Positions 1 through 61,137 of a stretch of DNA of 61,137 nt are shown here, piece by piece (within the stretch, counting starts at the first letter, position 1; the number at the start of each line of letters is the position of its first letter). Below the pieces are notes generated by a model. It searched no databases and was not told where the DNA came from. It was given only the letters and a program-made list of their open reading frames with translations. Source of the stretch: a virus; the IMG/VR virus record IMGVR_UViG_3300020732_000001, positions 1 to 61,137 of that record; one strand, given 5' to 3'. The translations under genes were made by a program, and so were the position numbers.

Positions 1-99
1 CATCAGGCAATCTAGGACTTGGAGTTACTCCTAGTGCTTGGAGTGGAAAAGCATTTGAAACTCCTGCTGGTGGTATTTTAGGTTATTCAACAAGCTCTA
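1..99. repeat. Left copy of the 99-bp terminal redundancy (circular overlap)
   Basis: Bases 1-99 are identical to bases 61039-61137. The tail-fibre frame reads through the join without a break, so this is an assembly overlap of a circular or circularly permuted genome. An overlap this short that falls inside a gene is not a natural long terminal repeat. The unique genome length is 61,038 bp. Confidence 0.95.
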
Positions 100-848
100 T
101 GAATATGACGCAAAACGCATATTTTAATGGAACAAATTGGATTTATAAAAATACAGCAGCAGCTACATATTATGGACAAGGTGCATCAGGTGCAGGTCAG
201 CACGCTTGGTATACAGCACCATCAGGCACAGCAGGAAACGCTATAACATTTACCCAAGCCATGACTCTCACAAATAGTGGAACTTTATTTGTTGGTCAAA
301 CATCAGCAGTAGTTAATGAAAATGGTATGGGAGTTTCATCTTCTCAAACAAGTGGTGGTTCTGGTGTATTAAATGTAACAAATACTGCATCTTCCTCTGC
401 TGATAATTCTCCACCTGTGGTTATTTGCAAAGCAATGACAACTACATCATCATCTGCTAGATTTGTTCAATTTTACGCTAACACAACAGCAACTCCTATG
501 GGTGGCATTGTAGGAAATGGTGCTTCAAATGTACAATTTGCTTCAATATCTGATGCAAGAGAAAAAACTAATATTGCACCTATTAATGGTTCTTTAAATA
601 AAATTCTTGCATTAAAACCATCTTCTTTTGATTGGATTAAAGATGGTTCTCATGTAAATGCTGGTTTTATTGCTCAAGATGTTCAAACAGTATTTCCAGA
701 GTTTGTTGTTGAAAATATGGCAAATGAAGGTGAAGAACAAAGATATGGATTAACTGGTGGTATGAATGGTGGAATTATCGCTCATTTAGTAAGTGCTATC
801 CAAGAACTTAAAGCAGAATTTGACGCATATAAGGCTACTCATCCATGA
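1..848 (+). CDS. Tail fibre, C-terminal part with S74 self-cleaving chaperone (continues from 59274)
   Basis: This is the 3' part of the fibre gene that starts at 59274. Joined across the circular junction the protein is about 870 residues. The C-terminal ~100 residues match the Peptidase_S74 intramolecular chaperone: an SDAREK motif (Ser at about residue 772 of the joined protein), then GFIAQDVQ and a C-terminal helix. In this family the domain promotes trimerisation and then cuts itself off at the conserved Ser. An ATG at 99 is internal and is not a true start. The stop overlaps the next gene by ATGA. The role as receptor-binding fibre is inferred from domain and position. Confidence 0.92.
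   Translation, partial: SGNLGLGVTPSAWSGKAFETPAGGILGYSTSSMNMTQNAYFNGTNWIYKNTAAATYYGQGASGAGQHAWYTAPSGTAGNAITFTQAMTLTNSGTLFVGQTSAVVNENGMGVSSSQTSGGSGVLNVTNTASSSADNSPPVVICKAMTTTSSSARFVQFYANTTATPMGGIVGNGASNVQFASISDAREKTNIAPINGSLNKILALKPSSFDWIKDGSHVNAGFIAQDVQTVFPEFVVENMANEGEEQRYGLTGGMNGGIIAHLVSAIQELKAEFDAYKATHP
216..259 (+). repeat. 44-bp internal fibre repeat, copy B (copy A at 60537-60580)
   Basis: Bases 216-259 equal 60537-60580 exactly. Read around the circle the copies lie about 717 bp apart, matching the ~720-bp spacing of the 60319/61039 repeat pair. They mark a duplicated module within the tail-fibre gene (encoded core APSGTAGNAITFTQAM). Confidence 0.9.
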
Positions 849-1336
849 TTACTCAAGAAATAGTTAAACATTATTTTGAACTTAAAGATGATTGTCTTTA
901 TTGGAAAAATGTTGTTCATTTAAATCAATCAAAATTAATAGGTCAAAAAGCTGGGTTTATTCATCTCACAGGTTATCGTCATATTACATTTATGGGCAAA
1001 CAACACAAATCTCATAGATTAATATGGTTATATGTTTACGGTTACTTGCCTAAAGAAATTGACCATATTAATGGTGACAGGCAAGATAATAGGTTAAAAA
1101 ACTTGCGTGAAGTTACTCGTAGTCAAAATCAATTAAATAAGTCTTTAGCAAAAAACAATACATCAAGAACAAAAGGTGTATCTTGGCATAAAAAAAGTAA
1201 GTCATGGACTGTTCGATTATCTGTTGATAAGCAATCTAAAAACATAGGTTATTTTAAAGATTTAGAATTAGCCGAGCTTGTTGCCATTGAAGCTCGTAAT
1301 AAATATCATGGTAATTATACAAAGATAGGAGTTTAA
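845..1336 (+). CDS. Free-standing HNH homing-type endonuclease with AP2 domain
   Basis: The 163-residue protein has an HNH core (His57 region, then DHINGDRQDNRLKNL at about 73-87). A C-terminal AP2-like DNA-binding segment follows (about 105-150, pattern TKGVSWHKKSKSW). This combination is typical of phage selfish homing nucleases, which cut a target allele and spread their own gene. The ATG overlaps the fibre stop codon by ATGA, so it is inserted immediately behind the fibre gene without disrupting it. Its role is probably selfish; no intron is visible around it. Confidence 0.88.
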   Translation: MITQEIVKHYFELKDDCLYWKNVVHLNQSKLIGQKAGFIHLTGYRHITFMGKQHKSHRLIWLYVYGYLPKEIDHINGDRQDNRLKNLREVTRSQNQLNKSLAKNNTSRTKGVSWHKKSKSWTVRLSVDKQSKNIGYFKDLELAELVAIEARNKYHGNYTKIGV

Positions 1337-1337
1337 T

Positions 1338-1691
1338 ATGTCATCGCAAATTTTATGGAGCATAGACTGGATGGACGCTAGTACACAAACCATTAATGGT
1401 CATTCAGAAGTAGTATTAACAGCAGGCTGGAGATGCACAGGTACAGAATCAAATACAGCAACTCCCCCTGTAGAATTTACAAACAGCGTATATGGCACTT
1501 GTACATTCCCTGAGCCAGCAGAAGGTGGTTCATTTACACCTTACAGTTCGCTAACTCAATCACAAGTTGTTGGATGGTGTTGGAGTTCAGGTGTAGACCA
1601 AACTGCTACTGAAGCTGCTGTAAACACTAATTTAAACAATTTAATTAATCCAACAGTAACACAGCCACCGTTACCTTGGGCACAGTCTTAA
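1338..1691 (+). CDS. Hypothetical tail-fibre-associated protein
   Basis: A 117-residue acidic protein rich in Trp, Thr and Ser, with pairs of Cys (WRCTG, YGTCTF, WCWS). It starts 2 bp after the HNH gene and lies between fibre genes. I recognise no catalytic motif. A fibre accessory or small structural role is inferred from position only. Confidence 0.75.
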   Translation: MSSQILWSIDWMDASTQTINGHSEVVLTAGWRCTGTESNTATPPVEFTNSVYGTCTFPEPAEGGSFTPYSSLTQSQVVGWCWSSGVDQTATEAAVNTNLNNLINPTVTQPPLPWAQS

Positions 1692-1695
1692 TTTT

Positions 1696-1720
1696 AGGGT
1701 AAGCCATCAGCCCTTTTTGG
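1696..1720 (+). terminator. Possible weak intrinsic terminator
   Basis: A short AGGG/CCCT stem is followed directly by TTTTT in the 51-bp gap between two genes. The stem is only 4 bp, so this is weak; an alternative GCCA/TGGC pairing overlaps it. Confidence 0.3.
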
Positions 1721-1742
1721 TGGCAATTTATAGGAGAATGAA

Positions 1743-1964
1743 ATGAGTGAAAACACGAAAAAAACTCAAATCACGATAGACAATGTTGAATATAACTTTG
1801 AAGATTTAACTAACGAGCAGCAAGTGCTATTTCAGCATTGCATCGACTTAGACCGTAAAATAAGTTCCGCTCAGTTTAACCTTGATCAGTTGAACGTGGG
1901 TAAAAATGCTTTTATGGAAATGCTCAAAAAATCTTTAGAGACAAAACCTGAAGTAACAAACTAA
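1743..1964 (+). CDS. Small coiled protein, DUF6447-like
   Basis: A 73-residue protein of the form T-x-TID-x-x-EY-x-x-EDL followed by a predicted helix of about 45 residues, resembling the small DUF6447 proteins of phages. It follows a TAGGAG ribosome binding site and sits among fibre genes. Function is unknown. The family assignment rests on remembered pattern only. Confidence 0.7.
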   Translation: MSENTKKTQITIDNVEYNFEDLTNEQQVLFQHCIDLDRKISSAQFNLDQLNVGKNAFMEMLKKSLETKPEVTN

Positions 1965-1965
1965 T

Positions 1966-3471
1966 ATGTTTGGAATCACCCCTTTTGCTAAGGTTTCATT
2001 TGCTGCAATTGGGGTGGCATTTGTTGTAGCAACAACAGAAGATGTTGGAGTTGCCGATTCTCAAGTTTTCGCTGCTCAGTATGCGGAATCTATTACTGAA
2101 ACAATAACTCAGATATTTGATGTACAAAGTGAGCAGGATAACTTCTTTGAGGGTATAGTAGAAACCCTAACTTCTAATGACTCAAGTACGCAGGCTTCCG
2201 CATTTCTAGAATCACAAACCGAAAACATCACAAGTGCTGAGACAGAAACAATTACCGCTCAGTTTTCCGTAAGTGATACAGAAAACATAAACCTAGCAGA
2301 TACGCCAAGTATCAATGCTCAGTTTAGCGTAAGCGATACAGAAAACACAGGCATAGCCGATTCTAGTACACAGGCTTCATCTTTCTTAGAATCACAGACA
2401 GAAAATATTACTCTTGCAGATACAGAAGCGGCAAGTATTCAGTTCCAATTCACCGTTACTGAGCCAATTACTAGTGCAGAGTCAGAGTCTATATCCGTCC
2501 AGTTTAGTGCGACGATTGTAGAAGCATGGGGGCAAACACCGTATAGCGTTCCTCAACAGCCTAGTATTGCTTCATTTGCTATGGCAGGAAGTCCGTTTGC
2601 AGGTAGTTTTAATACTGTTGGATTCTTGGAAAACCCATCTTATGTGGTACAGGCTAACCTATTAGATTCAATTACTGAAAACGCCACAATAACTGAAACT
2701 GAAACAATAACAGCTCAGTTCCCACTAAGCATAGCCGAAAACACAACGGTACTAGATACGCCAACAATCACCGCTCAATTCTTAGAAAGTTTAAATGAAA
2801 ACTTTGGTATTGCTGACTTTAGTACACAGACATCATCTTTTATAGAAAGCTTAACTGAAGCAACGACAATCGCTGAAGTTGAAACAATTATTGCTGGGTT
2901 TGTGGAAAGTATAGTTGAGCCGACTACATTAAATAATTCACAAAGTATAACCGCCCAGTTTGTAGAAATAATTGCTGAAGCGATAACAGTAGTCGATTCT
3001 AGTACCCAGCAGTCTAATTTCCTTGATAGTATTGTTGAAGCCTTTACTATTTTAGACTCGCAAATTACATCAGGTTGGATTAGAATTGATGATAGTGAAA
3101 CAGCTAATTGGGGTTTTAGGAATCAAATAATTAATGAGATTGGCGGATTTGCAACAAGTACATTTGCTGGTACGCCATTTGCAGGGGATTTAAATTTTTC
3201 AAAAGTTGTACCAAATCCAATTATTGATGTCAACATTCCAAATTGGGCTACGATTAACAATACAGAAAATGCAAGTTGGAATTATAGAAATCAAATAATT
3301 AATGAAATAGGTGGGTTTGCTACTTGTACTTTTGGAGGTGCACCATTTGCAGGATATTTGAGTTTTTCAGGTATTGTGCCTAATCCAATACTAGATCAAA
3401 ATACACCAAGCTGGGCAGGAATAAGTAATAATCAAGCAACAAACTGGGTATTAATTAACAATACACAATAA
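1966..3471 (+). CDS. Repetitive adhesin-like tail protein
   Basis: This 501-residue protein is built mostly from degenerate repeats of roughly 20-25 residues with the pattern ES-x-TE-x-x-T-x-AD-x-x-T-x-x-A-x-F, from about residue 30 to 365. The C-terminal third holds two longer repeats containing RNQIINEIGGFAT and PFAG-x-L-x-F. Such low-complexity Thr/Ser/Glu repeat stalks are common in phage fibres and surface adhesins. No catalytic motif is visible. It starts one base after the preceding stop, among fibre genes. A stalk role is inferred. Confidence 0.8.
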   Translation: MFGITPFAKVSFAAIGVAFVVATTEDVGVADSQVFAAQYAESITETITQIFDVQSEQDNFFEGIVETLTSNDSSTQASAFLESQTENITSAETETITAQFSVSDTENINLADTPSINAQFSVSDTENTGIADSSTQASSFLESQTENITLADTEAASIQFQFTVTEPITSAESESISVQFSATIVEAWGQTPYSVPQQPSIASFAMAGSPFAGSFNTVGFLENPSYVVQANLLDSITENATITETETITAQFPLSIAENTTVLDTPTITAQFLESLNENFGIADFSTQTSSFIESLTEATTIAEVETIIAGFVESIVEPTTLNNSQSITAQFVEIIAEAITVVDSSTQQSNFLDSIVEAFTILDSQITSGWIRIDDSETANWGFRNQIINEIGGFATSTFAGTPFAGDLNFSKVVPNPIIDVNIPNWATINNTENASWNYRNQIINEIGGFATCTFGGAPFAGYLSFSGIVPNPILDQNTPSWAGISNNQATNWVLINNTQ

Positions 3472-3480
3472 GGAAACATT

Positions 3481-4917
3481 ATGGCAGAATCGTATTCAAC
3501 CTCATTAAAACTCACCATCATTGGAGCTGGTGATTTAGCTGGCACATGGGGTAATGTAACCAATGCAAATCTTGGTACCCTGCTTGAGCAAGCCATTACT
3601 GGTGTACAGGCTATTAATATTTCAGGATTAACCACTTATACATTAACAAATATTAACGGTGCATTAGATGACGCTAGAAATGCAGTTCTTGTATTTCAAG
3701 GAGGAACTTCAGCTTGTACAATTACTTGCCCAGGTGGTTCAGCCAATAAAGTGTATGCAATAGTAAATCAAGGATCTTATCCAATTACTATGTCTGCATC
3801 TGGCGGATCTACAACATTAGTAATTCCAGGAGGAATGACAGCTCAAGTTTATTTAGATGGAACTAATCAAAGCGGTAGTGGAGTTGGCGTATATTCTCTT
3901 TTAAATGGTGTTCCTGGAGATTTTAAAGTAGTTGGTACATTAACGGCTTCTGGCGAAACGGATACAGGAAATATGTCAGTAGGTGGAACTTTAAGTGTTA
4001 CAGGAACCACAACATTAAGTGGAACATCAACAGCACCTACGCCATCCCCAGGAGACAATTCTACAAAAATAGCAACGACTGCTTTTGTTAATAACATAAC
4101 AGGTTCTTTAGGAACCATGTCTCAGCAAAACGCCAATAGTGTAGCGATTACAGGCGGAAATATTAACAGCACTATTATCGGTAATTCTACAGCTGCGGCA
4201 GGAACATTTACAACACTTGGTGGCACAACGATAACGGCATCAAGTCAATTTTCAGGACCAGGAACTGGACTTACAGGAACAGCGGCAAGTCTTTCCATTG
4301 GTGGAAATGCTGCAACAGCAACATCTGCAACATCTGCTACAACCGCTACAAACGCCACTAATGCAACTAATGTAGTATCAGGTGGAACAATAGCAAACAA
4401 TGTAACAGCAACTACGCAGTCATCAACTGATAATTCAACCAAAATAGCAACAACAGCTTTTGTTCAAGCTGCTATGCAAATACTATATCCTGTAGGTTCT
4501 ATATATACATCTACAGTTAGTACAAACCCTAATACCTTGTTTGGTTTTGGAACATGGGTAGCATTTGGTGCTGGTAGGGTAATGATTGGACAAGATGGTA
4601 GTTCATTTATTGCTGGTGCTACAGGTGGTAGTGCTGATGCTATTATTGTTTCACACACCCATACATTTTCTGGAACTACAAATACAGGAAATGCAAATAT
4701 ATCACAAAATGCAGGTGTATATGGTAATAACGGAACTGTTTATGGACCATTTAGTTCATATGCAGGATACGGTAGTATTGCTCCTGCACAGGCAACAATT
4801 TCAGATAGCGGTCATACACATACTTTTAGTGGAACAACTGCATCACAAGGGTCTAGTGGAACAAATGCAAACTTACAGCCATATATTGTAGTTTATATGT
4901 GGAACAGGACAGCGTAA
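3481..4917 (+). CDS. Tail fibre with baseplate/collar-type tip
   Basis: The 478-residue protein has a Thr/Ala/Ser-rich beta-repeat body. Its tip has the pattern YPVGSIYTS...NPNTLFGFGTW...GRVMIGQD...GGSADAIIVSHTHTFSG, ends at QPYIVVYMWNRTA, and carries two HTHTFSG metal-binding-type motifs. This tip is shared with T4 gp10/gp12-like and collar-domain fibres, where His-x-His motifs coordinate metal in the needle. The ATG at 3481 follows an AAGGAA site. It probably acts as a second receptor-binding fibre. Confidence 0.85.
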   Translation: MAESYSTSLKLTIIGAGDLAGTWGNVTNANLGTLLEQAITGVQAINISGLTTYTLTNINGALDDARNAVLVFQGGTSACTITCPGGSANKVYAIVNQGSYPITMSASGGSTTLVIPGGMTAQVYLDGTNQSGSGVGVYSLLNGVPGDFKVVGTLTASGETDTGNMSVGGTLSVTGTTTLSGTSTAPTPSPGDNSTKIATTAFVNNITGSLGTMSQQNANSVAITGGNINSTIIGNSTAAAGTFTTLGGTTITASSQFSGPGTGLTGTAASLSIGGNAATATSATSATTATNATNATNVVSGGTIANNVTATTQSSTDNSTKIATTAFVQAAMQILYPVGSIYTSTVSTNPNTLFGFGTWVAFGAGRVMIGQDGSSFIAGATGGSADAIIVSHTHTFSGTTNTGNANISQNAGVYGNNGTVYGPFSSYAGYGSIAPAQATISDSGHTHTFSGTTASQGSSGTNANLQPYIVVYMWNRTA

Positions 4918-4926
4918 AAATAGTGA

Positions 4927-5379
4927 ATGCCAGACATAAACCCTATTGCCGAAGGAGCAAAGTCTTTAGCTGAGAGCCTTGAACAAAGTAGAGAGGCTGG
5001 AAAGAAGCTCACTAAAAGCATTGAAAATATTCAACGTGATGGAACAGAGGTCGCTTTACAGGAATTAGAAGCACGAAAGAAGCACAAGATTCACGAAGAA
5101 GCAATGGAGAACTCGATGATATATCGAGCAATCCAAGAGTATCAAAATCAAAGTGCAATTATAGAAGCAGAAAATCAAGCCGAACGAGAGTTTAAAGCCA
5201 AGTATGGTGCTAAAGAATGGAGTAAGGTATTAGAGTTAAAAGCAGTAGTAGAGAAGGAACATCAAGAAAGTAAAAAGTATTACGGACATAAGTTGGAAGA
5301 CGTAAGGCGAATTCAGTTTTATTGTTGGTTTGCTGCGTTTATTATTACTTGTTTGTTGTTTTATTTTAATCTTGTATGA
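4927..5379 (+). CDS. Coiled-coil protein with C-terminal membrane anchor
   Basis: This 150-residue protein is highly charged and helical to about residue 128, with one hydrophobic segment at the C-terminus (FYCWFAAFIITCLLFYF). The tail-anchored topology and location just upstream of holin and lysin genes suggest a lysis-associated or virion membrane protein. It has no signal peptide and no recognisable domain. Its stop overlaps the next start. Confidence 0.75.
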   Translation: MPDINPIAEGAKSLAESLEQSREAGKKLTKSIENIQRDGTEVALQELEARKKHKIHEEAMENSMIYRAIQEYQNQSAIIEAENQAEREFKAKYGAKEWSKVLELKAVVEKEHQESKKYYGHKLEDVRRIQFYCWFAAFIITCLLFYFNLV

Positions 5380-5543
5380 CATGGGCAACCATTTGGTTCA
5401 TTGTTTATTTAATTGAGTTGTTCATCTGGGCAAATGTATGTTATTTGCATTTTGAAGAAAAGTTATATAAGAAACCAAAACCAAAATTTGATAAAGAACA
5501 TAAGGTGTTAGTACGAACCAAGAAAGATATAGTCCGTGGATGA
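5376..5543 (+). CDS. Small membrane protein (55 aa)
   Basis: The ATG overlaps the previous stop (ATGA). One N-terminal hydrophobic segment (about residues 2-25, MTWATIWFIVYLIELFIW) is followed by a Lys-rich basic tail. It lies in the lysis module between a tail-anchored protein and the holin. It could be an accessory holin, antiholin or spanin partner, but no lipobox is present. Confidence 0.65.
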   Translation: MTWATIWFIVYLIELFIWANVCYLHFEEKLYKKPKPKFDKEHKVLVRTKKDIVRG

Positions 5544-5613
5544 TGAACTGTTTAAATGGTGGACAATGATGGCATTAATTTGTATGATGTTAATTATTCT
5601 TTTAAAGGATTGA
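5536..5613 (+). CDS. Very small membrane protein (25 aa), GTG start
   Basis: A GTG start within the end of the preceding gene gives MDDELFKWWTMMALICMMLI and a short tail ending LKD: a short acidic N-terminus and one hydrophobic helix. It stops 1 bp before the holin start. The dense overlap of frames supports translation, but 25 residues is short and the start is non-ATG. Confidence 0.45.
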   Translation: MDDELFKWWTMMALICMMLIILLKD

Positions 5614-5614
5614 T

Positions 5615-6109
5615 ATGGAGTGGCTTGCACAAATAGCACCAGGCATTGCAACAGCATTAGGTGGACCACTAGCAGGACTAGCGGTTACTGCTATCTCAAA
5701 AGCATTGGGAGTTGATGAAAAAGACGTACAGTCTACGATTGACTCTGGTAAGTTAACTGCTGACCAATTAGCCAGTCTAAAACAAGCTGAAATAGATTTA
5801 CAAGCAAAGGCACAGGAGTTAGGACTTAACTTTGAAAAGTTAGCCGTAGATGACCGTAAATCAGCTAGGGATATGCAATCTGCAACTCATTCATGGATTC
5901 CACCATTACTGTCTCTTTTAATTACTGCTGGATTCTTTGGAATCTTATTTGCATTAATGATGGGTTATGCCACCAAGTCGGATGAATTGATGATTATGTT
6001 AGGTTCATTATCAACGGCTTGGGTTGGTATCATTTCTTTTTACTTTGGTTCATCAGCAGGTAGTCAAAAGAAAGATGAACTATTACATCAGAGTACACCA
6101 ACAACATGA
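5615..6109 (+). CDS. Holin, GTA/3TM holin family
   Basis: A 164-residue protein with a Gly/Ala-rich N-terminus, a central charged helix ending in DDRKSARDMQ, then SWIPPLLSLLITAGFFGIL and a second hydrophobic stretch ending YFGSSAGSQKKDELL. This arrangement matches the GTA-type 3TM holin family. Holins form inner-membrane lesions that release the endolysin or dissipate the proton gradient. The next gene, overlapping by 4 bp, is the endolysin. The start has an AAAGGA site. Confidence 0.85.
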   Translation: MEWLAQIAPGIATALGGPLAGLAVTAISKALGVDEKDVQSTIDSGKLTADQLASLKQAEIDLQAKAQELGLNFEKLAVDDRKSARDMQSATHSWIPPLLSLLITAGFFGILFALMMGYATKSDELMIMLGSLSTAWVGIISFYFGSSAGSQKKDELLHQSTPTT

Positions 6110-6621
6110 AAGAAAATTACGAATCTGCATTAGCACACGTTCTGAAGAGTGAGGGATTATGGAGTGATAACCCAGCCGATCCAGGTGGTGCTACGATGAA
6201 AGGTATAACCCTTAGTGTTTATCGTGAATGGAGGCGAAATACGCACATTACCAAAGAAGAACTTAGGGTAATTCCTGATGAAGAAGTGTATAATTTATAC
6301 AAAGAACTTTATTGGAATAAGGTACAAGGTGATAATCTCCCTGCTGGTGTTGACTACGCCGTATTTGATGCTGCTGTTAATATGGGCGTGGGTAGGGCTG
6401 CCAAACTCATACAAGAGGCGGCTGGAGTTACTGCGGATGGCGTGTTGGGACCTGCGAGCGTATCGGCTATTCAAAAGACTGAAGCTAAAGAATTAATTGA
6501 AAAGTTCAGTCAACTAAAAGAAGAATTTTATAGATCGTTAGGTACTTTCCCTACGTTTGGCGTAGGTTGGTTACGTAGAGTTGCTGAAGTAAAAACATTT
6601 TCTGAATCCATGTTAGGGTAA
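6106..6621 (+). CDS. Endolysin, glycoside hydrolase 108 (muramidase)
   Basis: The 171-residue protein has the GH108 signature SEGLWSDNPADPGGATMKGIT; Glu16 is the predicted catalytic acid. The C-terminal part has the paired peptidoglycan-binding region (GVTADGVLGPASV). It is predicted to cut peptidoglycan glycan strands. There is no signal peptide, so release would depend on the holin encoded immediately upstream. Length fits the family. Confidence 0.93.
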   Translation: MKENYESALAHVLKSEGLWSDNPADPGGATMKGITLSVYREWRRNTHITKEELRVIPDEEVYNLYKELYWNKVQGDNLPAGVDYAVFDAAVNMGVGRAAKLIQEAAGVTADGVLGPASVSAIQKTEAKELIEKFSQLKEEFYRSLGTFPTFGVGWLRRVAEVKTFSESMLG

Positions 6622-6626
6622 ACCCT

Positions 6627-9071
6627 ATGCCTTTACGCAAATTAACTTTAAAGCCTGGTTTGTATCGAGAAGGCACAAATTATTCCAACTCTGGTGGTTG
6701 GTATGATGGTGACAAAGTTCGATTTCGTGCTGGGCTACCTGAAAAAATTGGTGGCTGGACACAAGTTAATTCAAACACATTCAATGGAATAGCAAGATCA
6801 TTATGGGTGTGGTCAAGTGCAACAACAGGTATTAGTAATAACTATATTGGTGTAGGAACCAGCACAAGTTATTATTTGTATTTTGGCGGTATCTACAATG
6901 ATATTACACCGATTATTCAAACAGATACATCGGTTACTATAACAACCAATGGAACAACTACTGTTACTTTAACAGACAATTCATATAGTCCGAATGTAGG
7001 GGATTACATTAATTTTTCTACTTCTTATACGGTAGGTGGATACACTTTCTTTGGTAATTACCTTGTTACATCAACGCCTACTTCTACAACTTATACAATT
7101 ACTGCAACAAGTGCACCATCGTCTGCAAGTGCAACCGTTACTGTTAATTATTTATATCCAAGTGGATTAAGTACTTATACAACAGGTACTGGATGGGGAG
7201 CAGGATCTTGGAGTGGAACTACAGGTTTTTCTACAGTTAATTTAACCAATCCTTTTACTACAACTGCAAGTAGTTATGTTGTTTCAGTTACGCAAACAGC
7301 ACATGGCTTAACAACAGGTAATTCAGTATCTTTTTTAAGTGTAGCTTCCTCTGTTGGTGGAATACCTAAAGGTATCTTACAGCAGTCATATGCAGTAACA
7401 GTAACAGGAGCAAATACATATACTATAAATGTAACGGCTGCTTGGTCTCCTAATGCGGTAACTTCAGCAACAGGTGGTGGAGCAGTTACAGTATTTATTC
7501 CAGCCACATCTTCTACATCAACACCATCTGCCATAGGATGGGGACAAGCATCTTCATCAGGTAGTGCATCATCAGGAACACAATTAAGGTTATGGTCAAA
7601 CGATAACTTTGGAGCGGATCTTGTTTTTTCTCCTCGTGGTGGTCCTATTTATTATTGGCAAAATTCCAATGGGGTATCAAGCCGTGGTGTATCTTTACAG
7701 TCATTGGCTAATCAAACAACTCTATTACTTGATTCAGTAACATTTAGTTCTGGATCGACTAGCATTACGGTAACATCAGCAAATGCACCTTATATATATC
7801 CATATATGTATATTTCTGGAACAGGTATTCCAGCAAACACTTATATCGTAGCCATGAATAATGTAACTGGTATTGGAACAATTAGTAACACAACAACGGC
7901 TCCTTCGAGTGGTAGTTATACAATTACTTATGCTGGTGCATTTGTACCCAATTCAACTTATCAGGTTCTTTCTTCTGAGGTGCAAGAGTTTTTAATTTGT
8001 TTTGGTGCTAATCCTTATAGTCCTGGATCACCTAATACTTCATTTAATCCTTTATTGGTAAGATGGTCAGATCAAGGAAATGTATATCAATGGATTCCAG
8101 AAATAACCAATCAATCTGGTGAATACGCATTAGGAAATGGATCTTATATTGTTGGAGCAAGGTCAACTCGTCAAGAGATTTTAGTTTGGACTGATTCAGC
8201 TTTATATTCAATGCAATATATTGGCACTCCTTATGTATGGGGATTCCAGCTCTTAATGGATAATATATCGATTATGAGTCCTAACTGTATGATTACGATT
8301 AATAATGTAACGTATTGGATGGGTCGTGATCGTTTTTACATGTATAACGGTACTGTTCAAACCTTGCCTTGTGATTTAAAACAATACATATTTGATAATA
8401 TTAATCAAAACCAAAACTTTCAAGTTTTTGTAGGATCTAATGAAGGATTTAATGAAGTATGGTGGTTCTATGTTTCTATTGATGGAAACAATGGTTCTAA
8501 TACTCAACCCAATTCTGTTATTGATAAATATGTTATTTACAATTATGTAGAAAATACTTGGGCATATGGAACAATGGCACGTTCTGCATGGTTTCAAACT
8601 GGTATTAATCAATTCCCTATTGCTGCTGACTATAACGGCAGATTGCTTTACCATGAAAATGGCTGTGATGATGTTTCTACAGGAACTCCGCAACCTATAA
8701 CATCATATATTCAATCTTCTGATTTTGAAGTAAGTCCAGATGATGCAGGACAACATTTTGGATTTGTTTGGAGAATGTTCCCAGATGTGAACTTTAACGG
8801 TTCTACAACCAATAATCCATCTTTAACTATTCAAATTTTGCCAAGAAATAGTTCTGGATCAGCTTATGGAGTAGCGGCTAATCCTGCTGTAACCAGTTTA
8901 CAAAACTATACCAATATTCCTGAATATACAATTCAGCAATTTACAGCTGAAGTATTTACTCGATTAAGAGGTAGGCAGATGTCATTCATTATTAAATCAA
9001 CAGGTCAAAATGGAGTTGCATGGCAATTAGGAACACCTCGTTTTGATATTAGACCAGACGGCAGACGCTAG
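6627..9071 (+). CDS. Tail nozzle / DNA-stabilisation-like structural protein
   Basis: An 814-residue beta-rich protein opening with LKPGLYREGTNYSNSGGWYDG followed by KVRFRAGLPEKIGGW. The Thr/Ser/Gly-rich middle resembles inserted beta domains, and the last third contains WMGRDRFYMYNGTVQTLPC. Proteins with this opening act as tail nozzle or packaged-DNA stabilisation components (P22 gp10-like) in podoviruses. The assignment rests on pattern recognition and on its place before the ejection proteins. Confidence 0.72.
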   Translation: MPLRKLTLKPGLYREGTNYSNSGGWYDGDKVRFRAGLPEKIGGWTQVNSNTFNGIARSLWVWSSATTGISNNYIGVGTSTSYYLYFGGIYNDITPIIQTDTSVTITTNGTTTVTLTDNSYSPNVGDYINFSTSYTVGGYTFFGNYLVTSTPTSTTYTITATSAPSSASATVTVNYLYPSGLSTYTTGTGWGAGSWSGTTGFSTVNLTNPFTTTASSYVVSVTQTAHGLTTGNSVSFLSVASSVGGIPKGILQQSYAVTVTGANTYTINVTAAWSPNAVTSATGGGAVTVFIPATSSTSTPSAIGWGQASSSGSASSGTQLRLWSNDNFGADLVFSPRGGPIYYWQNSNGVSSRGVSLQSLANQTTLLLDSVTFSSGSTSITVTSANAPYIYPYMYISGTGIPANTYIVAMNNVTGIGTISNTTTAPSSGSYTITYAGAFVPNSTYQVLSSEVQEFLICFGANPYSPGSPNTSFNPLLVRWSDQGNVYQWIPEITNQSGEYALGNGSYIVGARSTRQEILVWTDSALYSMQYIGTPYVWGFQLLMDNISIMSPNCMITINNVTYWMGRDRFYMYNGTVQTLPCDLKQYIFDNINQNQNFQVFVGSNEGFNEVWWFYVSIDGNNGSNTQPNSVIDKYVIYNYVENTWAYGTMARSAWFQTGINQFPIAADYNGRLLYHENGCDDVSTGTPQPITSYIQSSDFEVSPDDAGQHFGFVWRMFPDVNFNGSTTNNPSLTIQILPRNSSGSAYGVAANPAVTSLQNYTNIPEYTIQQFTAEVFTRLRGRQMSFIIKSTGQNGVAWQLGTPRFDIRPDGRR

Positions 9072-9116
9072 GTTTACAATCTGTTCAAATGGTGATATTA
9101 TAAGGAGTATAAGATA

Positions 9117-9413
9117 ATGGTAAATATTCAAAAATATAATGGCACTCCTTTAGCACCAACACCTCCCAACTTACCTGTTGCTCCAGCGACTTATGATGCT
9201 GGACATGACAATCAAGTATTAAGCCAATTGCGTTTATATTTTAATCAGTTAAATAATTACACTCAGGCAACTGCAACGCCAGATTATGGATTAAAAGGAC
9301 AGCGACCTTTGGCTAATTTGCAAATAGGTCAACAGTATTTTGATCAAACTCTTGGATATCCTATTTATTGGAATGGTCAAAAATGGGTAAATTATGCTGG
9401 CACAGCGGTTTAA
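9117..9413 (+). CDS. Small structural protein, unknown
   Basis: A 98-residue protein with a Pro-rich N-terminus (PLAPTPPNLPVAPA), a helix, and a C-terminus GYPIYWNGQKWVNYAG that looks like a short fold-completing strand. It follows AAGGAG and lies between the nozzle-like and ejection genes. It is probably a virion component; function is unknown. Confidence 0.72.
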   Translation: MVNIQKYNGTPLAPTPPNLPVAPATYDAGHDNQVLSQLRLYFNQLNNYTQATATPDYGLKGQRPLANLQIGQQYFDQTLGYPIYWNGQKWVNYAGTAV

Positions 9414-9452
9414 TTATGATAAAATTATTCCAAATAACTCAATAGGTCGTGT

Positions 9453-11045
9453 ATGAGTCTACCGTTAATTGCCAAACACTTAGAGCAGCATGGTCGTGGA
9501 GACGATACCCACTTAGTCCATATGACTACTGGGGAGCTTCAAGCCCTACAAAAATTGGCACAACAGCACGGTGGATCATTAACCATCAATCCAAAAACAG
9601 GTCTTCCTGAAGCTGGTTTTCTAAGTTCTATTCTTCCTATGGTGGCTGGTGCTGCAATGGTAGCTTTAGCTCCTGAAACTGGTGGATTATCTATGTTAGC
9701 TGATCCAATGGTCGCAGCTGGTGTAGTTGGAGCGACTGATTATGCCATGACAGGTTCATTAAAAGATGGATTAATGGCTGGTCTTGGAGCTTGGGGCGGT
9801 GCTAGTTTAGCTGGTGGATTAGGTGCTGCTGGTATGCAAGCTGGAGTTCAACAAGGTGCAGATGTAGCAAATACAGCTTTTCAACAAGCACAAAATCAAA
9901 TATTAAATACTGTTCCTGAAGTTACTCAAGAAGAAGCTGTAAAGGCAGCGGCACAACAAACTATTCAACAGATGCCTAATTTAACTGCTGATCAAATATC
10001 TAATATGACTGCCAATTTAACGCCTGATAATGCAAATAGCATTGTTAAATCAGCAGGTATGGCAAATGCTGGCATGGGTGGATTACCACCAGCTGGATAT
10101 GGTGCTCAAGTTAATCAAAATTTATCTAATATAGGTGCTGGTTTTAATCAAGCAACAAGTTCATTAAGCAATGCTGGACAATTTTTAAAAGCTAATCCAG
10201 GTTCTGTTGCCATGTTAGGTGGAACAGCTTTAAGTGCTTTAGGTGCATTTAATCAGCCAAGTTTACCAGTTCAAACATCTGGCCAGACTAATCCATTTAA
10301 CATTAAACCAATATCACCAAATTTTCAAGGACAGTTCCCAGCACAGCCACAACCCTATTATCAAGCTCAATATGATAACTATGTAAAAAATCCTTACAGC
10401 ATGGCTACAGCCAAGCGTGGTGGTGTTATGAAATATTCTGGAGCTGATGGTAGCGATGTTCAACAGGGTTTAGCAATGATTTCTAAACGCCCTGTATTAC
10501 AAGCAACACCTGAACGAGATAGTACTTATGTGGATGTAGATCCTGATACAAAGAATCTTGATGCTTATAATGCAGCAATGACCAATTTATTAAAGCTTCA
10601 AAAATTAGCTCATTTAGCACCAACCAAATCAGGTCTTGGAGCTGTTTCTCCTCTCGGTTCTAATATTCAAACATTATCGCAAGATCAGTTGGCGGCTGAA
10701 GCAGCACAAAAAGATATTCAAAAAAATAGTCCAGTAGTCAATACTGCCAAAGAAGGTGGATTACAAAGCCATTTAGGAGATTACTCTGATGGTGGAAGAT
10801 TGCTCAAAGGTCCTGGTGATGGAGTGAGTGATGGTATTCCTGCGGTCATTGGTGGTAAACAACCAGCTCGTTTGGCTGATGGTGAGTTTGTGATTCCAGC
10901 AAGGATTGTTTCTGAGTTGGGTAATGGCAGTACAGATGCTGGAGCTAAAAGATTGTATGCCATGATGGATAGAATTAAAGAAGCAAGAAGGAAAGCAAAA
11001 GATATTGCAGCAGATACAAAGGCGTATAAACATTTACCAGCATGA
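9453..11045 (+). CDS. Internal virion / ejection-type protein
   Basis: The 530-residue protein is Gly/Ala-rich with hydrophobic stretches at about residues 67-130, followed by Gln/Asn-rich sequence. The C-terminus carries GPGDGVSDGIPAVIGGKQ and ARLADGEFVIPARIVSELGN, a conserved block in many podovirus core proteins. It also has an AKRGGVMKYSG segment of the GG type seen in other virion proteins here. It is probably carried in the capsid and ejected with the DNA. Confidence 0.72.
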   Translation: MSLPLIAKHLEQHGRGDDTHLVHMTTGELQALQKLAQQHGGSLTINPKTGLPEAGFLSSILPMVAGAAMVALAPETGGLSMLADPMVAAGVVGATDYAMTGSLKDGLMAGLGAWGGASLAGGLGAAGMQAGVQQGADVANTAFQQAQNQILNTVPEVTQEEAVKAAAQQTIQQMPNLTADQISNMTANLTPDNANSIVKSAGMANAGMGGLPPAGYGAQVNQNLSNIGAGFNQATSSLSNAGQFLKANPGSVAMLGGTALSALGAFNQPSLPVQTSGQTNPFNIKPISPNFQGQFPAQPQPYYQAQYDNYVKNPYSMATAKRGGVMKYSGADGSDVQQGLAMISKRPVLQATPERDSTYVDVDPDTKNLDAYNAAMTNLLKLQKLAHLAPTKSGLGAVSPLGSNIQTLSQDQLAAEAAQKDIQKNSPVVNTAKEGGLQSHLGDYSDGGRLLKGPGDGVSDGIPAVIGGKQPARLADGEFVIPARIVSELGNGSTDAGAKRLYAMMDRIKEARRKAKDIAADTKAYKHLPA

Positions 11046-11494
11046 TAGTTTATGCAGATTGCGATCCTATAAAATTAGTAGAAGAGCTTGAACAGCTTCT
11101 TCCAGAGCATTATGATGAGTTGTGTGTAACAAAAGACTTTGATTGGGATCCTGATTATGATGCCTATCGAAAGTATGCAGAATTAGGCATGTTGCGTTGT
11201 GTTTCTTGTAGGAATGATGGTGAGTTGATTGGTTATATTATTTTTATGATTAGTCCGCATTTACACTATAAGTCATGTATTACAGCGATAGAAGATGTGT
11301 ATTTTGTTAAAAAAGAGTTTCGTAAAGGTCGTGTTGGGATTAAACTATTTCAATATGCCGAACAGGTGTTAAAGCATTGCAAAGTAGATCGAGTGATTGT
11401 TCATACCAAGATTCATTTGGATAATTCAAGATTGTTGGAATATTTAGGTTATAAGCAAACAGATAAAGTGTTTACGAAAATGTTAAAGGATTAG
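11042..11494 (+). CDS. GNAT-family N-acetyltransferase
   Basis: A 150-residue protein with the GNAT core: EDVYFVKKEFRKGRVGIKLF at about 81-100, whose R-x-x-x-x-G-x-G-like turn is the acetyl-CoA pyrophosphate loop, followed by a helix and the C-terminal strand. ATGA overlap with the previous gene. GNAT proteins sit beside internal virion genes in several podoviruses. The substrate is unknown; host or virion protein modification is possible. Confidence 0.83.
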   Translation: MIVYADCDPIKLVEELEQLLPEHYDELCVTKDFDWDPDYDAYRKYAELGMLRCVSCRNDGELIGYIIFMISPHLHYKSCITAIEDVYFVKKEFRKGRVGIKLFQYAEQVLKHCKVDRVIVHTKIHLDNSRLLEYLGYKQTDKVFTKMLKD

Positions 11495-11495
11495 T

Positions 11496-14171
11496 ATGGG
11501 TGGTAGTTCTTCTCCAGCTCCAGTTCAGCAAAATGTAAATAATACTCAGATTCCTGATTATCTGGCTCCTTACGCCTCGAATATGCTCAATGCTACACAG
11601 GCACAGATATTTAATCCTGATATGACTACATTTAAGGCATATCAACCATATAGTACTAATCCATCTGATTATTTTGCTGCATTTAGTCCAATGCAACAAC
11701 AGGCACAATCTACTGTTGCCAATTTACAAACACCAGACCAATTTAATCAAGCAAGTAATTTAGCTGGCACAGCTGGGCAAGGTGCATTAAATACAGTTGG
11801 TCAAGCTGGTATGTATGGTGGCATGGCTAACAGGGCAGGTCAGCAAGGTGCCAACTTATCTAATATGTACGGTGGTTTAGGTTCACAGGCTGGACAACAA
11901 GCTGCCAATTTATCCAATATGTATGGTGGTCAAGGTGCTCAGACAGGTCAACAATATGCTGGACTATCTGCTGGTGCTGGACAACAAGGTGCAAATCTAG
12001 GCAATCAATTTGCTGGTCAATCATCTATGTATGGCGGTATGGGTGCTATGCAAGGTCAGCAAGGTGCCAATATTGGACAACAATTAGGGCAGATGTCTAC
12101 TAATCCTAATGCGGTTCAGTCTTACATGAACCCATATATTCAGGCTAGTTTAAATCCTCAGCTCCAATTATTGGGACAACAAACAGGAATACAAAGTGCT
12201 GGCGAACAAGCTGCCGCAACTAGTTCTGGAGCTTTTGGTGGTTCTCGTGAAGCATTACAAAATGCTTTAGTGCAACAGGGTGGTAATTTAGCTGCCCAAC
12301 AAGCAATTGGTCAAGGATATAACACAGCATTTAATAATGCACAGCAACAAATGAATGCAGCTAATACTGCTGCTTTAGCTGGTAATCAACAAGCCTTATC
12401 TGGTTATGGAATGGGATTACAAGGTGCTAATCAAGCTGGCAATATGGCATTACAAGGTAATCAACAAGCATTGTCTGGATATGGTCAAGCAGCGTCTCAA
12501 GCACTTCAAGGTCTTGGTATGGGACTACAAGGAGCTGGACAAGCTGGTTCTCAAGCAATGCAAGGTTATGGCATGGGCTTGCAGGGTGCAGGTCAAGCAG
12601 CTAATTTAGGTATGCAAGGTGCTCAAGCAGGTCTTGCTGGCGTTGGTGCTCAACAAGCAGGATACGGACAAGCTGGTGCAGCTGGAACAAACTTAGCTAA
12701 TATTGGTAATATGCAATTGGGTGCAACAGAAAACATTGCTAACTTGCAGAATCAATTAGGTGCTCAACAAACTCAAGCACAGCAGAATATCATTAATCAA
12801 GCTGTTCAAAATTATGCGACTGCCCAGCAATATCCATTTATGCAGTTAGGTGTGATGAATGCGATGTTGCGTGGATTGCCTACACAGCAGACATCAACTA
12901 CCATGTATCAAGCTCCTCCAAGTACCGTATCCCAGTTAGGTGGATTAGGATTAGCTGGTCTTGGTGGTTTAGGTATGTATAACGCAGCAACAGGATCTAA
13001 GCGTGGTGGTAAGATCACATCAATGGCTACTGGTGGTGCTGTGCCAATGAATATGATGAGCGATCAACAGTTACAACAAGTTCAACAAAGTCCAGCATCA
13101 AGCCCAATGGCGAAAATGTATGCTCAAGACTTAAATCAAATGCATGGTTATATTCACAATAACCCAGAAGCTAGTAAAGTCATGTCACAACCATTACCTA
13201 GTGGTGGTATGCCTCCTCCAGATCAAATGTCTACAGCTCCGCAAACTCGAACAGGAGTAGCTGCTATTGGTACAGGTGATATGACTAAAATGGCTAGTGG
13301 TGGAATATTAGCATTTGCTGCTGGTAAAGAGGTTCCTCCAGCAGATGATCAATGGATGTCGGATTTATTAAAATCACAGTTAACAGATGCTTTTTCTGGA
13401 AAAAATACTGTAGCAGAAGCATATAAACCATTAGCAGAAGAACAGAAAGCTGATCTTGCACAACAACGAGCAATGGTTCTTCCTGAGTTTGCATTCCGTA
13501 CAGGTATTGGCATGATGAGTGGTGCTGGTGATCGTACTGGCGGAACATTTGGAAATTTATTAAGTAGTGTAGGAACATCGGCTCTAGGTGCTGAATCTGG
13601 TATGCAAAAGAGTCTTGCTGATATTAATGCTGCGAAAAAACTCATGCAACAAGGAACAATTTCAGCTGCAACGGCAGATCAAGCTCGCAGAGATACATTA
13701 CTTGGACAATTAAATCAAGCATATACAGGTACACAAAATGTTAAAGCACAATTAGCAAATGCTCGTGCAACTAAAGAAGCAGGATATGCAAGTGCAAATG
13801 CATATAAAGAAGCTGCTTTAACGGAAAAAGGACAAAATGCATTTTCAGGATTGGTTGAAAAATATACAAAAGATTTATTAAGTGATGAAATTAAACGATA
13901 TAAATATGAGGCAAATCCAATGTTATTACAGGCAGATGCATATAATCGTGCATATGTAGGTTTAGCTCCAACATATCGTGATAAGTTAGGCTTACCTAGC
14001 CCAGCAGATTATGCTAAGAGTTTGGGTGTAACTTTGTCAGGAACAACTCCTGTAACACCAACTCAAACATCGCCTATAATTAATCCACCAAAAGTTAATT
14101 CAGCATTGCCAACAGTACCACAAGCCCAATATCATTGGGATCCTGTAAAAATGACAATGGTTCCAAATTAA
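11496..14171 (+). CDS. Gln/Ala/Gly-repeat internal virion protein
   Basis: This 891-residue protein has two repeat regions. Around residues 85-200 there are Ala-Gly-Gln-Gln repeats of the form GQQGANLSNMYGG. Around 270-400 there are repeats of the form QALSGYGMGLQGAGQAG. A helical C-terminal half follows, with GSKRGGK, SMATGGAV and KMASGGIL segments. Starts 1 bp after the GNAT stop. By position and composition it is a core or ejection protein. No enzyme motif is visible. Confidence 0.7.
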   Translation: MGGSSSPAPVQQNVNNTQIPDYLAPYASNMLNATQAQIFNPDMTTFKAYQPYSTNPSDYFAAFSPMQQQAQSTVANLQTPDQFNQASNLAGTAGQGALNTVGQAGMYGGMANRAGQQGANLSNMYGGLGSQAGQQAANLSNMYGGQGAQTGQQYAGLSAGAGQQGANLGNQFAGQSSMYGGMGAMQGQQGANIGQQLGQMSTNPNAVQSYMNPYIQASLNPQLQLLGQQTGIQSAGEQAAATSSGAFGGSREALQNALVQQGGNLAAQQAIGQGYNTAFNNAQQQMNAANTAALAGNQQALSGYGMGLQGANQAGNMALQGNQQALSGYGQAASQALQGLGMGLQGAGQAGSQAMQGYGMGLQGAGQAANLGMQGAQAGLAGVGAQQAGYGQAGAAGTNLANIGNMQLGATENIANLQNQLGAQQTQAQQNIINQAVQNYATAQQYPFMQLGVMNAMLRGLPTQQTSTTMYQAPPSTVSQLGGLGLAGLGGLGMYNAATGSKRGGKITSMATGGAVPMNMMSDQQLQQVQQSPASSPMAKMYAQDLNQMHGYIHNNPEASKVMSQPLPSGGMPPPDQMSTAPQTRTGVAAIGTGDMTKMASGGILAFAAGKEVPPADDQWMSDLLKSQLTDAFSGKNTVAEAYKPLAEEQKADLAQQRAMVLPEFAFRTGIGMMSGAGDRTGGTFGNLLSSVGTSALGAESGMQKSLADINAAKKLMQQGTISAATADQARRDTLLGQLNQAYTGTQNVKAQLANARATKEAGYASANAYKEAALTEKGQNAFSGLVEKYTKDLLSDEIKRYKYEANPMLLQADAYNRAYVGLAPTYRDKLGLPSPADYAKSLGVTLSGTTPVTPTQTSPIINPPKVNSALPTVPQAQYHWDPVKMTMVPN

Positions 14172-14181
14172 GGGATAAAGT

Positions 14182-17100
14182 ATGCCATCAGTAAGCATTC
14201 CTTATGTTGGGGTAGTAAATTTCCCTGACGATATGTCTCATGAAGACATTTCAAATGCAATTCAAAATCATATTCTTCCAAATGCACCACATCCTGCCGC
14301 TACTCAGCCTGGCTCAACTAGCCTAGCAGATACATTACAACAATCTATATTTGCTCCTGTGCAAGCATTATTTCCAAGTGTGGGAACTGAGCCAAGCACA
14401 ATGGTAGGATCACTTGCAAAGGGTGTTCAATCATTAAAAGATATTGGAGCACAGGCAAAGTTAAGTGATTTAATTCCATTACAAGAATTAGATAAAGAAA
14501 ATTATGGCCCAAATTTTGAAAGAGCACCAACGACTGGACCTCAATCAAGAGAAAATTTGTTGGCTACCAGAGAAAAAGTTAATCAATATTTAGGTCAATT
14601 AGAACAATCTAAAGCTAATGCTCAAGCGATTGATGCAAAGTATGGCGTTGATCCTTTATCTAAAAAGATTACTGCATTAGAGCAGACTAAAGATTTTAAA
14701 GATGCCAGCACATGGGAACAAACTAAAAAGATTGGTTCAGAGCTATTAAGTAATTTTACGGATATACCAGAATATATTGCTAACGTAGGTTTAAGTAGTT
14801 TGCCACAATCTATTGCTATGGCTGTAGCATCTAAAGTAGGTGCATCAGCAGGAATAACTGGTGCAATGGTAGCTGGTGGTGCTTCATCTGCGTTCATGGA
14901 ATATGGTAATGAGTATGTTGATTTAAGAGAACAAGGATTTACTCACGAACAAGCTAATGACAAAGCTGCCGTTAAATCAGGAATTATTGGATTGCTTGAT
15001 GCTGTTTCTTTAAATTCAGCTGGTAAAGTTGCTGAAAAAATATTTGGTGGCACAAGACAGGCATTAAAAGAAACTGCCAAAGACATTGGCAAGGAAATAC
15101 CTAAACAAGCTGCTTTAGGTGCGGCTGGAGAAGGCTTTGGTTCTTATTTAAGTAATCAACCAGTTAATCCTAGAGCAGTAATGGAAGAAGCTCTTGGTGA
15201 GGTATTTGGTGCTCCTGGTGAGGCAATGTCTACTTATCAAGGTAAAAGAGCACAGCAAATTCAAAATCAAGAAGCTCCAGTTGTTAAGCCAGAGCCAAAA
15301 GGCACGGTTACTATTGGGCCTTCAACTCCTCCAGTTCCTTTAATTACTGAGGCAGATTTAGAAGAAGAACCATCAGGTCGACCACCAGTTCTACCAACTT
15401 TGCCTCATACTCTTGAAGAAATTATGGATAAAGGCGAGCCTGTTGAAACAAAACAGGAAGCTGAAAAAGCTCACAGCGATGGTGATACCGTTTATGGATT
15501 TCATGAGCAAGATGAAGAACATCCTGTATTAATTAAAGACATTGACCAGTTAAAAGGATATACACCTGATCAACTGATGGTTGTTCCTAAAGAAGAAAAA
15601 CCAAAAGAACAAAGAAAAAAAGAATCTCCAATAGCATCATCTACTACATATAACGTAAAAACCGAAGATGCTGGCACATTTTTAACTCAAGTCTTTAGAA
15701 ATAAAGATGGCTCTATTGATATAATGGATGAAGATGGACAGGTTATAAAAAATAATAAAGAATTTGCAAAAGGAAAATCTGATGCTGAATTATTGGCTTA
15801 CCATTTTGAACCATTAGGATATGAATCTCATGAAGTTGTTCCTAAAGAAGAAACGCCAGCTGAAGTTAAAAAAGAAGAAGAACAAAAAGAAGAAGAATCT
15901 ACCAGTAACATTGTTACAGGTGTAGGGGTAAACCCTGAGACAATCAATAAAGTTATTGATGCTCGTAGTGCTGGAAAAGCAAAAGATTATATTAAAAAAC
16001 ATGGTCAAGAATTTTTTGATCAAGCCTTAAAAGATGGTTTGATTAGAACTTTTACCGTTGGTAAAAATACATTTGTTACTACTACAGATGAGGGTGATGA
16101 TCTTTACTATACAAATACTAAAACAGATGATGGTAAGTATTCTTTAAAAGAAGTGCAAGATGCTGTGGATAGCGTTAAAGGTGAATGGGAACAATTTGCT
16201 GATGCTGACAAGTTTATTAAAAAATATCCAGACATGCTTACCTCGGCATGGAAAAGTGGATTTTTAAGAACAAGTGCATCTGGAACCAATCTTTTTGCTG
16301 TTTACAATGAAGAAGATCTTGAAAGAGCAAAACAGAATCAAGCGGATGAAGAAAATCCAATTGAAATGTTTAAACAAAATATAGCCGAAAGAGCGGCAGA
16401 AGAAAAGGCTAGAGAAGAAGAAAAAGCAAAAGCACCAAAGACAAAGGCTGAACTTAACAGAGAACGTCAACAGGCTAAGAAAGAGGCTGCTGAAAAGAAG
16501 AAGCAAGAAGAAGAGGTTAAGAAAAAACAGCTAGATGAAGAAGCTGAAATGAAAATGCCTGAAGAAATTGAGGCGGAAGAGCTTAAAGATAAAATAGCAC
16601 CAAATGAAACAAAAAAAATTAATGCAACAAATTATATTTCTAAGTCTACTAATGCAGAAAAACTTAATGGCTGGTCAAAAATAGATACATATAGTTCAAT
16701 TATTTTGGTTGGACAGGAAGATCCTAATGTTAAAGAATTTACTCAGCATACTTGGACATTTAATCCAAAGTCTGGAACTGATGCTATGCGAGCACAAAAT
16801 CTTGTGCAAGTATGGACACAAGAAAATCCTTTAAAAAAAGAAGAGCCTAAAGGCAAAATTAAAATAGAGCCTGTTGTTAAAAAAACACAGGCAGAAATTA
16901 ATAAAGAACGACAAGAGGCTAAAAAAAATGCCACTAAAAAACCACAAGATTTTACAAATGATGAATTAGATTTAGCGGCAAAGATTGTTTATAACGGTAA
17001 TGGTATTGAATATGAAAAATCAGTACTACCAATCCTTAAAAAATTACAGGATGCAGGGTTAATAAAATTACAAGGAACAAAAGTATTTTTAACTCAAGAA

Positions 17101-20100
17101 TCCAAAGATGCTGGTATTCCAGAGGGCAGTTCTTTTAGTCAATTTTCTGATTCAGAAGACGTTAAAAACTTGCGTAATTTTTTAACTAAAGGACCCAAAA
17201 AAGAAGAAGTCAAAGTAGAAAAAAAGCCAGCTGAAGAACATATTGAGCCAAACAAAGTTGAGCCAGTTACTCCAAAGACTATAGAAAAGTCTATTGAAAA
17301 AGCTCAATCTAGAGTAGATTACAAAAAAATCAAACAGGCAATTTCTAATCAATTTGATCAGGCCATCAAAAGGGCTACGATTCAAACTGAAAAAGAATGG
17401 GATGCATCAACTAAAGAACGAGATAGTTTTGTAAAGATTGACATTCCTGGTGATGGTAAGTTCAAGGTGGCAAACAATGTAGAACGTCTTGAAGATCTTA
17501 AGAAAAAACTTATTAACGCTGCCGCTCCAAAGACTGGTGGCATTCCAAGAGCACCAAGTGCTGCAAGTGTATCGTCTGCTGAGACTGCATTTAAGAACTT
17601 TGTTGAAGAGCAAGATTTTGAGAATGCAATTAAATACGCTGAACTCAAAGGCTTGGATATGAAAGAAGTCAAGTTGACTCCAGATCAGCGGAAACAGTTA
17701 GACAATTACATCAAAAATCCAAAGGCATTTGAAGAAGAGAAAGCTGAAGTTGAAAAACAATCAGAAGATTATGTAGAAGCTCAAAAAGAAAATGCTGTTG
17801 AAAAATTAAATCTTAAAGAAGAAAAACCAAAGGCTGGTCAAGTATTCCCAGCACCAGCAGTTAATAAAAAATTGTTTGAGGGCACAGATAAGCCCATTAC
17901 AAAAAAACCAAATTGGATGGATGAAGGAGTATGGAATCAATATGAACGATTCCAGGCTGGTAATTTCTCTATGCCAACTGCATCATTTCAAGGTGCTGAA
18001 CGGATTAAAAAAGGAAATGAGTTTAAAAAAGAAGCAGAGAAAAATTACAAAGAAGCGGCTAGGATATTCCTTAGATTTGCATCAACGGCTAAATTCCCAA
18101 CGGCTCGTGCTGATAAATTGATATTGGAAAAAGGTTCTTACATCCCAGCCAGACCAATTGAAAAGAAAATTATTGGGGCATTTACTGAGCCAAATATTAA
18201 GAAGGCTGTATATGCATTGGTAGATCCAAAAGAAGTTAGAGAGGCTTTGCGTGGTGCTGTATTAGAACCAGATAAAACAGTCTCGACTGATGGCAAACGA
18301 TTATTGATTGTTAATACCAAGAACGATGTTACTAAACCAACGATTGTTGATAAAGATGGCAAAGTAATTGAGGCTCAGATTGCTCCCTACGAGAAGGTAT
18401 TAGAAAAGTATAAAGACTTAAAACCAAGTCATGGCGTTAATGCTGAAGCGTTGGGGGACTATGCTCGTGGAGTTATCAAAGGACACAAGTATGCTGGTAA
18501 TACTTTTTATCCAATTACTTTGGTTGTGGGTAAAGAGAATTACACATTTAATGCAGAGTTTATTGAAGACCTAACAAACGCTTTTAGACAGTTGGGATAT
18601 CCAGAGTTCAATATAGGAATTCAAGATAAGATGTTGAAAGCGGTATCGCCAGATGGAAAAGTAACACAGTTACTCATGGGTATGACAGAGCGTGATACCA
18701 ACTTCATGCCATTTAATATTAATAACGGATATCCAAGTTTTACGAGCGATGAAAAATTGGGTGAAGAGTATTTTATTGAAGGTGAAGCTACGGATATCTC
18801 TAACCGTAAGTTGCTTGCTGGCCCTGTAGATGAGTTATCTGAACAAGAACAAGTCAAGTTAGAAGAGCATTACGGTGCAAAACGCAACACCAGAGAGTTT
18901 TTTACTCAATTAAAAGATGATGTTATTCGTGCTACAAACGAAGGTATTGGCATTATTGATAGTGCAATTCGAGATATCATTGCCAAGATTCAAGCTGGGG
19001 TTTTAGCCGTAGCAATTATCTTTAATCCTGCCTACATGAGTGAAGGCAACTATTTCATGATGCCTACCAAAGAAAGGTCGGTCAGGATTGAACAGGTCAG
19101 AGCTGAAGTTCCTGCCGAAGCAGAAGGTATGTCAGAGGCTGGTAAACATGCTTACTCGATGATTGCACCTGCACAAAGTGGCACTAAGTACTTTACGATT
19201 GTTGACAAACCTACTGCAACAGCGTATGTCTTTAACCCAGATGGTAGTTTAAAGATCTCAAGAAAAGTATTGTTAGGTAAAGCGTTTGGCGATTCTTATG
19301 TTGGTCAAGTTCAATTTGAACAAAATAGACAGACTCCAGCAGGAATGTTTACCATTAATGCTGAAAAAGGTAATCTGCGTGACTACGATGGCAAGACTAT
19401 CTACACATTAAGTGGTGATAAAGGTGCGTTCCATGTGGCTGTCATGCATACGGTCTATACTAAAGAGTCAGATGGTAAAGCTAGATTAAATGCATTGACT
19501 ACTCCTGGTGCTGCCGACTCTCGTTATTCGCATGGCTGTATCAACGGCACTCCTGAGTTTATGCAGTCCATCAACGATGAGAAGATGGATCAATCTCATA
19601 TGTTTGTTGTGCCTGATAATCAGGCTAAAGTTGATGATTTCTTGGCAAACAATGTTCCTAAAGATGACTTGGATCGCATGGAAGTCAAGCCAGTTGAAAG
19701 ACAGGTTGTAGAAGAGCGTGAACAGCAAAAAGTGGTTAGTGGTGCACAGCAAGATTTATTAGCGACTAGAGAAGAAGAAATCAAAGCCCCAAAGACGCAA
19801 GCAGAAATTAATCGTGAACGCCAACAGGCTAAAAAAGCAAGCCAAGAAACGCCTGAAGAAGATTATCGTGGAACATTTACAGATAACCTTGATGAACGCA
19901 GATTTTTCAAAGAAGAAAGTTTATCCAATAAACAACATGCTTCTGAACAGGCTCGCAAAGTAAAAACTTCTATTACCAAAATTTTAAGACAAATGGTAAA
20001 GGGTAACTTTGGTATTGATACCCAAAGAGCACTTACAGAACTTTTATCTGAAAGAACCATTACCAATATAGAAAAGAAATATGCTAGGGTAAGAATTGAT

Positions 20101-23100
20101 TCTGCCGATGCATTCTTGGCTAATGCTATTCGTGATGCTGAATTGCATAGAGCTTATCCAAAAGATGAACGTTATGGTCTAAAGCCAGAGGTATTGGCTG
20201 TAATTAAAGAAGTTAATCGTAGATTTCCAAATGTTTTAGATGGCTTAAGGTTAAGCATTAAGAAACCCAATGAACGTGGATCAACAGGTAACTTTGCACC
20301 ATTATCAAGAATAGTGACGTTATATAAAGACACATCAGGCACATCAGAGCCTAAAACATTTAGACATGAAATTATGCACTCACTTGAGCAGATGATGCCA
20401 GATGATGTGTACATGAAAGTTATTAATAACTGGGCTAAGTCTTTAGCGAAAGCAATTGAAAACTATACAGATAAAAAACATCAAAAATATTTTGATGCTG
20501 TTTTAGATTATGTCAATAATCCAAATGAGCAAACATATCAAAAAGCAAAAGATGCTTTGCCTAATTACAACATGTATCAATACATTAATCCTTCTGAGTT
20601 CTGGGCGGTTAATGCTGAGAAACTGTTTGGGCAGAAGCTAGGCGGTCGTTGGGAAAACTTTAAACGAGCCGTACAAAAACTATTTGAAGGATTAAAGAGT
20701 GTCTTTGGTTTTGATAATCGTTATGGTGTGCATGTGGCGTTTGATCGTTTATTCAAGGGAGATCTTGAGCGTGGCGAGAGTAGACGTATGCTGGTGGATT
20801 ATCTGTATCGTAACAATATAACCAAAGAAACCATATTAGAGAATGTAGATTCAGATGAAATTAATGAATTGTCTGAGAAGCATGGCATCAATGAGCCACC
20901 AGAAAAATTATCGCCATCTGTTGTAGATTGGATTACAGGTGGTAAACAATATGTAAAAAATCTAAAAAATAATTTAAAAGAATCACCAAGAGGCGTAGCT
21001 GTTCAGATGACTGGTAATCTGGATAATGCATTGCTTGGCTTTAGAATCAAAACAACTGACTTTACGGCAGGTCTTGCAGCTGCCGATGCTGAAAAGTATG
21101 GTCGTAAGTTAGAAAACGGCATGAACCAAGCGATTGCTGCAGTAGCAAGCAATCAAGCATTAAGAGCAATTCGTATAGCTTCTAGGGTTGTGGCCAGAGG
21201 AAAATTGGTATTTGATCCTCAATGGCAAATGTTTAGAGCTCAAGAAGACAAGCATTCAATGGCAAACATTTTCCGATTAAGAAAAGAATTTGCTAAACGA
21301 GTTGGTAAATCAGAGGCTAAAAAAGCAATTCAGGGTTTCTTTGAGGCATTACGTTCTAAGAGTATTATTCAAGAGTATGTAGATAGACAAGCCGATTTAG
21401 AAAAATACTTAGCAGAACAAGCTGATCCAACAACTAATGCTAAACGCCAAGCTAAATTAATTAAATTAATTAATGAAGCTCAAGATGATTTGAAAAACGT
21501 AAGTATTGCATTAGAAAAAGTTAGATTGAGTGATGATGCTATTTATGACTTAATTAAGATGGGTGAAAAACATCCAGAGTTAGTGGAGATTCGTAAGAAT
21601 TGGAATGCTATTAATCAAAATATGATTAATATGATGGAGTTTGCCAGCATTATTAGTGAAGAACGTGCCAATACTTTGCGTAATATCAAGGACTATGTTC
21701 CTTGGAATCGTATTATGGATGAGCAAAAAGATGCTCGCAATCCTGTTTGGCTATATACCTCTAAAGGCGTACGAAACGTCAATAGAGAACCAATTTTTAG
21801 ACGAGGAGCAACGAACAGGGATATTGATGACATCATTGATAACATGACGCACAACGTCATGATGATTACTCGCAATGTCATTAAAAACTATGCTGCTAAT
21901 CGTATTGCTCAGGAGTATGCGGAGCGTGATGAAAATGGCAAAATTAAAACTTACCCAGCTGAAGATTTTAGTAAAGGTATTGTTAAAATTTTAGTCAACG
22001 GACAAAAAGTTAATGTCAAGATTCTTGATATGTATGTGGCTCAATCCGTTATTGGTGCTGAGAATGTTCAAATTCCACTTAATGGTATTATGTCGTTCTT
22101 TGCAAACCTTGCAAGAAGAGCGATTACTTTAAGCCCTAAATTCCAAGTTAAACAAGCATTCCAAGATGCGTTTACTGCGGCTATGGTTACTGGTGTTAAA
22201 AACCCTGCTGCTTTGTTAGGGAATGTCTTTGTATCGTTTGCCAAAGGGTTAAATCCCAACGATGAAGTCATTAATACATTAAAAGATTTTGGTGTGGGCG
22301 GTTTTTCTGGCATATCTAGAACACAACAAGGGCGTTACTCTCAAGAAGTTGGCATGTTAAATGATAATCGTCTTTCTCAATTAACTGGACTACTTGACCA
22401 TATTGCTGATGCTTCTGACTATTCACAGCGTATGGCCGCTTACAATCGAGTAATGGCTGAGACTAATGGTGATGTGCGAGCTGCGATTCTTGCTGCGACC
22501 AATGTGATTGACTTTGAAAAACATGGTGCTGGCATAACAATGCAATTTTTAAATCGTACCATTATGTTTATGAATGCTTATGCCCAACAGATCGATGTAT
22601 TAACTCAAGCGTTAATGCTCAATCCTAACGGTGGTCTGCGTGGCATTGATCGTCAGCAAGCTTTAATTCGATTAGGAACAGCTGTAGCAATGATGGCTGG
22701 TATGACATTGCTTTATACATCTTGGGCTGGTGATGACGATGAGTATCAAAAGACAGATGACCGTACTCGTATGCGTAACATTATTCTTCCTAAAGGCAAA
22801 ACTGGCTTTGATCAAACTTATTACATTCCAATTAATACTTCAGCCTCATTCCTGGTCAAAGGCATGATTGAGATGTTACATAACAAATATATTAATGAAT
22901 CATTTAAAGATAAGATTGATGGCACAAGATTTCGTTCAGCCATGTTAAAAGGATTTGTTGATTCTATGTTAGGACCTTTGACTTCTGGACCAGTACCAAC
23001 AGCGTTCAGAGCACCTACTGAAATTATATTGAACCATAACTTTTATACTGGTGGTAAGGTAACTCCAGACAGTATGAAGAACTTAGCAGCATTTCGACAA

Positions 23101-23658
23101 TTCAATGCCAATACATCTGAACTGGGTAAATACATTAGCAGAGCTACTCAGAATCCATTAGATCCAGAACAAAGAATGTTAAACCCAATGGAAGCAGATC
23201 ATGTCATGCGTGGCTTAGGAGGTTCTGTATCAGCTGTTGCCATGTATTTATCTAATATGTTATCTGGCAATCATCCTACGCAAGATGACCGTAAGAATCC
23301 ATTGTATGGAGACTTTATTGCACCTGAGATTCCAAAAGGTAACGAAGAGTTATTCTATGACCTTAAATCTAGGGCTGAAGTAGCTCATGACACAATGACA
23401 GATATGTATCGAAATCAGCATACAGAAGAGGCTCAGAACTGGCAAAAAGCTCATGAAGGATTAATTAAAGCTTATGGATTTACAGAAAGTGCTGGTAAGT
23501 CTTTAGCAGCATTAAATAAAGAAATTCAAAGAACGGCTGACCTTCCAGAGGCTCAGATGACTAAAGAACAGAAAAAAGCCAGAATGATTGAACTGCAAAA
23601 AACAAAACAGATTATTCTTGATAAGACAATCGAGTTTAGAAAGTTAGCTGGACTGTAA
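14182..23658 (+). CDS. Giant multidomain ejection protein with L,D-transpeptidase-like and zincin motifs
   Basis: At 3158 residues this is the largest gene. Residues ~200-300 are Ala/Gly-rich and possibly membrane-active. Residues ~380-1250 are low-complexity Lys/Glu coiled coils with repeated AELNRERQQAKK-type helices. At about 1700-1830 a YkuD-like domain ends in RYSHGCING with the catalytic-type Cys at 1786. A zincin motif HEIMH lies at 2062-2066. The C-terminal third resembles the large polyvalent 'LPD38' associated region and includes hydrophobic helices. Proteins of this type are stored in the head and ejected; the two motifs suggest peptidoglycan remodelling and proteolysis at entry. 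Its 3' end overlaps the opposing resolvase gene by 23 bp. Confidence 0.85.
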   Translation: MPSVSIPYVGVVNFPDDMSHEDISNAIQNHILPNAPHPAATQPGSTSLADTLQQSIFAPVQALFPSVGTEPSTMVGSLAKGVQSLKDIGAQAKLSDLIPLQELDKENYGPNFERAPTTGPQSRENLLATREKVNQYLGQLEQSKANAQAIDAKYGVDPLSKKITALEQTKDFKDASTWEQTKKIGSELLSNFTDIPEYIANVGLSSLPQSIAMAVASKVGASAGITGAMVAGGASSAFMEYGNEYVDLREQGFTHEQANDKAAVKSGIIGLLDAVSLNSAGKVAEKIFGGTRQALKETAKDIGKEIPKQAALGAAGEGFGSYLSNQPVNPRAVMEEALGEVFGAPGEAMSTYQGKRAQQIQNQEAPVVKPEPKGTVTIGPSTPPVPLITEADLEEEPSGRPPVLPTLPHTLEEIMDKGEPVETKQEAEKAHSDGDTVYGFHEQDEEHPVLIKDIDQLKGYTPDQLMVVPKEEKPKEQRKKESPIASSTTYNVKTEDAGTFLTQVFRNKDGSIDIMDEDGQVIKNNKEFAKGKSDAELLAYHFEPLGYESHEVVPKEETPAEVKKEEEQKEEESTSNIVTGVGVNPETINKVIDARSAGKAKDYIKKHGQEFFDQALKDGLIRTFTVGKNTFVTTTDEGDDLYYTNTKTDDGKYSLKEVQDAVDSVKGEWEQFADADKFIKKYPDMLTSAWKSGFLRTSASGTNLFAVYNEEDLERAKQNQADEENPIEMFKQNIAERAAEEKAREEEKAKAPKTKAELNRERQQAKKEAAEKKKQEEEVKKKQLDEEAEMKMPEEIEAEELKDKIAPNETKKINATNYISKSTNAEKLNGWSKIDTYSSIILVGQEDPNVKEFTQHTWTFNPKSGTDAMRAQNLVQVWTQENPLKKEEPKGKIKIEPVVKKTQAEINKERQEAKKNATKKPQDFTNDELDLAAKIVYNGNGIEYEKSVLPILKKLQDAGLIKLQGTKVFLTQESKDAGIPEGSSFSQFSDSEDVKNLRNFLTKGPKKEEVKVEKKPAEEHIEPNKVEPVTPKTIEKSIEKAQSRVDYKKIKQAISNQFDQAIKRATIQTEKEWDASTKERDSFVKIDIPGDGKFKVANNVERLEDLKKKLINAAAPKTGGIPRAPSAASVSSAETAFKNFVEEQDFENAIKYAELKGLDMKEVKLTPDQRKQLDNYIKNPKAFEEEKAEVEKQSEDYVEAQKENAVEKLNLKEEKPKAGQVFPAPAVNKKLFEGTDKPITKKPNWMDEGVWNQYERFQAGNFSMPTASFQGAERIKKGNEFKKEAEKNYKEAARIFLRFASTAKFPTARADKLILEKGSYIPARPIEKKIIGAFTEPNIKKAVYALVDPKEVREALRGAVLEPDKTVSTDGKRLLIVNTKNDVTKPTIVDKDGKVIEAQIAPYEKVLEKYKDLKPSHGVNAEALGDYARGVIKGHKYAGNTFYPITLVVGKENYTFNAEFIEDLTNAFRQLGYPEFNIGIQDKMLKAVSPDGKVTQLLMGMTERDTNFMPFNINNGYPSFTSDEKLGEEYFIEGEATDISNRKLLAGPVDELSEQEQVKLEEHYGAKRNTREFFTQLKDDVIRATNEGIGIIDSAIRDIIAKIQAGVLAVAIIFNPAYMSEGNYFMMPTKERSVRIEQVRAEVPAEAEGMSEAGKHAYSMIAPAQSGTKYFTIVDKPTATAYVFNPDGSLKISRKVLLGKAFGDSYVGQVQFEQNRQTPAGMFTINAEKGNLRDYDGKTIYTLSGDKGAFHVAVMHTVYTKESDGKARLNALTTPGAADSRYSHGCINGTPEFMQSINDEKMDQSHMFVVPDNQAKVDDFLANNVPKDDLDRMEVKPVERQVVEEREQQKVVSGAQQDLLATREEEIKAPKTQAEINRERQQAKKASQETPEEDYRGTFTDNLDERRFFKEESLSNKQHASEQARKVKTSITKILRQMVKGNFGIDTQRALTELLSERTITNIEKKYARVRIDSADAFLANAIRDAELHRAYPKDERYGLKPEVLAVIKEVNRRFPNVLDGLRLSIKKPNERGSTGNFAPLSRIVTLYKDTSGTSEPKTFRHEIMHSLEQMMPDDVYMKVINNWAKSLAKAIENYTDKKHQKYFDAVLDYVNNPNEQTYQKAKDALPNYNMYQYINPSEFWAVNAEKLFGQKLGGRWENFKRAVQKLFEGLKSVFGFDNRYGVHVAFDRLFKGDLERGESRRMLVDYLYRNNITKETILENVDSDEINELSEKHGINEPPEKLSPSVVDWITGGKQYVKNLKNNLKESPRGVAVQMTGNLDNALLGFRIKTTDFTAGLAAADAEKYGRKLENGMNQAIAAVASNQALRAIRIASRVVARGKLVFDPQWQMFRAQEDKHSMANIFRLRKEFAKRVGKSEAKKAIQGFFEALRSKSIIQEYVDRQADLEKYLAEQADPTTNAKRQAKLIKLINEAQDDLKNVSIALEKVRLSDDAIYDLIKMGEKHPELVEIRKNWNAINQNMINMMEFASIISEERANTLRNIKDYVPWNRIMDEQKDARNPVWLYTSKGVRNVNREPIFRRGATNRDIDDIIDNMTHNVMMITRNVIKNYAANRIAQEYAERDENGKIKTYPAEDFSKGIVKILVNGQKVNVKILDMYVAQSVIGAENVQIPLNGIMSFFANLARRAITLSPKFQVKQAFQDAFTAAMVTGVKNPAALLGNVFVSFAKGLNPNDEVINTLKDFGVGGFSGISRTQQGRYSQEVGMLNDNRLSQLTGLLDHIADASDYSQRMAAYNRVMAETNGDVRAAILAATNVIDFEKHGAGITMQFLNRTIMFMNAYAQQIDVLTQALMLNPNGGLRGIDRQQALIRLGTAVAMMAGMTLLYTSWAGDDDEYQKTDDRTRMRNIILPKGKTGFDQTYYIPINTSASFLVKGMIEMLHNKYINESFKDKIDGTRFRSAMLKGFVDSMLGPLTSGPVPTAFRAPTEIILNHNFYTGGKVTPDSMKNLAAFRQFNANTSELGKYISRATQNPLDPEQRMLNPMEADHVMRGLGGSVSAVAMYLSNMLSGNHPTQDDRKNPLYGDFIAPEIPKGNEELFYDLKSRAEVAHDTMTDMYRNQHTEEAQNWQKAHEGLIKAYGFTESAGKSLAALNKEIQRTADLPEAQMTKEQKKARMIELQKTKQIILDKTIEFRKLAGL

Positions 23659-23977
23659 CCATACCTTTGACCTCATCGGTAAACTGAAAGGTAGGCAAGA
23701 ACTGTCTATCGTTAATCTTAAGGGCATCAGCAACACCATCGAGTCCAGCTTTAATGCTGGCTACCATATTATCTGCATCCCTATGGCGTTTATCAGGTGG
23801 ATAGAACGTCACCGTAATAGGGATTTTCCCATCGGTTGATACTTTGACCTTGGATTCCAGCGTTAACACCCAGCAAGTATGCCTATACGCTTTCTTATGT
23901 TTTGCTTTCTTAGCCCAATGAAGGTTAGCGTTGGGGGATAATTCTTTTGGTGGCCAGGGCAGATAAATTATTTTCAT
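23636..23977 (-). CDS. rusA: RusA-like Holliday junction resolvase
   Basis: From the internal ATG at 23977 the product is 113 residues: MKIIYLPWPPKELSPNANLH, later DKRHRDADNMVASIKAGLDGV with the Asp pair and DN motif of RusA. RusA dimers cut Holliday junctions. An in-frame ATG at 24013 would add 12 residues; a TATAAT lies only 5 bp before it, so a leaderless start there is possible. It is the only minus-strand gene in this part, converging on the giant ejection gene. Confidence 0.9.
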   Translation of the reverse strand: MKIIYLPWPPKELSPNANLHWAKKAKHKKAYRHTCWVLTLESKVKVSTDGKIPITVTFYPPDKRHRDADNMVASIKAGLDGVADALKINDRQFLPTFQFTDEVKGMVTVQLTF

Positions 23978-24006
23978 AGTAGATGTAATTAAATGGGTAC
24001 AATCTA

Positions 24007-24040
24007 TTGACATGATTCATTATATCATGCAAACTATAGT
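24007..24040 (+). promoter_or_regulatory. Candidate early promoter
   Basis: TATAGT at 24035-24040 lies 6 bp before an AACTGCTAGGA leader. A TTGACA at 24007-24012 is present but 22 bp away, longer than a standard spacer. On the other strand the same stretch holds a TATAAT just upstream of the resolvase start, so the gap may fire in both directions. Confidence 0.45.
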
Positions 24041-24046
24041 CTGATT

Positions 24047-24057
24047 AACTGCTAGGA
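24047..24057 (+). promoter_or_regulatory. CTGCTAGGAG-type leader/ribosome site (truncated copy)
   Basis: AACTGCTAGGA lies 8 bp before the ATG at 24066. It is the first member of a motif family at 34643, 38861, 40886, 41809, 33265 and 33396. The AGGA part can act as Shine-Dalgarno; the conserved AACTGCT part is not needed for that. Confidence 0.75.
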
Positions 24058-24065
24058 AAATCAAA

Positions 24066-24284
24066 ATGAATGTCCCTTACACCACGAAGACTGGTTTAAA
24101 GATTGGCTTACGTTACCAAGAAGAAGGTATCAGAATGCCTATCGATGATCCAGATATGTTGTTTTTACAAACCATGCTCATTTGCCCTAAAGCAAGAAGA
24201 CAAGAGAAGCTTGATGATTTAGTTTACAAGTTTGCTGTTGTTATTTTGCTTGGCATTATGTTTTTTAAATTTATCTTTCGCTAG
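24066..24284 (+). CDS. Small tail-anchored membrane protein
   Basis: A 72-residue protein with a soluble N-terminus and a single C-terminal hydrophobic segment (FAVVILLGIMFFKFIF). It is the first gene of the recombination operon, behind the TATAGT and AACTGCTAGGA leader. Function is unknown. Confidence 0.75.
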   Translation: MNVPYTTKTGLKIGLRYQEEGIRMPIDDPDMLFLQTMLICPKARRQEKLDDLVYKFAVVILLGIMFFKFIFR

Positions 24285-24292
24285 GAGAAGAT

Positions 24293-24439
24293 ATGGAATT
24301 TACACCAGTACAAAATGAAATACTCAGGGCTGTCTTTAAATCAATGGATGAAGAGTTAGGTATCAAGCCATTGACTGAAGAACAGATGAAGATATTTAAC
24401 TTAAAGCTTGATGAGGTTATCCATGAAGATCACGAATAA
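24293..24439 (+). CDS. Small acidic protein (48 aa)
   Basis: The ATG at 24293 follows CTAGGAG. The product MEFTPVQNEILRAVFKSMDE... is acidic and helical. Its last 17 bp overlap the start of the exonuclease gene, suggesting translational coupling. Not recognised. Confidence 0.7.
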   Translation: MEFTPVQNEILRAVFKSMDEELGIKPLTEEQMKIFNLKLDEVIHEDHE

Positions 24440-25307
24440 ATTTAATCTTCCTGAGACCTTTGTTAATGTTCTCAAGCGTGATCCTTACACCAAAGGTAAG
24501 GCTCATCTGTCAGTAACACAGTTAATTAATAGTCCAAAGGTTGTTGCATTAACGAAGAAGTACGATAGTTTGCTTGAGCAGGATGTATCTGAGATGATTT
24601 GGCCACTCTTTGGTAAGGCGATGCATTCGATTCTTGAGGATGGCAAGGCTGAGAATCACATTATCGAGCAGCGTATCCATTCAGAAATTGAAGGATGGAA
24701 TATCTCAGGAGCGATTGATTTGCAGATTATTAGCAATCAAGGCATCAGCATTCGTGACTATAAGACTACAGGAGTTTGGTCGGTCATGAATGAAAAAGCT
24801 GAATGGGAATATCAATTGAACTGTTATGCCTGGCTAGTAGAGAAGGTTAAAAAGATTCCTGTGGTTGATCTTGGTATTACGGCTATTCTGCGTGACTGGA
24901 AAGCAAGAGAGGCTGAACAGAAGGCTGGTTATCCTGAAGCACCTGTTAAAGATATTCCTGTGGTTCTATGGTCAATGGAAGAGCGTGAAGAGTTTATTAG
25001 GGCACGGATTGGATTACATAGTGCTTGTGACTTTGCAATGGAAACAGAAACAGAATTACCTGACTGCACACCTGAAGAGATGTGGGAGAAATCAGCAGTC
25101 TGGGCAGTCACAAAGATTGGTGGTAAACGTGCTCATTCCCTATATGAAACGGCAGAACAAGCGATTGCTGCCTGTACTGAGTTGGGGGATAAGTATGAAA
25201 TCGTAGAGCGTAAAGGCGAAAGAACTCGCTGTGAATCATATTGTGCTGTTAACCAATGGTGCAATCAATATCAATCTTATAAGGAGAAATTAAATGAGTC
25301 TATTTAA
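24423..25307 (+). CDS. PD-(D/E)XK (RecB/Cas4-like) exonuclease
   Basis: A 294-residue nuclease with GKAMHSILEDGKAE near residue 65, SGAIDL at about 95-100, RDYKTT near 110 (the D...DYK catalytic pair) and the QLNCYAWL helix. Four Cys/Trp positions near the C-terminus (CESYCAVNQWC) resemble the Fe-S-type Cys cluster of Cas4/AddB-like nucleases. Placed two genes before an ERF annealing protein, it probably makes the single-stranded tails used for annealing. ATG 24423 is preferred over an upstream TTG because GAGG lies 6 bp before it. Confidence 0.86.
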   Translation: MKITNKFNLPETFVNVLKRDPYTKGKAHLSVTQLINSPKVVALTKKYDSLLEQDVSEMIWPLFGKAMHSILEDGKAENHIIEQRIHSEIEGWNISGAIDLQIISNQGISIRDYKTTGVWSVMNEKAEWEYQLNCYAWLVEKVKKIPVVDLGITAILRDWKAREAEQKAGYPEAPVKDIPVVLWSMEEREEFIRARIGLHSACDFAMETETELPDCTPEEMWEKSAVWAVTKIGGKRAHSLYETAEQAIAACTELGDKYEIVERKGERTRCESYCAVNQWCNQYQSYKEKLNESI

Positions 25308-25455
25308 AGGTGTTTGGGATAAAAATTTGGAAGAAGCAAAAATTATTTTTAGTGATGATTTTTTATCGGCACATAGAGTTTTTCAGTTGGATGCGTTGCA
25401 AGATGCCATTTTTGAACTTAAAAATAAATACATCGAAATTTTAGAGGAGAAGTAA
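25294..25455 (+). CDS. Small protein between nuclease and ERF (53 aa)
   Basis: The ATG at 25294 has a strong AAGGAG site and overlaps the end of the nuclease gene. The product, starting MSLFKGVWDKNLEEAKIIFS, is a short helical acidic protein. It stops one base before the ERF start. Not recognised. Confidence 0.75.
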   Translation: MSLFKGVWDKNLEEAKIIFSDDFLSAHRVFQLDALQDAIFELKNKYIEILEEK

Positions 25456-26214
25456 ATGGTTTATCAAAAACTAATTAAAGCAAGGAATATGCTCCGTAAG
25501 TTAGAGCTGAAGAAGTCAGGGCATAACAAGTTTGCAGGTTATAACTACTTTGAGCTTGGCGATTTCTTGCCTTATGTTCAGGCAATATTCGAAGAAATAG
25601 GGCTTTGTGATGTTATTTACTTTGACAAAGATATGGCTTATATGAATATCTTTGATACAGAAGATGGATCGTTTGCATTGTTTACTTCACCGATGGGTTC
25701 TGCCCAGTTAAAGGGTTGCCATGAAGTGCAGAATATTGGAGCAGTAGAAACATATCAAAGACGTTATTTGTATGTAACTGCAATGGCTATTTCTGAGCAT
25801 GATCCAATTGATGCCACGATGAATCCCAATGATTCTCACCTTAACAATGCAAAGGTGACAGAAAAACCTACTGAAAACAAACATTTACAGTTCCAAGTTG
25901 GCGAAGAAAAAGTAACTTTGAAAGCTGTTCCTAGAACAGAACCTAAGATGGTCAGCAAGATTACAGGCGATAAGGGTGAGTTTCAAATCATTATTGATCC
26001 ACCACCAGAGGGAGATATTAAAGACTGGTTAGGGTTGGTTCAACAAGCTTCTCATATGTTATTGGATTTATGTGAGAAGGAGGCAGATGTGATGGCCATA
26101 TTTAGAAAAAACAAAGTTCTATTTGATACGGTCAAAGCTAAGGATCCTGAATTCTTTGCAGGAATGATGGGTAAATTTACGTTAATGAGAGAAAAGCTGA
26201 AGGAGAAGAAGTAA
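25456..26214 (+). CDS. erf: ERF-family single-strand annealing protein
   Basis: The 252-residue protein has the ERF core: YNYFELGDFLPYVQAIF in the N-terminal part, and GAVETYQRRYLYVTAMAI near residues 94-110. ERF proteins form rings that anneal complementary single strands, allowing recombination or genome circularisation. The neighbours are an exonuclease and an SSB-like protein, a standard set. AGAGGAGAAG provides its ribosome site. Confidence 0.9.
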   Translation: MVYQKLIKARNMLRKLELKKSGHNKFAGYNYFELGDFLPYVQAIFEEIGLCDVIYFDKDMAYMNIFDTEDGSFALFTSPMGSAQLKGCHEVQNIGAVETYQRRYLYVTAMAISEHDPIDATMNPNDSHLNNAKVTEKPTENKHLQFQVGEEKVTLKAVPRTEPKMVSKITGDKGEFQIIIDPPPEGDIKDWLGLVQQASHMLLDLCEKEADVMAIFRKNKVLFDTVKAKDPEFFAGMMGKFTLMREKLKEKK

Positions 26215-26468
26215 TGGCATATGAAAATAAACCACAGACAGGGAGTCTGTTTCCTAATCAAAAAAAATCAGAAAGTCATCCTGATATGAAGGGTGATGTG
26301 TATTTAGATAAAACATTTCTAATTGAGATGATGGATAAGTCAAAAGGAAATTTAGTGAAGATTTCTTTGGCGGCATGGAAAAAAGAATCTTCAAAAGGGC
26401 TTAAGTATTTGTCAATGACATTATCTGAGCCATATGAAAAACCTGCTAACAATAACCCATGGGAGTAA
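26214..26468 (+). CDS. SSB-like single-strand DNA-binding protein
   Basis: An 84-residue protein with the pattern YENKPQTGSLFPNQKKSESHPD, then strand-rich sequence ending LKYLSMTLSEP. Short phage proteins with N-x-x-x-GSLF-x-N-x-K-x-x-x-HPD act as or resemble ssDNA-binding OB-like proteins and sit with annealing proteins. Start overlaps the ERF stop (TAATG). Functional call is from pattern and neighbourhood. Confidence 0.65.
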   Translation: MAYENKPQTGSLFPNQKKSESHPDMKGDVYLDKTFLIEMMDKSKGNLVKISLAAWKKESSKGLKYLSMTLSEPYEKPANNNPWE

Positions 26469-26470
26469 TC

Positions 26471-26797
26471 ATGACTGAAAAACGCAGAGGTAGACCAAGA
26501 AAGATTAAAAATAATAAAGCAAATATGGCTATTGATCTTTTAAAACAAATGGCTATACATGTTCCAATCAATCAAGAAACATTTAATGAAGCCGTAGAAA
26601 AAATGGTTGCCGAAGATAAAAAAGTGGATTGGGAAGAACTGGCGAAGAAACAAGAGAATCAAATGCAAGTGTTGCGTAATGAAAATGAAGATCTTGCCAA
26701 GATTTGTGTGGATCGTTGGGAAAAGATTCAAGACAAAGAAAAGATTATTAAATACTTGGAGGGCAGAATTGAAAACCTTGCAATTCGAAGCCGTTAA
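26471..26797 (+). CDS. AT-hook coiled-coil protein
   Basis: From ATG 26471 the product is 108 residues. It opens with MTEKRRGRPRKIKNN, an AT-hook-type RGRPRK minor-groove-binding motif, and continues as a helix with heptads (about 55-105). It may bind AT-rich phage DNA near recombination proteins. An ATG 12 bp upstream is possible but is less well placed relative to the GGGAG site. Confidence 0.75.
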   Translation: MTEKRRGRPRKIKNNKANMAIDLLKQMAIHVPINQETFNEAVEKMVAEDKKVDWEELAKKQENQMQVLRNENEDLAKICVDRWEKIQDKEKIIKYLEGRIENLAIRSR

Positions 26798-27191
26798 GGT
26801 TGCTCTCAAGCAAGATAAGACTGGCTACGTTTTAACATTGTCTATGCATCCTGACGAGATTCCTGAAGACCTGATGCGTGACTATGTTGGGGCAAGATAT
26901 CAATGTGTCCTAGTCAGGCTAGATGGCAATGAGCAGCCAATGGATAAAGAGCAAGAGTTTGCTGGTGATCGTGCTGTTCGTATTGCTGGCTTGCTTGGGC
27001 GAGATCCTATTTTTTGGAAGTATCTGTATGACCAGGAACAGATTTTTGATGAGAGTGGCGAAGAAGCAGTTGAGTATATTCGCAACTATTTGAATCTTGA
27101 ATCAAGGTCAGAGTTAAAGACTAACCGAGAAGCACAGATACTATTAGATAAACTTTATAGAGAGTACCAAGCATGGATACAAAAAAACTAG
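26769..27191 (+). CDS. Conserved phage protein of unknown function, TTG start
   Basis: The conserved part begins at a TTG (26769) placed 5 bp after GGAGGG, giving 140 residues: LKTLQFEAVKVALKQDKTGY, later DEIPEDLMRDYVGARYQ, AGLLGRDPIFWKYLYDQ and SELKTNREAQILLDKL. The longer upstream frame lies within the previous gene and has an unlikely basic composition. I have seen similar proteins beside annealing/SSB genes but know no function. Confidence 0.78.
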   Translation: MKTLQFEAVKVALKQDKTGYVLTLSMHPDEIPEDLMRDYVGARYQCVLVRLDGNEQPMDKEQEFAGDRAVRIAGLLGRDPIFWKYLYDQEQIFDESGEEAVEYIRNYLNLESRSELKTNREAQILLDKLYREYQAWIQKN

Positions 27192-27454
27192 TACCGTATT
27201 CTGTTTACCTGCCAATTGAACATCATACTAAGTTAAAAGAGTTTGCAAAAGATCGTCAAGCTTCTGCATTAATTCGTGATGCAATTGGTATGTTGGTAGA
27301 TGGAACGGATGTATTTAGGACAGGCTATAACAAAGGCATTAGAGATGCAGCCAAAGTTATTTATGACTGTGAGGAAGCCCAGATGATTGCCATCAAAGGT
27401 AAAGACTTGGGCGTTGTTTTATCAGATCGCATTAAAGAGTTGGAGGTCAAATGA
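27173..27454 (+). CDS. Ribbon-helix-helix DNA-binding protein
   Basis: The first ~40 of 93 residues read KLVPYSVYLPIEHHTKLKEF and then ASALIRDAI, the strand-helix-helix pattern of Arc/CopG regulators; the rest is a helical tail. It overlaps the previous gene by 19 bp. It is a candidate early-gene repressor and a possible binder of the palindromic or CTGCTAGGAG sites seen elsewhere, but no evidence links them directly. Confidence 0.72.
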   Translation: MDTKKLVPYSVYLPIEHHTKLKEFAKDRQASALIRDAIGMLVDGTDVFRTGYNKGIRDAAKVIYDCEEAQMIAIKGKDLGVVLSDRIKELEVK

Positions 27455-27870
27455 ATATTAAGCCACACCCAATGAGCAAGATTAAGAAAGAAGAATGGAT
27501 TATTTTGCGTTTATTGTATTTGATTGTGTCGCTTGATCCTACGATGGTGCGTGTCAAAGATGTTGAACGATCTATTAAGTATATAGATAAGAAATACAGA
27601 AACATTGAAGGTTTTTCTATTGTCCAGGCGTTTAATCTCCTGAAGAAAGAACATGGCAAAGAGGATACCTTTAACGATATTGGTATTACTTTGATTAGTA
27701 ATTTGCAAAAACAAGTAAATGTTCATCGTGAGTATATTGATGAAGAACAGAAAGAATTTATGCAGCGTAGAGTATTTGGTGTGCAATACCATCCACAATC
27801 TACGAAGAGTGCCATAGTGCAAGACATCATTGATGCAGAAAATATGAGATTAGGAACTCAAAATGGATAA
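27451..27870 (+). CDS. Hypothetical protein (139 aa)
   Basis: ATGA overlap with the RHH gene. Mostly helical and charged, with a central helix-turn-helix-like arrangement (VKDVERSIKYIDKKYRNIEG). No recognised domain. Confidence 0.7.
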   Translation: MNIKPHPMSKIKKEEWIILRLLYLIVSLDPTMVRVKDVERSIKYIDKKYRNIEGFSIVQAFNLLKKEHGKEDTFNDIGITLISNLQKQVNVHREYIDEEQKEFMQRRVFGVQYHPQSTKSAIVQDIIDAENMRLGTQNG

Positions 27871-28132
27871 TAAAGAATTTATTAATAAGGTATTAGAAGA
27901 AGATCGTAAGAAAGAAACTGATCCATCAAGGATTATTGCATTAGAGATCTTCAACTTACTAGCACCCAAAGCCGAGCAAGAAGCCAGCGTGATTCTAGCT
28001 GGTGTATCAATGGTTTTGGCTACGATGGCAGTTGAGATGGGAATCGAAGAAGAGAAAGCCGTTTATGCGTTTAGAAGGTCTTATGCGAATGCTCATAGGC
28101 GTTTAAAACAATTAATCAAACAGGTGCACTAA
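27863..28132 (+). CDS. Hypothetical helical protein (89 aa)
   Basis: Overlaps the previous gene by 8 bp. The acidic N-terminus is followed by an Ala-rich helical region (LLAPKAEQEASVILAGVSMV) and a basic end. Not recognised. Confidence 0.68.
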   Translation: MDNKEFINKVLEEDRKKETDPSRIIALEIFNLLAPKAEQEASVILAGVSMVLATMAVEMGIEEEKAVYAFRRSYANAHRRLKQLIKQVH

Positions 28133-28461
28133 TGTATATTGCTAATGCAACAATTGAAAGTACAATGCTTGGCATAGAAGACCATGGAATTATGTCATTT
28201 AGTTTAACGCTTATATATGGTGGTGGTTATGGACAAGGCTTTGGTGGATATGCTTTAGATGGCAAAGGCGGAGAACAAGGACATGCTAAGAGCATTCTAT
28301 GTATTCGAAAGATTATTGAAACAGTTGGTGTTGAAAAATGGGAAGATTTGCGAGGTAAATATATTCGAATAAAAAAATCATCCGAACATACAGGCACTAT
28401 TGATGAGATAGGAAACATTATGGATGAAAAATGGTTCAACATTAAGGAGTTTTGGCAATGA
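28132..28461 (+). CDS. Hypothetical protein (109 aa)
   Basis: TAATG overlap. The Gly/Tyr-rich centre (YGGGYGQGFGGYALDGKGG) lies between beta-like segments and ends in KYIRIKKSSEHTGTIDEIG. It resembles small phage proteins that share this Gly-rich loop and are found in many genomes without known function. Confidence 0.72.
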   Translation: MYIANATIESTMLGIEDHGIMSFSLTLIYGGGYGQGFGGYALDGKGGEQGHAKSILCIRKIIETVGVEKWEDLRGKYIRIKKSSEHTGTIDEIGNIMDEKWFNIKEFWQ

Positions 28462-28658
28462 CAAAAAAAATGAAAGCATTTCCACAAAGAGTAAGTACCG
28501 AATATCAATATCAAGTTGAACATGGCATGGATTTAAGAGATTACTTTGCTGCTAAAGCTATGCAAAAAATGATATGGGAAAAAGGTCAAGACTTAGAAAA
28601 TGCAAAAGACTGTTATGTAATAGCAGATGCCATGATGAAAGCAAGACAAAATGACTGA
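28458..28658 (+). CDS. Hypothetical protein (66 aa)
   Basis: ATG 28458 overlaps the previous stop (ATGA). Contains DLRDYFAAKAMQKMIWEKGQ and ends DAMMKARQND. The DLRDYFA...A-x-Q pattern, with DAM-x-x-AR near the end, recurs in small phage proteins in the same location of many genomes. Function unknown. Confidence 0.75.
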   Translation: MTKKMKAFPQRVSTEYQYQVEHGMDLRDYFAAKAMQKMIWEKGQDLENAKDCYVIADAMMKARQND

Positions 28659-28842
28659 ACAAGATCAAGAGCATACCAAGATACTCTTTGCCATAATGAT
28701 TACTAATGGCTTATTGTCCAGGCTAGATCCAAAAGAAATTGATCCTGTGGACATCTGGGAGCTGGCAGATGCATTAATGGAAGCAAAGAATCATGTATCT
28801 GCTGGTCTTCCTCCAATTAAGAGAAGGAGAAGGCATGAGTGA
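28651..28842 (+). CDS. Hypothetical protein (63 aa)
   Basis: Overlaps the previous gene by 8 bp. Ends with VDIWELADALMEAKNHVSAG and a basic RRRRHE tail; the 'DALMEA' end echoes the 'DAMMKA' end of the gene before it, suggesting old paralogues. Confidence 0.68.
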   Translation: MTEQDQEHTKILFAIMITNGLLSRLDPKEIDPVDIWELADALMEAKNHVSAGLPPIKRRRRHE

Positions 28843-28993
28843 TAGAAGATATTGCTCTTCCTGTGTAACCTATCAGCCAGTAGAAGGTGGAATGTTAGTA
28901 GATACGGCAAACAAAAGTGTAAGAAGATGGAAGTGTGCAACATGTTTAAAAAAATTAAGTGAACGAAAATTGCAATCAAGAGGAAAAAAATGA
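28835..28993 (+). CDS. Small zinc-ribbon protein (52 aa)
   Basis: ATG 28835 follows GGAGAAGG. Two CxxC pairs (CSSC and CATC) separated by about 30 residues predict one zinc ribbon; the basic C-terminus (KKLSERKLQSRGKK) suggests nucleic-acid contact. Overlaps the previous gene by 8 bp and the next by 4 bp. Confidence 0.75.
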   Translation: MSDRRYCSSCVTYQPVEGGMLVDTANKSVRRWKCATCLKKLSERKLQSRGKK

Positions 28994-29169
28994 AAACATT
29001 TGCTTTATTGGTATCGGTTAGCCTTTGTGGTTGGATTATTTTCTTTACCGAACTTGCTCGTAAGGAAGCAGTGTATGACTGCCATATGGTTAGTTACCCT
29101 ATGGCGATTGATGTCCCTAAAGAAGTTATTGCACAATGCAGACAGAAAGGAATATGGGTGGTGAAATGA
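28990..29169 (+). CDS. Small membrane/exported protein (59 aa)
   Basis: ATGA overlap on both sides. Begins MKTFALLVSVSLCGWIIFF, a signal-anchor-like helix, followed by an 'AVYDCHM...IAQCRQKG' domain with two Cys that could form a disulphide outside the membrane. Not recognised. Confidence 0.72.
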   Translation: MKTFALLVSVSLCGWIIFFTELARKEAVYDCHMVSYPMAIDVPKEVIAQCRQKGIWVVK

Positions 29170-29525
29170 AAGAAAGGTTATGGGATTTTTTGGGTGATGC
29201 CGTAGATATTGTTGGAGGAATAATTTTATCTGTATTACTTGTGGTTTCATTGTTTTGTGTTGTTGGTGGACTTATTTATTGTGCTTGGCTTTTATTATTA
29301 AATCCTCAAGATAAAGAAGCACGTAGGCAGGCTGAAATAGCCGAAGCTACACCACATAAGTACGCAGAAGTTGATGGTTGTACTGTTTACACATGGTATG
29401 CAAATGGTAGGAATCATTACTTTACGAAATGCCCAACAAAAGTAACAACAGAAAGTAGGTACAGTGAATATTGTGGTAAGGCTTGCAGCAAAGAACGTAG
29501 TGAAATAATTGAAACGGAGAGATAA
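29166..29525 (+). CDS. Membrane protein with Cys-containing tail (119 aa)
   Basis: ATG 29166 is preferred over an upstream in-frame start because it overlaps the previous stop. A long hydrophobic region (about residues 10-47, GGIILSVLLVVSLFCVVGGL) is followed by a soluble domain with Cys near 78, 94, 109 and 113. Unknown function. Confidence 0.72.
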   Translation: MKERLWDFLGDAVDIVGGIILSVLLVVSLFCVVGGLIYCAWLLLLNPQDKEARRQAEIAEATPHKYAEVDGCTVYTWYANGRNHYFTKCPTKVTTESRYSEYCGKACSKERSEIIETER

Positions 29526-29747
29526 ATGACAGACGAACAAATGAAAGAGTTGGCTGAACTGCGTGTAGCCATACAAGATTTAAAGTATCAGTTGATACAA
29601 AAGCATGACTTGCGTGAACTTACTGATGAGGAAATATGCAAACTGTGGGCAGAATCACATGAAGACAGTATTGCTATGCAACAAGGATTTACTACCCAAC
29701 AACATTATTTTGCACATTTAATACTAAAGAAAGCGAGTGAGAAATGA
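29526..29747 (+). CDS. Small 'LTDEEI...KKASEK' protein
   Basis: A 73-residue protein with LRELTDEEICKLW and C-terminus HLILKKASEK. The first motif recurs at about 30642 and 31236, the tail at 30082, 30753 and 31836. Starts one base after the previous stop. Function unknown. It belongs to a series of mosaic small genes. Confidence 0.72.
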   Translation: MTDEQMKELAELRVAIQDLKYQLIQKHDLRELTDEEICKLWAESHEDSIAMQQGFTTQQHYFAHLILKKASEK

Positions 29748-29932
29748 GAACAATTGCACCAACAAATAGATTGCGTTTTGTTGAAAGAGTAATTCCTAGC
29801 CATGATGTTGAGGCAGGTTACAAAGTAAAAATACTTCAACAGTGGTGGAATTATCAAATATTATCAGACAATTCTGGTTGGATTCCTATTGAGGGTGGTG
29901 AATGGCGTGACGTACCTTTAGAAAGCGAGTGA
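29744..29932 (+). CDS. Hypothetical cassette protein (62 aa)
   Basis: ATGA overlap through a junction repeat. Encodes RFVERVIPSHDVEAGYKVK, then LQQWW and EWRDVPLESE, and ends on the next junction repeat, but in a frame giving LESE instead of KKASEK. Trp-rich small proteins of this kind are common in phages, function unknown. Confidence 0.7.
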   Translation: MRTIAPTNRLRFVERVIPSHDVEAGYKVKILQQWWNYQILSDNSGWIPIEGGEWRDVPLESE

Positions 29933-29935
29933 GAA

Positions 29936-30082
29936 ATGACAGAAGACCAAGAAGTTAGAGAATGGATGGGTTGGTATCTAGAAAAGCCAATAAATGTTTA
30001 TGAAGTTTATGGCGATGCACTTGAATTTACGGCAGAAGAAAAATCTATGACTGCAATACTAAAGAAAGCGAGTGAGAAATGA
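29936..30082 (+). CDS. Hypothetical cassette protein (48 aa)
   Basis: Starts inside one junction repeat and ends inside the next with TAILKKASEK. The body MTEDQEVREWMGWYLEKPIN is acidic. It is flanked on both sides by exact repeat copies, the clearest single cassette of the series. Confidence 0.68.
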   Translation: MTEDQEVREWMGWYLEKPINVYEVYGDALEFTAEEKSMTAILKKASEK

Positions 30083-30753
30083 GTCATTACGGCAAATGTA
30101 AACATGGCATTTATTTAGGGGGTTGTCGTGAATGTTTTCCTTTGCCTAAATTAACAAAAGTTGGGGAAGAACTTATTCAAGAATTAGTAGAGTGTTTTAA
30201 TGAGGATAAAGAAATGACCGCAAATGAACTAGCAGATTTAAATGAATGGTCTTGTTGTGCTCAAAGTAAACAAGTTTCTGCCATGCTACGTCAACAAGCC
30301 AAAGAAATTGAAGAGTTAAAAGAACGCTTAGAAGAAACTCGTCAGTTGTATTTAAAGCAATTAGCCATCACCCATTCTGACACCCAATCACACCCAATTG
30401 AACCAGTGGCAATGCGTTATGACTTTGATGGATATGGATATATGTATATTGACTCAGGTTCAGGAAGTGATTGGCAAACAAGAAAGAAGGGTGAATTCCT
30501 TTACACCAAGCCATTCTTTAGTCAAAAACCTGTTGCCATGATGGTTAAAATGGATGGGTTTGATAAACCTGAGTTTACTACAATTTGTGGTTCTGCTGCG
30601 TTAAAACATCCTAACTATACTGCATTGTATGACCACCCAATGCGTGAACTAAGTGATGAGGAAATACAAGATTTATGGGCGGAGATGGATTGGAGTGGAC
30701 ATCCTGAACTTGAATTTGCGAGAGCAATACTAAAGAAAGCGAGTGAAAAATGA
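30079..30753 (+). CDS. Mosaic cassette protein (224 aa)
   Basis: The N-terminus has a Cys/His cluster (KCKHGIYLGGCRECF), possibly zinc-binding. Then comes MLRQQAKEIEELKERLEE coiled coil, a central folded part with MRYDFDGYGYMY, and C-terminus MRELSDEEIQDLW...ARAILKKASEK. The coiled-coil and C-terminal blocks recur in 30896-31357 and partly in 34098-34415, so the gene is a composite of shared blocks. Confidence 0.73.
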   Translation: MSHYGKCKHGIYLGGCRECFPLPKLTKVGEELIQELVECFNEDKEMTANELADLNEWSCCAQSKQVSAMLRQQAKEIEELKERLEETRQLYLKQLAITHSDTQSHPIEPVAMRYDFDGYGYMYIDSGSGSDWQTRKKGEFLYTKPFFSQKPVAMMVKMDGFDKPEFTTICGSAALKHPNYTALYDHPMRELSDEEIQDLWAEMDWSGHPELEFARAILKKASEK

Positions 30754-30899
30754 TATTAACTGGATTTTTATTTGCTATTGGTGCAACACTTGGAACATTA
30801 TTAACTTGGGTTACAATCAGCAAAATTGAACAAATGTATTCCGATTGGCAATACAAAAAGCGTTGGGATGCAATTAAAAAGAAAGAGAATGAGAAATGA
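30750..30899 (+). CDS. Small membrane protein (49 aa)
   Basis: ATGA overlap. One N-terminal membrane helix (MILTGFLFAIGATLGTLLTW) and a basic charged tail ending KKKENEK, whose last codons lie in a degenerate junction repeat. Not recognised. Confidence 0.68.
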   Translation: MILTGFLFAIGATLGTLLTWVTISKIEQMYSDWQYKKRWDAIKKKENEK

Positions 30900-31357
30900 C
30901 TTTAAATGACCTAATTAACAGGCTTGAGCAAATGAACCAAAACCATACATCAATTGGTTGGGAAACACTACAATTTGTAGCACCTTTGCTACGTCAACAA
31001 GCCCAAGAAATAGCAATGCTTAAACAAATCATTGATGCAAACAATTTACAGTTAAATATTGGACAGTTGAAAAAAGAACTAGCATTACAAAGACTATCTG
31101 ATTTTAGTCAAGAGATTGAGGATAGGGAATCTGCTATATACGCAACTGGCTATTGGAATGGTATTCAAAAAACCAAAGAAAAGAATGAAACATTAGATAC
31201 AAGGTCTTATTTGATTGGTAGATACGATAAGCTGCGTGAACTTACTGATGAGGAAATATTAGATTTATGTCCACCAAATCATTCTGAAATGATGAATGAA
31301 TCATACACAATTGAATTTGCAAGAGCAATTGAATCATATTTAAAAGGTGAAAAATGA
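30896..31357 (+). CDS. Mosaic cassette protein (153 aa)
   Basis: Contains PLLRQQAQEIAMLKQ coiled coil, LRELTDEEILDLC and EFARAIESYLKGEK, in the same block order as the 224-residue neighbour but with a different middle. This supports block shuffling between paralogues. Function unknown. Confidence 0.72.
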   Translation: MTLNDLINRLEQMNQNHTSIGWETLQFVAPLLRQQAQEIAMLKQIIDANNLQLNIGQLKKELALQRLSDFSQEIEDRESAIYATGYWNGIQKTKEKNETLDTRSYLIGRYDKLRELTDEEILDLCPPNHSEMMNESYTIEFARAIESYLKGEK

Positions 31358-31533
31358 AAATGGAAATGCGTTGGTATAAATATTACATACCCTCAACAGG
31401 AAATACTGCTCTTACCTATTCTGAATCTAAAAAACTTCAATATAGGTATCAATATGACCCACCAGACTCACCTTATCCACAAAAATGGTGGACTGATTGG
31501 ATTGATGTGCCAACAATTGAAGAAAGCGAGTGA
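31354..31533 (+). CDS. Small Tyr/Trp-rich protein (59 aa)
   Basis: ATGA overlap. MKMEMRWYKYYIPSTGNTAL..., then YQYDPPDSPYPQKWWTDWID; ends EESE within a junction repeat. Resembles the small Trp-rich phage protein type at 29744. Function unknown. Confidence 0.68.
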   Translation: MKMEMRWYKYYIPSTGNTALTYSESKKLQYRYQYDPPDSPYPQKWWTDWIDVPTIEESE

Positions 31534-31536
31534 TAA

Positions 31537-31836
31537 ATGAGTAATATAGATGATTGGGCATGGAAAATCATTCGTGCTTGTGGTTTATCAACTGCCAATT
31601 CTGATATTAATGTTTTTAAATTACATGAATATATTTCAGAGATGATTTACACACCTCGATTTAAAGAATTTCCTGTTGGCAATTTTGTTATGCGGTTTTA
31701 CAAAACAGACCATGTATGGACTTGCACAGTTACAGAAGATATGTTGGATGAAGCAATTAAAATTGCAAAACCATTGTCAGAAGAATATATTCAATCAGAA
31801 TGGGAAAGACTTGGAAAGAAAGCGAGTGAGAAATGA
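31537..31836 (+). CDS. Hypothetical cassette protein (99 aa)
   Basis: Begins on a junction repeat and ends with LGKKASEK on an exact copy. Otherwise mixed alpha/beta sequence (FPVGNFVMRFYKTDHVWTC). Not recognised. Confidence 0.7.
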   Translation: MSNIDDWAWKIIRACGLSTANSDINVFKLHEYISEMIYTPRFKEFPVGNFVMRFYKTDHVWTCTVTEDMLDEAIKIAKPLSEEYIQSEWERLGKKASEK

Positions 31837-31928
31837 TGGATTGGTATTTATCTGGAAGATGTTTAAAACACCCAATGGTTGTAGCAGTTATTTTTTATAC
31901 GTTGGGTTATTTTGTGGGTAAAGGATAA
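31833..31928 (+). CDS. Very small membrane protein (31 aa)
   Basis: ATGA overlap in the junction repeat. MMDWYLSGRCLKHPMVVAVI plus FYTLGYFVGKG forms one transmembrane helix. Small single-helix phage proteins are often host-envelope effectors, but no function is known here. Confidence 0.55.
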   Translation: MMDWYLSGRCLKHPMVVAVIFYTLGYFVGKG

Positions 31929-31930
31929 AA

Positions 31931-32014
31931 ATGACAGAATATATTGAGTTTATGTGGTTAAGTTTGTTTTTAATTGGTATTGCCATTGGTGTTGTTTTAA
32001 GGAGAAAGAAATGA
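31931..32014 (+). CDS. Very small membrane protein (27 aa)
   Basis: MTEYIEFMWLSLFLIGIAIG followed by VVLRRKK is one transmembrane helix with a positive cytoplasmic end. It starts 2 bp after the previous stop and overlaps the next start by ATGA. Confidence 0.5.
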   Translation: MTEYIEFMWLSLFLIGIAIGVVLRRKK

Positions 32015-32085
32015 AATATAGTGATGAATGGTGGAAAGAAGTTGATTTATTAAACAGATCTTTTCCTTTTGGGTGGTGGAAATGA
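32011..32085 (+). CDS. Very small Trp-rich protein (24 aa)
   Basis: ATGA overlap at both ends; GGAGAAAG lies upstream. MKYSDEWWKEVDLLNRSFPF then GWWK. It may be a coupling peptide for the next gene, as its length is short and it fills the gap exactly. Confidence 0.45.
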   Translation: MKYSDEWWKEVDLLNRSFPFGWWK

Positions 32086-32327
32086 CTGAATTTGAAGACA
32101 AAGTAATTGAGCTTTTAAGTATTATTGCTAATCAAGATCGAAAACCTTTTGGTCCAGAATGGTGGAAAGGCGATCCGACTTTTGGTGGATTGAAAGTATC
32201 TACTCTTTCTTACGATGAGATTAATCAATTGGCTGGTCAATATTTACAGGTAGTTCCTCTTGGATCAAGCCATGCCGTATTAGGAGTTGTAGAGTTTGCT
32301 CGTGCCATTGAAAAAAAATTGAAATGA
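32082..32327 (+). CDS. Hypothetical cassette protein (81 aa)
   Basis: ATG 32082 overlaps the previous stop. The N-terminal helix is MTEFEDKVIELLSIIANQDR; the C-terminus VVEFARAIEKKLK is related to the FARAI ends of the upstream cassettes. Function unknown. Confidence 0.7.
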   Translation: MTEFEDKVIELLSIIANQDRKPFGPEWWKGDPTFGGLKVSTLSYDEINQLAGQYLQVVPLGSSHAVLGVVEFARAIEKKLK

Positions 32328-32812
32328 AAATAGAATTAAATCGTCATGAAATGTTAATGTGCGAATTATTTGGTTCTATTCGCAGAAAAAACGCTATGCA
32401 ATTTAATTATGATCGCCAGGTCAGCAAACAAGATCCATATGACATGGACATTGATGGTTTTATGGGAGAGTTTGTAGTAGCCAAATATTTAAATATTATG
32501 GTAGATACTTCAATCAATGAAAAAAAGAATCCAACAGATTTATATTTCAATGCTTATTCAGTAGATGTAAAGACTACTCGTAATCCAAAAGGTGGAGTTT
32601 ACGTCACAGAATATCATCGTAAATCGCCATGTGATTACTATATACAAGTTGTAATTAATGGTAATGTTGGTCATATAACTGGCTGGATTGATAAATATGA
32701 TTTATTTTCCAAAGCTGAATATATATCTGGATCTCATCCATCTTATAAATTAAATCAAGAAAATCTTTTACCTATAGAATTACTATATGTACCGAAACAA
32801 ACAACTTCTTGA
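32324..32812 (+). CDS. Predicted PD-(D/E)XK nuclease-like protein
   Basis: A 162-residue protein with GFMGEFVVAKYLN (Glu in the first helix), NPTDLYFNAYSVDVKTTRN (Asp then V-D-V-K, the D...DxK active-site pattern), and a later WIDKYDLF. This is the arrangement of small restriction-endonuclease-fold proteins. The role could be DNA processing or host-DNA degradation. It overlaps the next nuclease gene by 26 bp. Confidence 0.68.
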   Translation: MKIELNRHEMLMCELFGSIRRKNAMQFNYDRQVSKQDPYDMDIDGFMGEFVVAKYLNIMVDTSINEKKNPTDLYFNAYSVDVKTTRNPKGGVYVTEYHRKSPCDYYIQVVINGNVGHITGWIDKYDLFSKAEYISGSHPSYKLNQENLLPIELLYVPKQTTS

Positions 32813-33083
32813 ACTGGTTCGTGTTATTCCTTGTCAAAACTGTGGCCTACAGGATGGAACGGTGGTCGCTGCTCATTCTAATCAACTTCGAGATGGTAAA
32901 GGTCGTGGAATCAAAGCTCACGATTATAGGGTGGCAGCTTTATGTTACAAATGCCATAGTGAATTAGATCAAGGTAATAGACTTTCTAAAGAAGAACGAG
33001 TAGAAATGTGGGAAGAAGCCCACAGAAATACGATTGGTTGGTTATTTGAAAATGATTATGTTAAAATTTGTTTAGTTCCTTAA
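32787..33083 (+). CDS. YbcO/DUF1364-type HNH-like nuclease
   Basis: A 98-residue protein with CQNCG at 16-20, His30, GKGRGIKAHDYRVA, then CYKCH at 53-57 and ELDQG. This is the zinc-bound pattern of YbcO/Rap-type phage recombination nucleases (DUF1364). It probably trims or cuts branched DNA. It is the last gene before a good intrinsic terminator. Confidence 0.82.
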   Translation: MYRNKQLLELVRVIPCQNCGLQDGTVVAAHSNQLRDGKGRGIKAHDYRVAALCYKCHSELDQGNRLSKEERVEMWEEAHRNTIGWLFENDYVKICLVP

Positions 33084-33261
33084 TTTGAGTTATGTCTTGT
33101 TCTGGAATTAGAGCTAGGTTTGGGTTACCGCCCTGTCTAGCTCGTTTTTTTTGAGGTTCGATTTTTAGTGCCACAGCCAAAAAACAATATGTTGACACTT
33201 TTTTAAAATTTCGTCTATACTTAGTGGGTACACCCCATGTACTACCGTCACCGTGACGCAT
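33061..33261 (-). CDS. Possible small protein with CTGCTAGGAG leader (66 aa)
   Basis: The minus-strand ATG at 33261 lies 3 bp after CTGCTAGGAG, sharing 14 bases (CTGCTAGGAGTTTA) with the leaders of two real minus-strand genes, so it may be genuine. The product has a basic centre (EPQKKRARQGGNPNLALIP). Against it, the frame crosses a strong plus-strand terminator and a plus-strand promoter, its stop overlaps the nuclease gene, and no minus-strand promoter is obvious. Either the gene or only its start-site sequence is functional. Confidence 0.35.
   Translation of the reverse strand: MRHGDGSTWGVPTKYRRNFKKVSTYCFLAVALKIEPQKKRARQGGNPNLALIPEQDITQIKELNKF
33111..33152 (+). terminator. Intrinsic terminator of the recombination/small-gene operon
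   Basis: GAGCTAG (33111-33117) pairs with CTAGCTC (33137-33143), with an inner GGG/CCC pair, followed by G and eight Ts. It is 28 bp after the nuclease stop and is the clear end of the long plus-strand operon. Confidence 0.85.
33192..33221 (+). promoter_or_regulatory. Sigma70-type promoter
   Basis: TTGACA (33192-33197), 18-bp spacer, TATACT (33216-33221); predicted start near 33226-33228. It is the best consensus promoter I see in the window, and no gene follows it before a terminator. Confidence 0.8.
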
Positions 33262-33264
33262 AAA

Positions 33265-33274
33265 CTCCTAGCAG
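33265..33274 (-). promoter_or_regulatory. CTGCTAGGAG motif, minus orientation
   Basis: A copy of the early leader motif. On the minus strand it precedes the ATG at 33261. On the plus strand it is the anti-leader segment in the loop of the candidate small RNA. Beyond the motif, GCGTCACGG follows after TTTAT, matching the plus copy at 33398-33417 with a 4-nt difference in spacing. Confidence 0.8.
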
Positions 33275-33313
33275 GGTTAATCAAAACTGACGGTAGGATC
33301 CTCCCTGATCCCT

Positions 33314-33356
33314 CCCCAGAACCCTAGACTAATCATCTGGGGTTCTTTCTTTTTGT
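33314..33356 (+). terminator. Intrinsic terminator of the small-RNA unit
   Basis: CCCCAGA (33314-33320) pairs with TCTGGGG (33336-33342), followed by TTCTTTCTTTTTG. A second perfect pairing, AGAACCC/GGGTTCT (33318-33324 with 33340-33346), is mutually exclusive with it. Confidence 0.75.
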
Positions 33357-33386
33357 GCTTGCAAAATATTTTAAAATGGTTTAATC

Positions 33387-33407
33387 TATAATCTCAACTG
33401 CTAGGAG
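33387..33407 (+). promoter_or_regulatory. -10 element and AACTGCTAGGAG leader copy
   Basis: TATAAT at 33387-33392 is followed by AACTGCTAGGAG at 33396-33407. A TTGCAA lies 22 bp upstream of the TATAAT, too far for a normal -35. Transcription would begin at or within the motif. The first ATG (33419) opens only a 15-codon frame ending at 33466. Confidence 0.55.
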
Positions 33408-33511
33408 TGCGTCACGGAATGAATCAACTCCGTGATAACAATTTGTGTATTTTGTATATACGTTAATTTAACGTGTATAGATTTATGCCATTTTGTTTAC
33501 GCACTCCTAGC
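33400..33511 (+). ncRNA. 112-nt three-way inverted-repeat element
   Basis: GCTAGGAGTGCGT (33400-33412) and ACGCACTCCTAGC (33499-33511) form a perfect 13-bp outer stem that would bury AGGAG. Inside are a CACGGA/TCCGTG hairpin (33413-33418 with 33429-33434) and an ACGTTAA/TTAACGT hairpin (33460-33466 with 33468-33474). It may be a folded RNA, a replication origin cruciform or an operator pair. The symmetry itself is directly visible. Confidence 0.5.
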
Positions 33512-33870
33512 ACGATGATTTAGGTCTATCGGTCTGAGTATGTGTGAAAGTTGCCCTTGAAGTTGAGTAGAACGGCAAAAAGACATACGTTTACGTTCTT
33601 CCTAAATTAGCGTGATAGTGAGCAAAGAAGATTGTTTAGGCTCAAGGTGTGGAAGCGTGGTCTTTACTCTGTCTGAGAACGATTGAGAACAATAGAGATC
33701 ATTCGGTGACACTTAAACGAACTCGTAGTACAGAGTAGAAAGCACCGATGTGTGAACTAGACTACCAATGGTTCATTAACTTGATATGAAGTAAGCGACC
33801 GAAAGGATATCGAGTTGAGTTTTCCTTCAATCCCATGCTGTGGGGTTGGGGGAAACCTCACTTTCAATTT
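33512..33870 (+). ncRNA. Candidate large structured RNA
   Basis: No convincing reading frame. Nested and serial pairings occur: GTATGT/ACATAC (33538/33583) enclosing TTGCC/GGCAA (33551/33574); CCTAAA/TTTAGG (33601/33635); and GGT-CTTT-ACTCTG with CAGAGT-ag-AAAG-c-ACC (33659-33671 with 33731-33746). A GAAA-capped CGACC/GG-ata-TCG hairpin follows (33796-33812). Last is a terminator-like GTGGGGTT/AACCTCAC hairpin (33840-33861) before a T-rich stretch. Base composition is less AT-rich than nearby genes. No known RNA family recognised. Confidence 0.42.
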
Positions 33871-33894
33871 CGTTTCGCTCCCTCAAGGATATAT

Positions 33895-34101
33895 ATGAAA
33901 GAAATCGTAGAACAGAGAATTAAAGAGTTGGAACGGTTGGTTGAGATCACACCGATAAATAAGAGTTTCAGTCTTCAGTCGAGACTGGTTGAGGCGAAAC
34001 ATATCTTAGATCTAATTAATCAAGAAGAGAAGTATGTATCAGAAAGTGTAATGAATGAAATACAAGATGCTTTATATGGAAAAATGAAAGGAAAGAAATG
34101 A
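33895..34101 (+). CDS. Hypothetical helical protein (68 aa)
   Basis: ATG 33895, with AAGGA upstream, is preferred over an in-frame upstream start at 33835 that would run through the terminal hairpin. MKEIVEQRIKELERLVEITP..., charged and helical throughout. It is the first gene after the non-coding region. Confidence 0.7.
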   Translation: MKEIVEQRIKELERLVEITPINKSFSLQSRLVEAKHILDLINQEEKYVSESVMNEIQDALYGKMKGKK

Positions 34102-34415
34102 CAGTAAATGAACTTGTAGATAAGTTAAGAAGTGTAAGTATTAGATTATTGGGTAAAGAAACTGAGCAAGCAGGTAGAGCTATTATCCTCTACAGAGAAT
34201 CAGCGATTATGCTACGCCAACAAGAAGCAGAATTGACTGAAGCAGGACATATGATTGGTGTATTACGAGAAGAAATTAGTTTGTTGAAAGAAGAAATAGA
34301 AGTGTTGAAACCATATAAAGAAAAGATTGAAATGATGGAACAAGCCTATGATGCCCATATTAAAAAATCAATGGGTGAGGTTAAAGACCTTATAAAGAAA
34401 GCGAAGGGAAAATGA
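34098..34415 (+). CDS. Coiled-coil cassette paralogue (105 aa)
   Basis: ATGA overlap. Contains IMLRQQEAELTEAGHMIGVL and a long heptad coiled coil, related to the MLRQQA block of 30079-30753 and 30896-31357. The C-terminus KKAKGK parallels their KKASEK end. Likely another member of the shuffled small-gene family. Confidence 0.7.
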   Translation: MTVNELVDKLRSVSIRLLGKETEQAGRAIILYRESAIMLRQQEAELTEAGHMIGVLREEISLLKEEIEVLKPYKEKIEMMEQAYDAHIKKSMGEVKDLIKKAKGK

Positions 34416-34627
34416 AAGTATTAATTGATGAAGAAGAATGGTATCCAGTATTAACAATTGATGATGATAAAGAACAGATTAAATATTATGAGAACAGTAA
34501 TATATGTTCTGTTTGGGTTGTAGATGTGCCTGAGATCTTGGTATCTGAATACAAGTTTATATTGTCTCAATGGGAGAAGATGCAAGACAAGATAAAGAAA
34601 ATTGTAGATGCACAAGATGAAGTTTGA
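34412..34627 (+). CDS. Hypothetical acidic protein (71 aa)
   Basis: ATGA overlap; MKVLIDEEEWYPVLTIDDDK then a helix ending KKIVDAQDEV. The MKVLID-x-EEWYPV opening recurs in small phage and plasmid proteins of unknown function. The stop overlaps the -10 region of the next operon. Confidence 0.68.
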   Translation: MKVLIDEEEWYPVLTIDDDKEQIKYYENSNICSVWVVDVPEILVSEYKFILSQWEKMQDKIKKIVDAQDEV

Positions 34628-34654
34628 TATACTGAAATTTCCAACTGCTAGGAG
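34628..34654 (+). promoter_or_regulatory. -10 element plus AACTGCTAGGAG leader before parB-like gene
   Basis: TATACT (34628-34633) is followed by AACTGCTAGGAG (34643-34654), 5 bp before the ATG at 34660. No good -35 is visible at normal spacing. This is the full 12-base form of the motif and marks a new transcription unit for the replication genes. Confidence 0.65.
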
Positions 34655-34659
34655 AATAA

Positions 34660-35514
34660 ATGAAGAAAGTAAATATACTCGCCATTCGTATTGATGGCGG
34701 CACTCAATCTCGTGATAAATTAAATGAAGATGTAGTAAAAGAATATGCTGATTGCATGAAAGATGGTGCAATATTTCCACCGATTACAGTCTTTTTCGAT
34801 GGCTCTGATTACTGGTTAGCCGATGGTTTTCACAGATACTTTGCTAATAAATCTTTAGGTAATGTAGCCCTTGACTGCGATGTCAAAGAAGGCACTTGTA
34901 GGGATGCAGTCTTACATTCCTTTGGTGCAAACGGCAAGAATGGTCTACCACCAACGGCCAAAGAAAAACGCAATATTGTGATTAAAATGATCCAAGATGA
35001 AGAATGGGGTAAATGGTCAAATAAACATATTGCAACCATTGTCCATGTATCCTCAATGACTGTGGGTAGAATCAGAAAAGAATTAGAAGAAGAGCCGAAA
35101 GAAAAAGTCACCTATCTTCGTCAAGGCGTAGAAGTAGAAGCAAAAAAACCAAAGAAGAAAAAAGCTGAAAAGAAAAAAGAAGAACCTATAGCAGAACCAG
35201 TAGATCCTGTAGTGGTAGATCCTGTAGCTCCAGATCAATCTTTAAATCCATTGGAAATCAAGATTGATGAACTTAGTCGAGACATTATTGATTACATTGA
35301 AGAGATCACAAAACTTAAGGATGTGATTGCAACTAAACGATACGATGCCACAGAGTTTGAGCAAGAGGATGCTTTGATGACGATCCAAGAACTTCGTGAG
35401 GAAATTAAACTTAAAGATAGAGAAATTAAATCATTGCGTGATAGTCGTGATATGTATCAAGAACGCAATGCTGAACTCATTAAACAACTCAAAGCTTATC
35501 AGAAGAAAAAATAA
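34660..35514 (+). CDS. ParB/Srx-like DNA-binding protein with coiled coil
   Basis: The N-terminal ParB-type fold has IDGGTQSRDKLNEDVVKEYA and the signature DGFHRYFA at about 55-62, then a helix-turn-helix (IATIVHVSSMTVGRIRKEL, ~126-145). A Lys/Pro linker and a long coiled coil (~200-280) follow. Such proteins bind DNA sites and may load replication proteins or use CTP. Overlap by 1 bp with the helicase suggests they work together, perhaps as replication initiator and helicase. No ParA is present. Confidence 0.82.
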   Translation: MKKVNILAIRIDGGTQSRDKLNEDVVKEYADCMKDGAIFPPITVFFDGSDYWLADGFHRYFANKSLGNVALDCDVKEGTCRDAVLHSFGANGKNGLPPTAKEKRNIVIKMIQDEEWGKWSNKHIATIVHVSSMTVGRIRKELEEEPKEKVTYLRQGVEVEAKKPKKKKAEKKKEEPIAEPVDPVVVDPVAPDQSLNPLEIKIDELSRDIIDYIEEITKLKDVIATKRYDATEFEQEDALMTIQELREEIKLKDREIKSLRDSRDMYQERNAELIKQLKAYQKKK

Positions 35515-37001
35515 TGGAGTTAGTATTAAGAGAACACCAACTGGGGGTGGTCGATGCACTTCGCCAGGGCTTTAGAGATGGACATCGAACGCAGCTTTTA
35601 TACGCACCAACTGGCTTTGGTAAAACTGAAGTAGCCATTCATTTAATGAAAGCAACGGCTGAAAAATATAATCGTGCTGCCATGATTTTGGATCGTATTG
35701 TATTAATAGATCAAACCAGTTTAAGACTTACTAAATACAGGCTTGATCATGGTGTATTACAAGCTGATCATTACAAGCGTGACATTACTAAACGAATTCA
35801 AATCTGCTCTTCTCAAACAATAGAACGCAGAAACAAATTACCAGAGATGGATTTATTGATTGTGGATGAATGCCATATCACTCGTAAACAAATCTCTGAC
35901 ATCATTAAAAACAATCCCAAGCTGAAAGTCATAGGTTTAACTGCAACTCCGTTTACCAAAGGTTTGGGTGCTTTGTATTCCAATGTTGTTTGTGGGGCTA
36001 CAACGGAAGATCTGGTTAAAAAGAAATGGCTTGCACCACTCAAGGTATATATCGCCAAAGAAATTGATATGACTGGTGTTACAAAGGTGGCTGGAGAATG
36101 GAGTCCAGATCAAGTTACAGAACGAGGGATGCAGATTACTGGTGATATCGTTGTGGAGTGGGAAAAGAAAACCTATGAAGTATTTGGTAAGCCTCGCAAG
36201 ACGATTGTATTTTGTGCAGGAGTTAAGCATGGGCAGGACTTGGTAGAACAGTTTGCAAGAAAAGGATATAACTTTGTCAGCATAAGTTATTTAGATTCAA
36301 CTGAATATAAACAAGAGGTAATTGATGATTTTTCAAAACCAGATACTGAAATACATGGTCTCATTGCTACTGACATACTTACTCGTGGTTTCGATGTTCC
36401 TGACGTTATGATAGGAGTCTCGGCAAGACCATTTGCCAAATCTTTATCGAGCCACATTCAACAGCTTGGCAGAGTTATGCGTAGTTATGAAGGCAAAGAG
36501 TTTGCTTTATGGCTTGATCATTCAGGGAATTATCTTCGTTTTATAGAAGAATGGGATGATATCTATTCTAATGGTGTAGAAGTTCTGGATGATAAGTTAG
36601 ATAAAGCAAAGAAGGAAAAGACAGAGAAAACAAAAGCAGAACTAAAGTGTCCAAAATGCTCTGCTCTCTGGCCAAAGAACAGTCAATCATGTCCAGCTTG
36701 TGGTTATGTAAGAGCCAGGACACAAATCGCCACAGTCAAAGGTGAATTGTTTGAACTCAAAGGGCAGACACAGATCAATAACAAACAACAGCAACAGGAC
36801 TTTTATTCTGAGTTAATCTACATGGCAAATGAACGCAATTACAACATCAACTGGGCAAGTAATAAGTTTCGAGAGAAGTATGGGGTATGGCCTAATGGAT
36901 TTATCCAATATCCAAGAATACCATCTTTAGAAACAATTAAATTTGTAAAGCATCGCAATATTGTTTACGCAAAACGTCAAAATAAAATGAGGGGATTATG
37001 A
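35514..37001 (+). CDS. SF2 DEAD/DEAH-type helicase with C-terminal zinc ribbon
   Basis: A 495-residue helicase: motif I APTGFGKTE (31-39), motif II DECH (~117-120), motif III TATPF (~143), motif VI QLGRVMRS (~316). The two RecA-like domains are followed by a zinc ribbon with Cys at 379, 382, 393 and 396. Similar RecG/SSL2-like phage helicases replace a ring helicase in replication or act in recombination. The gene lies between the ParB-like and Toprim genes, overlapping both. Confidence 0.92.
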   Translation: MELVLREHQLGVVDALRQGFRDGHRTQLLYAPTGFGKTEVAIHLMKATAEKYNRAAMILDRIVLIDQTSLRLTKYRLDHGVLQADHYKRDITKRIQICSSQTIERRNKLPEMDLLIVDECHITRKQISDIIKNNPKLKVIGLTATPFTKGLGALYSNVVCGATTEDLVKKKWLAPLKVYIAKEIDMTGVTKVAGEWSPDQVTERGMQITGDIVVEWEKKTYEVFGKPRKTIVFCAGVKHGQDLVEQFARKGYNFVSISYLDSTEYKQEVIDDFSKPDTEIHGLIATDILTRGFDVPDVMIGVSARPFAKSLSSHIQQLGRVMRSYEGKEFALWLDHSGNYLRFIEEWDDIYSNGVEVLDDKLDKAKKEKTEKTKAELKCPKCSALWPKNSQSCPACGYVRARTQIATVKGELFELKGQTQINNKQQQQDFYSELIYMANERNYNINWASNKFREKYGVWPNGFIQYPRIPSLETIKFVKHRNIVYAKRQNKMRGL

Positions 37002-37834
37002 TTGAATTTATTAACTTCGCAAGAGATTACGGCTTAATTCTTAACAATGTTATCTATGATAAATGGGTGGCAACTCCGACCGAAGATCATCCAAGATCCA
37101 GTAATGGTCGCTATAAACTTTTAGGTGATGTAGGATGGGTGCAAAACTGGGCAACGATGGAAAAGCCAGTTACTTGGTTTGCTGATGGAATCAATCAACA
37201 GGAAGTTAAGCAACGAATTAAAGAATCAAATGACAATCGGCAGAACAATGCAAAAAAAGCAGCAGATCGAGCTGCGTGGATACTCAGCCAGACGAGTCTG
37301 GACAGGCATCCATATCTAGAAAGAAAAGGATTCCCCAACGAATTGGGGAATGTTTGGATCAAAGACGATAGACAAATTTTAGTAGTTCCTATGAGGCATC
37401 AAGATAGAATAGTGGGCTTGCAACTCATCAATGACGAGGGGGAAAAAAAGTTCCTGTATGGTCAGACCTCTAAAGGGGCAACTTTCTCGATGAATGCAAA
37501 AGGAACTCCGATATTCTGCGAGGGTTTCGCTACTGGGCTTTCGATTCGAGACATTATGCAAAGCATGAATTTGCCGTATTGCATTCACATTTGCTTTAGT
37601 GCAAGTAATATGCAGTTCGTAGCAAGGAACATCAGGAGTGGGATCGTTATCGCTGATCACGACTCCAATGGTGTCGGAGAACGATTCGCCAAAGACACAG
37701 GCAAACCTTATTGGCTCTCTGAAGCAGTTGGGGAAGATTTTAATGACTATCATATGCGTGTCGGCAAGTTCAAGGCTTCACAGGCTTTAAAGAAGATGCT
37801 AATAGCCTTAAAAAACGAGCCTCAATCTGTCTAA
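36998..37834 (+). CDS. Toprim-domain primase
   Basis: 278 residues; an N-terminal helical part, then the Toprim fold: FCEGFATGLSI (~173-183) with the catalytic Glu, and IADHDSNGVG (~217-226) with the DxD metal site. This matches P4/plasmid-type Toprim primases. No fused helicase is present; the SF2 helicase directly upstream (ATGA overlap) probably supplies that function. The 3' end overlaps the opposing sigma-like gene by 65 bp. Confidence 0.85.
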   Translation: MIEFINFARDYGLILNNVIYDKWVATPTEDHPRSSNGRYKLLGDVGWVQNWATMEKPVTWFADGINQQEVKQRIKESNDNRQNNAKKAADRAAWILSQTSLDRHPYLERKGFPNELGNVWIKDDRQILVVPMRHQDRIVGLQLINDEGEKKFLYGQTSKGATFSMNAKGTPIFCEGFATGLSIRDIMQSMNLPYCIHICFSASNMQFVARNIRSGIVIADHDSNGVGERFAKDTGKPYWLSEAVGEDFNDYHMRVGKFKASQALKKMLIALKNEPQSV

Positions 37835-38048
37835 CTCGTTCTCTGGTCACACCAAAGCGAGATCCTACCTCGTTTAAAGTGTGACCTTCAGCTCGCAATC
37901 GCATCATCTGCCAGTATTTTTCTTTAAGATCATCCCTGTTTTTATAAAGACTAAAAAAGACTTCCTTCGTAGGGAAGTCCACCAATTTGTAGGGATTGTT
38001 ACCACCAACAAAAATCGGCACTCTGCCACCACATTGACTAAAATTCAT
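37770..38048 (-). CDS. Small sigma-70 region-4-like DNA-binding protein
   Basis: From ATG 38048 the product is 92 residues. Residues ~52-82 read AEGHTLNEVGSRFGVTRERVRQIEARF, the helix-turn-helix of sigma region 4.2 including the hallmark RVRQIE. No region 2 is present, so it is not a complete sigma factor. It could redirect host RNA polymerase at -35 elements or act as a co-activator. It is the last gene of the minus-strand operon and its start overlaps the previous stop. The non-ideal -35 boxes before several leaders would fit such a factor (inference). Confidence 0.82.
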   Translation of the reverse strand: MNFSQCGGRVPIFVGGNNPYKLVDFPTKEVFFSLYKNRDDLKEKYWQMMRLRAEGHTLNEVGSRFGVTRERVRQIEARFLRLLASSLKPVKP

Positions 38049-38205
38049 GGGGATCAACCTCGCAGTAATCAAAATCAACAACTTCTTCGCCTTTGTTTAA
38101 TTCAAGTTCATCCCAAGCATACTCTTCAGGATCTTCGCCATTTGGCACATCCACAGTAATGGTAACTTCTCTTTTAAGGTAATAAGTTACATCATATCGT
38201 TTCAT
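38038..38205 (-). CDS. Small acidic protein (55 aa)
   Basis: ATG 38205 overlaps the previous stop (ATGA); the stop lies just inside the sigma-like gene. MKRYDVTYYLKREVTITVDV begins a beta-rich, strongly acidic protein. Its short beta opening echoes the next gene upstream (MKTYLVEFTQEVTQTLGFYV), suggesting related folds. Confidence 0.72.
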   Translation of the reverse strand: MKRYDVTYYLKREVTITVDVPNGEDPEEYAWDELELNKGEEVVDFDYCEVDPHEF

Positions 38206-38384
38206 GCTTCCTCCACATTATCGCCAAGTGTTTCAGAATAATGCTCGATTAAATGATCAGGCTTTTTACATTCATAATACTTCGCCTGTCCCTTGTCAAA
38301 AGCATCCTCTCTGTTATTTGCTTTGACATAGAACCCAAGTGTCTGGGTGACTTCTTGGGTAAATTCAACTAAATAGGTTTTCAT
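38202..38384 (-). CDS. Small acidic protein (60 aa)
   Basis: MKTYLVEFTQEVTQTLGFYV then KANNREDAFDKGQAKYYECK. A beta-beta-helix pattern common in small phage proteins that pair with the adjacent acidic protein. Function unknown; DNA-mimic or anti-restriction roles would be speculation. Confidence 0.72.
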   Translation of the reverse strand: MKTYLVEFTQEVTQTLGFYVKANNREDAFDKGQAKYYECKKPDHLIEHYSETLGDNVEEA

Positions 38385-38650
38385 GCCGCCTCCCTTTCTC
38401 TTAAAACTGCATCCACCAAATACTCAAATGTTTCCCAGTTCAACCCAATGTTGGCATCAAGATTTCTTTTTGCTCGTCTGAGGACTTCTCTGCGTTCATC
38501 ATCAGTTAAATCGTCACCATCACAGACCTCGCCCACATCATCAATGTGCCACCAGTCGCTAATCCAGTTTGGATCAGTCAAGCGTTTAATGTCATCCACA
38601 GTAGGAACGGCTTGACCATCTGGCAAATCGAATTCAATCATTACTCGCAT
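38381..38650 (-). CDS. Hypothetical protein (89 aa)
   Basis: MRVMIEFDLPDGQAVPTVDDIKRLTDPNWISDWWHIDDV: the N-terminal strand and the DPNWISDWWHIDDV segment recur in phage proteins of unknown function. ATG 38650 is preferred because GGAGG lies 4 bp upstream. Overlaps neighbours on both sides. Confidence 0.74.
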   Translation of the reverse strand: MRVMIEFDLPDGQAVPTVDDIKRLTDPNWISDWWHIDDVGEVCDGDDLTDDERREVLRRAKRNLDANIGLNWETFEYLVDAVLREREAA

Positions 38651-38853
38651 ACAACCTCCACAATTCTAAATTCATCATAGGAATAAGGTTCTTCTAAATT
38701 CCCCTCTTGGTAATCGGCAATCGTGTCCTCAATAAAATCTTTGAGTTCAGCCTCTGCCTGTTCTTTCGTTTCATAAACAGTCGGCATACCTGTCTGGGCA
38801 TCATGCCAGACATTCTCCCAACCATAGACAAACTCTTGTTCAACAATAAACAT
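38641..38853 (-). CDS. Hypothetical acidic protein (70 aa)
   Basis: The start at 38853 (MFIVEQEFVYGWENVWHDAQ) is 7 bp after AACTGCTAGGAG; a longer frame from 38898 would run through the leader hairpin. EQAEAELKDFIEDT and YDEFRIVEV give a mixed acidic fold like other phage 'EFRIV' proteins. Function unknown. Confidence 0.76.
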   Translation of the reverse strand: MFIVEQEFVYGWENVWHDAQTGMPTVYETKEQAEAELKDFIEDTIADYQEGNLEEPYSYDEFRIVEVVCE

Positions 38854-38860
38854 ATCATTT

Positions 38861-38932
38861 CTCCTAGCAGTTAAACGATTGCAAAATGGCAATCCCAATG
38901 CCCAATTAAGGGCATCAGGATTACAGCACTTA
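38861..38932 (-). promoter_or_regulatory. Structured intra-operon leader, copy 1
   Basis: Read on the minus strand: the upstream stop codon in TAAGTGC, hairpin ATGCCC/GGGCAT (38898-38903 with 38910-38915), hairpin GATTGC/GCAATC (38877-38882 with 38889-38894), then AACTGCTAGGAG (38861-38872). The same order with the same shared blocks occurs at 40886-40963. Neither hairpin has a T-run, so these are not simple terminators. Confidence 0.7.
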
Positions 38933-39118
38933 CCAATGCACTTGACTGTCTAAATCTTTGACATCTACATAGTCCTCTGCCCTTCTAAAAGAACCTATGT
39001 AAAAAGGATAACTATCTACTGTTCCCATATCACTATTCTTTAAACATTGAACAACATCAAGTAATGCAGTTTCTAATGATTCAATATCAGCAAAATACAT
39101 TTTGATTTCGAGTTTCAT
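38930..39118 (-). CDS. Hypothetical protein (62 aa)
   Basis: ATGA overlap with the previous gene. MKLEIKMYFADIESLETALL ... FRRAEDYVDVKDLDSQVHW; a strand-helix-strand fold is likely. Its TAA stop forms the first bases of the structured leader. Confidence 0.72.
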   Translation of the reverse strand: MKLEIKMYFADIESLETALLDVVQCLKNSDMGTVDSYPFYIGSFRRAEDYVDVKDLDSQVHW

Positions 39119-39810
39119 AAATCCTCCAATTCTGCATACTCTCGTTTAGATTCTTCCAACTCTTTTAACAATCTGGCTTTGTCTTTTTCTTCTGCCGTTT
39201 CGAGCTCTTTTTCAATCGCCTCAATTTCAGTTAAAAGATCATCCATTTTGTATTCTTTGATACTGTCGGAGATTCCGTATTGATCATCAATGTTTTTAGG
39301 TATGTTATTACGCACCCATTGAACATCATTTTGAATGTCATAACATTCTTCTAAATCGTTTTCCCAATAGCCACAGAACCCCATACCACCTTCATAATAG
39401 GTGGCTGAGACATCATAGCCTTGCTCAACAAGTTTTTGATAAATGCCACAGGGAGGACTCCAAGCCGTAGAACAATAAAAAGAAATGGTGTTTTCATTCG
39501 CCTCAAGATCGTAAGGTTTATTTTCGTAAACTGTTTCAATCTCCCATTTCGTGCCCCAATGCTGAACCCTCCAGTCCCACCAATTATCAGGCTTGATGGT
39601 CGGCTGATAGGCTAGAGCCTTTTCCTCTTCGGTCTTAGCATACTTCGCTACGATCTCTGGGTAGGTCTTTTTAACAGGAGTAACTGAGTAGTCTGGCTCT
39701 GGGTATATCGTGCCAAAGAACTTCCCTTCATTCCAAGCAGTTACTAATTTCTGAATCTTCTCTGGGTTATCGTGTGAGATAACTACATTGTTTTCGCACC
39801 AATTAGGCAT
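39115..39810 (-). CDS. Api92-like / DUF1281 ferredoxin-like-fold protein
   Basis: 231 residues. MPNWCENNVVISHDNPEKIQK, then WWDWRVQHWGTKWEIE and SFYCSTAWSPPCGIYQKLVE, with GMGFCGYWEN. This is the Api92/YubB-like family carried by phages and plasmids, with a ferredoxin-like fold and no settled function. The C-terminal ~40 residues are an added charged coiled coil. Confidence 0.85.
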   Translation of the reverse strand: MPNWCENNVVISHDNPEKIQKLVTAWNEGKFFGTIYPEPDYSVTPVKKTYPEIVAKYAKTEEEKALAYQPTIKPDNWWDWRVQHWGTKWEIETVYENKPYDLEANENTISFYCSTAWSPPCGIYQKLVEQGYDVSATYYEGGMGFCGYWENDLEECYDIQNDVQWVRNNIPKNIDDQYGISDSIKEYKMDDLLTEIEAIEKELETAEEKDKARLLKELEESKREYAELEDL

Positions 39811-39985
39811 ATCTTTTTACCTCCTCTATTTCAGTTATTTGAAAATCATGTCCATCTGTTACATCACCATAATCGAAGTCGATTTCTCCGTCATAAATCA
39901 TTTTTTTGATTTGATCGACAGATTCACCTTCCACTTCTTTCATGTAATAAACTACCTCACTTGCGAAAGCATAAAATTTAGGCAT
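39803..39985 (-). CDS. Hypothetical protein (60 aa)
   Basis: ATG 39985 (MPKFYAFASEVVYYMKEVEG) is preferred over an upstream TTG. The acidic IDFDYGDVTDGHDFQITEIE segment resembles small DpnD/PcfM-like phage proteins. Overlaps both neighbours. Confidence 0.72.
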   Translation of the reverse strand: MPKFYAFASEVVYYMKEVEGESVDQIKKMIYDGEIDFDYGDVTDGHDFQITEIEEVKRYA

Positions 39986-40142
39986 TTGCAATTTCCTTCC
40001 ATAATTCGTATGTTTGTTTTAATTTTGAATTGTCCATTTTCCAAAGTTTTTTTAAATATTCTTCAACGTCATTTAACTGTTCGATTGGATAAATTGATTT
40101 CATCATCCAAAATATTTCAAATTGATATTCATAATTACTCAT
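39978..40142 (-). CDS. Hypothetical helical protein (54 aa)
   Basis: ATG 40142 lies two bases before the upstream gene's stop ends. MSNYEYQFEIFWMMKSIYPI ... KQTYELWKEIANA. Fully helical. It completes an otherwise unexplained gap in the operon. Confidence 0.68.
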   Translation of the reverse strand: MSNYEYQFEIFWMMKSIYPIEQLNDVEEYLKKLWKMDNSKLKQTYELWKEIANA

Positions 40143-40344
40143 TTTGATATTCCTCAAAAAGTTTTGTTAAATGAATTTCAAGATAATGTAATTTACTAAT
40201 CTGTTCATCACAAAAATCTTGCATATCGTTAAATTCATTAAATCCATCTAATTTCATTCCTCTTAAATAAGTGTGTTTATCTAAGTTAATTAAATCAAAA
40301 TAGATTTCATTTACAGTTTCTAATAAAAGATTTTCAATCGACAT
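40135..40344 (-). CDS. Hypothetical helical protein (69 aa)
   Basis: ATG 40344 (MSIENLLLETVNEIYFDLIN) lies 7 bp after AGGAG; another ATG 6 bp upstream is too close to that site. Similar in length and helical style to the following gene. Not recognised. Confidence 0.7.
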   Translation of the reverse strand: MSIENLLLETVNEIYFDLINLDKHTYLRGMKLDGFNEFNDMQDFCDEQISKLHYLEIHLTKLFEEYQNE

Positions 40345-40621
40345 TTTCATACTCCTCTTCGTAATAAGCACAACTATAAAAAACAGGTTCAAAATCAATC
40401 GACAAAACTTTAGTTTCGTCATCTAAAAAATCGCCAATTTTAAGATCGGCAAATTCATCTTTCGTCATTGTCATATAAAGGCGATTGTCAATCCAAGAGT
40501 CCCAAAGAACTTCGTCAGGAACTCCCTTCTCTAAAATTCCGATCTGGACAGTTGTCGGATTGTTCCAATCGTCAGGTCGAATAAGCACATCATAGGCAGT
40601 TACCGTATAAACTCTTTTCAT
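40334..40621 (-). CDS. Hypothetical protein (95 aa)
   Basis: MKRVYTVTAYDVLIRPDDWN ... DSWIDNRLYMTMTKDEFADL ... ACAYYEEEYENVD. Mixed alpha/beta and acidic. ATGA overlap with the gene before. Function unknown. Confidence 0.72.
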   Translation of the reverse strand: MKRVYTVTAYDVLIRPDDWNNPTTVQIGILEKGVPDEVLWDSWIDNRLYMTMTKDEFADLKIGDFLDDETKVLSIDFEPVFYSCAYYEEEYENVD

Positions 40622-40788
40622 AGATCACCTGTAAGAACTTTAATTAGTTTAGGCTCGGTCTTGGTCTGGATACGCTTGAGGTTATTCCACCCCAAATAGT
40701 AATCAATCCATTCGCAAGCCTCCAAGAACGAGGGCAGAACATGGGAGGCGATCACCTCCCTTCGTTGGTTATAGATAATCGCTTGCAT
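40618..40788 (-). CDS. Hypothetical protein (56 aa)
   Basis: Starts in a TAATG overlap at 40788 and ends in an ATGA overlap. MQAIIYNQRREVIASHVLPS then EACEWIDYYLGWNNLKRIQ; basic, possibly a small DNA- or RNA-binding protein. Not recognised. Confidence 0.72.
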   Translation of the reverse strand: MQAIIYNQRREVIASHVLPSFLEACEWIDYYLGWNNLKRIQTKTEPKLIKVLTGDL

Positions 40789-40877
40789 TAAAACCCCCCA
40801 GTCCTAAGAACCCAAATAAGGGCAAGCCCTGAACCCATCAAAGCACCAAATAAACACGCATAAAAAATATCTTTCAT
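40788..40877 (-). CDS. Very small membrane protein (29 aa)
   Basis: MKDIFYACLFGALMGSGLAL then IWVLRTGGF: one transmembrane helix with a glycine zipper. It sits directly behind AACTGCTAGGAG and the structured leader, so despite its size it occupies a first-gene position in a translated unit. Confidence 0.68.
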   Translation of the reverse strand: MKDIFYACLFGALMGSGLALIWVLRTGGF

Positions 40878-40885
40878 TTTTTAAA

Positions 40886-40963
40886 CTCCTAGCAGTTAAA
40901 GTTAATGATTGCCGAAAATGACAATCCCTAAACCCTCTAGAGAGGGCTTAGAGGTGGCACTTA
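40886..40963 (-). promoter_or_regulatory. Structured intra-operon leader, copy 2
   Basis: Minus strand: TAAGTGC at the upstream stop, hairpin CCCTC/GAGGG with flanking CTAA/TTAG (40928-40937 with 40942-40951), GATTG/CAATC hairpin (40907-40911 with 40922-40926), then AACTGCTAGGAG (40886-40897). It matches the copy at 38861-38932 in block order and in the GGGATTG-y-CATTTT and CAATC blocks, while hairpin 1 differs in sequence but keeps its pairing. Confidence 0.72.
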
Positions 40964-41368
40964 GTGGCTCTCTTCTGTCTCTGGTGCTTGAGTAAACAAT
41001 TCAGGGAAAGCCGTAAAAAGTTTATAAGCGTTTGTTTGATCTGCTCTAGTGAAAGCCTGAGCAAGATAGAAAGCAAACGAGCCTTGATTCTGCATAATGT
41101 TGCATGACTCGAAGGCTTGAGCCTTTTGGATAGCGTTTAATTTCATAAGGTGATTCCTTTGTGAGTGAAAAAAATTGTCTGCTGAACTTTTGGAGAGAGA
41201 ATATAAAATTTGCTCTGGTGTAGGATCGTTGAGAGCCCACCACTCAAGACAGTTATATTTAGTGTTAAATCTGGCGATATCGTAAAGCGTAACATCAGCA
41301 TGAGGGGATTTAAAGGCGATTACTTGACCTTCAAATAGTGGTGTTGCTGTAAAGTTCGTTCCTCTCAT
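40961..41368 (-). CDS. Hypothetical protein (135 aa)
   Basis: ATGA overlap with the first gene of the operon. MRGTNFTATPLFEGQVIAFK ... NPTPEQILYSLSKSSADNFF; contains FYLAQAFTRADQTNAYKLF near the end. No recognised family. Confidence 0.72.
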   Translation of the reverse strand: MRGTNFTATPLFEGQVIAFKSPHADVTLYDIARFNTKYNCLEWWALNDPTPEQILYSLSKSSADNFFHSQRNHLMKLNAIQKAQAFESCNIMQNQGSFAFYLAQAFTRADQTNAYKLFTAFPELFTQAPETEESH

Positions 41369-41799
41369 GCTAGAGCCTCCTCTTTCTGGGTGATGTAATA
41401 GCCGATTGTGTGCCCTTTTTTATTGCCTTCCCATTGGACTTCTAAGCCGATCGCTTCGGCGATTCTACGCATGGACTCAATCCCACAACCTCCATTTAAG
41501 TAAACTGAGCCATCTGGCTTAATGAATAAGCCGTAATAGTTGGGGTGATAAGTGCCCTTCACTACCTTATCAGGAGTAGAGCCGTAATCCTCTAAGGGGA
41601 GATCTCTAACAAGGGCTTGAAGTGCCTCTTGGTGTTCACACTCTAGATAGTCTCCAAATACTGTGCCGATCATGTCATAGCCTCCACCATTACATTTATA
41701 AGAGTGCCCAGATCGTGAGGAAAGTTTGCAAATGTTATAGCCGTAAGTGTCTCGACCTCTGGAGACTGACCAAGTGATTTTAAGATGATTGATTTTCAT
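41365..41799 (-). CDS. Hypothetical protein, first gene of the minus-strand operon (144 aa)
   Basis: MKINHLKITWSVSRGRDTYG ... GHSYKCNGGGYDMIGTVFGD ... LYLNGGCGIESMRRIAEAIG style blocks recur in many phage early regions, but I know no function. Starts 9 bp after AACTGCTAGGAG. Confidence 0.76.
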   Translation of the reverse strand: MKINHLKITWSVSRGRDTYGYNICKLSSRSGHSYKCNGGGYDMIGTVFGDYLECEHQEALQALVRDLPLEDYGSTPDKVVKGTYHPNYYGLFIKPDGSVYLNGGCGIESMRRIAEAIGLEVQWEGNKKGHTIGYYITQKEEALA

Positions 41800-41808
41800 G
41801 TTTTTAAA

Positions 41809-41820
41809 CTCCTAGCAGTT
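41809..41820 (-). promoter_or_regulatory. AACTGCTAGGAG leader of the minus-strand operon
   Basis: A full 12-base motif followed by TTTAAAAAC and the ATG at 41799. The leader sequence CTGCTAGGAGTTTAAAAA is also present at the 40886 copy. There is no structured hairpin block here, unlike the two downstream intra-operon copies. Confidence 0.78.
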
Positions 41821-41837
41821 GGTTAAAAATTGTGTCA

Positions 41838-41876
41838 TGTATTGACCTCTTGATTTTCTTCTAGTGGTGTATTGAC
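41838..41876. promoter_or_regulatory. Divergent control region with TGTATTGAC direct repeats
   Basis: TGTATTGAC occurs at 41838-41846 and 41868-41876, exactly 30 bp apart, close to three helical turns. The interval separates the leftward small-gene operon from the rightward terminase operon. No consensus minus-strand promoter is clear, so these may be sites for a phage activator or repressor. Confidence 0.45.
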
Positions 41877-41975
41877 TGTCAAGCGTTTTGATGTAAAAAA
41901 ACAAATTATTTTTGATCTGGGAAGTTAAGCCCAGGTGATAACTTTTGACCTGGTGAGTGAGGAGGTCGCAGATCG

Positions 41976-42005
41976 TTGCAATAAATAAAGAGAATGCCCT
42001 ATACT
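41976..42005 (+). promoter_or_regulatory. Sigma70-type promoter of the terminase operon
   Basis: TTGCAA (41976-41981), 18-bp spacer, TATACT (42000-42005); predicted start near 42012. It has the same 18-bp spacer and TATACT as the promoter at 33192. CTGGG/CCCAG and CCAGGT/ACCTGG inverted repeats lie at about 41917-41956 just upstream. Confidence 0.7.
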
Positions 42006-42034
42006 TGGGGTGTGAACATTCCGAGAATATACCT

Positions 42035-42955
42035 ATGAGAAAACTTACAAAAAAAGAAATTGCCGAAGGCATACAGGCTATGCCAATCGAAAGAATACTA
42101 ATGGGTGCTAATAGTCCTAAAGGAATCAAACTCACCAAGAGACAAAAGGAATTTGCAGAGCAAGTAGTAAAGACTGGTAATAAGACGGAGGCATACAGAA
42201 GGGCTTACACATCCAATGGGAAGAACACCACAGCATCACGCAATGCAAACACAGTTGCAAAAAATAGCAAAGTGCAGACATACATCACAGCCCTTGAAAC
42301 GGCTAAAGAAGTGGAGGAATATCTTCTACCCACTCAGTTGAGGACAATGGCAATTCAGAAACTCTCCTCAATGGCTCTCAATGACGAGTTACCACCAGCC
42401 CAGCAGTTGAAGGCTCTTGAGTTGGTCGGCAAGATGTCGGAGGTCTCTTTGTTCTCGCAGAGAGTCGAGCACATTCATTCAGTAGATAGCCAAACACTCA
42501 AGGCTCAGTTACTTACAGCCATCACAACGGCCATAACTAATAGCAAGAGCCTACAATCTAGAGTTAAAAGAACGGCTGAAAGTCTTTTGGCAGAGTTAAA
42601 CGGCTCTGATCTGGTAGAAATCGAAGGGGCAGGGACTGAAATTCTGACTCCAGAGCCTCCCACCACCCCCCACCACCCCAAAATTGAATTAGCATTGGCT
42701 GAGCCTTTGCATAGTATTCCCCACAATGAATCACCAACTATTGACAGTCAAGAAATAGTAACCAATAACGATACTAGGGTAAACCCTGACATGTCTAACA
42801 ATGTTACACATCTAGGGGAAAACCCTAATATGTCGAACAATGTTATACATGTAGGTATAAACCCTAATGGGGAGTGGGTAACAAAAATGGAGTGGGTTGA
42901 GAGTAACAATGTTATAGAAACACCCCCCATCACAAATTGGATTGAAAAAGGGTAG
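42035..42955 (+). CDS. terS: Small terminase subunit (TerS-like)
   Basis: ATG 42035 gives 306 residues; the longer frame from 41957 crosses the promoter. The N-terminal helix-turn-helix block (TKRQKEFAEQVVKTGNKTEA-type, with AYRRAYTS) and the following helical region match Terminase_2-like small subunits, which bind the packaging site. The C-terminal third is low complexity, with a 13-residue repeat (NPDMSNNVTHLGE, NPNMSNNVIHVGI). The large terminase lies shortly downstream. Confidence 0.8.
   Translation: MRKLTKKEIAEGIQAMPIERILMGANSPKGIKLTKRQKEFAEQVVKTGNKTEAYRRAYTSNGKNTTASRNANTVAKNSKVQTYITALETAKEVEEYLLPTQLRTMAIQKLSSMALNDELPPAQQLKALELVGKMSEVSLFSQRVEHIHSVDSQTLKAQLLTAITTAITNSKSLQSRVKRTAESLLAELNGSDLVEIEGAGTEILTPEPPTTPHHPKIELALAEPLHSIPHNESPTIDSQEIVTNNDTRVNPDMSNNVTHLGENPNMSNNVIHVGINPNGEWVTKMEWVESNNVIETPPITNWIEKG
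42776..42914 (+). repeat. 39-bp tandem repeats with TAACAATGTTA palindromes (candidate pac site)
   Basis: Units starting AACCCT at 42782, 42821 and 42860 repeat every 39 bp. Each of the first two holds an AACAATGTTA half-palindrome (42796-42806, 42835-42845), with a third at 42904-42914. The location inside the small-terminase gene is where P22-type phages place their packaging site. Confidence 0.5.
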
Positions 42956-42966
42956 GGGGGTATATT

Positions 42967-43146
42967 TTGGAAAATTACGAAGAATGGAAGAAAAGAATTG
43001 ATATAGAGGTGGCTACCTTAGATCAAACAATTGCGATATTAAAAACATTAAGAGATGCAACGGCTTTAAGTTCTTTTCCATGTAGCAGTATAAATAGATT
43101 TAGGATTGCTAAGAAACAACCGAATGAGGATAAAAATGACTTTTGA
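42967..43146 (+). CDS. Small helical protein, TTG start (59 aa)
   Basis: TTG at 42967 follows a GGGGGG-rich site. The product opens MENYEEWKKRIDIEVATLDQ, a heptad helix, and overlaps the next gene by 11 bp. The start codon is uncertain. It could be a terminase accessory. Confidence 0.5.
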   Translation: MENYEEWKKRIDIEVATLDQTIAILKTLRDATALSSFPCSSINRFRIAKKQPNEDKNDF

Positions 43147-43285
43147 TGATGTTGAACAGTATCTACAGTATTTAGCTATTCATGATAGGAGAAGGTTAAT
43201 GGTACTGATGGATAGGTTAAAGCATACGCTGATGCATGACGCTGCTTGGGAGGCTGCACAAGAATTAATTAGGAGAGTAAAGTGA
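43136..43285 (+). CDS. Small helical protein (49 aa)
   Basis: MTFDDVEQYLQYLAIHDRRR ... EAAQELIRRVK; overlaps both neighbours. Arg-rich helical. Not recognised. Confidence 0.6.
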   Translation: MTFDDVEQYLQYLAIHDRRRLMVLMDRLKHTLMHDAAWEAAQELIRRVK

Positions 43286-43509
43286 CGAAGGCACAAAAGG
43301 AAATATTTCATGTAATTGAAGCTTATTGGAATAACTTTGGCTTTGGTCCTACGGTGGATGATGTAATGTTTATGACTGGCGATAAAGGGCGTGGTAATAC
43401 GCATCGCAAAATGAAAATGTTAATAAAAATAGGGGTTTGTAAAGGAGACTTAAAGTATGCTCGTAGCATTCGCCCTGCGTATATTAAACTTAGGAATTTA
43501 AATGGATGA
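43282..43509 (+). CDS. LexA-like winged-helix DNA-binding protein, GTG start
   Basis: 75 residues from GTG 43282 (GTGA overlap). TKAQKEIFHVIEAYWNNFGFGPTVDDV... is the LexA N-terminal winged-helix pattern; no protease domain follows. A candidate regulator of late genes or packaging-site binder. Overlaps the large terminase by 8 bp. Confidence 0.75.
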   Translation: MTKAQKEIFHVIEAYWNNFGFGPTVDDVMFMTGDKGRGNTHRKMKMLIKIGVCKGDLKYARSIRPAYIKLRNLNG

Positions 43510-45004
43510 AGAAATAAAAAGGCTGTTAGATATTCTTGAGCTTCTTCCAGATGAAGAGAAGGCTCCGATTGTTCCAATAGCAAATGCTTATTTAGCTTCG
43601 TTGACGAAGGAACAAGGTGAGATTGACTTTATGAGTTTTGTACAGACGATGTGGCCAGGGTTTATACATGGCGAACATCATGCTTTGATGGCAGCTAAAT
43701 TTGAGGAGATTGCTAGTGGAAAAATTAAACGACTTATTATCAATATGCCTCCTCGGCATACTAAGTCTGAATTTGCTTCTTACCTGTTACCTGCTTGGTA
43801 TTTGGGTAAATTCCCCAATAAGAAAATTATTCAATGCTCGAACACGGCAGAACTAGCCGTAGGATTTGGTAGGAAGGTGAGGAACTTAGTTGATGGAGAA
43901 AATTATGGAAAAGTATTTCCCAATGTATCTCTTCGGTCGGATAGTAAAGCTGCTGGTCGTTGGTCCACCAATGCTAATGGTGAGTATTTTGCTATTGGTG
44001 TTGGTGGTACTGTTACTGGTAAGGGAGCTGATTTACTCATTATCGATGATCCTCATTCAGAACAGGAAGCTGCGTTGGCAGCAGGAGATCCTTCGGTTTT
44101 TGATAAGGTTTACGAGTGGTATACGTCAGGTCCACGTCAGCGTTTACAACCTGGTGGTTCGATTGTTGTAGTGATGACTCGCTGGTCAAAAAGAGATTTG
44201 ACTGGCAAAATTTGTCAGGCGATGATTGACCGAGATGGTGATGAATGGGAAATTATCAGCCTTCCAGCAATTAAGCGAAATGAAAAACCATTATGGCCAG
44301 AGTTCTGGAGTTACGATGAACTGTGTAAGCTACGGATTGAATTACCTTTATCCAAGTGGCAAGCTCAGTATCAGCAGGATCCAACAAGTGAAGAAGGTGC
44401 GATTGTTAAAAGAGAGTGGTGGCAAGTGTGGGAAAAGGAGACACCACCTCCATGTCACTATATAATCCAGTCATGGGATACGGCATTTACGAAAAGTGAG
44501 CGAGCCGACTATTCAGCCTGTACAACTTGGGGAGTATTTTATTTAAATGAAAACGAGCAAGACCCACATATTATTTTATTGGATGCACTTAAAGAGCGTA
44601 TGGAGTTCCCCACTCTTAAAGAAAGAGCCTACGAAATGTACAAGGATTGGCAACCTGACAGCTTTATTGTTGAAGCGAAAGCGTCTGGTGCTCCCCTTAT
44701 ATTTGAGCTTAGACGAATGGGAATACCTGTTCAAGAGTTTACACCGACTAGGGGAAACGATAAAATATCTAGGGTTAATAGCGTATCAGATTTGTTTGCT
44801 AGTGGTAAGGTATGGGCACCAAGAAAAAGATGGGCTGAAGAAGTCGTAGAAGAGCTGGCAGCATTTCCAAACTCAGATCACGATGACTTGGTAGACTCAA
44901 CCACACAAGCTTTGTTAAGATTCAGAAGAGGTGGATTTATCACTTTACAAAGTGATGAGCCAGATGAGCCTAAAGAATTTAGGCGTAAACGTGCATATTA
45001 TTAA
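43502..45004 (+). CDS. terL: Terminase large subunit
   Basis: A 500-residue motor: Walker A-type MPPRHTKS (~82-89), Walker B LLIIDDPH (~177-184), a coupling-type VVMTRWS segment, and an RNase H-like nuclease domain beginning SWDTAFTKSERADYS (~324). It translocates genomic DNA into the procapsid and cuts it. It is the anchor for calling the direction of the structural module. The portal starts 8 bp downstream. Confidence 0.97.
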   Translation: MDEEIKRLLDILELLPDEEKAPIVPIANAYLASLTKEQGEIDFMSFVQTMWPGFIHGEHHALMAAKFEEIASGKIKRLIINMPPRHTKSEFASYLLPAWYLGKFPNKKIIQCSNTAELAVGFGRKVRNLVDGENYGKVFPNVSLRSDSKAAGRWSTNANGEYFAIGVGGTVTGKGADLLIIDDPHSEQEAALAAGDPSVFDKVYEWYTSGPRQRLQPGGSIVVVMTRWSKRDLTGKICQAMIDRDGDEWEIISLPAIKRNEKPLWPEFWSYDELCKLRIELPLSKWQAQYQQDPTSEEGAIVKREWWQVWEKETPPPCHYIIQSWDTAFTKSERADYSACTTWGVFYLNENEQDPHIILLDALKERMEFPTLKERAYEMYKDWQPDSFIVEAKASGAPLIFELRRMGIPVQEFTPTRGNDKISRVNSVSDLFASGKVWAPRKRWAEEVVEELAAFPNSDHDDLVDSTTQALLRFRRGGFITLQSDEPDEPKEFRRKRAYY

Positions 45005-45012
45005 GGATTCAT

Positions 45013-47529
45013 ATGTCAATAGATAAAGCCCTGTATCAAGCCCCACAAGGTTTAGCAGCCATCGATGGACCAGATGTTGAAATTGAGATTGTCGATCCAG
45101 AAGAAGTAGACATCAAAATGGATGGCGTAGAAGTCCAACTCGGTGGTGAGTCTATTGAAGACTTTGACGCTAATTTGGCGGAATATGTTCCTGAATCGGT
45201 CTTAACGCAAATCGCTGGTGATCTCATGGGAGATTTTCAGTCCGACATTGATTCTCGTAAAGACTGGATACAGACTTATGTGGATGGTTTAGAGTTACTT
45301 GGACTCAAGATTGAAGAACGCTCAGAGCCGTGGGAAGGTGCTTGTGGAGTTTACCATCCTGTTTTGGCAGAAGCGGTGATTAAGTTTCAGTCAGAGACCA
45401 TTATGGAAACTTTTCCAGCAAGTGGTCCTGTTAAGGGTGAGATAGTCGGTAAAGAAACCCAAGACAAAAAAGATGCAATGGGTAGAGTGGTAGAAGATAT
45501 GAACCATCAGCTAGTGGATGTGATGCAAGAATATCGCCCAGAACATGAACGTATGCTTTGGGGAGTAGGACTTTCAGGTAATGGATTTAAGAAAGTCTAT
45601 GTTGATCCAACGCTAGATCGTCAGGTTTCGATGTATATTCCAGCAGAAGACTTAGTTGTTCCGTATGGTGCGAGTAGTCTTGAGGCGGCTGAAAGAATTA
45701 CCCATGTGATGCGTAAGACTGAAAGTGAGATGAATCACTTGATTTATGCAGGATTTTACAGAGATATTAGTTTAGGAACACCAGATAACATTCTGGATGA
45801 AGTAGAAAAGAAGATAGCAGAAAAGTTAGGGTTTAGAGCAACAACGGATGACCGTTTTAAGATCTTAGAAATGCATGTGCATTTAGATTTACCTGGCTTT
45901 GAACATAAAGATAAGGCAGGAGCTGAAACTGGAATCGCTCTTCCGTATGTTGTAACGATTGAAAAAGCCAATGGAATGATATTGGCAATTCGTAGAAACT
46001 GGAGAGAAGATGACAAGACACACCAAAAAAGACAACATTTTGTTCATTATGGTTATATTCCTGGTTTTGGTTTTTACCACTTTGGGCTTATACACCTTAT
46101 TGGGGCTTTTGCCAAATCTGGAACTTCTATTTTAAGACAGTTAGTTGATGCAGGATCCTTGTCTAATCTTCCAGGAGGCTTTAAAACTCGTGGATTACGA
46201 GTCAAAGGCGATGATACACCGATAGCTCCAGGCGAATTTAGAGACGTAGATGTACCATCTGGCACGATGAAAGACAACATTATGCCGTTGCCGTACAAAG
46301 AACCAAGCCAAACATTGATGGCATTGCTCAATCAGATCGTGGAAGAGGGTAGAAGGTTTGCTTCTAGTGGCGATTTGAAGGCAAGTGACATGAGTAGCCA
46401 GTCACCAGTCGGTACAACGCTGGCAATTTTGGAAAGAACCTTGAAAGTCATGAGTGCGATACAAGCTCGTATCCACTATTCAATGAAACAAGAGTTCAAA
46501 TTACTTAAAGAGATTATTGCTGACTACGCTCCAGAGGATTATTCCTTTGAACCTGATACTGGAGACCGTAAAGCTCGTAGATCTGACTATGAAATGGTCA
46601 ATATTATCCCTGTAAGCGACCCTAATGCGGCTACTATGAGCCAAAAAGTGGTGCAATATCAGGCAGTTTTACAGCTTTCACAGACTGCACCCCAGCTTTA
46701 TAACTTACCTTATCTACATAGACAGATGTTAGAAGTGATTGGGATAAAAAATGCAGAAAAATTGGTGCCAATGCAAGAAGATATGAAGCCAACGGACCCT
46801 ATTACGGAGAATATGAACGCTTTAAAGAATAAACCACTCAAGGCTTTCATGTATCAAGACCATCAAGCTCATATTCAAATCCACATGGCTGCATTAAATG
46901 ATCCAAAAATCAAACAAGTCATTGGTCAAAACCCACAAGCACCACAAATTATGCAAGCTTTACAGTCACATATTACCGAGCATGTGGGAATGGAGTATAT
47001 GAGACAGATGCAAGAGCAAATGGGTATCCAAATTCCTTATTCTGATAATGAAGATGATGATATTAAGTTAACACCAGAACAAGAAATGCAGATTACTCGC
47101 ATGGCTGTACCAGCTGCACAGAATATTCTAGGTCAAAATAAAACTGCTCAAGCTGCACAACAAGCTCAACAAGCTGCACAAGATCCAATTATCCAGATGC
47201 AGATGAAAGAATTACAGTTAAAGGCACAAGAAATTGATATTAAGCAGAAGAAGATGCAAATTGATGCGGCTAAAGGTGCTGATCAGATTGAAATTGAAAA
47301 AATGCGTATTGCAGCCCAAAAAGAAATTGCTGGTATGCAGATTGGAGCTAAAACAAGATCTGATAGAGAGTCTTTAGAAGCCAAACAACAGTTAGAAGGT
47401 ATGAAGTTAGGTCATCAAATTGGTAATGCAAAAGCCCAAATGAATCAACAACGCCAAAGTCAAAAACTTCAGGTAACAGCTGATTTATATAAAAACGCTA
47501 AACAACTTAAAAAAAAGGAAATTAAATGA
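45013..47529 (+). CDS. Portal protein (large P22-type)
   Basis: 838 residues with an acidic N-terminus, then ERSEPWEGACGVYHPVLAEA, HVMRKTESEMNHLIYAGFYR, PGFGFYHFGLIHLIGAFAKS (the tunnel-helix region) and a long Gln/Lys/Ala helical C-terminus like the P22 portal barrel. It forms the dodecameric DNA gate and receives the terminase. Length is above average but normal for barrel-bearing portals. Confidence 0.92.
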   Translation: MSIDKALYQAPQGLAAIDGPDVEIEIVDPEEVDIKMDGVEVQLGGESIEDFDANLAEYVPESVLTQIAGDLMGDFQSDIDSRKDWIQTYVDGLELLGLKIEERSEPWEGACGVYHPVLAEAVIKFQSETIMETFPASGPVKGEIVGKETQDKKDAMGRVVEDMNHQLVDVMQEYRPEHERMLWGVGLSGNGFKKVYVDPTLDRQVSMYIPAEDLVVPYGASSLEAAERITHVMRKTESEMNHLIYAGFYRDISLGTPDNILDEVEKKIAEKLGFRATTDDRFKILEMHVHLDLPGFEHKDKAGAETGIALPYVVTIEKANGMILAIRRNWREDDKTHQKRQHFVHYGYIPGFGFYHFGLIHLIGAFAKSGTSILRQLVDAGSLSNLPGGFKTRGLRVKGDDTPIAPGEFRDVDVPSGTMKDNIMPLPYKEPSQTLMALLNQIVEEGRRFASSGDLKASDMSSQSPVGTTLAILERTLKVMSAIQARIHYSMKQEFKLLKEIIADYAPEDYSFEPDTGDRKARRSDYEMVNIIPVSDPNAATMSQKVVQYQAVLQLSQTAPQLYNLPYLHRQMLEVIGIKNAEKLVPMQEDMKPTDPITENMNALKNKPLKAFMYQDHQAHIQIHMAALNDPKIKQVIGQNPQAPQIMQALQSHITEHVGMEYMRQMQEQMGIQIPYSDNEDDDIKLTPEQEMQITRMAVPAAQNILGQNKTAQAAQQAQQAAQDPIIQMQMKELQLKAQEIDIKQKKMQIDAAKGADQIEIEKMRIAAQKEIAGMQIGAKTRSDRESLEAKQQLEGMKLGHQIGNAKAQMNQQRQSQKLQVTADLYKNAKQLKKKEIK

Positions 47530-47720
47530 AAGAAAAAATACTAGATCATCTTCTCAAACAGATTGATGACAAAGTAAAGATTCTTGAAGAGGCTCTGGGA
47601 ATCGGTGAAGCCAAAGACTATGCCGATTACCAAAGAATGTGTGGTGAGATACATGGTCTGCTCACGATGCGTAGAAATATCATAGACCTTAAATCAAGAC
47701 TGGAGAATTTCGATGAGTAA
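47526..47720 (+). CDS. Small helical protein (64 aa)
   Basis: MKEKILDHLLKQIDDKVKIL ... EIHGLLTMRRNIIDLKSRLE. Fully helical, ATGA overlap with portal. Similar small proteins sit behind portal genes in related podoviruses; role unknown. Confidence 0.76.
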   Translation: MKEKILDHLLKQIDDKVKILEEALGIGEAKDYADYQRMCGEIHGLLTMRRNIIDLKSRLENFDE

Positions 47721-48123
47721 AATCCTAATCGGCTCAAACACCGATGATGTGAACGCAACAACAACCCTGCCTCAAACAGCAGAAGAAAAAGCAAAGCAGT
47801 TACCTGAACCAATGGGTTATCGCATGTTGGTAGCAATACCAGATGCAGAAAAAGAACATAGTGGTGGAATTCTAAAAGCAGACCAAACTCTGCACATGGA
47901 AGAAGTTTTATCTACTGTATTCTTTGTTTTAAAAATGGGACCTGATTGTTATCAAGATGAGAAGCGTTTCCCAAATGGTCCGTGGTGTAAAGTCGGTGAC
48001 TTTGTTCTAGCCAGACCCAATACTGGCACTCGCCTAAAGATTCATGGCAGAGAATTCCGATTAATCAATGATGATTCTGTCGAGGCAGTAGTGGATGATC
48101 CTCGTGGAATTACAAGAGCTTAA
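47713..48123 (+). CDS. GroES-like co-chaperonin
   Basis: 136 residues with an unstructured ~30-residue N-terminus. The Cpn10 fold follows: PEPMGYRMLVAIPDAEKEHS, a mobile-loop-like segment, CKVGDFVLARPNTGTRLKIH and EFRLINDDSVEAVVD. Phage GroES analogues (T4 gp31) let the host GroEL fold the capsid protein. The position just before scaffold and capsid genes supports this. Confidence 0.82.
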   Translation: MSKILIGSNTDDVNATTTLPQTAEEKAKQLPEPMGYRMLVAIPDAEKEHSGGILKADQTLHMEEVLSTVFFVLKMGPDCYQDEKRFPNGPWCKVGDFVLARPNTGTRLKIHGREFRLINDDSVEAVVDDPRGITRA

Positions 48124-48133
48124 GGAGAACACA

Positions 48134-49072
48134 ATGGCTGAATTTGAAAAACAAGATTTTTCGTTTTTAAGTGAAGATATTGAAGATGAAAAAGTTGAAA
48201 TCGAAGTTGTCGATGATACTCCAGAGGAAGATCGGATTAATGCTGCACCGATGCCAAAGGAAATTGTTGATGAGTTTGAAGCTGACGATTTAGAGTCTTA
48301 CTCTAAAGAAGCTAAACAACGCATTCTTCAAGCAAAAAAACTGTTAAATGACGAGCGTAGGGCTAAAGAAGCAGCTCTCAGAGAAAACGAAGAAGCTATT
48401 CGTCTTGCTAATACCATTATTAATGAGAATAAGATTTTAAAAAGTCGACTTTCTGATGGTGAAAAAGTCTATGTTAATACGGCTAAAGAGAAGTTAGCCT
48501 CTGACTTAGATAAGGCAAGAAGAGAATATAAAGAAGCGTATGACTCTGGTGATGCTGAAAGATTGGTCGAAGCTCAAGAGCGATTAACAGAAGTGCAGTT
48601 TAAAGCTCAAGAGATGGAAAGATATCGCCCACAATACGATGAAAATGCTTTACAATCATCTGTAAATGAGGTACAAATACCTCAAGAGCAGGACCAACCT
48701 GCACGACTGGACTCAAAAACCCAAGCGTGGCTTGACAAAAACAAGTGGTATGGTACTGACGATGATATGAGTTTTCTCGCTATGGGCATACATAAGCGAC
48801 TAGAAAGGGAAGGGGCCCCACTAGGCTCCGATTACTACTGGTCTACTATTGATGCAGAAATGAGAAAACGATTCCCTGAAAAGTTTGGGGAAGTAGAGAC
48901 CAAAACCTTTACAACAACTCGCAAAAGCACGGTAGTTGCACCAGCAACGAGATCTACCTCTTCAAAAAAGATTACTTTAAATACTCGACAACTGGATCTG
49001 TGTAAGAAATTAAAAATTTCACCAGAGCAATATTTTAATGCATATGTAAAATCGGAGTCCCAAAATGGCTGA
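48134..49072 (+). CDS. Scaffolding-like protein
   Basis: ATG 48134 with AAGGAG gives 312 residues. The N-terminus is very acidic (DIEDEKVEIEVVDDTPEEDR) and the middle is a long charged coiled coil (~50-170). A conserved C-terminal part, AWLDKNKWYGTDDDMSFLAM and LNTRQLDLCKKLKISPEQYF, follows. The composition and place before the capsid gene fit a scaffolding protein; no protease is fused to it. Confidence 0.8.
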   Translation: MAEFEKQDFSFLSEDIEDEKVEIEVVDDTPEEDRINAAPMPKEIVDEFEADDLESYSKEAKQRILQAKKLLNDERRAKEAALRENEEAIRLANTIINENKILKSRLSDGEKVYVNTAKEKLASDLDKARREYKEAYDSGDAERLVEAQERLTEVQFKAQEMERYRPQYDENALQSSVNEVQIPQEQDQPARLDSKTQAWLDKNKWYGTDDDMSFLAMGIHKRLEREGAPLGSDYYWSTIDAEMRKRFPEKFGEVETKTFTTTRKSTVVAPATRSTSSKKITLNTRQLDLCKKLKISPEQYFNAYVKSESQNG

Positions 49073-49517
49073 ACAAAATCGTAATAACCGTGAAATAGAA
49101 ACTAGACAACAAACTGTGAGACCAATGGCTTGGAGACCTCCAGAGTTGTTACCTGAACCAGACAAGCAAGCAGGATTTGCTTATCGCTGGGTTAGGGTTT
49201 CGATGCTTAACAACGCTGACCCTCGTAATCTCTCTTCAAAACTGAGAGAAGGCTGGGAACCAGTCAGAGCGGAAGAGCAACCGAAATATGGCATGTTAAC
49301 TGATCCTGATAGTCGATACAAAGACAATATTGAGATTGGTGGTTTATTACTCTGCAAGATACCTGAAGAGTTTGTACAGGCGAGATTTGATTATGAGGCA
49401 AATCAAACCCAGGCGAATGCAGATGCAGTAGATAATAGTTTTTTAAGGCAAAGCGACTCTCGTATGCCTCTGTTCCAAGAACGGAAGTCTACGGTTAGTT
49501 TTGGAAATCGTTCATAA
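49065..49517 (+). CDS. Virion-associated protein, unknown (150 aa)
   Basis: Overlaps the scaffold gene by 8 bp. PMAWRPPELLPEPDKQAGFA, YRWVRVSML, GWEPVRAEEQP, EIGGLLLCKIPEEF are blocks repeated in podovirus genomes between scaffold and capsid. Probably a minor head component. Confidence 0.76.
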   Translation: MAEQNRNNREIETRQQTVRPMAWRPPELLPEPDKQAGFAYRWVRVSMLNNADPRNLSSKLREGWEPVRAEEQPKYGMLTDPDSRYKDNIEIGGLLLCKIPEEFVQARFDYEANQTQANADAVDNSFLRQSDSRMPLFQERKSTVSFGNRS

Positions 49518-49532
49518 TTTTAGGAGAATTAT

Positions 49533-50417
49533 ATGGCTTATCCTACAGTAGCAGGTCCATACGGACTAAAGCCAGTTAACTTGATTGGTGGTCGTGTATA
49601 TGCTGGTTCTACTCGCATGTTCCCTATCGTCAATGGCTATGCAACTAGTTTGTACAACGGTGACGTTGTAACAATTGGTTCAAGTGCAAGTAATACTGGT
49701 ACATTAATTGCAACAACTTTAGCTTACAACACAACTACTGCTGAAACTGGCACGATTGGTGTTTTTGTTGGTTGTGAATATTCAACAACTGGCGGTCCAA
49801 TTTATGGTAAGAATCGTTACCAATATTGGCAAGGTGCTACATCAGCTCCTGACGCTATTGGTTATGTTGTTGATGATCCACAAGCTGTGTTCCAAACTGT
49901 AGTGTTATCTAGCACAGGTAGCTCAACATCTGGTTCAACAACTATCCAGTACATTAACCCAGCTTTCGTTGGTTCTAATGCTTATTACATTGGTAACGCA
50001 CAAGGAAATACTGGTTCTACAACAACAGGTGATTCATATGCTGGTATCGCTGTAGCAACTGCTGCAACTAGTACTTCTGCTATTACTCCTGTAACTGCAA
50101 CTGCACCATTCAAGATCGTTCAAGTTGTAACTGCATCAGCTGTTACTGTGACACAAAATGCTACAACATCTAGCACAACTGTTACTTTATCTGCTGCAAA
50201 TACACAGATCCTTCCTGGTATGGTCATTTCAGGTCCTGGTATTAACCCAGGTAGCAATACCTATGTAACAACAGTAAACGGCACAACTGTGACGATCAAC
50301 AAAGCTGTAACAACAGCCCAGTCGACTGCAACACAGTATTCATTCACAGGCTATCCAGAAGCGTTGGTAACTTGGAACGCAGGTTTCCATAGTTATTTCA
50401 ATTCAACTGGTGTTTAA
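49533..50417 (+). CDS. Capsid decoration/stabilisation-like protein
   Basis: 294 residues opening with AYPTVAGPYGLKPVNLIGGR and GSTRMFPI, rich in Thr/Ser/Val beta strands. Residues ~170-260 look like an inserted immunoglobulin-like or beta-sandwich repeat. Immediately upstream of the major capsid gene, with TTAGGAG before the ATG. Head decoration is inferred from position and beta content. Confidence 0.75.
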   Translation: MAYPTVAGPYGLKPVNLIGGRVYAGSTRMFPIVNGYATSLYNGDVVTIGSSASNTGTLIATTLAYNTTTAETGTIGVFVGCEYSTTGGPIYGKNRYQYWQGATSAPDAIGYVVDDPQAVFQTVVLSSTGSSTSGSTTIQYINPAFVGSNAYYIGNAQGNTGSTTTGDSYAGIAVATAATSTSAITPVTATAPFKIVQVVTASAVTVTQNATTSSTTVTLSAANTQILPGMVISGPGINPGSNTYVTTVNGTTVTINKAVTTAQSTATQYSFTGYPEALVTWNAGFHSYFNSTGV

Positions 50418-50432
50418 TTAAGGAGCATTTAA

Positions 50433-51335
50433 ATGGCTATTTCTCGTGCACAACTATTAAAAGAGCTATTACCTGGATTAAACGCTTTGTTTGGTCTTGA
50501 ATATGCTCGTTACGGTGAAGAACATAAAGAAGTTTATGAAATCGAAACTTCTGAGCGTTCTTTTGAAGAAGAAACAAAACTGTCAGGCTTCTCAGCTGCT
50601 CCAGTCAAAAACGAAGGTCAAGCCATCGCTTATGACAACGGACAAGAAGCATGGACAGCTCGTTATAACCACGAAACTATCGCTCTTGGTTTCAGCTTAA
50701 CTGAAGAGGCAATCGAAGATAACTTGTACGATTCTCTCTCTGGTCGCTATACCAAAGCTTTGGCTCGTGCAATGGCTTACACCAAACAGGTTAAGGCTGC
50801 TGCTGTATTAAACAACGGTTTCAATAGCCAATTCACTTATGGTGACGGTCAGCCTTTGTTCTCTACTGCACACCCATTAATCTCTGGCGGTGTTAACGCC
50901 AACACTCCATCAACTCCTGCTGACTTGAACGAAACTGCATTGGAAAATGCTGTTATTCAAATCGCTGCATGGACTGATGAGCGTGGTTTATTAATTGCTG
51001 CAAAACCGAAGAAGTTGATTGTTCCACCTGCACTCCAGTTCGTAGCAACTCGTTTGTTAGATACTGAACTTCGTGTTGGTACAAACAACAACGACATCAA
51101 CGCAATTAAGAACAACGGTTCTGTTCCAGAAGGTTATGCAATTAACCACTTCTTGACAGCAACTAATGCATGGTTCTTGACTACTGATGTTCCTAACGGT
51201 CTTAAGATGTTCGTAAGAACACCTTTACAGAACTCAATGGATGGTGACTTCGATACAGGTAACGTACGTTACAAGTCTCGTGAGCGTTATTCTTTTGGTG
51301 TCTCTGATCCATTAGGTATCTACGGTTCTTACTAA
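50433..51335 (+). CDS. Major capsid protein
   Basis: 300 residues; RYGEEHKEVYEIETSERSFE, then ETIALGFSLTEEAIEDNLYD, and FSTAHPLISGGVNANTPSTP. These blocks match Mu gpT-like HK97-fold major head proteins. It is preceded by AAGGAG and followed by a strong terminator, as expected for a highly expressed gene. Codon choices here are more GC-rich in the third position than in neighbours. Confidence 0.92.
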   Translation: MAISRAQLLKELLPGLNALFGLEYARYGEEHKEVYEIETSERSFEEETKLSGFSAAPVKNEGQAIAYDNGQEAWTARYNHETIALGFSLTEEAIEDNLYDSLSGRYTKALARAMAYTKQVKAAAVLNNGFNSQFTYGDGQPLFSTAHPLISGGVNANTPSTPADLNETALENAVIQIAAWTDERGLLIAAKPKKLIVPPALQFVATRLLDTELRVGTNNNDINAIKNNGSVPEGYAINHFLTATNAWFLTTDVPNGLKMFVRTPLQNSMDGDFDTGNVRYKSRERYSFGVSDPLGIYGSY

Positions 51336-51361
51336 GGTTATTTCCTTTGTGAGAGGACTTG

Positions 51362-51390
51362 TCCCCAGCCTAAAAACTGGGGATTTTTTT
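51362..51390 (+). terminator. Intrinsic terminator after the capsid gene
   Basis: TCCCCAG (51362-51368) pairs with CTGGGGA (51377-51383), followed by seven Ts. It ends 55 bp after the capsid stop. Confidence 0.9.
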
Positions 51391-51400
51391 ATAAAAAAGA

Positions 51401-51494
51401 TTGCACAAATTTATAGAAGTAGTAAACTAATGATTACTGGGTGATCAACTATTCCACTACTGCCCCAGCAGACAATGCAATGATCGGAATAGTT
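51401..51494 (+). promoter_or_regulatory. Promoter and structured leader of the second structural unit
   Basis: TTGCAC (51401-51406), 16-bp spacer, TAAACT (51423-51428) forms a weak promoter just behind the capsid terminator. In the leader, AACTATTCC (51447-51455) and GGAATAGTT (51486-51494) are a perfect 9-bp inverted repeat. Transcription restart or transcript stabilisation would fit. Confidence 0.5.
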
Positions 51495-51516
51495 ACTTTT
51501 GCATAAGGAGACCATT

Positions 51517-52227
51517 ATGGGTCGTAGTACATTTGAAGGACCAATTTTATCTGGTGACAATCGTTTTGGACCACAACGTGACGTTGGTCCAGCTTTGTTA
51601 GCACAACAAGCATTTTTAGATTTCTCTGTAACTTCACCTGGTGCAAGTTATGGTGGTGGATCTGGTGTATTTGTTAGTTCAAATAACATTCCTAACTCAG
51701 CTGCTGTTATTTATACTCCACAAAATGGTTCATATAGCACATCAGGACCAACAGTCGCTTCAGCTCCTACAGCCGATGCAACAACAACTGTTTATCGTGG
51801 CGTATCTTTTTTAATTCCACAAGGTTCAAACATTACTGATGTAATTTTGGATATTGGAACAATTCCTAAAGATTCAGCTGGAACACCTTTAGCTGTAACT
51901 GCAATTCAACCATATGTTTCTAATAACTTTGCAACTTCTACTGGCGTATACGCAACATTTGCTAATATTTCTAGCCCAGCTGCACAGCGTTATACGGCAA
52001 CATTTGTTGGAACGCAATTAGATTATGCTTATGGTACATTGCAAGACGTTCAAAATATTCAACCAGGTCAGCAACCTTCATGGTTTAGTCAAGTTGTAGT
52101 TACTTTAAAAATGACTACTTCCGTTGCTGGTTTGTCTTCTGGTCAAGTTGCTATTACATTAAAGTATGCACAACAAGACATGAATATTGGTAATGCTACA
52201 ACTTACCCATACGGTAACTTTGACTAA
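51517..52227 (+). CDS. Virion structural protein (236 aa)
   Basis: ATG 51517 (MGRSTFEGPILSGDNRFGPQ) has AAGGAG upstream and is preferred over an ATG 18 bp earlier. Thr/Ser/Ala-rich beta sequence, no Cys. Its opening resembles phage head proteins that follow the capsid gene. Its own terminator follows. Confidence 0.76.
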   Translation: MGRSTFEGPILSGDNRFGPQRDVGPALLAQQAFLDFSVTSPGASYGGGSGVFVSSNNIPNSAAVIYTPQNGSYSTSGPTVASAPTADATTTVYRGVSFLIPQGSNITDVILDIGTIPKDSAGTPLAVTAIQPYVSNNFATSTGVYATFANISSPAAQRYTATFVGTQLDYAYGTLQDVQNIQPGQQPSWFSQVVVTLKMTTSVAGLSSGQVAITLKYAQQDMNIGNATTYPYGNFD

Positions 52228-52237
52228 TTAATCCGAT

Positions 52238-52259
52238 AGGGGGCTACGGTCCCCTTTTT
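52238..52259 (+). terminator. Intrinsic terminator
   Basis: AGGGG pairs with CCCCT around GCTACGG, followed by TTTTA. It lies 11 bp after the structural gene and is probably partial, since the next gene is in the same direction 20 bp on. Confidence 0.75.
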
Positions 52260-52278
52260 AAAATTTTAGGAGATTAAT

Positions 52279-53073
52279 ATGGCACAAAGCCCAAATGGAA
52301 TACCAAGTACCAATAATTCGGTAATGTCTATCACTCGTTCTGCGAGAACAGAGCCATTTGATTTACAAGTTTCTCGTGGTCAGATTGCTGGGCATCAAAC
52401 ATTAAGTCTATTTGGATATCAATCTGCAGTAGGTAATACACAAATTCCTGTTTGGGAAAATGCTACTACTTATACATATCCAGCTTCAGCTGCAACTGTA
52501 ACTGTGGCTAGTTCTTCAACATCCGATGTAGCTCCAGCAGCCGTACAAATTAACGGACTTGATGCAAACTTTAATCCAATATCTGAAATAATTGTTTTAA
52601 CTGGTCAAACAGGTGTTGTTAGTTCTAATAAATATTTGCGTGTAAACAGCATGCTTATGGTTGGAGTTGCTTCTGGTCAGACTTCAAATGCTGGAATAAT
52701 TACTGCTAAAAATGCTGGTGCAACTGCAACTTATGCACAGATAAATACTGGCATTGGTAAATCACAAAGCACAATCTATACTGTGCCAGCAGGATTTTCA
52801 TTCTATTTAGACTTTGCTGAAGTAAATACATCGAATAGTTATACATCATCAAACATTGTTACTTATTCTGTACAAGCAATTAATAACGTAACTGGCGTGA
52901 AATTAAATGTGTTACAACAGCCATTTGTTTCTATTTACACAGCCAATAGATCTTCTGATCCATTTATTTATACAGAAAAAACGGATATTCAATGGCAGTT
53001 AGTAACAAGTACAGCAACGACTATTGCAGCTGGCGTTATTATTGCTGGCAAACTAATTTCTAATGGTATCTAA
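52279..53073 (+). CDS. Virion structural protein (264 aa)
   Basis: MAQSPNGIPSTNNSVMSITR with RTEPFDLQVSRGQIAGHQTL, then a beta-rich Thr/Ser body. This opening recurs in podovirus structural genes. TTAGGAG precedes the ATG. Probably a head or head-fibre component. Confidence 0.76.
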   Translation: MAQSPNGIPSTNNSVMSITRSARTEPFDLQVSRGQIAGHQTLSLFGYQSAVGNTQIPVWENATTYTYPASAATVTVASSSTSDVAPAAVQINGLDANFNPISEIIVLTGQTGVVSSNKYLRVNSMLMVGVASGQTSNAGIITAKNAGATATYAQINTGIGKSQSTIYTVPAGFSFYLDFAEVNTSNSYTSSNIVTYSVQAINNVTGVKLNVLQQPFVSIYTANRSSDPFIYTEKTDIQWQLVTSTATTIAAGVIIAGKLISNGI

Positions 53074-53075
53074 TC

Positions 53076-53324
53076 ATGGCTACGACACCAGCTTGGCAAC
53101 GTAAAGAAGGTAAAAATCCTAGTGGTGGTTTGAATGCCAAAGGAAGAGCTTCTTATAACAAAGAGCATGGTGCACATTTAAAAGCTCCACAACCAGAAGG
53201 TGGCAGCCGTAAAAAGTCCTTCTGTGCTCGCATGGAAGGAATGAAGAAGCGTTTAACAAGTGCTGAAACTGCAAATGATCCTAATTCAAGAATCAACAAA
53301 AGTTTAAGGAAGTGGAAATGTTAA
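53076..53324 (+). CDS. DUF6321-like small basic protein
   Basis: 82 residues: TPAWQRKEGKNPSGGLNAKG, SYNKEHGAHLKAPQPEGG, SFCARMEGMKKRLTSAETAN, SRINKSLRKWKC. The strongly conserved Gly/Lys-rich pattern is widespread in phages (DUF6321) with no settled function; the basic charge suggests DNA contact in the virion. Confidence 0.85.
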   Translation: MATTPAWQRKEGKNPSGGLNAKGRASYNKEHGAHLKAPQPEGGSRKKSFCARMEGMKKRLTSAETANDPNSRINKSLRKWKC

Positions 53325-53575
53325 ATGATGCAATAATGCCATTTTGGAATGCAGTATTAACTATACTTATTGCAATCGTTGGTTTTATAATGAAAGAAAA
53401 ATTTCACGAGTTAGATCGTTTGAATATTTTATTAAACAAGACTCGTGAAGAAGTTGCTCGTGATACAGTAACACAAGCTGAATTAAGTAAGATTATGGAC
53501 CACATCGATACGAGATTTAATCGTTTGGAAGATAAAATTAACGAATTAATACGAGGTAGTAATGCCAAGTCATAG
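53318..53575 (+). CDS. Membrane-anchored coiled-coil protein (85 aa)
   Basis: ATG 53318 (MLNDAIMPFWNAVLTILIAI) gives an N-terminal membrane helix followed by a coiled coil (KIMDHIDTRFNRLEDKINEL). This resembles small phage membrane proteins of the DUF2730/holin-accessory type. Overlaps neighbours on both sides. Confidence 0.72.
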   Translation: MLNDAIMPFWNAVLTILIAIVGFIMKEKFHELDRLNILLNKTREEVARDTVTQAELSKIMDHIDTRFNRLEDKINELIRGSNAKS

Positions 53576-54374
53576 TAAAAAACAGCATGATTTTATGGAG
53601 GCAATAGCCCATTCCAAGGCGTTTGCTGATAAGGTTCACATTCCACAAAGGGTGGGGCGTGATTTTGTAGAAGCCGATAAAGGCAAACATTTTAAAAAAG
53701 GTGGAATCAATATGGCAACGATGAAAAAACGTAGTGTGAACCCAGCGATGGCAATGATGGCAGCAAGAGCAATGGGAAATCCCCCAGCTCCAATGGCTCC
53801 TCCAGCACCTCCAATGGGTGCTCCAATGGCTGGTGGAATGAAACATGGTGGCTTATCTAAAGCTCATCATAAGCATTTAGCTCATCACCATTTAGCAATG
53901 GCTGAACATCATATGGCTCAACATGAAGGTCATCATAAAATGAAAAAGATGGCTCACGGTGGTGCAACTCATCACGAAAGTGAAAAGATGCATGAAATGA
54001 ACCAGGCTAAAGAACTTAGACGTATTGCTAAAGAAGAAGAGCATGAAGCTAAAATGATGAAGCATGGTGGTAAGGCTCACATGAAGAAAATGGCTCATGG
54101 CGGTAAAGCTGAGTCAATGGGTCCTCGTACTATGAAAGAAGACGTTGAAAAAGGTTCTAATAAACATGGTCGTTTTGGTGAGTCTAAAGTTGAAAAACAT
54201 GGTCACACAGAAGATCGTCATCCTAAGATGAAAGGTAATACTATTGGAGATGGTCCATTAGTCAATACCAAAAAACATGGTGGTCATGTAAAGAAGATGG
54301 CTCATGGTGGATCTACATCACATCGTGCTGATGGTATCGCTATGCGTGGTCATACTAAGACTAAATATTGTTAA
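53562..54374 (+). CDS. His/Lys-rich protein with repeated MAHGG motifs
   Basis: 270 residues. The N-terminus, SHSKKQHDFMEAIAHSKAFA with VGRDFVEADKGK, is a conserved phage start. The rest is very rich in His, Lys and Met with repeats of KKMAHGG (three copies) and MKHGG (two copies), ending DGIAMRGHTKTKYC. His-rich clusters could bind metal or neutralise DNA. The repeated GG segments recur in other virion proteins here. Function unknown. Confidence 0.75.
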   Translation: MPSHSKKQHDFMEAIAHSKAFADKVHIPQRVGRDFVEADKGKHFKKGGINMATMKKRSVNPAMAMMAARAMGNPPAPMAPPAPPMGAPMAGGMKHGGLSKAHHKHLAHHHLAMAEHHMAQHEGHHKMKKMAHGGATHHESEKMHEMNQAKELRRIAKEEEHEAKMMKHGGKAHMKKMAHGGKAESMGPRTMKEDVEKGSNKHGRFGESKVEKHGHTEDRHPKMKGNTIGDGPLVNTKKHGGHVKKMAHGGSTSHRADGIAMRGHTKTKYC

Positions 54375-54384
54375 GGAGAAATTG

Positions 54385-54582
54385 ATGAAACCACATTTAA
54401 CCAAAGAACACATGGAGCCAGAATCAGGTCCAGATATGAAGCGTCATGATGAGTTCATTTCTGAACATGAGACTGAATCTCATAAACATCACAAGCATCA
54501 TTTTAAAAAGCATGCAGAACATCATCACCATCACATGGATCATGTTGAAAAAATGTGTTGGGGTGGTAAGGCTCACAAATGA
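54385..54582 (+). CDS. His-rich small protein (65 aa)
   Basis: ATG 54385 follows AAGGAG. About one third of the residues are His, including HKHHKHHFKKHAEHHHHH. Ends CWGGKAHK, a variant of the GG motif. Likely metal-binding. Starts 10 bp after its His-rich neighbour and probably works with it. Confidence 0.75.
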   Translation: MKPHLTKEHMEPESGPDMKRHDEFISEHETESHKHHKHHFKKHAEHHHHHMDHVEKMCWGGKAHK

Positions 54583-54839
54583 GAGCCAGTCGTGGTATGG
54601 GAGCTATGAACCCATCCAAGATGCCAACTAAAAAGGTTATTCACAGAAAGGATAACCCTGATGCTGTTGCTATGTATGCAAAAGGTGGCGAGGTATGGGA
54701 TAAGCCAAGACCAAAAGGTTTGGGCAAACCTAAAAAGTTAAGTTCAGCAAAAAAGGAATCGGCAAAAGCTATGGCTAAAGCTGCTGGTAGACCTTATCCT
54801 AATTTAGTCGATAACATGAGAGCTGCGAGGAAAAAATGA
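54579..54839 (+). CDS. Basic protein with AKGG motif (86 aa)
   Basis: ATGA overlap. Lys-rich with MYAKGGEVWDKPRPKGLGKP and KKLSSAKKESAKAMAKAAGR-type sequence, ending NMRAARKK. The C-terminal block resembles phage head-associated basic proteins. Probable DNA or capsid contact. Confidence 0.74.
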   Translation: MRASRGMGAMNPSKMPTKKVIHRKDNPDAVAMYAKGGEVWDKPRPKGLGKPKKLSSAKKESAKAMAKAAGRPYPNLVDNMRAARKK

Positions 54840-55135
54840 ATTTATTTGAAAAAGCAATTGCATTTGTAAGAAGTGTTGGACATCGTTCAGAAGAACACAA
54901 TTTAATTAATGATTTTGTTAATTATGTTGGCAAAGAAGTGTCTATTGTTGAAAACTTTTTAAAGTCAAAACAATTAGATGCGGATGATCAAGCTAGAGCT
55001 GTTGTGTCTAACTTTGTTGCAGAAATTGCACCAGTAGATCCAACACCAGTTTTAGTTGCTCCTCCTCCTGTTGTTCCAGAAGCTGCTCCAGAAATTGCTC
55101 CAGAGGCTACACCAACCCCACCAGCTGCGAGTTAA
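54836..55135 (+). CDS. Hypothetical protein with Pro-rich tail (99 aa)
   Basis: ATGA overlap. A helical N-terminal ~65 residues and a Pro/Ala-rich acidic tail (VAPPPVVPEAAPEIAPEATP). Tails like this occur in phage linker or decoration proteins. Function unknown. Confidence 0.7.
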   Translation: MNLFEKAIAFVRSVGHRSEEHNLINDFVNYVGKEVSIVENFLKSKQLDADDQARAVVSNFVAEIAPVDPTPVLVAPPPVVPEAAPEIAPEATPTPPAAS

Positions 55136-55137
55136 TC

Positions 55138-55314
55138 ATGGCTGAAAAATGGATACAGAACGCAATACACAGAGCTGGTGCGTTGCGTAAATCTTTGGGT
55201 GTTAAAGAAGGACATACCATTCCAGAGAAAAAGCTCGAAGCTGCTGCTAAAAAGCCTGGCAAGTTAGGACAACGTGCAAGGTTAGCAGAGACACTTAGAA
55301 AAATGCATAAATGA
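55138..55314 (+). CDS. Small basic protein (58 aa)
   Basis: MAEKWIQNAIHRAGALRKSL then GVKEGHTIPEKKLEAAAKKP and LGQRARLAETLRKMHK. This short pattern (W-IQ-AI-x-x-x-GALR, IP-x-x-K-L) recurs in phage structural operons. Starts 2 bp after the previous stop and overlaps the adaptor gene by ATGA. Confidence 0.82.
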   Translation: MAEKWIQNAIHRAGALRKSLGVKEGHTIPEKKLEAAAKKPGKLGQRARLAETLRKMHK

Positions 55315-56276
55315 CTACTACAGGCACCTCCGTATTTGATTTAAACATGAACGAACTCATTGAAGAGGCGTTCGAACGGTGCGGTGCTGAGTTAAGAAGT
55401 GGTTATGATTTTAGAACTGCAAGACGTTCTTTAAACATATTAACTGTTGAATGGGCAAATAGAGGTATTAATTTATGGACTGTAGAAGAGGGACAAATTC
55501 CTATGAATACAGGTCAGATTACTTATCCTTTGCCAATTGATACGATTGATTTATTAAGCCAAGTGATTCGTACTGGTACTTTGCAAAATCAAATTGATAT
55601 TAATATTAGCCGTATATCGGAAGATACTTATTCAACATTGCCTAATAAACTGGCACAAGGTAGACCAATTCAAGTATGGATCAATCGCCAATCTGGGCAA
55701 GTTAATCCAACATCTTATACTTTGGTTGGAAATGGTTCTAATGGTAATGGTGGTATATCATCAACAGATACGACTATTCAGCTTACTCCATCTGATTTAA
55801 CAGGATTAGCTGCAACTGGATATATCAAGATAGATAATGAGATTATTTACTATCCAAACGTATCTACAACGGCTGCACAGCTTATAAATTGTTATCGTGG
55901 ACAAGCAGGTACAACTGCTTCTGCACATGCCTATAACGCCCCTATAAGCGTTACAAACCTACCTTGTATTAATGTCTGGCCTACACCAAATTCACCAGGC
56001 AGTCAGTATACATTTGTATATTGGAGATTGCGTAGAATGCAAGATGCTGGAACTGGTACGGCAACGAATGATATACCATTTCGATTTATATCTGCGATGG
56101 TTGCTGGACTAGCTTATTACTTATCTCAGAAAATTACTGGGGTAGATCCTGCTCGTATAGCGATGTTAAAAGCTGATTATATGGAACAATGGACATTGGC
56201 TTCTGATGAAGACAGAGAAAAAGCTGCTATTCGTTTTGTTCCAAGAATGGGATTCTATGGTGGAGCAGGTAGATAA
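55311..56276 (+). CDS. Head-tail adaptor-like protein 1
   Basis: 321 residues beginning FDLNMNELIEEAFERCGAEL, RSGYDFRTARRSLNILTVEW and ANRGINLW, a pattern of podovirus structural proteins placed at the head-tail junction (gp4-like adaptors). A beta-rich insertion lies in the middle. A second protein of identical length lies at 57209. Adaptor role is inferred. Confidence 0.72.
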   Translation: MTTTGTSVFDLNMNELIEEAFERCGAELRSGYDFRTARRSLNILTVEWANRGINLWTVEEGQIPMNTGQITYPLPIDTIDLLSQVIRTGTLQNQIDINISRISEDTYSTLPNKLAQGRPIQVWINRQSGQVNPTSYTLVGNGSNGNGGISSTDTTIQLTPSDLTGLAATGYIKIDNEIIYYPNVSTTAAQLINCYRGQAGTTASAHAYNAPISVTNLPCINVWPTPNSPGSQYTFVYWRLRRMQDAGTGTATNDIPFRFISAMVAGLAYYLSQKITGVDPARIAMLKADYMEQWTLASDEDREKAAIRFVPRMGFYGGAGR

Positions 56277-56710
56277 TGCCAAACAAATATTCATCTGGCA
56301 AATGGGCAATTGCCGAATGTGACCGATGTGGTCAACGGTATATGTTGAAAGAGTTAAAAAAAGAAATTATTAAAACCAAGTTATTTAATATTAAAGTTTG
56401 TCCTGAGTGTTGGGATCCAGATCATCCACAGTTGAGTTTAGGTTTATATCCTGTAAATGATCCACAAGCTGTGCGTGAACCAAGACCTGATGTAAGTTAT
56501 CAAGCAAGTGGAACAACTGGACTATTTACGAATCCATATGATCCAAACGTAAATAATGTTGATAATCTTGGTTATGTAAATGATGGTAGTAGACAAACGC
56601 AATGGGGTTGGAATCCAGTTGGAGGGGCTAGTTATTTTACAGATGCATTTGTTCCCAATGACTTGAATTTAGTGATTACAATAGGTAAAGTAACAATATT
56701 AACAACTTAG
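56276..56710 (+). CDS. Zinc-ribbon virion-associated protein (144 aa)
   Basis: CDRCG and CPECW pairs near residues 15 and 42 form a zinc ribbon, followed by DPDHPQLSLGLYPVNDPQAV, PRPD and a Gly/Asn-rich tail. This arrangement is well known beside head-tail adaptor genes of podoviruses. Function in the virion unknown. Confidence 0.82.
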   Translation: MPNKYSSGKWAIAECDRCGQRYMLKELKKEIIKTKLFNIKVCPECWDPDHPQLSLGLYPVNDPQAVREPRPDVSYQASGTTGLFTNPYDPNVNNVDNLGYVNDGSRQTQWGWNPVGGASYFTDAFVPNDLNLVITIGKVTILTT

Positions 56711-56718
56711 GAGTTAAC

Positions 56719-56907
56719 ATGGATAAGAAACAAGTAGTAAAGATTGCTGATAAAGAAGCTGCAAAAGAAGTTCATAAACATGAACATCATATGCATAAAG
56801 GCAAGCCAGTTACTAAAATGGCTAAAGGTGGAGTGACAAGCAAGGCGATGAAAGCAGTAGGTCGCAATTTAGCTCGTGCTCATAATCAAAAAGCAGGGAG
56901 CAAATAA
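56719..56907 (+). CDS. Small basic protein with MAKGG motif (62 aa)
   Basis: Lys/His-rich, with KEVHKHEHHMHKGK, TKMAKGGVTSKAMKAVGRNL and ARAHNQKAGSK. The VTSKAMKAVGRNLARA block is typical of small phage virion proteins. Shares the GG motif with the 53562 cluster. Confidence 0.78.
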   Translation: MDKKQVVKIADKEAAKEVHKHEHHMHKGKPVTKMAKGGVTSKAMKAVGRNLARAHNQKAGSK

Positions 56908-57212
56908 TGGCTACTCAAGTTAAACCGACTACTAAGAATAGTCCAAAGATTACGATTGGTAAAAATAAATTTGCTGAACCAGCTGAGGCATATGCCAATC
57001 CACATACCAATAAAGAAAAGCATATTACTGGTCAAGAAGTGATGGATCGTGGAACTTATGCTCGTGAAAAAGCTGCCAAAGATGTAAACATCAAAGATCC
57101 TATTAAGGGTGGAGTAAGTTACGGCATGGCAGTAGAAAAAAAAGATGGTATTGAAATGCGTGGAGCTGGTGCAGCAACTAAAGGAAAAATGAGTAGAGGG
57201 CCAATGGCGTGA
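56907..57212 (+). CDS. Small basic structural-module protein (101 aa)
   Basis: Starts at the previous stop (TAATG). KPTTKNSPKITIGKNKFAEP, then PIKGGVSYGMAVEKKDGIEM and RGAGAATKGKMSRGPMA. The DGI-x-MRG-x-x-TK end parallels the C-terminus of the His-rich 270-residue protein, so both may be handled by the same partner. Confidence 0.76.
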   Translation: MATQVKPTTKNSPKITIGKNKFAEPAEAYANPHTNKEKHITGQEVMDRGTYAREKAAKDVNIKDPIKGGVSYGMAVEKKDGIEMRGAGAATKGKMSRGPMA

Positions 57213-58174
57213 ATTACGAGCAGCTCTTTAACACGATACAAGCGTATTCTCAAAATACGGAGTCTACGTTTGTTGCTTACATTCCTACATTTATTCAGGA
57301 ATGTGAAGAGCGTGTTTATAACTCAGTTCAGTTTCCATCATTACGGAAGAATGTAACAGGTAGTTTAACGGCAAGTAATCCTTATTTATCTTTACCAAAC
57401 GATTATTTGGCTACATTTTCTTTGGCAATTATTAATCCAACAACAGGTAATTATTCTTATCTTTTGAATAAAGATGTGAATTATATTCGTGAGGCTTATC
57501 CCAATCCTAATTCAACTGGAACTCCATTTCATTATGCTTTATTTGGTAATCAGTTTTCTAATCCTAATGAGTTGTCGTTGATTATTGGACCAACACCTGA
57601 TATGTCTTATGGTGCTGAATTGCATTATTTTTATTATCCAGCATCAATTGTTCAAGGAATTATTTTAAGCATAGCATTAACAAGTGCTGGAGCTAACTAC
57701 ATACCAGGATTTTATCCTAATGTTCCTTTTCAATATTATTCTACAAGTGGTAATCAGTCTGGCGTTGGTGGATATGGTGATGTATTGGTAGGAACAAATG
57801 GTTCAATTACTTCTGTTCAATTGCAAAATGGCGGTAGTTTTTACAATGCTAGTGATGTATTAACAGTCAATACTACTTATTTAGGTGGTAGTTCTACTGC
57901 ATCTGGATTTAGTTTTAATGTGGTAACAGTTAATAATTCTAATGGTCAAAGTTGGTTAGGTGATAACTTTGATCCAGTTCTTTTATATGGATCTATGCGA
58001 GAGGCTATGATCTTTATGAAAGGTGAACAAGATATGGTTAAATATTATGAAGACAAATATCAAGAAGCTCTTCAATTAGCCATTCGTCTTGGTAATGGTA
58101 TGGAGCGTGGCGATGCGTATAGGGATGGCCAGACTAAACTTAATACTAATCTTAAAGGTAATGTAATCTCATGA
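57209..58174 (+). CDS. Head-tail adaptor-like protein 2
   Basis: 321 residues from GTG 57209, where GTGA overlaps the previous stop. MNYEQLFNTIQAYSQNTEST then IPTFIQECEERVYNSVQFPS, LPNDYLATFSLAI and a C-terminal MREAMIFMKGEQDMVKYYED. The ends match podovirus tail-adaptor-type proteins; the middle (~155-240) is an inserted Gly/Ser/Thr-rich beta domain. Confidence 0.72.
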   Translation: MNYEQLFNTIQAYSQNTESTFVAYIPTFIQECEERVYNSVQFPSLRKNVTGSLTASNPYLSLPNDYLATFSLAIINPTTGNYSYLLNKDVNYIREAYPNPNSTGTPFHYALFGNQFSNPNELSLIIGPTPDMSYGAELHYFYYPASIVQGIILSIALTSAGANYIPGFYPNVPFQYYSTSGNQSGVGGYGDVLVGTNGSITSVQLQNGGSFYNASDVLTVNTTYLGGSSTASGFSFNVVTVNNSNGQSWLGDNFDPVLLYGSMREAMIFMKGEQDMVKYYEDKYQEALQLAIRLGNGMERGDAYRDGQTKLNTNLKGNVIS

Positions 58175-58635
58175 TAGTTCAAACATCATGCACAGTTTTT
58201 CAACAAAACCTTTTAAGTGGTTTAGAGAACTTTTCTGCATCTACTCCATATACTTATAAGATTGCTTTATATAATGCCAATGCTAATTTAGGGCAGTCTA
58301 CAGCGGCATATACCACGGTTAATGAGGTAGTTGGAACTGGTTATACAGCAGGTGGAAATATTTTAGTTATTTCAACATTTCCGACACAAAATACACAATA
58401 TAATGTAAGTTATGTATCGTTTAATAATGCAGTTTGGAACCCAGCATCCTTTACTACAAGAGGAGCATTAATTTATAATGCAACTACAGGAGCAGCGTGT
58501 TTTGTATTAAATTTTGGATCAGATAAAACTTGCACTACTAGTTTTACAGTACAGTTTCCAACAGCTTCATACAATAGTGCAATATTAACGATTGGAACCA
58601 ATACAGGCAGTCTTAACTATAGCAGTCCAGATTAG
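58171..58635 (+). CDS. Tail-associated structural protein (154 aa)
   Basis: ATGA overlap. FQQNLLSGLENFSASTPYTY, KIALYNANANLGQSTAAYT and a beta-rich body. This pattern is common in small phage proteins next to fibre genes. Probably a fibre-attachment or tail decoration protein. Confidence 0.76.
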   Translation: MIVQTSCTVFQQNLLSGLENFSASTPYTYKIALYNANANLGQSTAAYTTVNEVVGTGYTAGGNILVISTFPTQNTQYNVSYVSFNNAVWNPASFTTRGALIYNATTGAACFVLNFGSDKTCTTSFTVQFPTASYNSAILTIGTNTGSLNYSSPD

Positions 58636-58643
58636 GAGAAATT

Positions 58644-59246
58644 ATGACAAACGAATTAGCCAGCTGCGGTGATAACGCTGTAGCAACATTACAAGCAAAT
58701 GTAACTATTCCTGAAGGAATGGGCGTAGAAGGACATTACCACGTTGAGTGCCGTGATGCAAACGGTAACTTAAAGTGGACAGAAGAATTTCCTAATTTAG
58801 TTGTTGCTGTAGGTAAACAGTTAATGCTGGATACTTTATTAAGAACATCAGGAACATATACAACAGTTGGACCATTCTTGGGCTTGATTGGTAACAGTAC
58901 AACATTTGCAGCTACCGATACAATGGCTTCACATACATGGACAGAGTTTGTTAATTACACAGTTAGTGGTTCAGCAGTTCGTGGAACGGCAGTATTTGGT
59001 GCGTCTACATCTACAGGCTCAACACCATCTAACGTGACAACATCTTCAGCAACAGCGATTACTTATACAATTACTGGCGGTGGTGGAACAGTTTATGGAT
59101 GTTTCTTAGTAACAGGTTCAGGTGCTGTTAGTACACAAAGTTCAACGGCTGGTACACTATATTCAGAAGGTAATTTTGCAGTTGCTAAAGCAGTTACGGC
59201 AGGTGATACTGTAAGTGTTTCATTTTCAACCACTGCAACGTCTTGA
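58644..59246 (+). CDS. Tail-associated structural protein (200 aa)
   Basis: EGHYHVECRDANGNLKWTEE, FPNLVVAVGKQLMLDTLL, then Thr/Ser-rich beta sequence with a conserved SAT-x-I-x-YTITGGG block. Such proteins occur just before tail fibres in several phages. No enzyme motif. TTAGGAG-type ribosome site. Confidence 0.78.
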   Translation: MTNELASCGDNAVATLQANVTIPEGMGVEGHYHVECRDANGNLKWTEEFPNLVVAVGKQLMLDTLLRTSGTYTTVGPFLGLIGNSTTFAATDTMASHTWTEFVNYTVSGSAVRGTAVFGASTSTGSTPSNVTTSSATAITYTITGGGGTVYGCFLVTGSGAVSTQSSTAGTLYSEGNFAVAKAVTAGDTVSVSFSTTATS

Positions 59247-59273
59247 TTTTAAACAGATTTTTAGGAGCGTCAT

Positions 59274-61137
59274 ATGGCGTTGACATTAAAAGACCGTGTT
59301 TTAGAGACAGCAGCAGCACCAGGCACAGGAGCGGTTACGCTACTCGGAGCAGTAACAGGCTATCAAACTTTTTCTGCTGCTGTTGGTAATGGCAATACTT
59401 GTTACTACACAATTGCTGACCAGTCTGGTGCAAACTGGGAAGTTGGTATTGGCACATATTCATCATCAGGAAATACGCTTGCTCGTACAACGATCTTATC
59501 GTCATCTAACGCTGGCTCTACTGTTAACTTTGCTTCAGGTACACAGAACGTATTTGTAACTTATCCTAGCGAGAAAGCAGTTTATTTAGATGCATCAGGA
59601 AACGTACAACCGTCTTTAGGAACAGCAACATTTAGTTCTATTACTGACTCAGGACTCACAAGTGGTCGAGTAACGTATGCAGGTACAAGTGGATTATTAC
59701 AAGATAGTGCTAATTTAACATTTAACGGCACAACATTAACGGCTAATACGCTTAATTTAACTAATGCTCTTGGTGTTGCTTATGGTGGCACAGGATTAAC
59801 AACATTAACATCAGGATATATTCCTTACGGAAATGGTACAAGTGCTTTTAGTTCTAGTAGTGGATTAAAATTTGATACAACAACATTAACTATAACTGGT
59901 TCTAGTAGTGCAGGTGAATTAGCAATAAGAACTGGTGATACTTCAACAAATGTAAGTTATTTAACTTTTGGAACTACAAGTTATAACAGAAGTCAAATTC
60001 AGGTTGGTGGTTCAGCATTAACTGATGGTTATATGGCTTTTTTAACCGAATCAGGTGGTTCTAATAATGAAAGGATGCGTATTACATCTACAGGTAATGT
60101 AGGAATAGGTTCAACTTCTCCAACCAACGGACAATTAGTAGTTTCAAATGGTTCATCTGTTAATCAAATATCGCTTGATACTGCTAGTACTGCTACTTAT
60201 GGATACTTCAACATTGGTTTCTTTAATAATGGTGCTTTTATTGGCACAACAGCAGGAAGTAACACAGCATCAAACATTTTAAGGTTTGGTAACAATGGCG
60301 AGCAAATGCGTCTTGATGCATCAGGCAATCTAGGACTTGGAGTTACTCCTAGTGCTTGGGGTGGAAACAACAAAGCCATTGAAGGTGTTGCCTATGGTAG
60401 CGGGCAATTTTATTTGGCATCAGGTGCATCAGGCGTTGTATCAAACGCATATAACAACGGCACAAACTGGATTTACAAAACAACTCAATACGCAACAAAT
60501 TACTGGCAATTTCAAGGTCAGCATCTCTGGTATAACGCACCATCAGGCACAGCAGGAAACGCTATAACATTTACCCAAGCAATGACTTTAAACAACTCAG
60601 GTCAATTGCTAGTAGGAACTACAACAGCTTATGGAAGTTCAAAATTAGTTGTTTGTCCTACAACAACTCCGACATCAGGAACAGATGGAAATACTCAAAT
60701 TCAAATTGGAGAGGCTACTTCAAATACTGGTTATCACCTTAATTTAGGCTATGGAAATTTTAGTGGAAGTTATTATGGTTATATTCAAGCTATAGCTGGA
60801 GGTTCAAATACACCGTTATTATTACAGCCTTCAGGTGGTAATGTAGGAATAGGTACAAGTAGTCCAGCATCATTATTAAATGTAGTTGGTGGTAGAACAT
60901 ATCTGTATGGAAATAGTGAAGCCTATGCATTAAAACTAACTTATAACAGTTCAACTGCAGGATTTTATTTAGGCTCTCCTTCTGCAAACACTTTATCTTT
61001 TTCTAATGATTCAGGAACTGAATTTGCAAGAATTGATTCATCAGGCAATCTAGGACTTGGAGTTACTCCTAGTGCTTGGAGTGGAAAAGCATTTGAAACT
61101 CCTGCTGGTGGTATTTTAGGTTATTCAACAAGCTCTA
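59274..61137 (+). CDS. Tail fibre, N-terminal part (continues at base 1)
   Basis: ATG 59274 follows TTAGGAG. N-terminus MALTLKDRVLETAAAPGTGA and GNTCYYTIADQSGANWEVGI are a conserved virion-attachment domain. A long Thr/Ser/Gly beta-repeat shaft follows, with duplicated modules carrying LGLGVTPSAW and APSGTAGNAITFTQAM. The frame is open to the end and continues at base 3 after the 99-bp overlap, giving ~870 residues ending in an S74 chaperone domain. Confidence 0.93.
   Translation, partial: MALTLKDRVLETAAAPGTGAVTLLGAVTGYQTFSAAVGNGNTCYYTIADQSGANWEVGIGTYSSSGNTLARTTILSSSNAGSTVNFASGTQNVFVTYPSEKAVYLDASGNVQPSLGTATFSSITDSGLTSGRVTYAGTSGLLQDSANLTFNGTTLTANTLNLTNALGVAYGGTGLTTLTSGYIPYGNGTSAFSSSSGLKFDTTTLTITGSSSAGELAIRTGDTSTNVSYLTFGTTSYNRSQIQVGGSALTDGYMAFLTESGGSNNERMRITSTGNVGIGSTSPTNGQLVVSNGSSVNQISLDTASTATYGYFNIGFFNNGAFIGTTAGSNTASNILRFGNNGEQMRLDASGNLGLGVTPSAWGGNNKAIEGVAYGSGQFYLASGASGVVSNAYNNGTNWIYKTTQYATNYWQFQGQHLWYNAPSGTAGNAITFTQAMTLNNSGQLLVGTTTAYGSSKLVVCPTTTPTSGTDGNTQIQIGEATSNTGYHLNLGYGNFSGSYYGYIQAIAGGSNTPLLLQPSGGNVGIGTSSPASLLNVVGGRTYLYGNSEAYALKLTYNSSTAGFYLGSPSANTLSFSNDSGTEFARIDSSGNLGLGVTPSAWSGKAFETPAGGILGYSTSS
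60319..60367 (+). repeat. Internal fibre repeat matching the genome junction
   Basis: Bases 60319-60367 match 61039-61087 at 48 of 49 positions, 720 bp apart, and so also match bases 1-49. The circular join therefore starts in a two-copy repeat, but the remaining 50 bases of the overlap are unique. Confidence 0.9.
60537..60580 (+). repeat. 44-bp internal fibre repeat, copy A
   Basis: Identical to bases 216-259; see that entry. It marks the same duplicated module of the tail-fibre shaft. Confidence 0.9.
61039..61137. repeat. Right copy of the 99-bp terminal redundancy
   Basis: Identical to bases 1-99. Removing one copy restores a continuous tail-fibre frame and a 61,038-bp circle. Confidence 0.95.

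Follow-up and report, generated by a model that had tools for sequence, protein, structure and literature searches.

A conserved phage small RNA predicted to pair with tagged ribosome-binding sites through a shared core and with its own leader RNA through a private guide

A phage genome in which one short stretch is complementary to the translation-start region of several genes raises the question of whether that stretch encodes an antisense RNA and, if so, on which RNAs it would act. The window analysed here is the whole 61,137-base IMG/VR virus record IMGVR_UViG_3300020732_000001. It carries terminase, portal, head, exonuclease, Erf-like, helicase and ParB-like genes, and a search of its genes for a tyrosine integrase found none. 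The largest phage gene is a 3158-aa ORF (14182-23658). Relatives were gathered via the ParB-like protein, an upstream HNH-like protein and others. An earlier note had proposed a promoter, an intrinsic terminator and, between them, a 9-bp stem with a 37-nt loop exposing CTCCTAGCAG. All of these were found in the window, where the unit comprises the following parts.

33192-33221, plus strand: sRNA promoter, TTGACA (33192-33197) and TATACT (33216-33221) separated by 18 bp, recognised by sequence and in relatives
33228-33352, plus strand: antisense small RNA with predicted ends, beginning 7 nt past the -10 and ending with the U tract of the terminator, a conserved unit
33228-33242, plus strand: 5' hairpin GTAC/GTAC, seen in the sequence; relatives have other complementary stems in its place
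33242-33296, plus strand: stem of CTACCGTCA (33242-33250) and TGACGGTAG (33288-33296), whose 37-nt loop presents guide and core
33251-33264, plus strand: phage-specific guide CCGTGACGCA plus TAAA, complementary to the leader 5' end at 33408-33417 and covarying in relatives
33265-33274, plus strand: core CTCCTAGCAG, complement of the ribosome-binding site (RBS) tag, in the 37-nt loop
33318-33346, plus strand: intrinsic terminator of the sRNA, recognised by sequence and also in relatives

The promoter scored 11/12, the best among 38 promoter-like sites between 24 and 43.5 kb, a region in which such sites were not enriched overall. With a predicted promoter and terminator that are kept in relatives, the sRNA has, by sequence, the free-standing transcription unit expected of a trans-acting sRNA. 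The predicted RNA folded with z = -2.8, and RNAfold formed 8 of the 9 pairs of the stem. The core was partly free in the window (mean unpaired probability 0.54, RNAfold) and only about 60% unpaired in predicted folds. Scans of the window gave the sRNA no Rfam identity.

About 35 distinct versions of the sRNA were found in related viral contigs with divergent surroundings, at the corresponding place and mostly directly after the HNH gene. The order of the unit was conserved: a -10 of the TATAYTTAGT type, a short variable hairpin, a stem in which CCTAGCAG comes after a variable stretch, in many cases one more hairpin, and the terminator. In an alignment of 18 sRNAs, CCTAGCAG was the sole invariant block, and it is the complement of the RBS tag CTGCTAGG. 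Hairpin conservation was taken from single sequences because MAFFT/RNAalifold misaligned the variable stems of these 18 sRNAs and recovered the terminator only in part. One near-identical relative, L082, has CCTAGCAA in place of CCTAGCAG (at 2260); the loop portion after the core is replaced there, and the leader and the ParB tag are unchanged. In L013, L027, L147 and L243 a GACACCTAGC segment, complementary to the tag core, recurs before the ParB-like gene.

The motif matched by the core, CTGCTAGGAG, occurs exactly at 33398, 34645, 38861 (minus strand), 40886 (minus strand) and 41809 (minus strand), and with one mismatch at 24049. Allowing at most one mismatch, 8 matches were present in the window versus 2.1 ± 1.5 in shuffles. 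The earlier note had taken all the listed sites for translation starts. The complementarity was there at each of them, but 33398 dropped out as a start, since no ORF of at least 25 aa lies at RBS distance after it; it marks the expected 5' end of a leader RNA instead. The sites before genes are as follows.

24049-24058, plus strand: RBS tag CTGCTAGGAA of the 72-aa gene at 24066, directly before the exonuclease and Erf genes
34645-34654, plus strand: RBS tag of the ParB-like gene at 34660, retained in many relatives
38861-38870, minus strand: RBS tag of the 70-aa gene 38641-38853 in a minus-strand unit, recognised by match and start distance
40886-40895, minus strand: RBS tag of the 29-aa ORF 40788-40877 at the head of a minus-strand unit
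41809-41818, minus strand: RBS tag of the 144-aa gene 41365-41799, with a 14-nt sRNA match (CTGCTAGGAGTTTA)

In loci with the sRNA, CTGCTAGG was the commonest NNNNNAGG 8-mer before ATG starts (23/2704, of which about 3 are the sRNA read in antisense), and it was absent before starts in loci that lacked the sRNA (0/1332). The whole records of 15 relatives held about 82 copies versus about 11 of the reversed control pattern. Tag copies were located mostly at RBSs, as AACTGCTAGGAG, 7-11 nt from the start codon, and the recurrent tagged genes encoded the ParB-like protein, a 72-74-aa PYTT(K/S)TG protein, MGLDMYL and other small proteins. Judged by the window's terminase, the nearest named phages were 023Pt_psg01, HTVC027P and DSL-LC04; in the stretches of them that were read, the tag was no commoner than a control word. 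ParB matches among named phages were weak. Pairing at the RBSs was equally good with foreign sRNAs and with the phage's own (-24.8 versus -24.4 kcal/mol), in a comparison for which the sites had been selected by the motif and in which only positions outside the motif are informative. Phage-specific pairing of the mRNA tags beyond the core was tested for and was absent.

The tag copy at 33398 falls where the 5' end of another structured RNA, one with its own promoter, is expected. The features of this leader are listed here.

33359-33387, plus strand: leader promoter, TTGCAA (33359-33364) and TAATCT (33382-33387) separated by 17 bp, recognised by sequence; a TTGCAA/TTTAATCT-type block is conserved in relatives
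33398-33417, plus strand: leader 5' end and predicted sRNA binding site CTGCTAGGAGTGCGTCACGG, supported by pairing and covariation
33399-33412, plus strand: 5' strand of leader stem P1, a 14-bp stem with 33499-33512
33499-33512, plus strand: 3' strand of P1, ACGCACTCCTAGCA, supported by the fold and by covariation in relatives
33514-33861, plus strand: structured leader body (module I), supported by the fold; the same body occurs in L084, L086, L091 and L092, and no Rfam family, RF02932 included, matched the window's leader

The leader (33398-33865) folded far better than shuffles (z = -6.6). An inverted tag copy at 33504 is within the P1 3' strand, and the complementarity between sRNA and leader exceeds 10 nt, with CCGTGACGCA(TAAA)CTCCTAGCAG facing CTGCTAGGAGTGCGTCACGG. 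This inverted copy, the longer complementarity and the leader as the main partner had all escaped the earlier note. In relatives, GCTAGG, at the expected start of the second transcript behind a TTGCAA/TAATCT-type promoter, was usually located about 50 nt (up to about 130) past the sRNA terminator, and the P1 3' strand was 40-150 nt downstream of the leader 5' strand.

The guide, that is the 10-20 nt preceding the core, varied between phages and complemented the bases after GCTAGG in the leader of the same phage. For example, in L117 the sRNA CACGTCAACTCTCCTAGCAG matches the leader GGGCTAGGGAAGTTGACGTGTG, and in L311 the sRNA CCTGATTTTTCCGATTTAGCAG matches the leader CTGCTAGAAGGAAAAATCAGG. Without the core, the guide paired with its own leader at -14.5 kcal/mol and with other phages' leaders at -7.0 kcal/mol (permutation p <= 5e-5), in a set whose leaders were mostly chosen by position and which is less prone to own-pair bias. 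In 22 non-redundant guide-leader pairs, for which leaders were partly chosen by best pairing so that own pairs were favoured, the values were -15.2 versus -7.3 (p <= 1e-5) with shuffled guides at -7.1, and in this same set the leader 5' strand paired with its own P1 3' strand at -21.5 and with others at -14.3 (p <= 1e-5); these permutation values, like the one above, overstate independence because the relatives share history. No leader matching the sRNA was found for L003/L004 or L013/L221. The comparison showed that the predicted guide, the leader 5' strand and the P1 3' strand change together. Because the sRNA covers the P1 5' strand, its binding there would preclude P1 folding, and the two would be mutually exclusive.

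Taken as a whole, the locus very probably encodes an antisense sRNA whose shared core covers the Shine-Dalgarno sites of operon-head genes and whose private guide binds or remodels the phage's own leader. The core CCUAGCAG, preceded by UC in most phages, would pair with the tag CUGCUAGGAG, which holds the Shine-Dalgarno sequence. The tagged operon heads would be the ParB-like gene, the 72-aa gene that precedes the recombination genes and the minus-strand small-gene units. A core duplex over the Shine-Dalgarno sequence would keep ribosomes off these mRNAs, and that a duplex over AGGAG blocks initiation is expected from established antisense biology. Guide and core together would pair with the first ~20 nt of the separate leader, transcribed just downstream and ahead of the ParB operon. 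We infer that both RNAs are transcribed, that the Shine-Dalgarno pairing is repressive, and that the leader is either the main regulated target, kept from folding, or a decoy that sequesters the sRNA and frees the tagged mRNAs. The earlier note had cast the phage's own RBSs as the targets; the comparison of core and tags supports such targets well, but the strongest and most conserved predicted partner is the adjacent leader.

If the leader were a decoy, it would serve as a sponge that removes the sRNA, with early genes repressed first and freed on leader transcription, or in the reverse order. This is a sub-case of the explanation above and one that we hold only tentatively. The leader has the sequence of the RBS tag at a place that is not an RBS, and it is predicted to bind the sRNA tighter than the mRNAs do (on average about -29 versus about -25 kcal/mol), yet hundreds of nucleotides of conserved structure and exchangeable bodies would be superfluous for a sponge.

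Pairing was backed by compensatory change for the leader and, in the L013/L221 lineage, for the RBS tags. In that lineage the sRNA core had changed to CCTAGCGG; of the 14 tags, 9 read CCGCTAGG and one reads CTGCTAGG, compared to 0/55 and 50/55, respectively, elsewhere. These tag counts are descriptive only, because the Fisher values for the change count one sRNA-antisense match and take L013 and L221 for independent cases. The core change is a single evolutionary event, though repeated at several targets. Together with the invariance of the core and the occurrence of the tag only alongside the sRNA, it argues for pairing between core and tag. At the ParB-like gene, CGCTAGGAG was also present in L014 and L024/L026, and no sRNA was found in the examined part of those contigs. 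Decayed cores, TGTAGCAG or TTTAGCAG, were seen in L006, L247 and L311, in which few RBS tags remain and leader pairing persists despite the decay. Since the leader pairing outlives core and tags in these phages, repression of mRNAs may be secondary, and the leader interaction may be older or more central than mRNA pairing.

A stricter view is that the sRNA acts on its own leader only, as leader control of the ParB operon, and that the RBS match is a motif shared for other reasons. The leader pairing is indeed the strongest and most persistent interaction, and the mRNA pairing is without a phage-specific extension. However, the core is invariant even where the leader matches incompletely (CCTAGCAG did not vary in the 18 sRNAs though leaders read GGG-, GTG- or GAGCTAGG), Shine-Dalgarno pairing does not require the CTGCT part of the tag, and core and tags changed jointly in L013/L221. 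We therefore consider an action on the leader only to be rather unlikely.

The dual-target explanation, with a core for mRNAs and a guide for the leader, could also be extended to a self/non-self RNA immunity or timing circuit in which the core silences tagged genes group-wide and only the phage's own leader disarms the sRNA. The targets would then include genes of the same or of a superinfecting phage. Such a circuit would explain why RBS pairing is interchangeable and leader pairing is private and fast-diversifying, and it would explain the replacement of guides between otherwise near-identical phages. We speculate that this combination of private and interchangeable pairing is what a self/non-self discriminator needs, but the circuit as a whole seems unlikely to us.

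It is very improbable that CTGCTAGGAG, together with its inverted copies, serves a phage regulator as a DNA operator and that the RNA complementarity is a by-product: inverted copies are concentrated around 33265-33513 and one copy is at the leader transcript start, but most copies have one orientation and a near-fixed 7-11 nt to a start codon, and a guide outside the motif that covaries with leader and P1 is not needed for an operator. Hardly credible at all is the reading of 33265 (minus strand) as the mere RBS of a 66-aa minus-strand ORF (33061-33261) that makes the antisense match trivial; an ATG lies at RBS distance from the minus-strand motif, but the ORF is kept only in the near-identical L082, with unrelated frames of 6-63 aa or none elsewhere, and the plus-strand promoter, hairpins and terminator are conserved instead. 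This minus-strand coding reading was rejected, and the codon-level constraint that the earlier note had named as a possible counter-argument was not what the relatives displayed.

Small antisense RNAs of phages offer a comparison for the dual-target sRNA. C4 and the P4 CI RNA arise by processing from the leader of the very unit under their control, and their action is confined to one immunity unit. In phages P1 and P7, the C4 antisense RNA covers RBS regions (Citron and Schuster 1990, summarised in PMC12197685). Like these, the sRNA is a small phage antisense RNA around phage-gene RBSs, just upstream of a target unit, with a specificity that varies among related phages. The short complementarity to the RBS of the downstream unit seen in C4 was found here at the ParB-like gene (34645) and in relatives. 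Unlike C4 and CI, the sRNA has its own predicted promoter and terminator, uses one core for several operons and a separate guide for a structured leader, and belongs to a phage in which no tyrosine integrase was found. Its own predicted promoter and terminator, with a second promoter behind them, speak against release of the sRNA by processing from the leader of a target transcript. The C4 model (RF01695) matched neither the window nor, at relaxed thresholds, the region 33100-33900. Other phage antisense RNAs are lambda OOP, P22 sar, phi24B 24B_1 and Gifsy-1 IsrK (PMC12197685, PMC4426718, PMC4825925). The sRNA resembles them in being a short phage RNA predicted to control phage genes. To our knowledge, none of the four has been described as combining a tag at several RBSs with a guide to a structured RNA next to it, and no description of such a tag-plus-guide system was found in the openly accessible literature. 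If the explanation is true, one sRNA would be the post-transcriptional regulator of a whole gene programme through a tag inside the Shine-Dalgarno region, and this candidate programme-wide sRNA would occur in a phage group for which no integrase was found.

Behind the P1 region, BLAST distinguished at least four different leader bodies. Body I is shared by the window and the four relatives listed with it above, body II by L111, L133 and L124, and body III by L006, L130, L131 and L094. Body IV is the Rfam family RF02932 (Betaproteobacteria-1) and was present in L007, L009, L101, L117, L118, L135, L137, L140 and L155. In these 9 scanned sRNA-bearing relatives RF02932 directly followed P1 and scored 89-100 bits against a gathering cut-off of 49.4 bits. 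L091 and L111 are 93% alike in the 5' region and have the same sRNA guide, and their bodies differ, so this looks like an exchange of leader bodies as cassettes. A scan with the module I leader DNA gave matches only in contigs of the same viral group. Bodies I, II and III (scanned in the window, L111, L130 and L006), which sit where other leaders have RF02932, gave no Rfam match and appear to be large phage RNAs that have yet to be described.

RF02932 presumably goes back to a 2017 paper on 224 candidate structured RNAs. In the relatives the family forms the leader body, and P1 and the sRNA are outside the Rfam model; in bacterial genomes it occurs without a neighbouring tag or core. RF02932 was above the cut-off in 4 of 399 Burkholderiales genomes, and no tag, core or sRNA context was found near it there. 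In L175/L210, from an uncultured Pelomonas MAG, it shares a 6-kb contig with a ParB-like relative and has no tag or core beside it. The private guide and the exchange of bodies give this orphan RNA family a testable partner and context.

Hairpins of at least 7 bp preceded 33% of the tags versus 15% in shuffles. A short hairpin of the GATTGCCATTTTGCAATC type was seen before many minus-strand tags, in the window at 38861-38900 and 40886-40930 (minus strand), and it could be a processing or termination signal. Hairpins of this type also preceded tags in L190 (3921), L191 (3189) and L202 (7021).

Follow-up and report, generated by a model that had tools for sequence, protein, structure and literature searches.

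A structured RNA and its coevolving small RNA in a freshwater phage: a possible, so far unrecognised switch for DNA replication

What does a virus genome carry in a long stretch that holds no gene and lies close to its replication genes? The ORF list of the freshwater phage record analysed here (an IMG/VR record; the whole stretch of 61,137 nt is called the window) contains no ORF across 33084-33895. A preliminary description had proposed that positions 33512-33870 are gene-free and densely structured. Our comparisons confirm this with corrections and supply the comparative proof. The locus holds two noncoding units, a small RNA (sRNA1) and a large RNA (RNA2), as read from the sequences of the window and its relatives, and it may be an unrecognised RNA switch that starts or controls phage DNA replication. 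The preliminary description contained neither sRNA1 nor its covarying complementarity to the 5' arm of RNA2, and it contained neither the exchangeable bodies of RNA2 nor the covarying direct repeat. The features are collected in Table 1.

Table 1. Predicted features of the cassette, its flanking genes and the shared leader motif in the window.
Feature	Coordinates	Strand	Details and basis
Small HNH/YbcO-like nuclease gene	32787-33083	+	upstream flank; PHROG 131, E 4e-25
sRNA1 promoter	33192-33221	+	TTGACA 33192-33197, 18 nt spacer, TATACT 33216-33221; direct reading
Predicted sRNA1	~33228-33354	+	~127 nt; fold, homologous segments in relatives
Antisense segment CCGTGACGCATAAACTCCTAGCAG	33251-33274	+	in sRNA1 loop; complementary to RNA2 5' arm
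sRNA1 intrinsic terminator	33318-33354	+	AGAACCC...GGGTTCTTTCTTTTT; fold and sequence, also in relatives
RNA2 promoter	33359-33387	+	TTGCAA 33359-33364, 17 nt, TAATCT 33382-33387; direct reading
Predicted RNA2	~33394-33892	+	~490 nt; 5' hairpin and body
RNA2 5' hairpin	33399-33512	+	114 nt; z -9.5
RNA2 hairpin arms	33399-33418, 33499-33512	+	5' arm (sRNA1 target), 3' arm
RNA2 body	33513-33884	+	~372 nt; class A/E, window subtype A; A/E alignment, covariation
Direct repeat X, AAGGATAT	33803-33810	+	within body; co-varies with X' in A/E, D
Direct repeat X', AAGGATAT	33885-33892	+	body 3' end; co-varies with X
ParB-like gene	34660-35514	+	first of downstream replication module
Helicase gene	35514-37001		replication module, after ParB-like gene
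Toprim primase-like gene	36998-37834		replication module, after helicase
AACTGCTAGGA leader before gene 24066	24047-24057	+
AACTGCTAGGA leader of ParB-like gene	34643-34653	+	Shine-Dalgarno; candidate sRNA1 target
AACTGCTAGGA leader before - strand gene	38862-38872	-
AACTGCTAGGA leader before - strand gene	40887-40897	-
AACTGCTAGGA leader before gene 41365-41799	41810-41820	-

sRNA1 is predicted to consist of a 5' hairpin, a long stem with a display loop, a GATC hairpin and a terminator. The long stem (33242-33250/33288-33296, 9 bp) presents a loop of ~37 nt; the fold has a z of -4.7, with 0 of 200 shuffles equally good, and the promoter is kept in nearly all relatives. Owing to the high variability of the display loop, RNAalifold on a MAFFT alignment gave a poor consensus, and support for the sRNA1 structure comes from single-sequence folds and pairing statistics. 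For RNA2, the TATAAT at 33387, from which the preliminary description measured the element, would require a 22-nt spacer, and relatives keep the register of TAATCT (as TAATCT, TAACCT or TATTCT), so the -10 element is more probably TAATCT. The preliminary description rightly regarded the structured stretch as a large RNA continuous with an element at 33400-33511; its total length is ~490 nt instead of ~470 nt, and it extends past 33870 to the repeat at 33885-33892. The terminal hairpin at 33813-33865, described as terminator-like, is strong, but no T-run follows it, so that it is not an intrinsic terminator; no intrinsic terminator was found 3' of the RNA2 bodies in the sequences of the window and its relatives.

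For 33394-33880 on the + strand the folding energy is -157.6 kcal/mol, compared with -122.3 +/- 5.9 for shuffles (z -6.0). A large share of the excess belongs to the RNA2 5' hairpin region, since 33394-33512 alone gives z -9.5. By itself, 33512-33870 reaches only z -2.7 (the - strand -0.3), and a slightly different cut about -1.9. Shuffled folding energy, the control suggested earlier, is too weak to decide the matter, because E relatives with strong covarying structure reach just -0.6 to -2.3. The comparison of 14 distinct, diverged E sequences gave a consensus fold of 83 pairs with 90% of cells paired and an energy of -127, against -66.5 +/- 4.9 for column shuffles. Both-sided changes occurred at 46 of the 83 pairs, compared with a mean of 28 and a maximum of 36 in shuffles and 15-26 in slid pairings. 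Between the window and L225, the diverged copy closest to it (89% identical), 16 changes fall at predicted pairs, 3 of them compensatory, 13 consistent and 0 disruptive, although this consensus was predicted from those same two sequences and leans towards agreement. Comparison of related sequences, not shuffling, settles that the RNA2 body is a real structured RNA.

Several individual helices noticed earlier also appear in this comparison. The TTTAGG/CCTAAA stem is the closing stem of the body (TGATTTAGG/CCTAAATTA) and is compensatory in E relatives, and the GTATGT/ACATAC and TTGCC/GGCAA stems are present in the window/L225 consensus. In contrast, the 13-bp interrupted stem joining 33659-33671 to 33731-33746 belongs to the single-sequence fold only and is broken in L225 by ACCCTG/ATGAGT; the alternative, a pairing with ~33690-33703, is kept in L225 via a compensatory U-A to C-G change. 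A protein-coding gene was rejected: no ORF in the window's list spans the body, no conserved reading frame was found in relatives, and A/E relatives differ by many indels. ARAGORN and Rfam gave no match to tRNA, tmRNA or group I intron, in agreement with the preliminary description, and Rfam gave no riboswitch match for the window.

Relative loci (L numbers) were gathered via the helicase, HNH and ParB proteins and DNA patterns. sRNA1 and the promoter and hairpin of RNA2 are conserved at the same position in many phages. In L010, L009, L012 and L013, homology to the window breaks off where the hairpin ends or just short of that point, and at least four unrelated body classes (A/E, B, C and D), about 200-390 nt in length, occupy this one locus. 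The conserved blocks TCTATCGG, ACGTTCTT and CAAAGAAG of the window body are common to subtype A and the larger group E, and a gapped pattern found 32 contigs. Classes B and D contain compensatory helices, several of which are mutually incompatible (pseudoknot-like) in D. Different bodies follow the same 5' specificity: L005 (A) and L010 (B) both carry GGTACAGGGTTAGAAC, and L038 (A) and L013 (C) both carry GGAGTAGGACATTGG. Judged from these sequences, bodies are exchanged like a cassette between related phages, with the 5' specificity retained. The window body is near-identical in L003, L005, L007 and L038, beside a diverged hairpin, sRNA1 and ParB (53-55% identity), which points to a recent spread of this body type. 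The cassette is modular on both sides, because other 5' modules, either a promoter-driven RNA with a terminator end or a large terminator hairpin, precede the same bodies in additional phages.

Only class D is represented in Rfam, by RF02932 (Betaproteobacteria-1; 89-100 bits, gathering 49). The window and the A, B, C and E relatives gave no Rfam match at threshold, and for the window and bodies B, C and E the gathering and permissive thresholds returned chance matches only. Neither the locus nor bodies B, C and D gave a blastn match in INPHARED. An 18-mer of the window body found near-identical copies and two coding-sequence coincidences in IMG/VR, and the class D motif found just two coincidences, within coding genes, in GTDB genomes.

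In L218, L214, L227, L235, L237 and L179, a promoter and a structured RNA form a different 5' module just upstream of the body. This module reads CGGCTTGGTAACCCG ... GGCAACCAAGCC ... GCTCGT with an intrinsic terminator at its end; the terminator stem closes the entire RNA, an E or B body follows directly, and Rfam gave no match to the module. Further upstream in L237, L218, L220, L235, L188 and L179 lies a conserved intergenic motif of ~110 nt, TTGGTGG...GGTTAGCGCC...CACTGCTTTATGTGAGCCACCAA, which looks like another structured RNA. The class D RNA of L210 (MW202545.1, 10759-10950) overlaps hypothetical CDSs at 10596-10823 and 10817-11053, and the class E RNA of L213 (MW202426.1, 7713-8093) overlaps one at 7745-7981; these CDSs are probably spurious. 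Five tRNA genes (10009-10490) lie directly upstream of the class D RNA in L210. L026, whose locus is related to the class E contig L025, has two fragments resembling the 5' end of the class B RNA (8465-8514 and 8847-8897), and L213 has a marginal Rfam match to int-alpA RNA (RF02996) at 3090-3157, just ahead of a ParB-like gene.

The sRNA1 loop is complementary to the 5' arm of RNA2, and the window's own pair has a cognate pairing energy of -38.4 kcal/mol. Across 26 specificity groups, the duplex of sRNA1 loop and RNA2 5' arm averaged -30.2 kcal/mol for cognate and -20.4 kcal/mol for non-cognate pairs, and the variable part alone gave -15.4 cognate versus -8.4 foreign. No permutation was as good (p<=5e-5, 26 groups), and the cognate RNA2 was the best partner in 17 of the 26. 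Compensation was also found in the otherwise constant motif, as CCATTTAGCAG/CTGCTAAGTGG in L084 and GTAGCAGTTG/CAACTGCTAAGG in L149. These sequence data indicate that the complementarity is maintained while both sides change. Within RNA2, the 5' and 3' hairpin arms also co-vary (31 loci; cognate -22.6 vs -15.0 kcal/mol, p<=5e-5). Since hairpin arms and sRNA1 complementarity both co-vary, the RNA2 5' arm appears to have two alternative partners.

The second covarying element is a short direct repeat, with X inside the body and X' at its 3' end, seen in A/E and D bodies. X and X' change together in relatives (GTCGGTGGAAA/ATCGGTGGAAA, ACAGTGGAA/ACAGTGGAA, GAAAGGTATC/AAAAGGTATC and AATAAGCAT/AATCAGCAT), and in permutation tests the covariation scored 7.3 vs 3.7 in A/E (15 distinct) and 8.9 vs 5.6 in D (11 distinct), each with p~1e-5. 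In class B no clear X/X' repeat was seen, none having a consistent position, and class C gave only a hint of one. X is only ~8-11 nt long and purine-rich (74% vs 55% for the window). A shared internal partner for X and X' was searched for and none was found; such a partner is unlikely, because the body has no consistently placed internal complement of X. X could instead pair with the template strand at X', since the RNA carries the non-template sequence that is also present in X'.

We favor a replication-control cassette working in the manner of ColE1 RNA I and RNA II, with sRNA1 as the inhibitor and RNA2 as the R-loop or primer RNA, and give this reading a probability of roughly 0.4. RNA2 would be a preprimer whose internal X pairs with the template DNA strand at X' and keeps an RNA-DNA hybrid in place at about 33.89 kb, where leading-strand synthesis would begin towards the ParB/helicase/primase side. 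sRNA1 would compete with the 3' arm of the hairpin for the RNA2 5' arm, misfold the nascent RNA2 and block the hybrid. This would hold down copy number as well as co-infecting relatives that share the specificity. The rapidly evolving variable segment would resemble the incompatibility determinant of a plasmid, and the invariant CCTAGCAG of sRNA1 might also silence phage mRNAs with a AACUGCUAGGAG leader. The steps from pairing to priming are those that we infer. A ColE1-like preprimer is suggested because X is the non-template sequence at RNA2's own 3' border, because the inhibitor RNA is complementary to the 5' ~110 nt and the terminator is absent, and because the cassette lies in or near replication genes in a record without a match to three polymerase families.

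The genomic setting bears on this reading from both sides. A position in or near a ParB/helicase/primase module is common to the window, to its close relatives and to most of the A/E loci that have enough sequence. The phage record has no match to the pol A, pol B or pol III alpha families, so the host polymerase is possibly used. Against the replication reading stand the phage's own primase-like protein and the position of sRNA1, which is encoded upstream in the same direction and not antisense. X/X' is weak or absent in B and C, the class in L213 lies downstream of primase, some 5' domains are terminator RNAs instead of hairpins of the sRNA1 type, and GC skew does not turn at 33.5 kb. The skew turns near 37.5 kb, where the gene strand switches, and was set aside as uninformative about an origin. 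A sigma-70 region 4 domain (Pfam E 3e-9) is present in a small protein encoded at 37770-38081 (-), next to the replication module, and the structural half of the genome contains one ORF of 3158 aa (14182-23658).

More broadly, the cassette might represent a new phage RNA class, with interchangeable unrelated bodies, a guide-like X matching the DNA of the 3' border, and control by a coevolving specificity pair, the trans-encoded sRNA and the 5' hairpin, serving self/non-self discrimination between related phages at replication. We advance this tentatively, the guide-like segment having been demonstrated for the A/E and D bodies.

The main rival, which is partly compatible with the replication reading and ranks below it, is an antisense immunity or decoy switch resembling C4 and P4 CI. 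sRNA1 would block the Shine-Dalgarno sites of several mRNAs with a AACUGCUAGGAG leader, and the RNA2 5' arm, consisting of the leader and a phage-specific extension, would be a high-affinity decoy or the main sRNA1 target; the structured body would stabilise RNA2 or do a separate job. The constant part of sRNA1, CTCCTAGCAG, lies within the antisense segment and is also antisense to AACTGCTAGGAG leaders, covering mRNA Shine-Dalgarno sites. The window has six copies of AACTGCTAGGA versus 0.06 expected, five just ahead of start codons and one in RNA2, and this leader appears to be a phage-wide translation signal complementary to sRNA1. In addition, CCTAGCAG is almost invariant in sRNA1 and its neighbouring segment co-varies with RNA2, and anti-Shine-Dalgarno antisense segments in loops as well as phage heteroimmunity are known for C4 (PMC12197685). 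However, a decoy leaves the complex ~370-nt body, its exchange and the X/X' covariation unexplained, and RNA2 itself inflates the excess of leader motifs in contigs with sRNA1 (2.46 vs 0.95 per 10 kb), which is suggestive only. We regard the decoy switch as rather unlikely.

RNA-guided DNA recognition, in which the body would be a ribonucleoprotein scaffold and X a short guide directed at the matching X' of the phage DNA, is improbable. The covarying self-match without a consistently placed internal complement and the modular spread of the bodies fit this idea, but ~8-11 nt is short for X, and no TnpB, IscB or IS110-type gene occurs among the annotated neighbours, which are part of the window's genes. 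The adjacent HNH gene encodes a small YbcO-like protein and is missing nearby in some related loci.

We consider it very unlikely that RNA2 acts on its own as a structural or scaffold RNA in the manner of GOLLD or ROOL, with sRNA1 controlling no more than its level. ROOL often adjoins tRNA clusters, as the class D copy of L210 does, and the extensive conserved fold in a gene-free region is of the kind expected. Yet the bodies measure about 200-390 nt against more than 600, and RNA2 is linked to a replication module and has the covarying repeat at its 3' end. GOLLD and ROOL both have Rfam models (PMC12286853), and the kinship raised in the preliminary description was not borne out, as the window and the A, B, C and E relatives had no match at threshold and the anatomy differs. 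That description is partly supported overall, for the large structured RNA but not for this kinship.

A cis-acting leader, an attenuator or riboswitch for the following genes, is equally doubtful. The absence of a terminator after the body would suit it, as would the intrinsic terminators that end some relatives' 5' domains just before the body. The following gene, however, differs even where bodies are near-identical (window vs L003/L005), and at several E loci a new promoter-like sequence comes next instead. Chance structure in an ordinary intergenic gap, to which the low z of the body alone (-1.9 to -2.7) might point, is refuted by the covariation: the double changes at the E pairs, the consensus energy and the lack of any broken pair against L225.

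Phages are known mostly for protein switches and protein-initiated replication. If the replication reading is true, RNA-encoded copy-number control and incompatibility would be added to phage biology. A widespread cassette of this kind would also give a context to the orphan Rfam family RF02932 and contribute three further RNA classes (A/E, B and C) with strong or partial comparative support. It would account for wrongly called ORFs in public phage genomes, and the covarying self-repeat leads to the concrete prediction that the RNA pairs with its own template DNA. We found no prior description of these RNAs in the openly licensed papers searched.

Among known systems, IS110 bridge/seek RNAs and OMEGA RNAs likewise carry a segment that is identical to nearby DNA and co-varies with it; here, in contrast, no recombinase or nuclease of those families was identified among the annotated neighbours, and the cassette is not an insertion element. 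RNA2 resembles GOLLD and ROOL as a large, ornate, phage-borne noncoding RNA, but it is smaller and has another location and other partners. At this phage locus the RF02932 model matches bodies of class D but not the window body (A/E); its 120 nt span only part of a class D body of ~200 nt and leave out the 5' hairpin, sRNA1 and X/X'. P4 CI RNA is a phage antisense immunity RNA in the ~100-nt range, with complementary segments in loops over Shine-Dalgarno regions. sRNA1 is similarly phage-encoded, lies in the same size range and has loop complementarity covering Shine-Dalgarno regions, as does C4 of P1/P7 (PMC12197685), and it would likewise tell related phages apart. In contrast to C4 and CI, it has as partner a large noncoding RNA whose bodies can be exchanged, the coevolution extends across 26 specificity groups, and an integrase match is absent from this record, which is possibly incomplete.

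We liken the proposed pairing of X with the template to that of an RNA II loop in ColE1. The differences are that sRNA1 is trans-encoded, from a position upstream of RNA2 on the same strand, and has bulged complementarity, that the RNA2 bodies have no sequence kinship to RNA II, and that the carrier is a phage. Membership in the ColE1 type was not assigned, because the inhibitor is not antisense-encoded and hybrid formation and priming are here only predicted. In ColE1, RNA I (~110 nt) base-pairs with RNA II at nt 2-110, and a persistent hybrid ~550 nt downstream is thereby prevented (PMC5043065). The phage cassette is similar in having an inhibitor RNA of ~110-130 nt whose complementarity is to the first ~110 nt of a structured noncoding RNA of ~500 nt. 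As in ColE1, specificity resides in the segment that pairs, the large RNA is not followed by a terminator, and replication functions are adjacent (PMC5043065). It is also similar in that, as the A/E and D covariation suggests, the internal X of RNA2 would be able to pair with the template near the 3' end.

Follow-up and report, generated by a model that had tools for sequence, protein, structure and literature searches.

An RNA element with two conserved, mutually exclusive folds is exchanged with type I hammerhead motifs between the genes of phage operons

The DNA analysed (the window) is a virus record of 61,137 bases from IMG/VR, with genes for phage terminase, portal, primase and tail. Small genes form a minus-strand operon from about 41.8 kb to 37.8 kb, and two of its gaps hold the leaders that a preliminary description of the sequence had placed at 38861-38932 and 40886-40963, where both were found. 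Each leader runs from the upstream stop codon (TAAGTG...) through two hairpins to a final (T)TTAACTGCTAGGAG ahead of the next start codon. None of ten small genes had a Pfam match, and tblastn with a frequent downstream gene gave no matches. Elsewhere in the window, an ORF of 3158 codons occupies 14182-23658, and a 39-nt unit is present at 42777-42854 in two head-to-tail copies, 85% identical, inside the plus-strand ORF 41957-42955. The features of the two leaders, copy 1 and copy 2, are listed below.

40886-40963, minus strand: copy 1 of the element (subtype B), starting with the upstream stop codon and ending with the SD; matched by covariance model R1, member of a family of 63
40961-40963, minus strand: TAA stop codon that closes the upstream ORF 40961-41368; it overlaps the 5' helix strand
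40955-40961, minus strand: alpha7 strand AGTGCCA, pairing with beta7 at 6 of 7 positions in copy 1
40942-40951, minus strand: hairpin 1, 5' arm CTAAGCCCTC
40928-40937, minus strand: hairpin 1, 3' arm GAGGGTTTAG
40920-40926, minus strand: hairpin 2 (S2), 5' arm GATTGTC
40917-40923, minus strand: beta7 strand TGTCATT, which shares bases with the 5' arm of hairpin 2
40907-40913, minus strand: hairpin 2 (S2), 3' arm GGCAATC
40886-40897, minus strand: ribosome-binding leader AACTGCTAGGAG of copy 1; homology to hammerhead-bearing relatives starts exactly here
40788-40877, minus strand: 29-aa ORF directly 3' of copy 1; its ortholog in loci L130, L132 and L136 is preceded by a hammerhead
38861-38932, minus strand: copy 2 of the element (subtype A), starting with the upstream stop codon and ending with the SD; matched by R1
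38930-38932, minus strand: TAA stop codon of the upstream ORF 38930-39118
38927-38930, minus strand: alpha strand AGTG, pairing with CATT at 38885-38888
38910-38924, minus strand: long hairpin, 5' arm GTAATCCTGATGCCC, the GTAATC of which resembles the hairpin 2 3' arm
38889-38903, minus strand: long hairpin, 3' arm GGGCATTGGGATTGC
38889-38894, minus strand: hairpin 2 (S2), 5' arm GATTGC, the same bases as at the base of the long hairpin
38877-38882, minus strand: hairpin 2 (S2), 3' arm GCAATC
38861-38872, minus strand: ribosome-binding leader AACTGCTAGGAG of copy 2
41809-41820, minus strand: SD leader, exact match to AACTGCTAGGAG, without hairpins, before the first gene of the operon

The reported likeness of the two leaders is confirmed by blastn, which recovers copy 1 with copy 2 as the query (E=1.5e-4, 79% over 36 nt), and exact matches to GGGATTGYCATTTT in the window are confined to the two leader sites. 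The tail that they were said to share is present in both and is not specific to the pair: AACTGCTAGGAG has five exact sites in the window (33396+, 34643+, 38861-, 40886- and 41809-) and, with up to two mismatches, 13 matches against 3.9 expected. The hairpins are absent at the three other exact sites (33396+, 34643+ and 41809-). As AACTGCTAGGAG is repeated three more times without them, it is regarded as a shared ribosome-binding leader lying outside the structured element. The pairing proposed for the first hairpin of copy 1 is real, its extent being corrected to the ten pairs of CTAAGCCCTC and GAGGGTTTAG. In copy 2, the strands of this first hairpin extend to one 15-pair hairpin, GTAATCCTGATGCCC/GGGCATTGGGATTGC, which the energy model favours over the two-hairpin fold. 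TAAGTG at the stop is a shared string, as described, and is at the same time one strand of a helix. The lack of a T-run after the hairpins was also correctly reported, hairpin 2 being followed by ATTAAC or GTTTAAC and then by the SD.

Two further observations concern the surroundings of such leaders. At 33396-33520 of the window, a promoter-like TATAAT is followed by AACTGCTAGGAGTGCGT and, 96 nt further, by ACGCACTCCTAGCA, which together make an inverted repeat of 14 pairs. The 3' arm of the repeat is the complement of the SD leader that the mRNAs of this phage have in common, no ORF of 80 aa is present until 33835, and the repeat is also found in L045; it is possibly a small RNA that pairs with these leaders. 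In L018, a phage with a subtype D element, the Rfam Betaproteobacteria-1 RNA (RF02932, 95.4 bits) is matched at 4733-4853, about 100 nt after an TGCTAGGAG leader, a hint that the phage hosts may be Betaproteobacteria; RF02932 has no match at 33380-33880 of the window.

An exact scan of IMG/VR for TTTAACTGCTAGGAG returned 52 stretches; when these were read by eye, 18 of the 52 held the element, four a subtype D form and four a hammerhead. Further copies were collected with two structure-based patterns scanned on IMG/VR. Once L072, L088, L095, L103, L104 and L105 had been removed as chance matches, 37 candidate sequences remained, 34 of which were aligned (A1) to build covariance model R1, with the omission of L056 (chance) and of L058 and L091 (near-duplicates). 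Searched with this model at E≤0.008, 45 sources yielded 75 matches. The 45 sources of the second alignment (A2) are the window and 44 loci; L132 was left out since an antisense match would have entered, and its sense copy has AGTG/CACT, which is favourable to alpha:beta pairing. In the window, R1 detects two copies only, at 40886-40975 (69.8 bits, the copy 1 sequence being within the training set) and at 38861-38944 (81.6 bits, an identical sequence being within the training set). Many of these genomes have 2-4 copies, and the copies precede many different genes. At E≤0.01, R1 had no match in 14 of 15 other loci, and the sole match, in L119, is the subtype D copy known from L016. The subtype D copies of L170-L172 were assessed by eye. 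Two of them (L172:73-148 and 595-670) precede a different SD of the GGGGC type, which shows that the element can occur without the AACTGCTAGGAG leader. Two further stretches from a genome scan were rejected as unsupported by the covariance model, and when cultured phages were searched with the DNA of copy 2, no match covered more than 21% of the query.

In the 63 distinct rows of A2, standard pairs occupy 98.3% of the 1182 cells of hairpin 1, hairpin 2 and the alpha:beta tetramer. Shuffles average 85.5% paired, none of 500 reaching the observed values, and slid partners are paired in 31.6-49.1%. Compensatory changes on both sides occur at 15 of 19 pairs. Hairpin 2 is 100% paired, with compensatory changes at five of its six pairs, and the outer alpha:beta pairs are formed in 94.6% of 239 cells, with double changes in three of four pairs. 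In the four copies tested, the folds are stable, with z values between -2.4 and -4.2. The preliminary description had seen in this preserved pairing the mark of a functional RNA and had made the idea depend on further covarying relatives in phages; both points are borne out by the 63 distinct examples from metagenomic phages.

The element has two conserved folds that are mutually exclusive, and the strand that they share covaries with both partners. One fold is a long imperfect hairpin made of the alpha strand, hairpin 1 and the beta strand, the 5' strand overlapping the upstream stop codon; the other consists of two small hairpins. Bases of the hairpin 2 5' arm have an alternative partner, the strand at the stop codon. 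Copy 2 belongs to subtype A, where GATTGC as a whole pairs with either GTAATC upstream or G(C/T)AATC downstream. In subtypes B and C (copy 1 is of subtype B), three bases of the hairpin 2 5' arm join a 7-pair alpha:beta helix, and in subtype D, judged by eye, the overlap between the 7-pair helix and hairpin 2 extends to both sides, so that only one of the two can form at a time. Over 33 B/C rows, the inner three alpha:beta pairs are formed in 90 of 99 cells against 85.6 after shuffling, a value reached in one of 2000 shuffles when relatedness is ignored, and the outer four in 122 of 132 cells, with a G-A mismatch in the outer helix of six B/C rows. These B/C figures are lowered by the rows of L066:7172 and L016, which the model misaligned at alpha. 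Double changes at the inner pairs are from AT to GC (L052, L030) and from TA to CG (copy 1, L079, L075). Column 61 of A2 is C in L030 and column 63 is C in L052, both partners being G in each case; an A in column 62 is matched by T in the alpha strand in 16 of 17 rows, and a G there by T or C in 14 of 16. Within subtype A, a change from AT to GC in the long hairpin is present in L007 only. Mean energies of the long hairpin and of the two hairpins, computed for nested folds, are -26.2 and -21.8 kcal/mol in subtype A, -24.4 and -23.8 in B/C, and -28.0 and -23.7 in D. The long hairpin has the lower energy in 19 of 19 A rows, 20 of 34 B/C rows and 4 of 4 D rows; the 14 B/C rows in which it is not favoured include copy 1. 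An invariant AGTG/CATT pseudoknot was rejected: the early patterns forced CATT and gave an apparent invariance, and the copies found by the model vary with compensating pairs that extend into hairpin 2.

Of the distinct copies, 57 have an upstream ORF of at least 35 codons, and in 55 of these its stop codon begins between -4 and +7 nt relative to the start of alpha; a further three distinct copies lack an ORF of that length. The end of the longest ORF lies elsewhere in the two exceptions, one of which, L098, has in addition a shorter ORF that ends at -2. The element provides the stop in different reading frames (TRAGTGA). On its other side, 13-23 nt separate S2 from the end of GGAG. The SD is free in both folds, and simple SD masking was rejected.

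The hammerhead core consists of CUGANGA and GAAA with three stems. A type I hammerhead pattern found 42 distinct sequences in related loci (106 redundant matches), with GGAG within 31 nt downstream in 106 of 106 and none in reversed sequence or in three doublet shuffles. In the same operons, type I hammerheads fill equivalent gaps before the same AACTGCTAGGAG leader, and they overlap stop codons much as the element does. A hammerhead is also present in 62 of 91 element-bearing loci, hammerheads not having been a search criterion; none was detected in the window with a relaxed-stem pattern. In several hammerheads (L025, L046, L052, L065, L079) stem III is long and holds two facing copies of TGAGTCCGCAAAT or a close variant, which resemble a symmetric internal-loop motif.

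The exchange of modules was examined with 122 distinct combinations of module and gene (76 element, 46 hammerhead), the neighbouring genes being clustered. Both modules occur in 9 of 17 multi-member clusters of downstream genes and in 7 of 20 clusters of upstream genes. At four junctions, different modules share both the upstream and the downstream cluster. Three of these are clean on protein reading (L007/L091 vs L075; L030 vs L066; L059/L065 vs L058/L062); the fourth, L059 vs L008/L009/L022, is weak as its upstream reading frame is distrusted. The swapped module has the pattern of CUGANGA, stem II, GAAA, stem III, UH cleavage site and stem I, and the swapped hammerheads tested score below Rfam gathering (L059, 30.8 bits vs 34 for RF00163; L016, 24.7 vs 56.3 for RF03152). 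Against the operon of the window, blastn alignments of L130, L132 and L136 start at 40897, the first base of AACTGCTAGGAG. In these three loci a type I hammerhead, its end meeting the first base of the SD leader, sits where the window has copy 1, and the upstream genes differ; copy 2 is conserved in L130, before a different gene.

No model among the 4227 of Rfam 15 is matched by the element at gathering score, permissive scans giving sub-threshold matches only, and membership of a known Rfam family was rejected. The osmY RNA (RF03036, 18.8 bits vs gathering 46.9) and the freshwater-2 RNA (RF02980, 15.0 vs 49.9) likewise have hairpins upstream of a single-stranded leader and an ATG. The RNase III signals of T7 are found between genes and have two stems with an internal loop. 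As described in the accessible part of PMC4858673, R1.1 RNA receives a single RNase III cut, and signals of this type share with the element an imperfect long mRNA hairpin that fits a single cleavage on the 3' side; in the element, however, which is a putative substrate of RNase III, the 3' strand has a second conserved partner. The leader of T4 gene 32, in the part of PMC3014915 available, has a pseudoknot upstream of the SD in a phage mRNA, as the element may have, whereas the element precedes many unrelated genes, starts at the stop codon and has an overlapping alternative fold. The type I hammerheads between phage genes (RF00163, RF03152), in the accessible text of PMC3088659, flank single phage genes, may cut long transcripts to gene-length mRNAs and are active in vitro and in E. 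coli. The element lies in the same gaps, abuts AACTGCTAGGAG in the same way, likewise overlaps the stop with its 5' strand and is exchanged with them at orthologous junctions, but lacks the CUGANGA/GAAA core. A hammerhead variant was rejected in view of the absent core, the absence of a relaxed-stem match in the window and the absence of an Rfam gathering match. No description of the element was found in the literature searched, the coverage of which excludes most subscription journals. If the element is phage mRNA punctuation, that kind is known and the element would be new within it. Its overlapping alternative fold and its connection with hammerheads are additions to the preliminary description.

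That description had proposed processing, attenuation or control of re-initiation; processing now appears favoured because hammerheads replace the element at orthologous junctions, and for the same reason the element most likely also leads to a cut. It is tentatively considered, with a confidence just short of evenly balanced, to be operon punctuation that would lead to the cutting of polycistronic phage mRNA as a hammerhead does, by way of an RNase III-type cut and refolding. The stop codon, which lies inside the element, would end the upstream gene there and free the RNA to fold. Nascent RNA would adopt the long imperfect hairpin first, since transcription has yet to reach the 3' arm of hairpin 2; this fold is supported by covariation, and the energies and the alpha:beta covariation indicate that a long double-stranded stem, as expected of an RNase III signal, is able to form. 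A host endonuclease specific for double strands, most likely RNase III as with T7 mRNA, would then cut the 3' side near the conserved GG that precedes GATTG. Deprived of the alpha strand, the downstream product would refold into hairpin 2, itself a supported fold, and the new mRNA would carry a stem-loop at or near its 5' end, followed by the unstructured AACTGCTAGGAG leader and the start codon. It is presumed that hairpin 2 shields the 5'-monophosphate end from RNase E. A hammerhead cleavage product bears a 5'-hydroxyl and would need no shield, which would account for the hairpin here and for none behind the hammerheads. RNA with a 5'-monophosphate is preferred by RNase E, according to the part of PMC3997798 available. 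Cutting followed by refolding would also explain the strand common to both folds.

Several points weigh against this processing scheme. That the element takes the place of hammerheads is evidence for a common location rather than for a common mechanism. Sequence conservation of the degree seen here, for example in the GG before S2, is unusual for RNase III sites. The long hairpin is not favoured by energy in 14 of 34 B/C rows, and alpha:beta mismatches occur in B/C rows. A doubtful but possible alternative is a new class of self-cleaving ribozyme, used interchangeably with hammerheads to cut operons into single-gene mRNAs. It would be a compact pseudoknot of four outer alpha:beta pairs and six S2 pairs, with hairpin 1 in loop 1, cutting perhaps just 3' of hairpin 2, before TTAACTGCTAGGAG, and possibly working by exchange between the two overlapping helices. 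Interchange with hammerheads at orthologous junctions and covariation of the outer alpha:beta pairs speak for it, and new classes have been sought near known ones (PMC10085705, accessible part). Such a ribozyme would be categorically new. However, no invariant unpaired core is obvious: the linker and internal loop differ among A, B/C and D, and the unpaired stretches common to the subtypes are short, such as the GG before S2. In addition, the S2 loop of subtype D is too small for the pseudoknot, and the overlap of helices is better explained by sequential folds. The route through a host RNase is preferred over self-cutting because the would-be catalytic loops and linkers differ between subtypes.

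Beside these two routes to a cut, a ribosome-governed switch deserves consideration as a third possibility, although it is improbable. A ribosome at the stop would cover alpha and allow hairpin 2, the long hairpin would form when the upstream gene is not translated, and initiation at the next gene would be set accordingly. The overlap of the stop with alpha in nearly all copies and in more than one reading frame is consistent with such a switch, as are folds that exclude each other and are close in energy. However, the SD is uncovered in both folds, beyond the 13-23 nt spacer, and L100-L102 have another SD. Hammerheads overlap stops likewise, so the overlap need not be regulatory. Stable folds directly before the SD could instead form a barrier that is not cleaved, stabilising the 3' end of the upstream mRNA, insulating the initiation site or binding a phage protein, for which the T4 gene 32 pseudoknot is a precedent (PMC3014915, in the part available). 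This is quite unlikely: it leaves the hammerhead exchange and the conserved overlap of two helices unexplained, and the downstream genes are diverse, unlike in the autoregulation of one gene. That the similarity is due to chance or to an intrinsic terminator is very improbable. GC-rich hairpins do lie between genes, but no T-run follows them, covariation is strong in 63 distinct copies, and coding resumes directly downstream. An intrinsic terminator was rejected on the missing T-run; the preliminary description had also disfavoured termination, and a ribosome-binding site follows the hairpins.

The repeated exchange of the element and hammerheads at orthologous junctions amounts to a natural experiment in functional equivalence. 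It suggests that the purpose of these hammerheads is the punctuation of mRNA ahead of a standard leader, a question left open in the accessible part of PMC3088659. The element itself is a small candidate for a new ribozyme or for a two-state processing element, in which the cut would trigger refolding into a protective cap.
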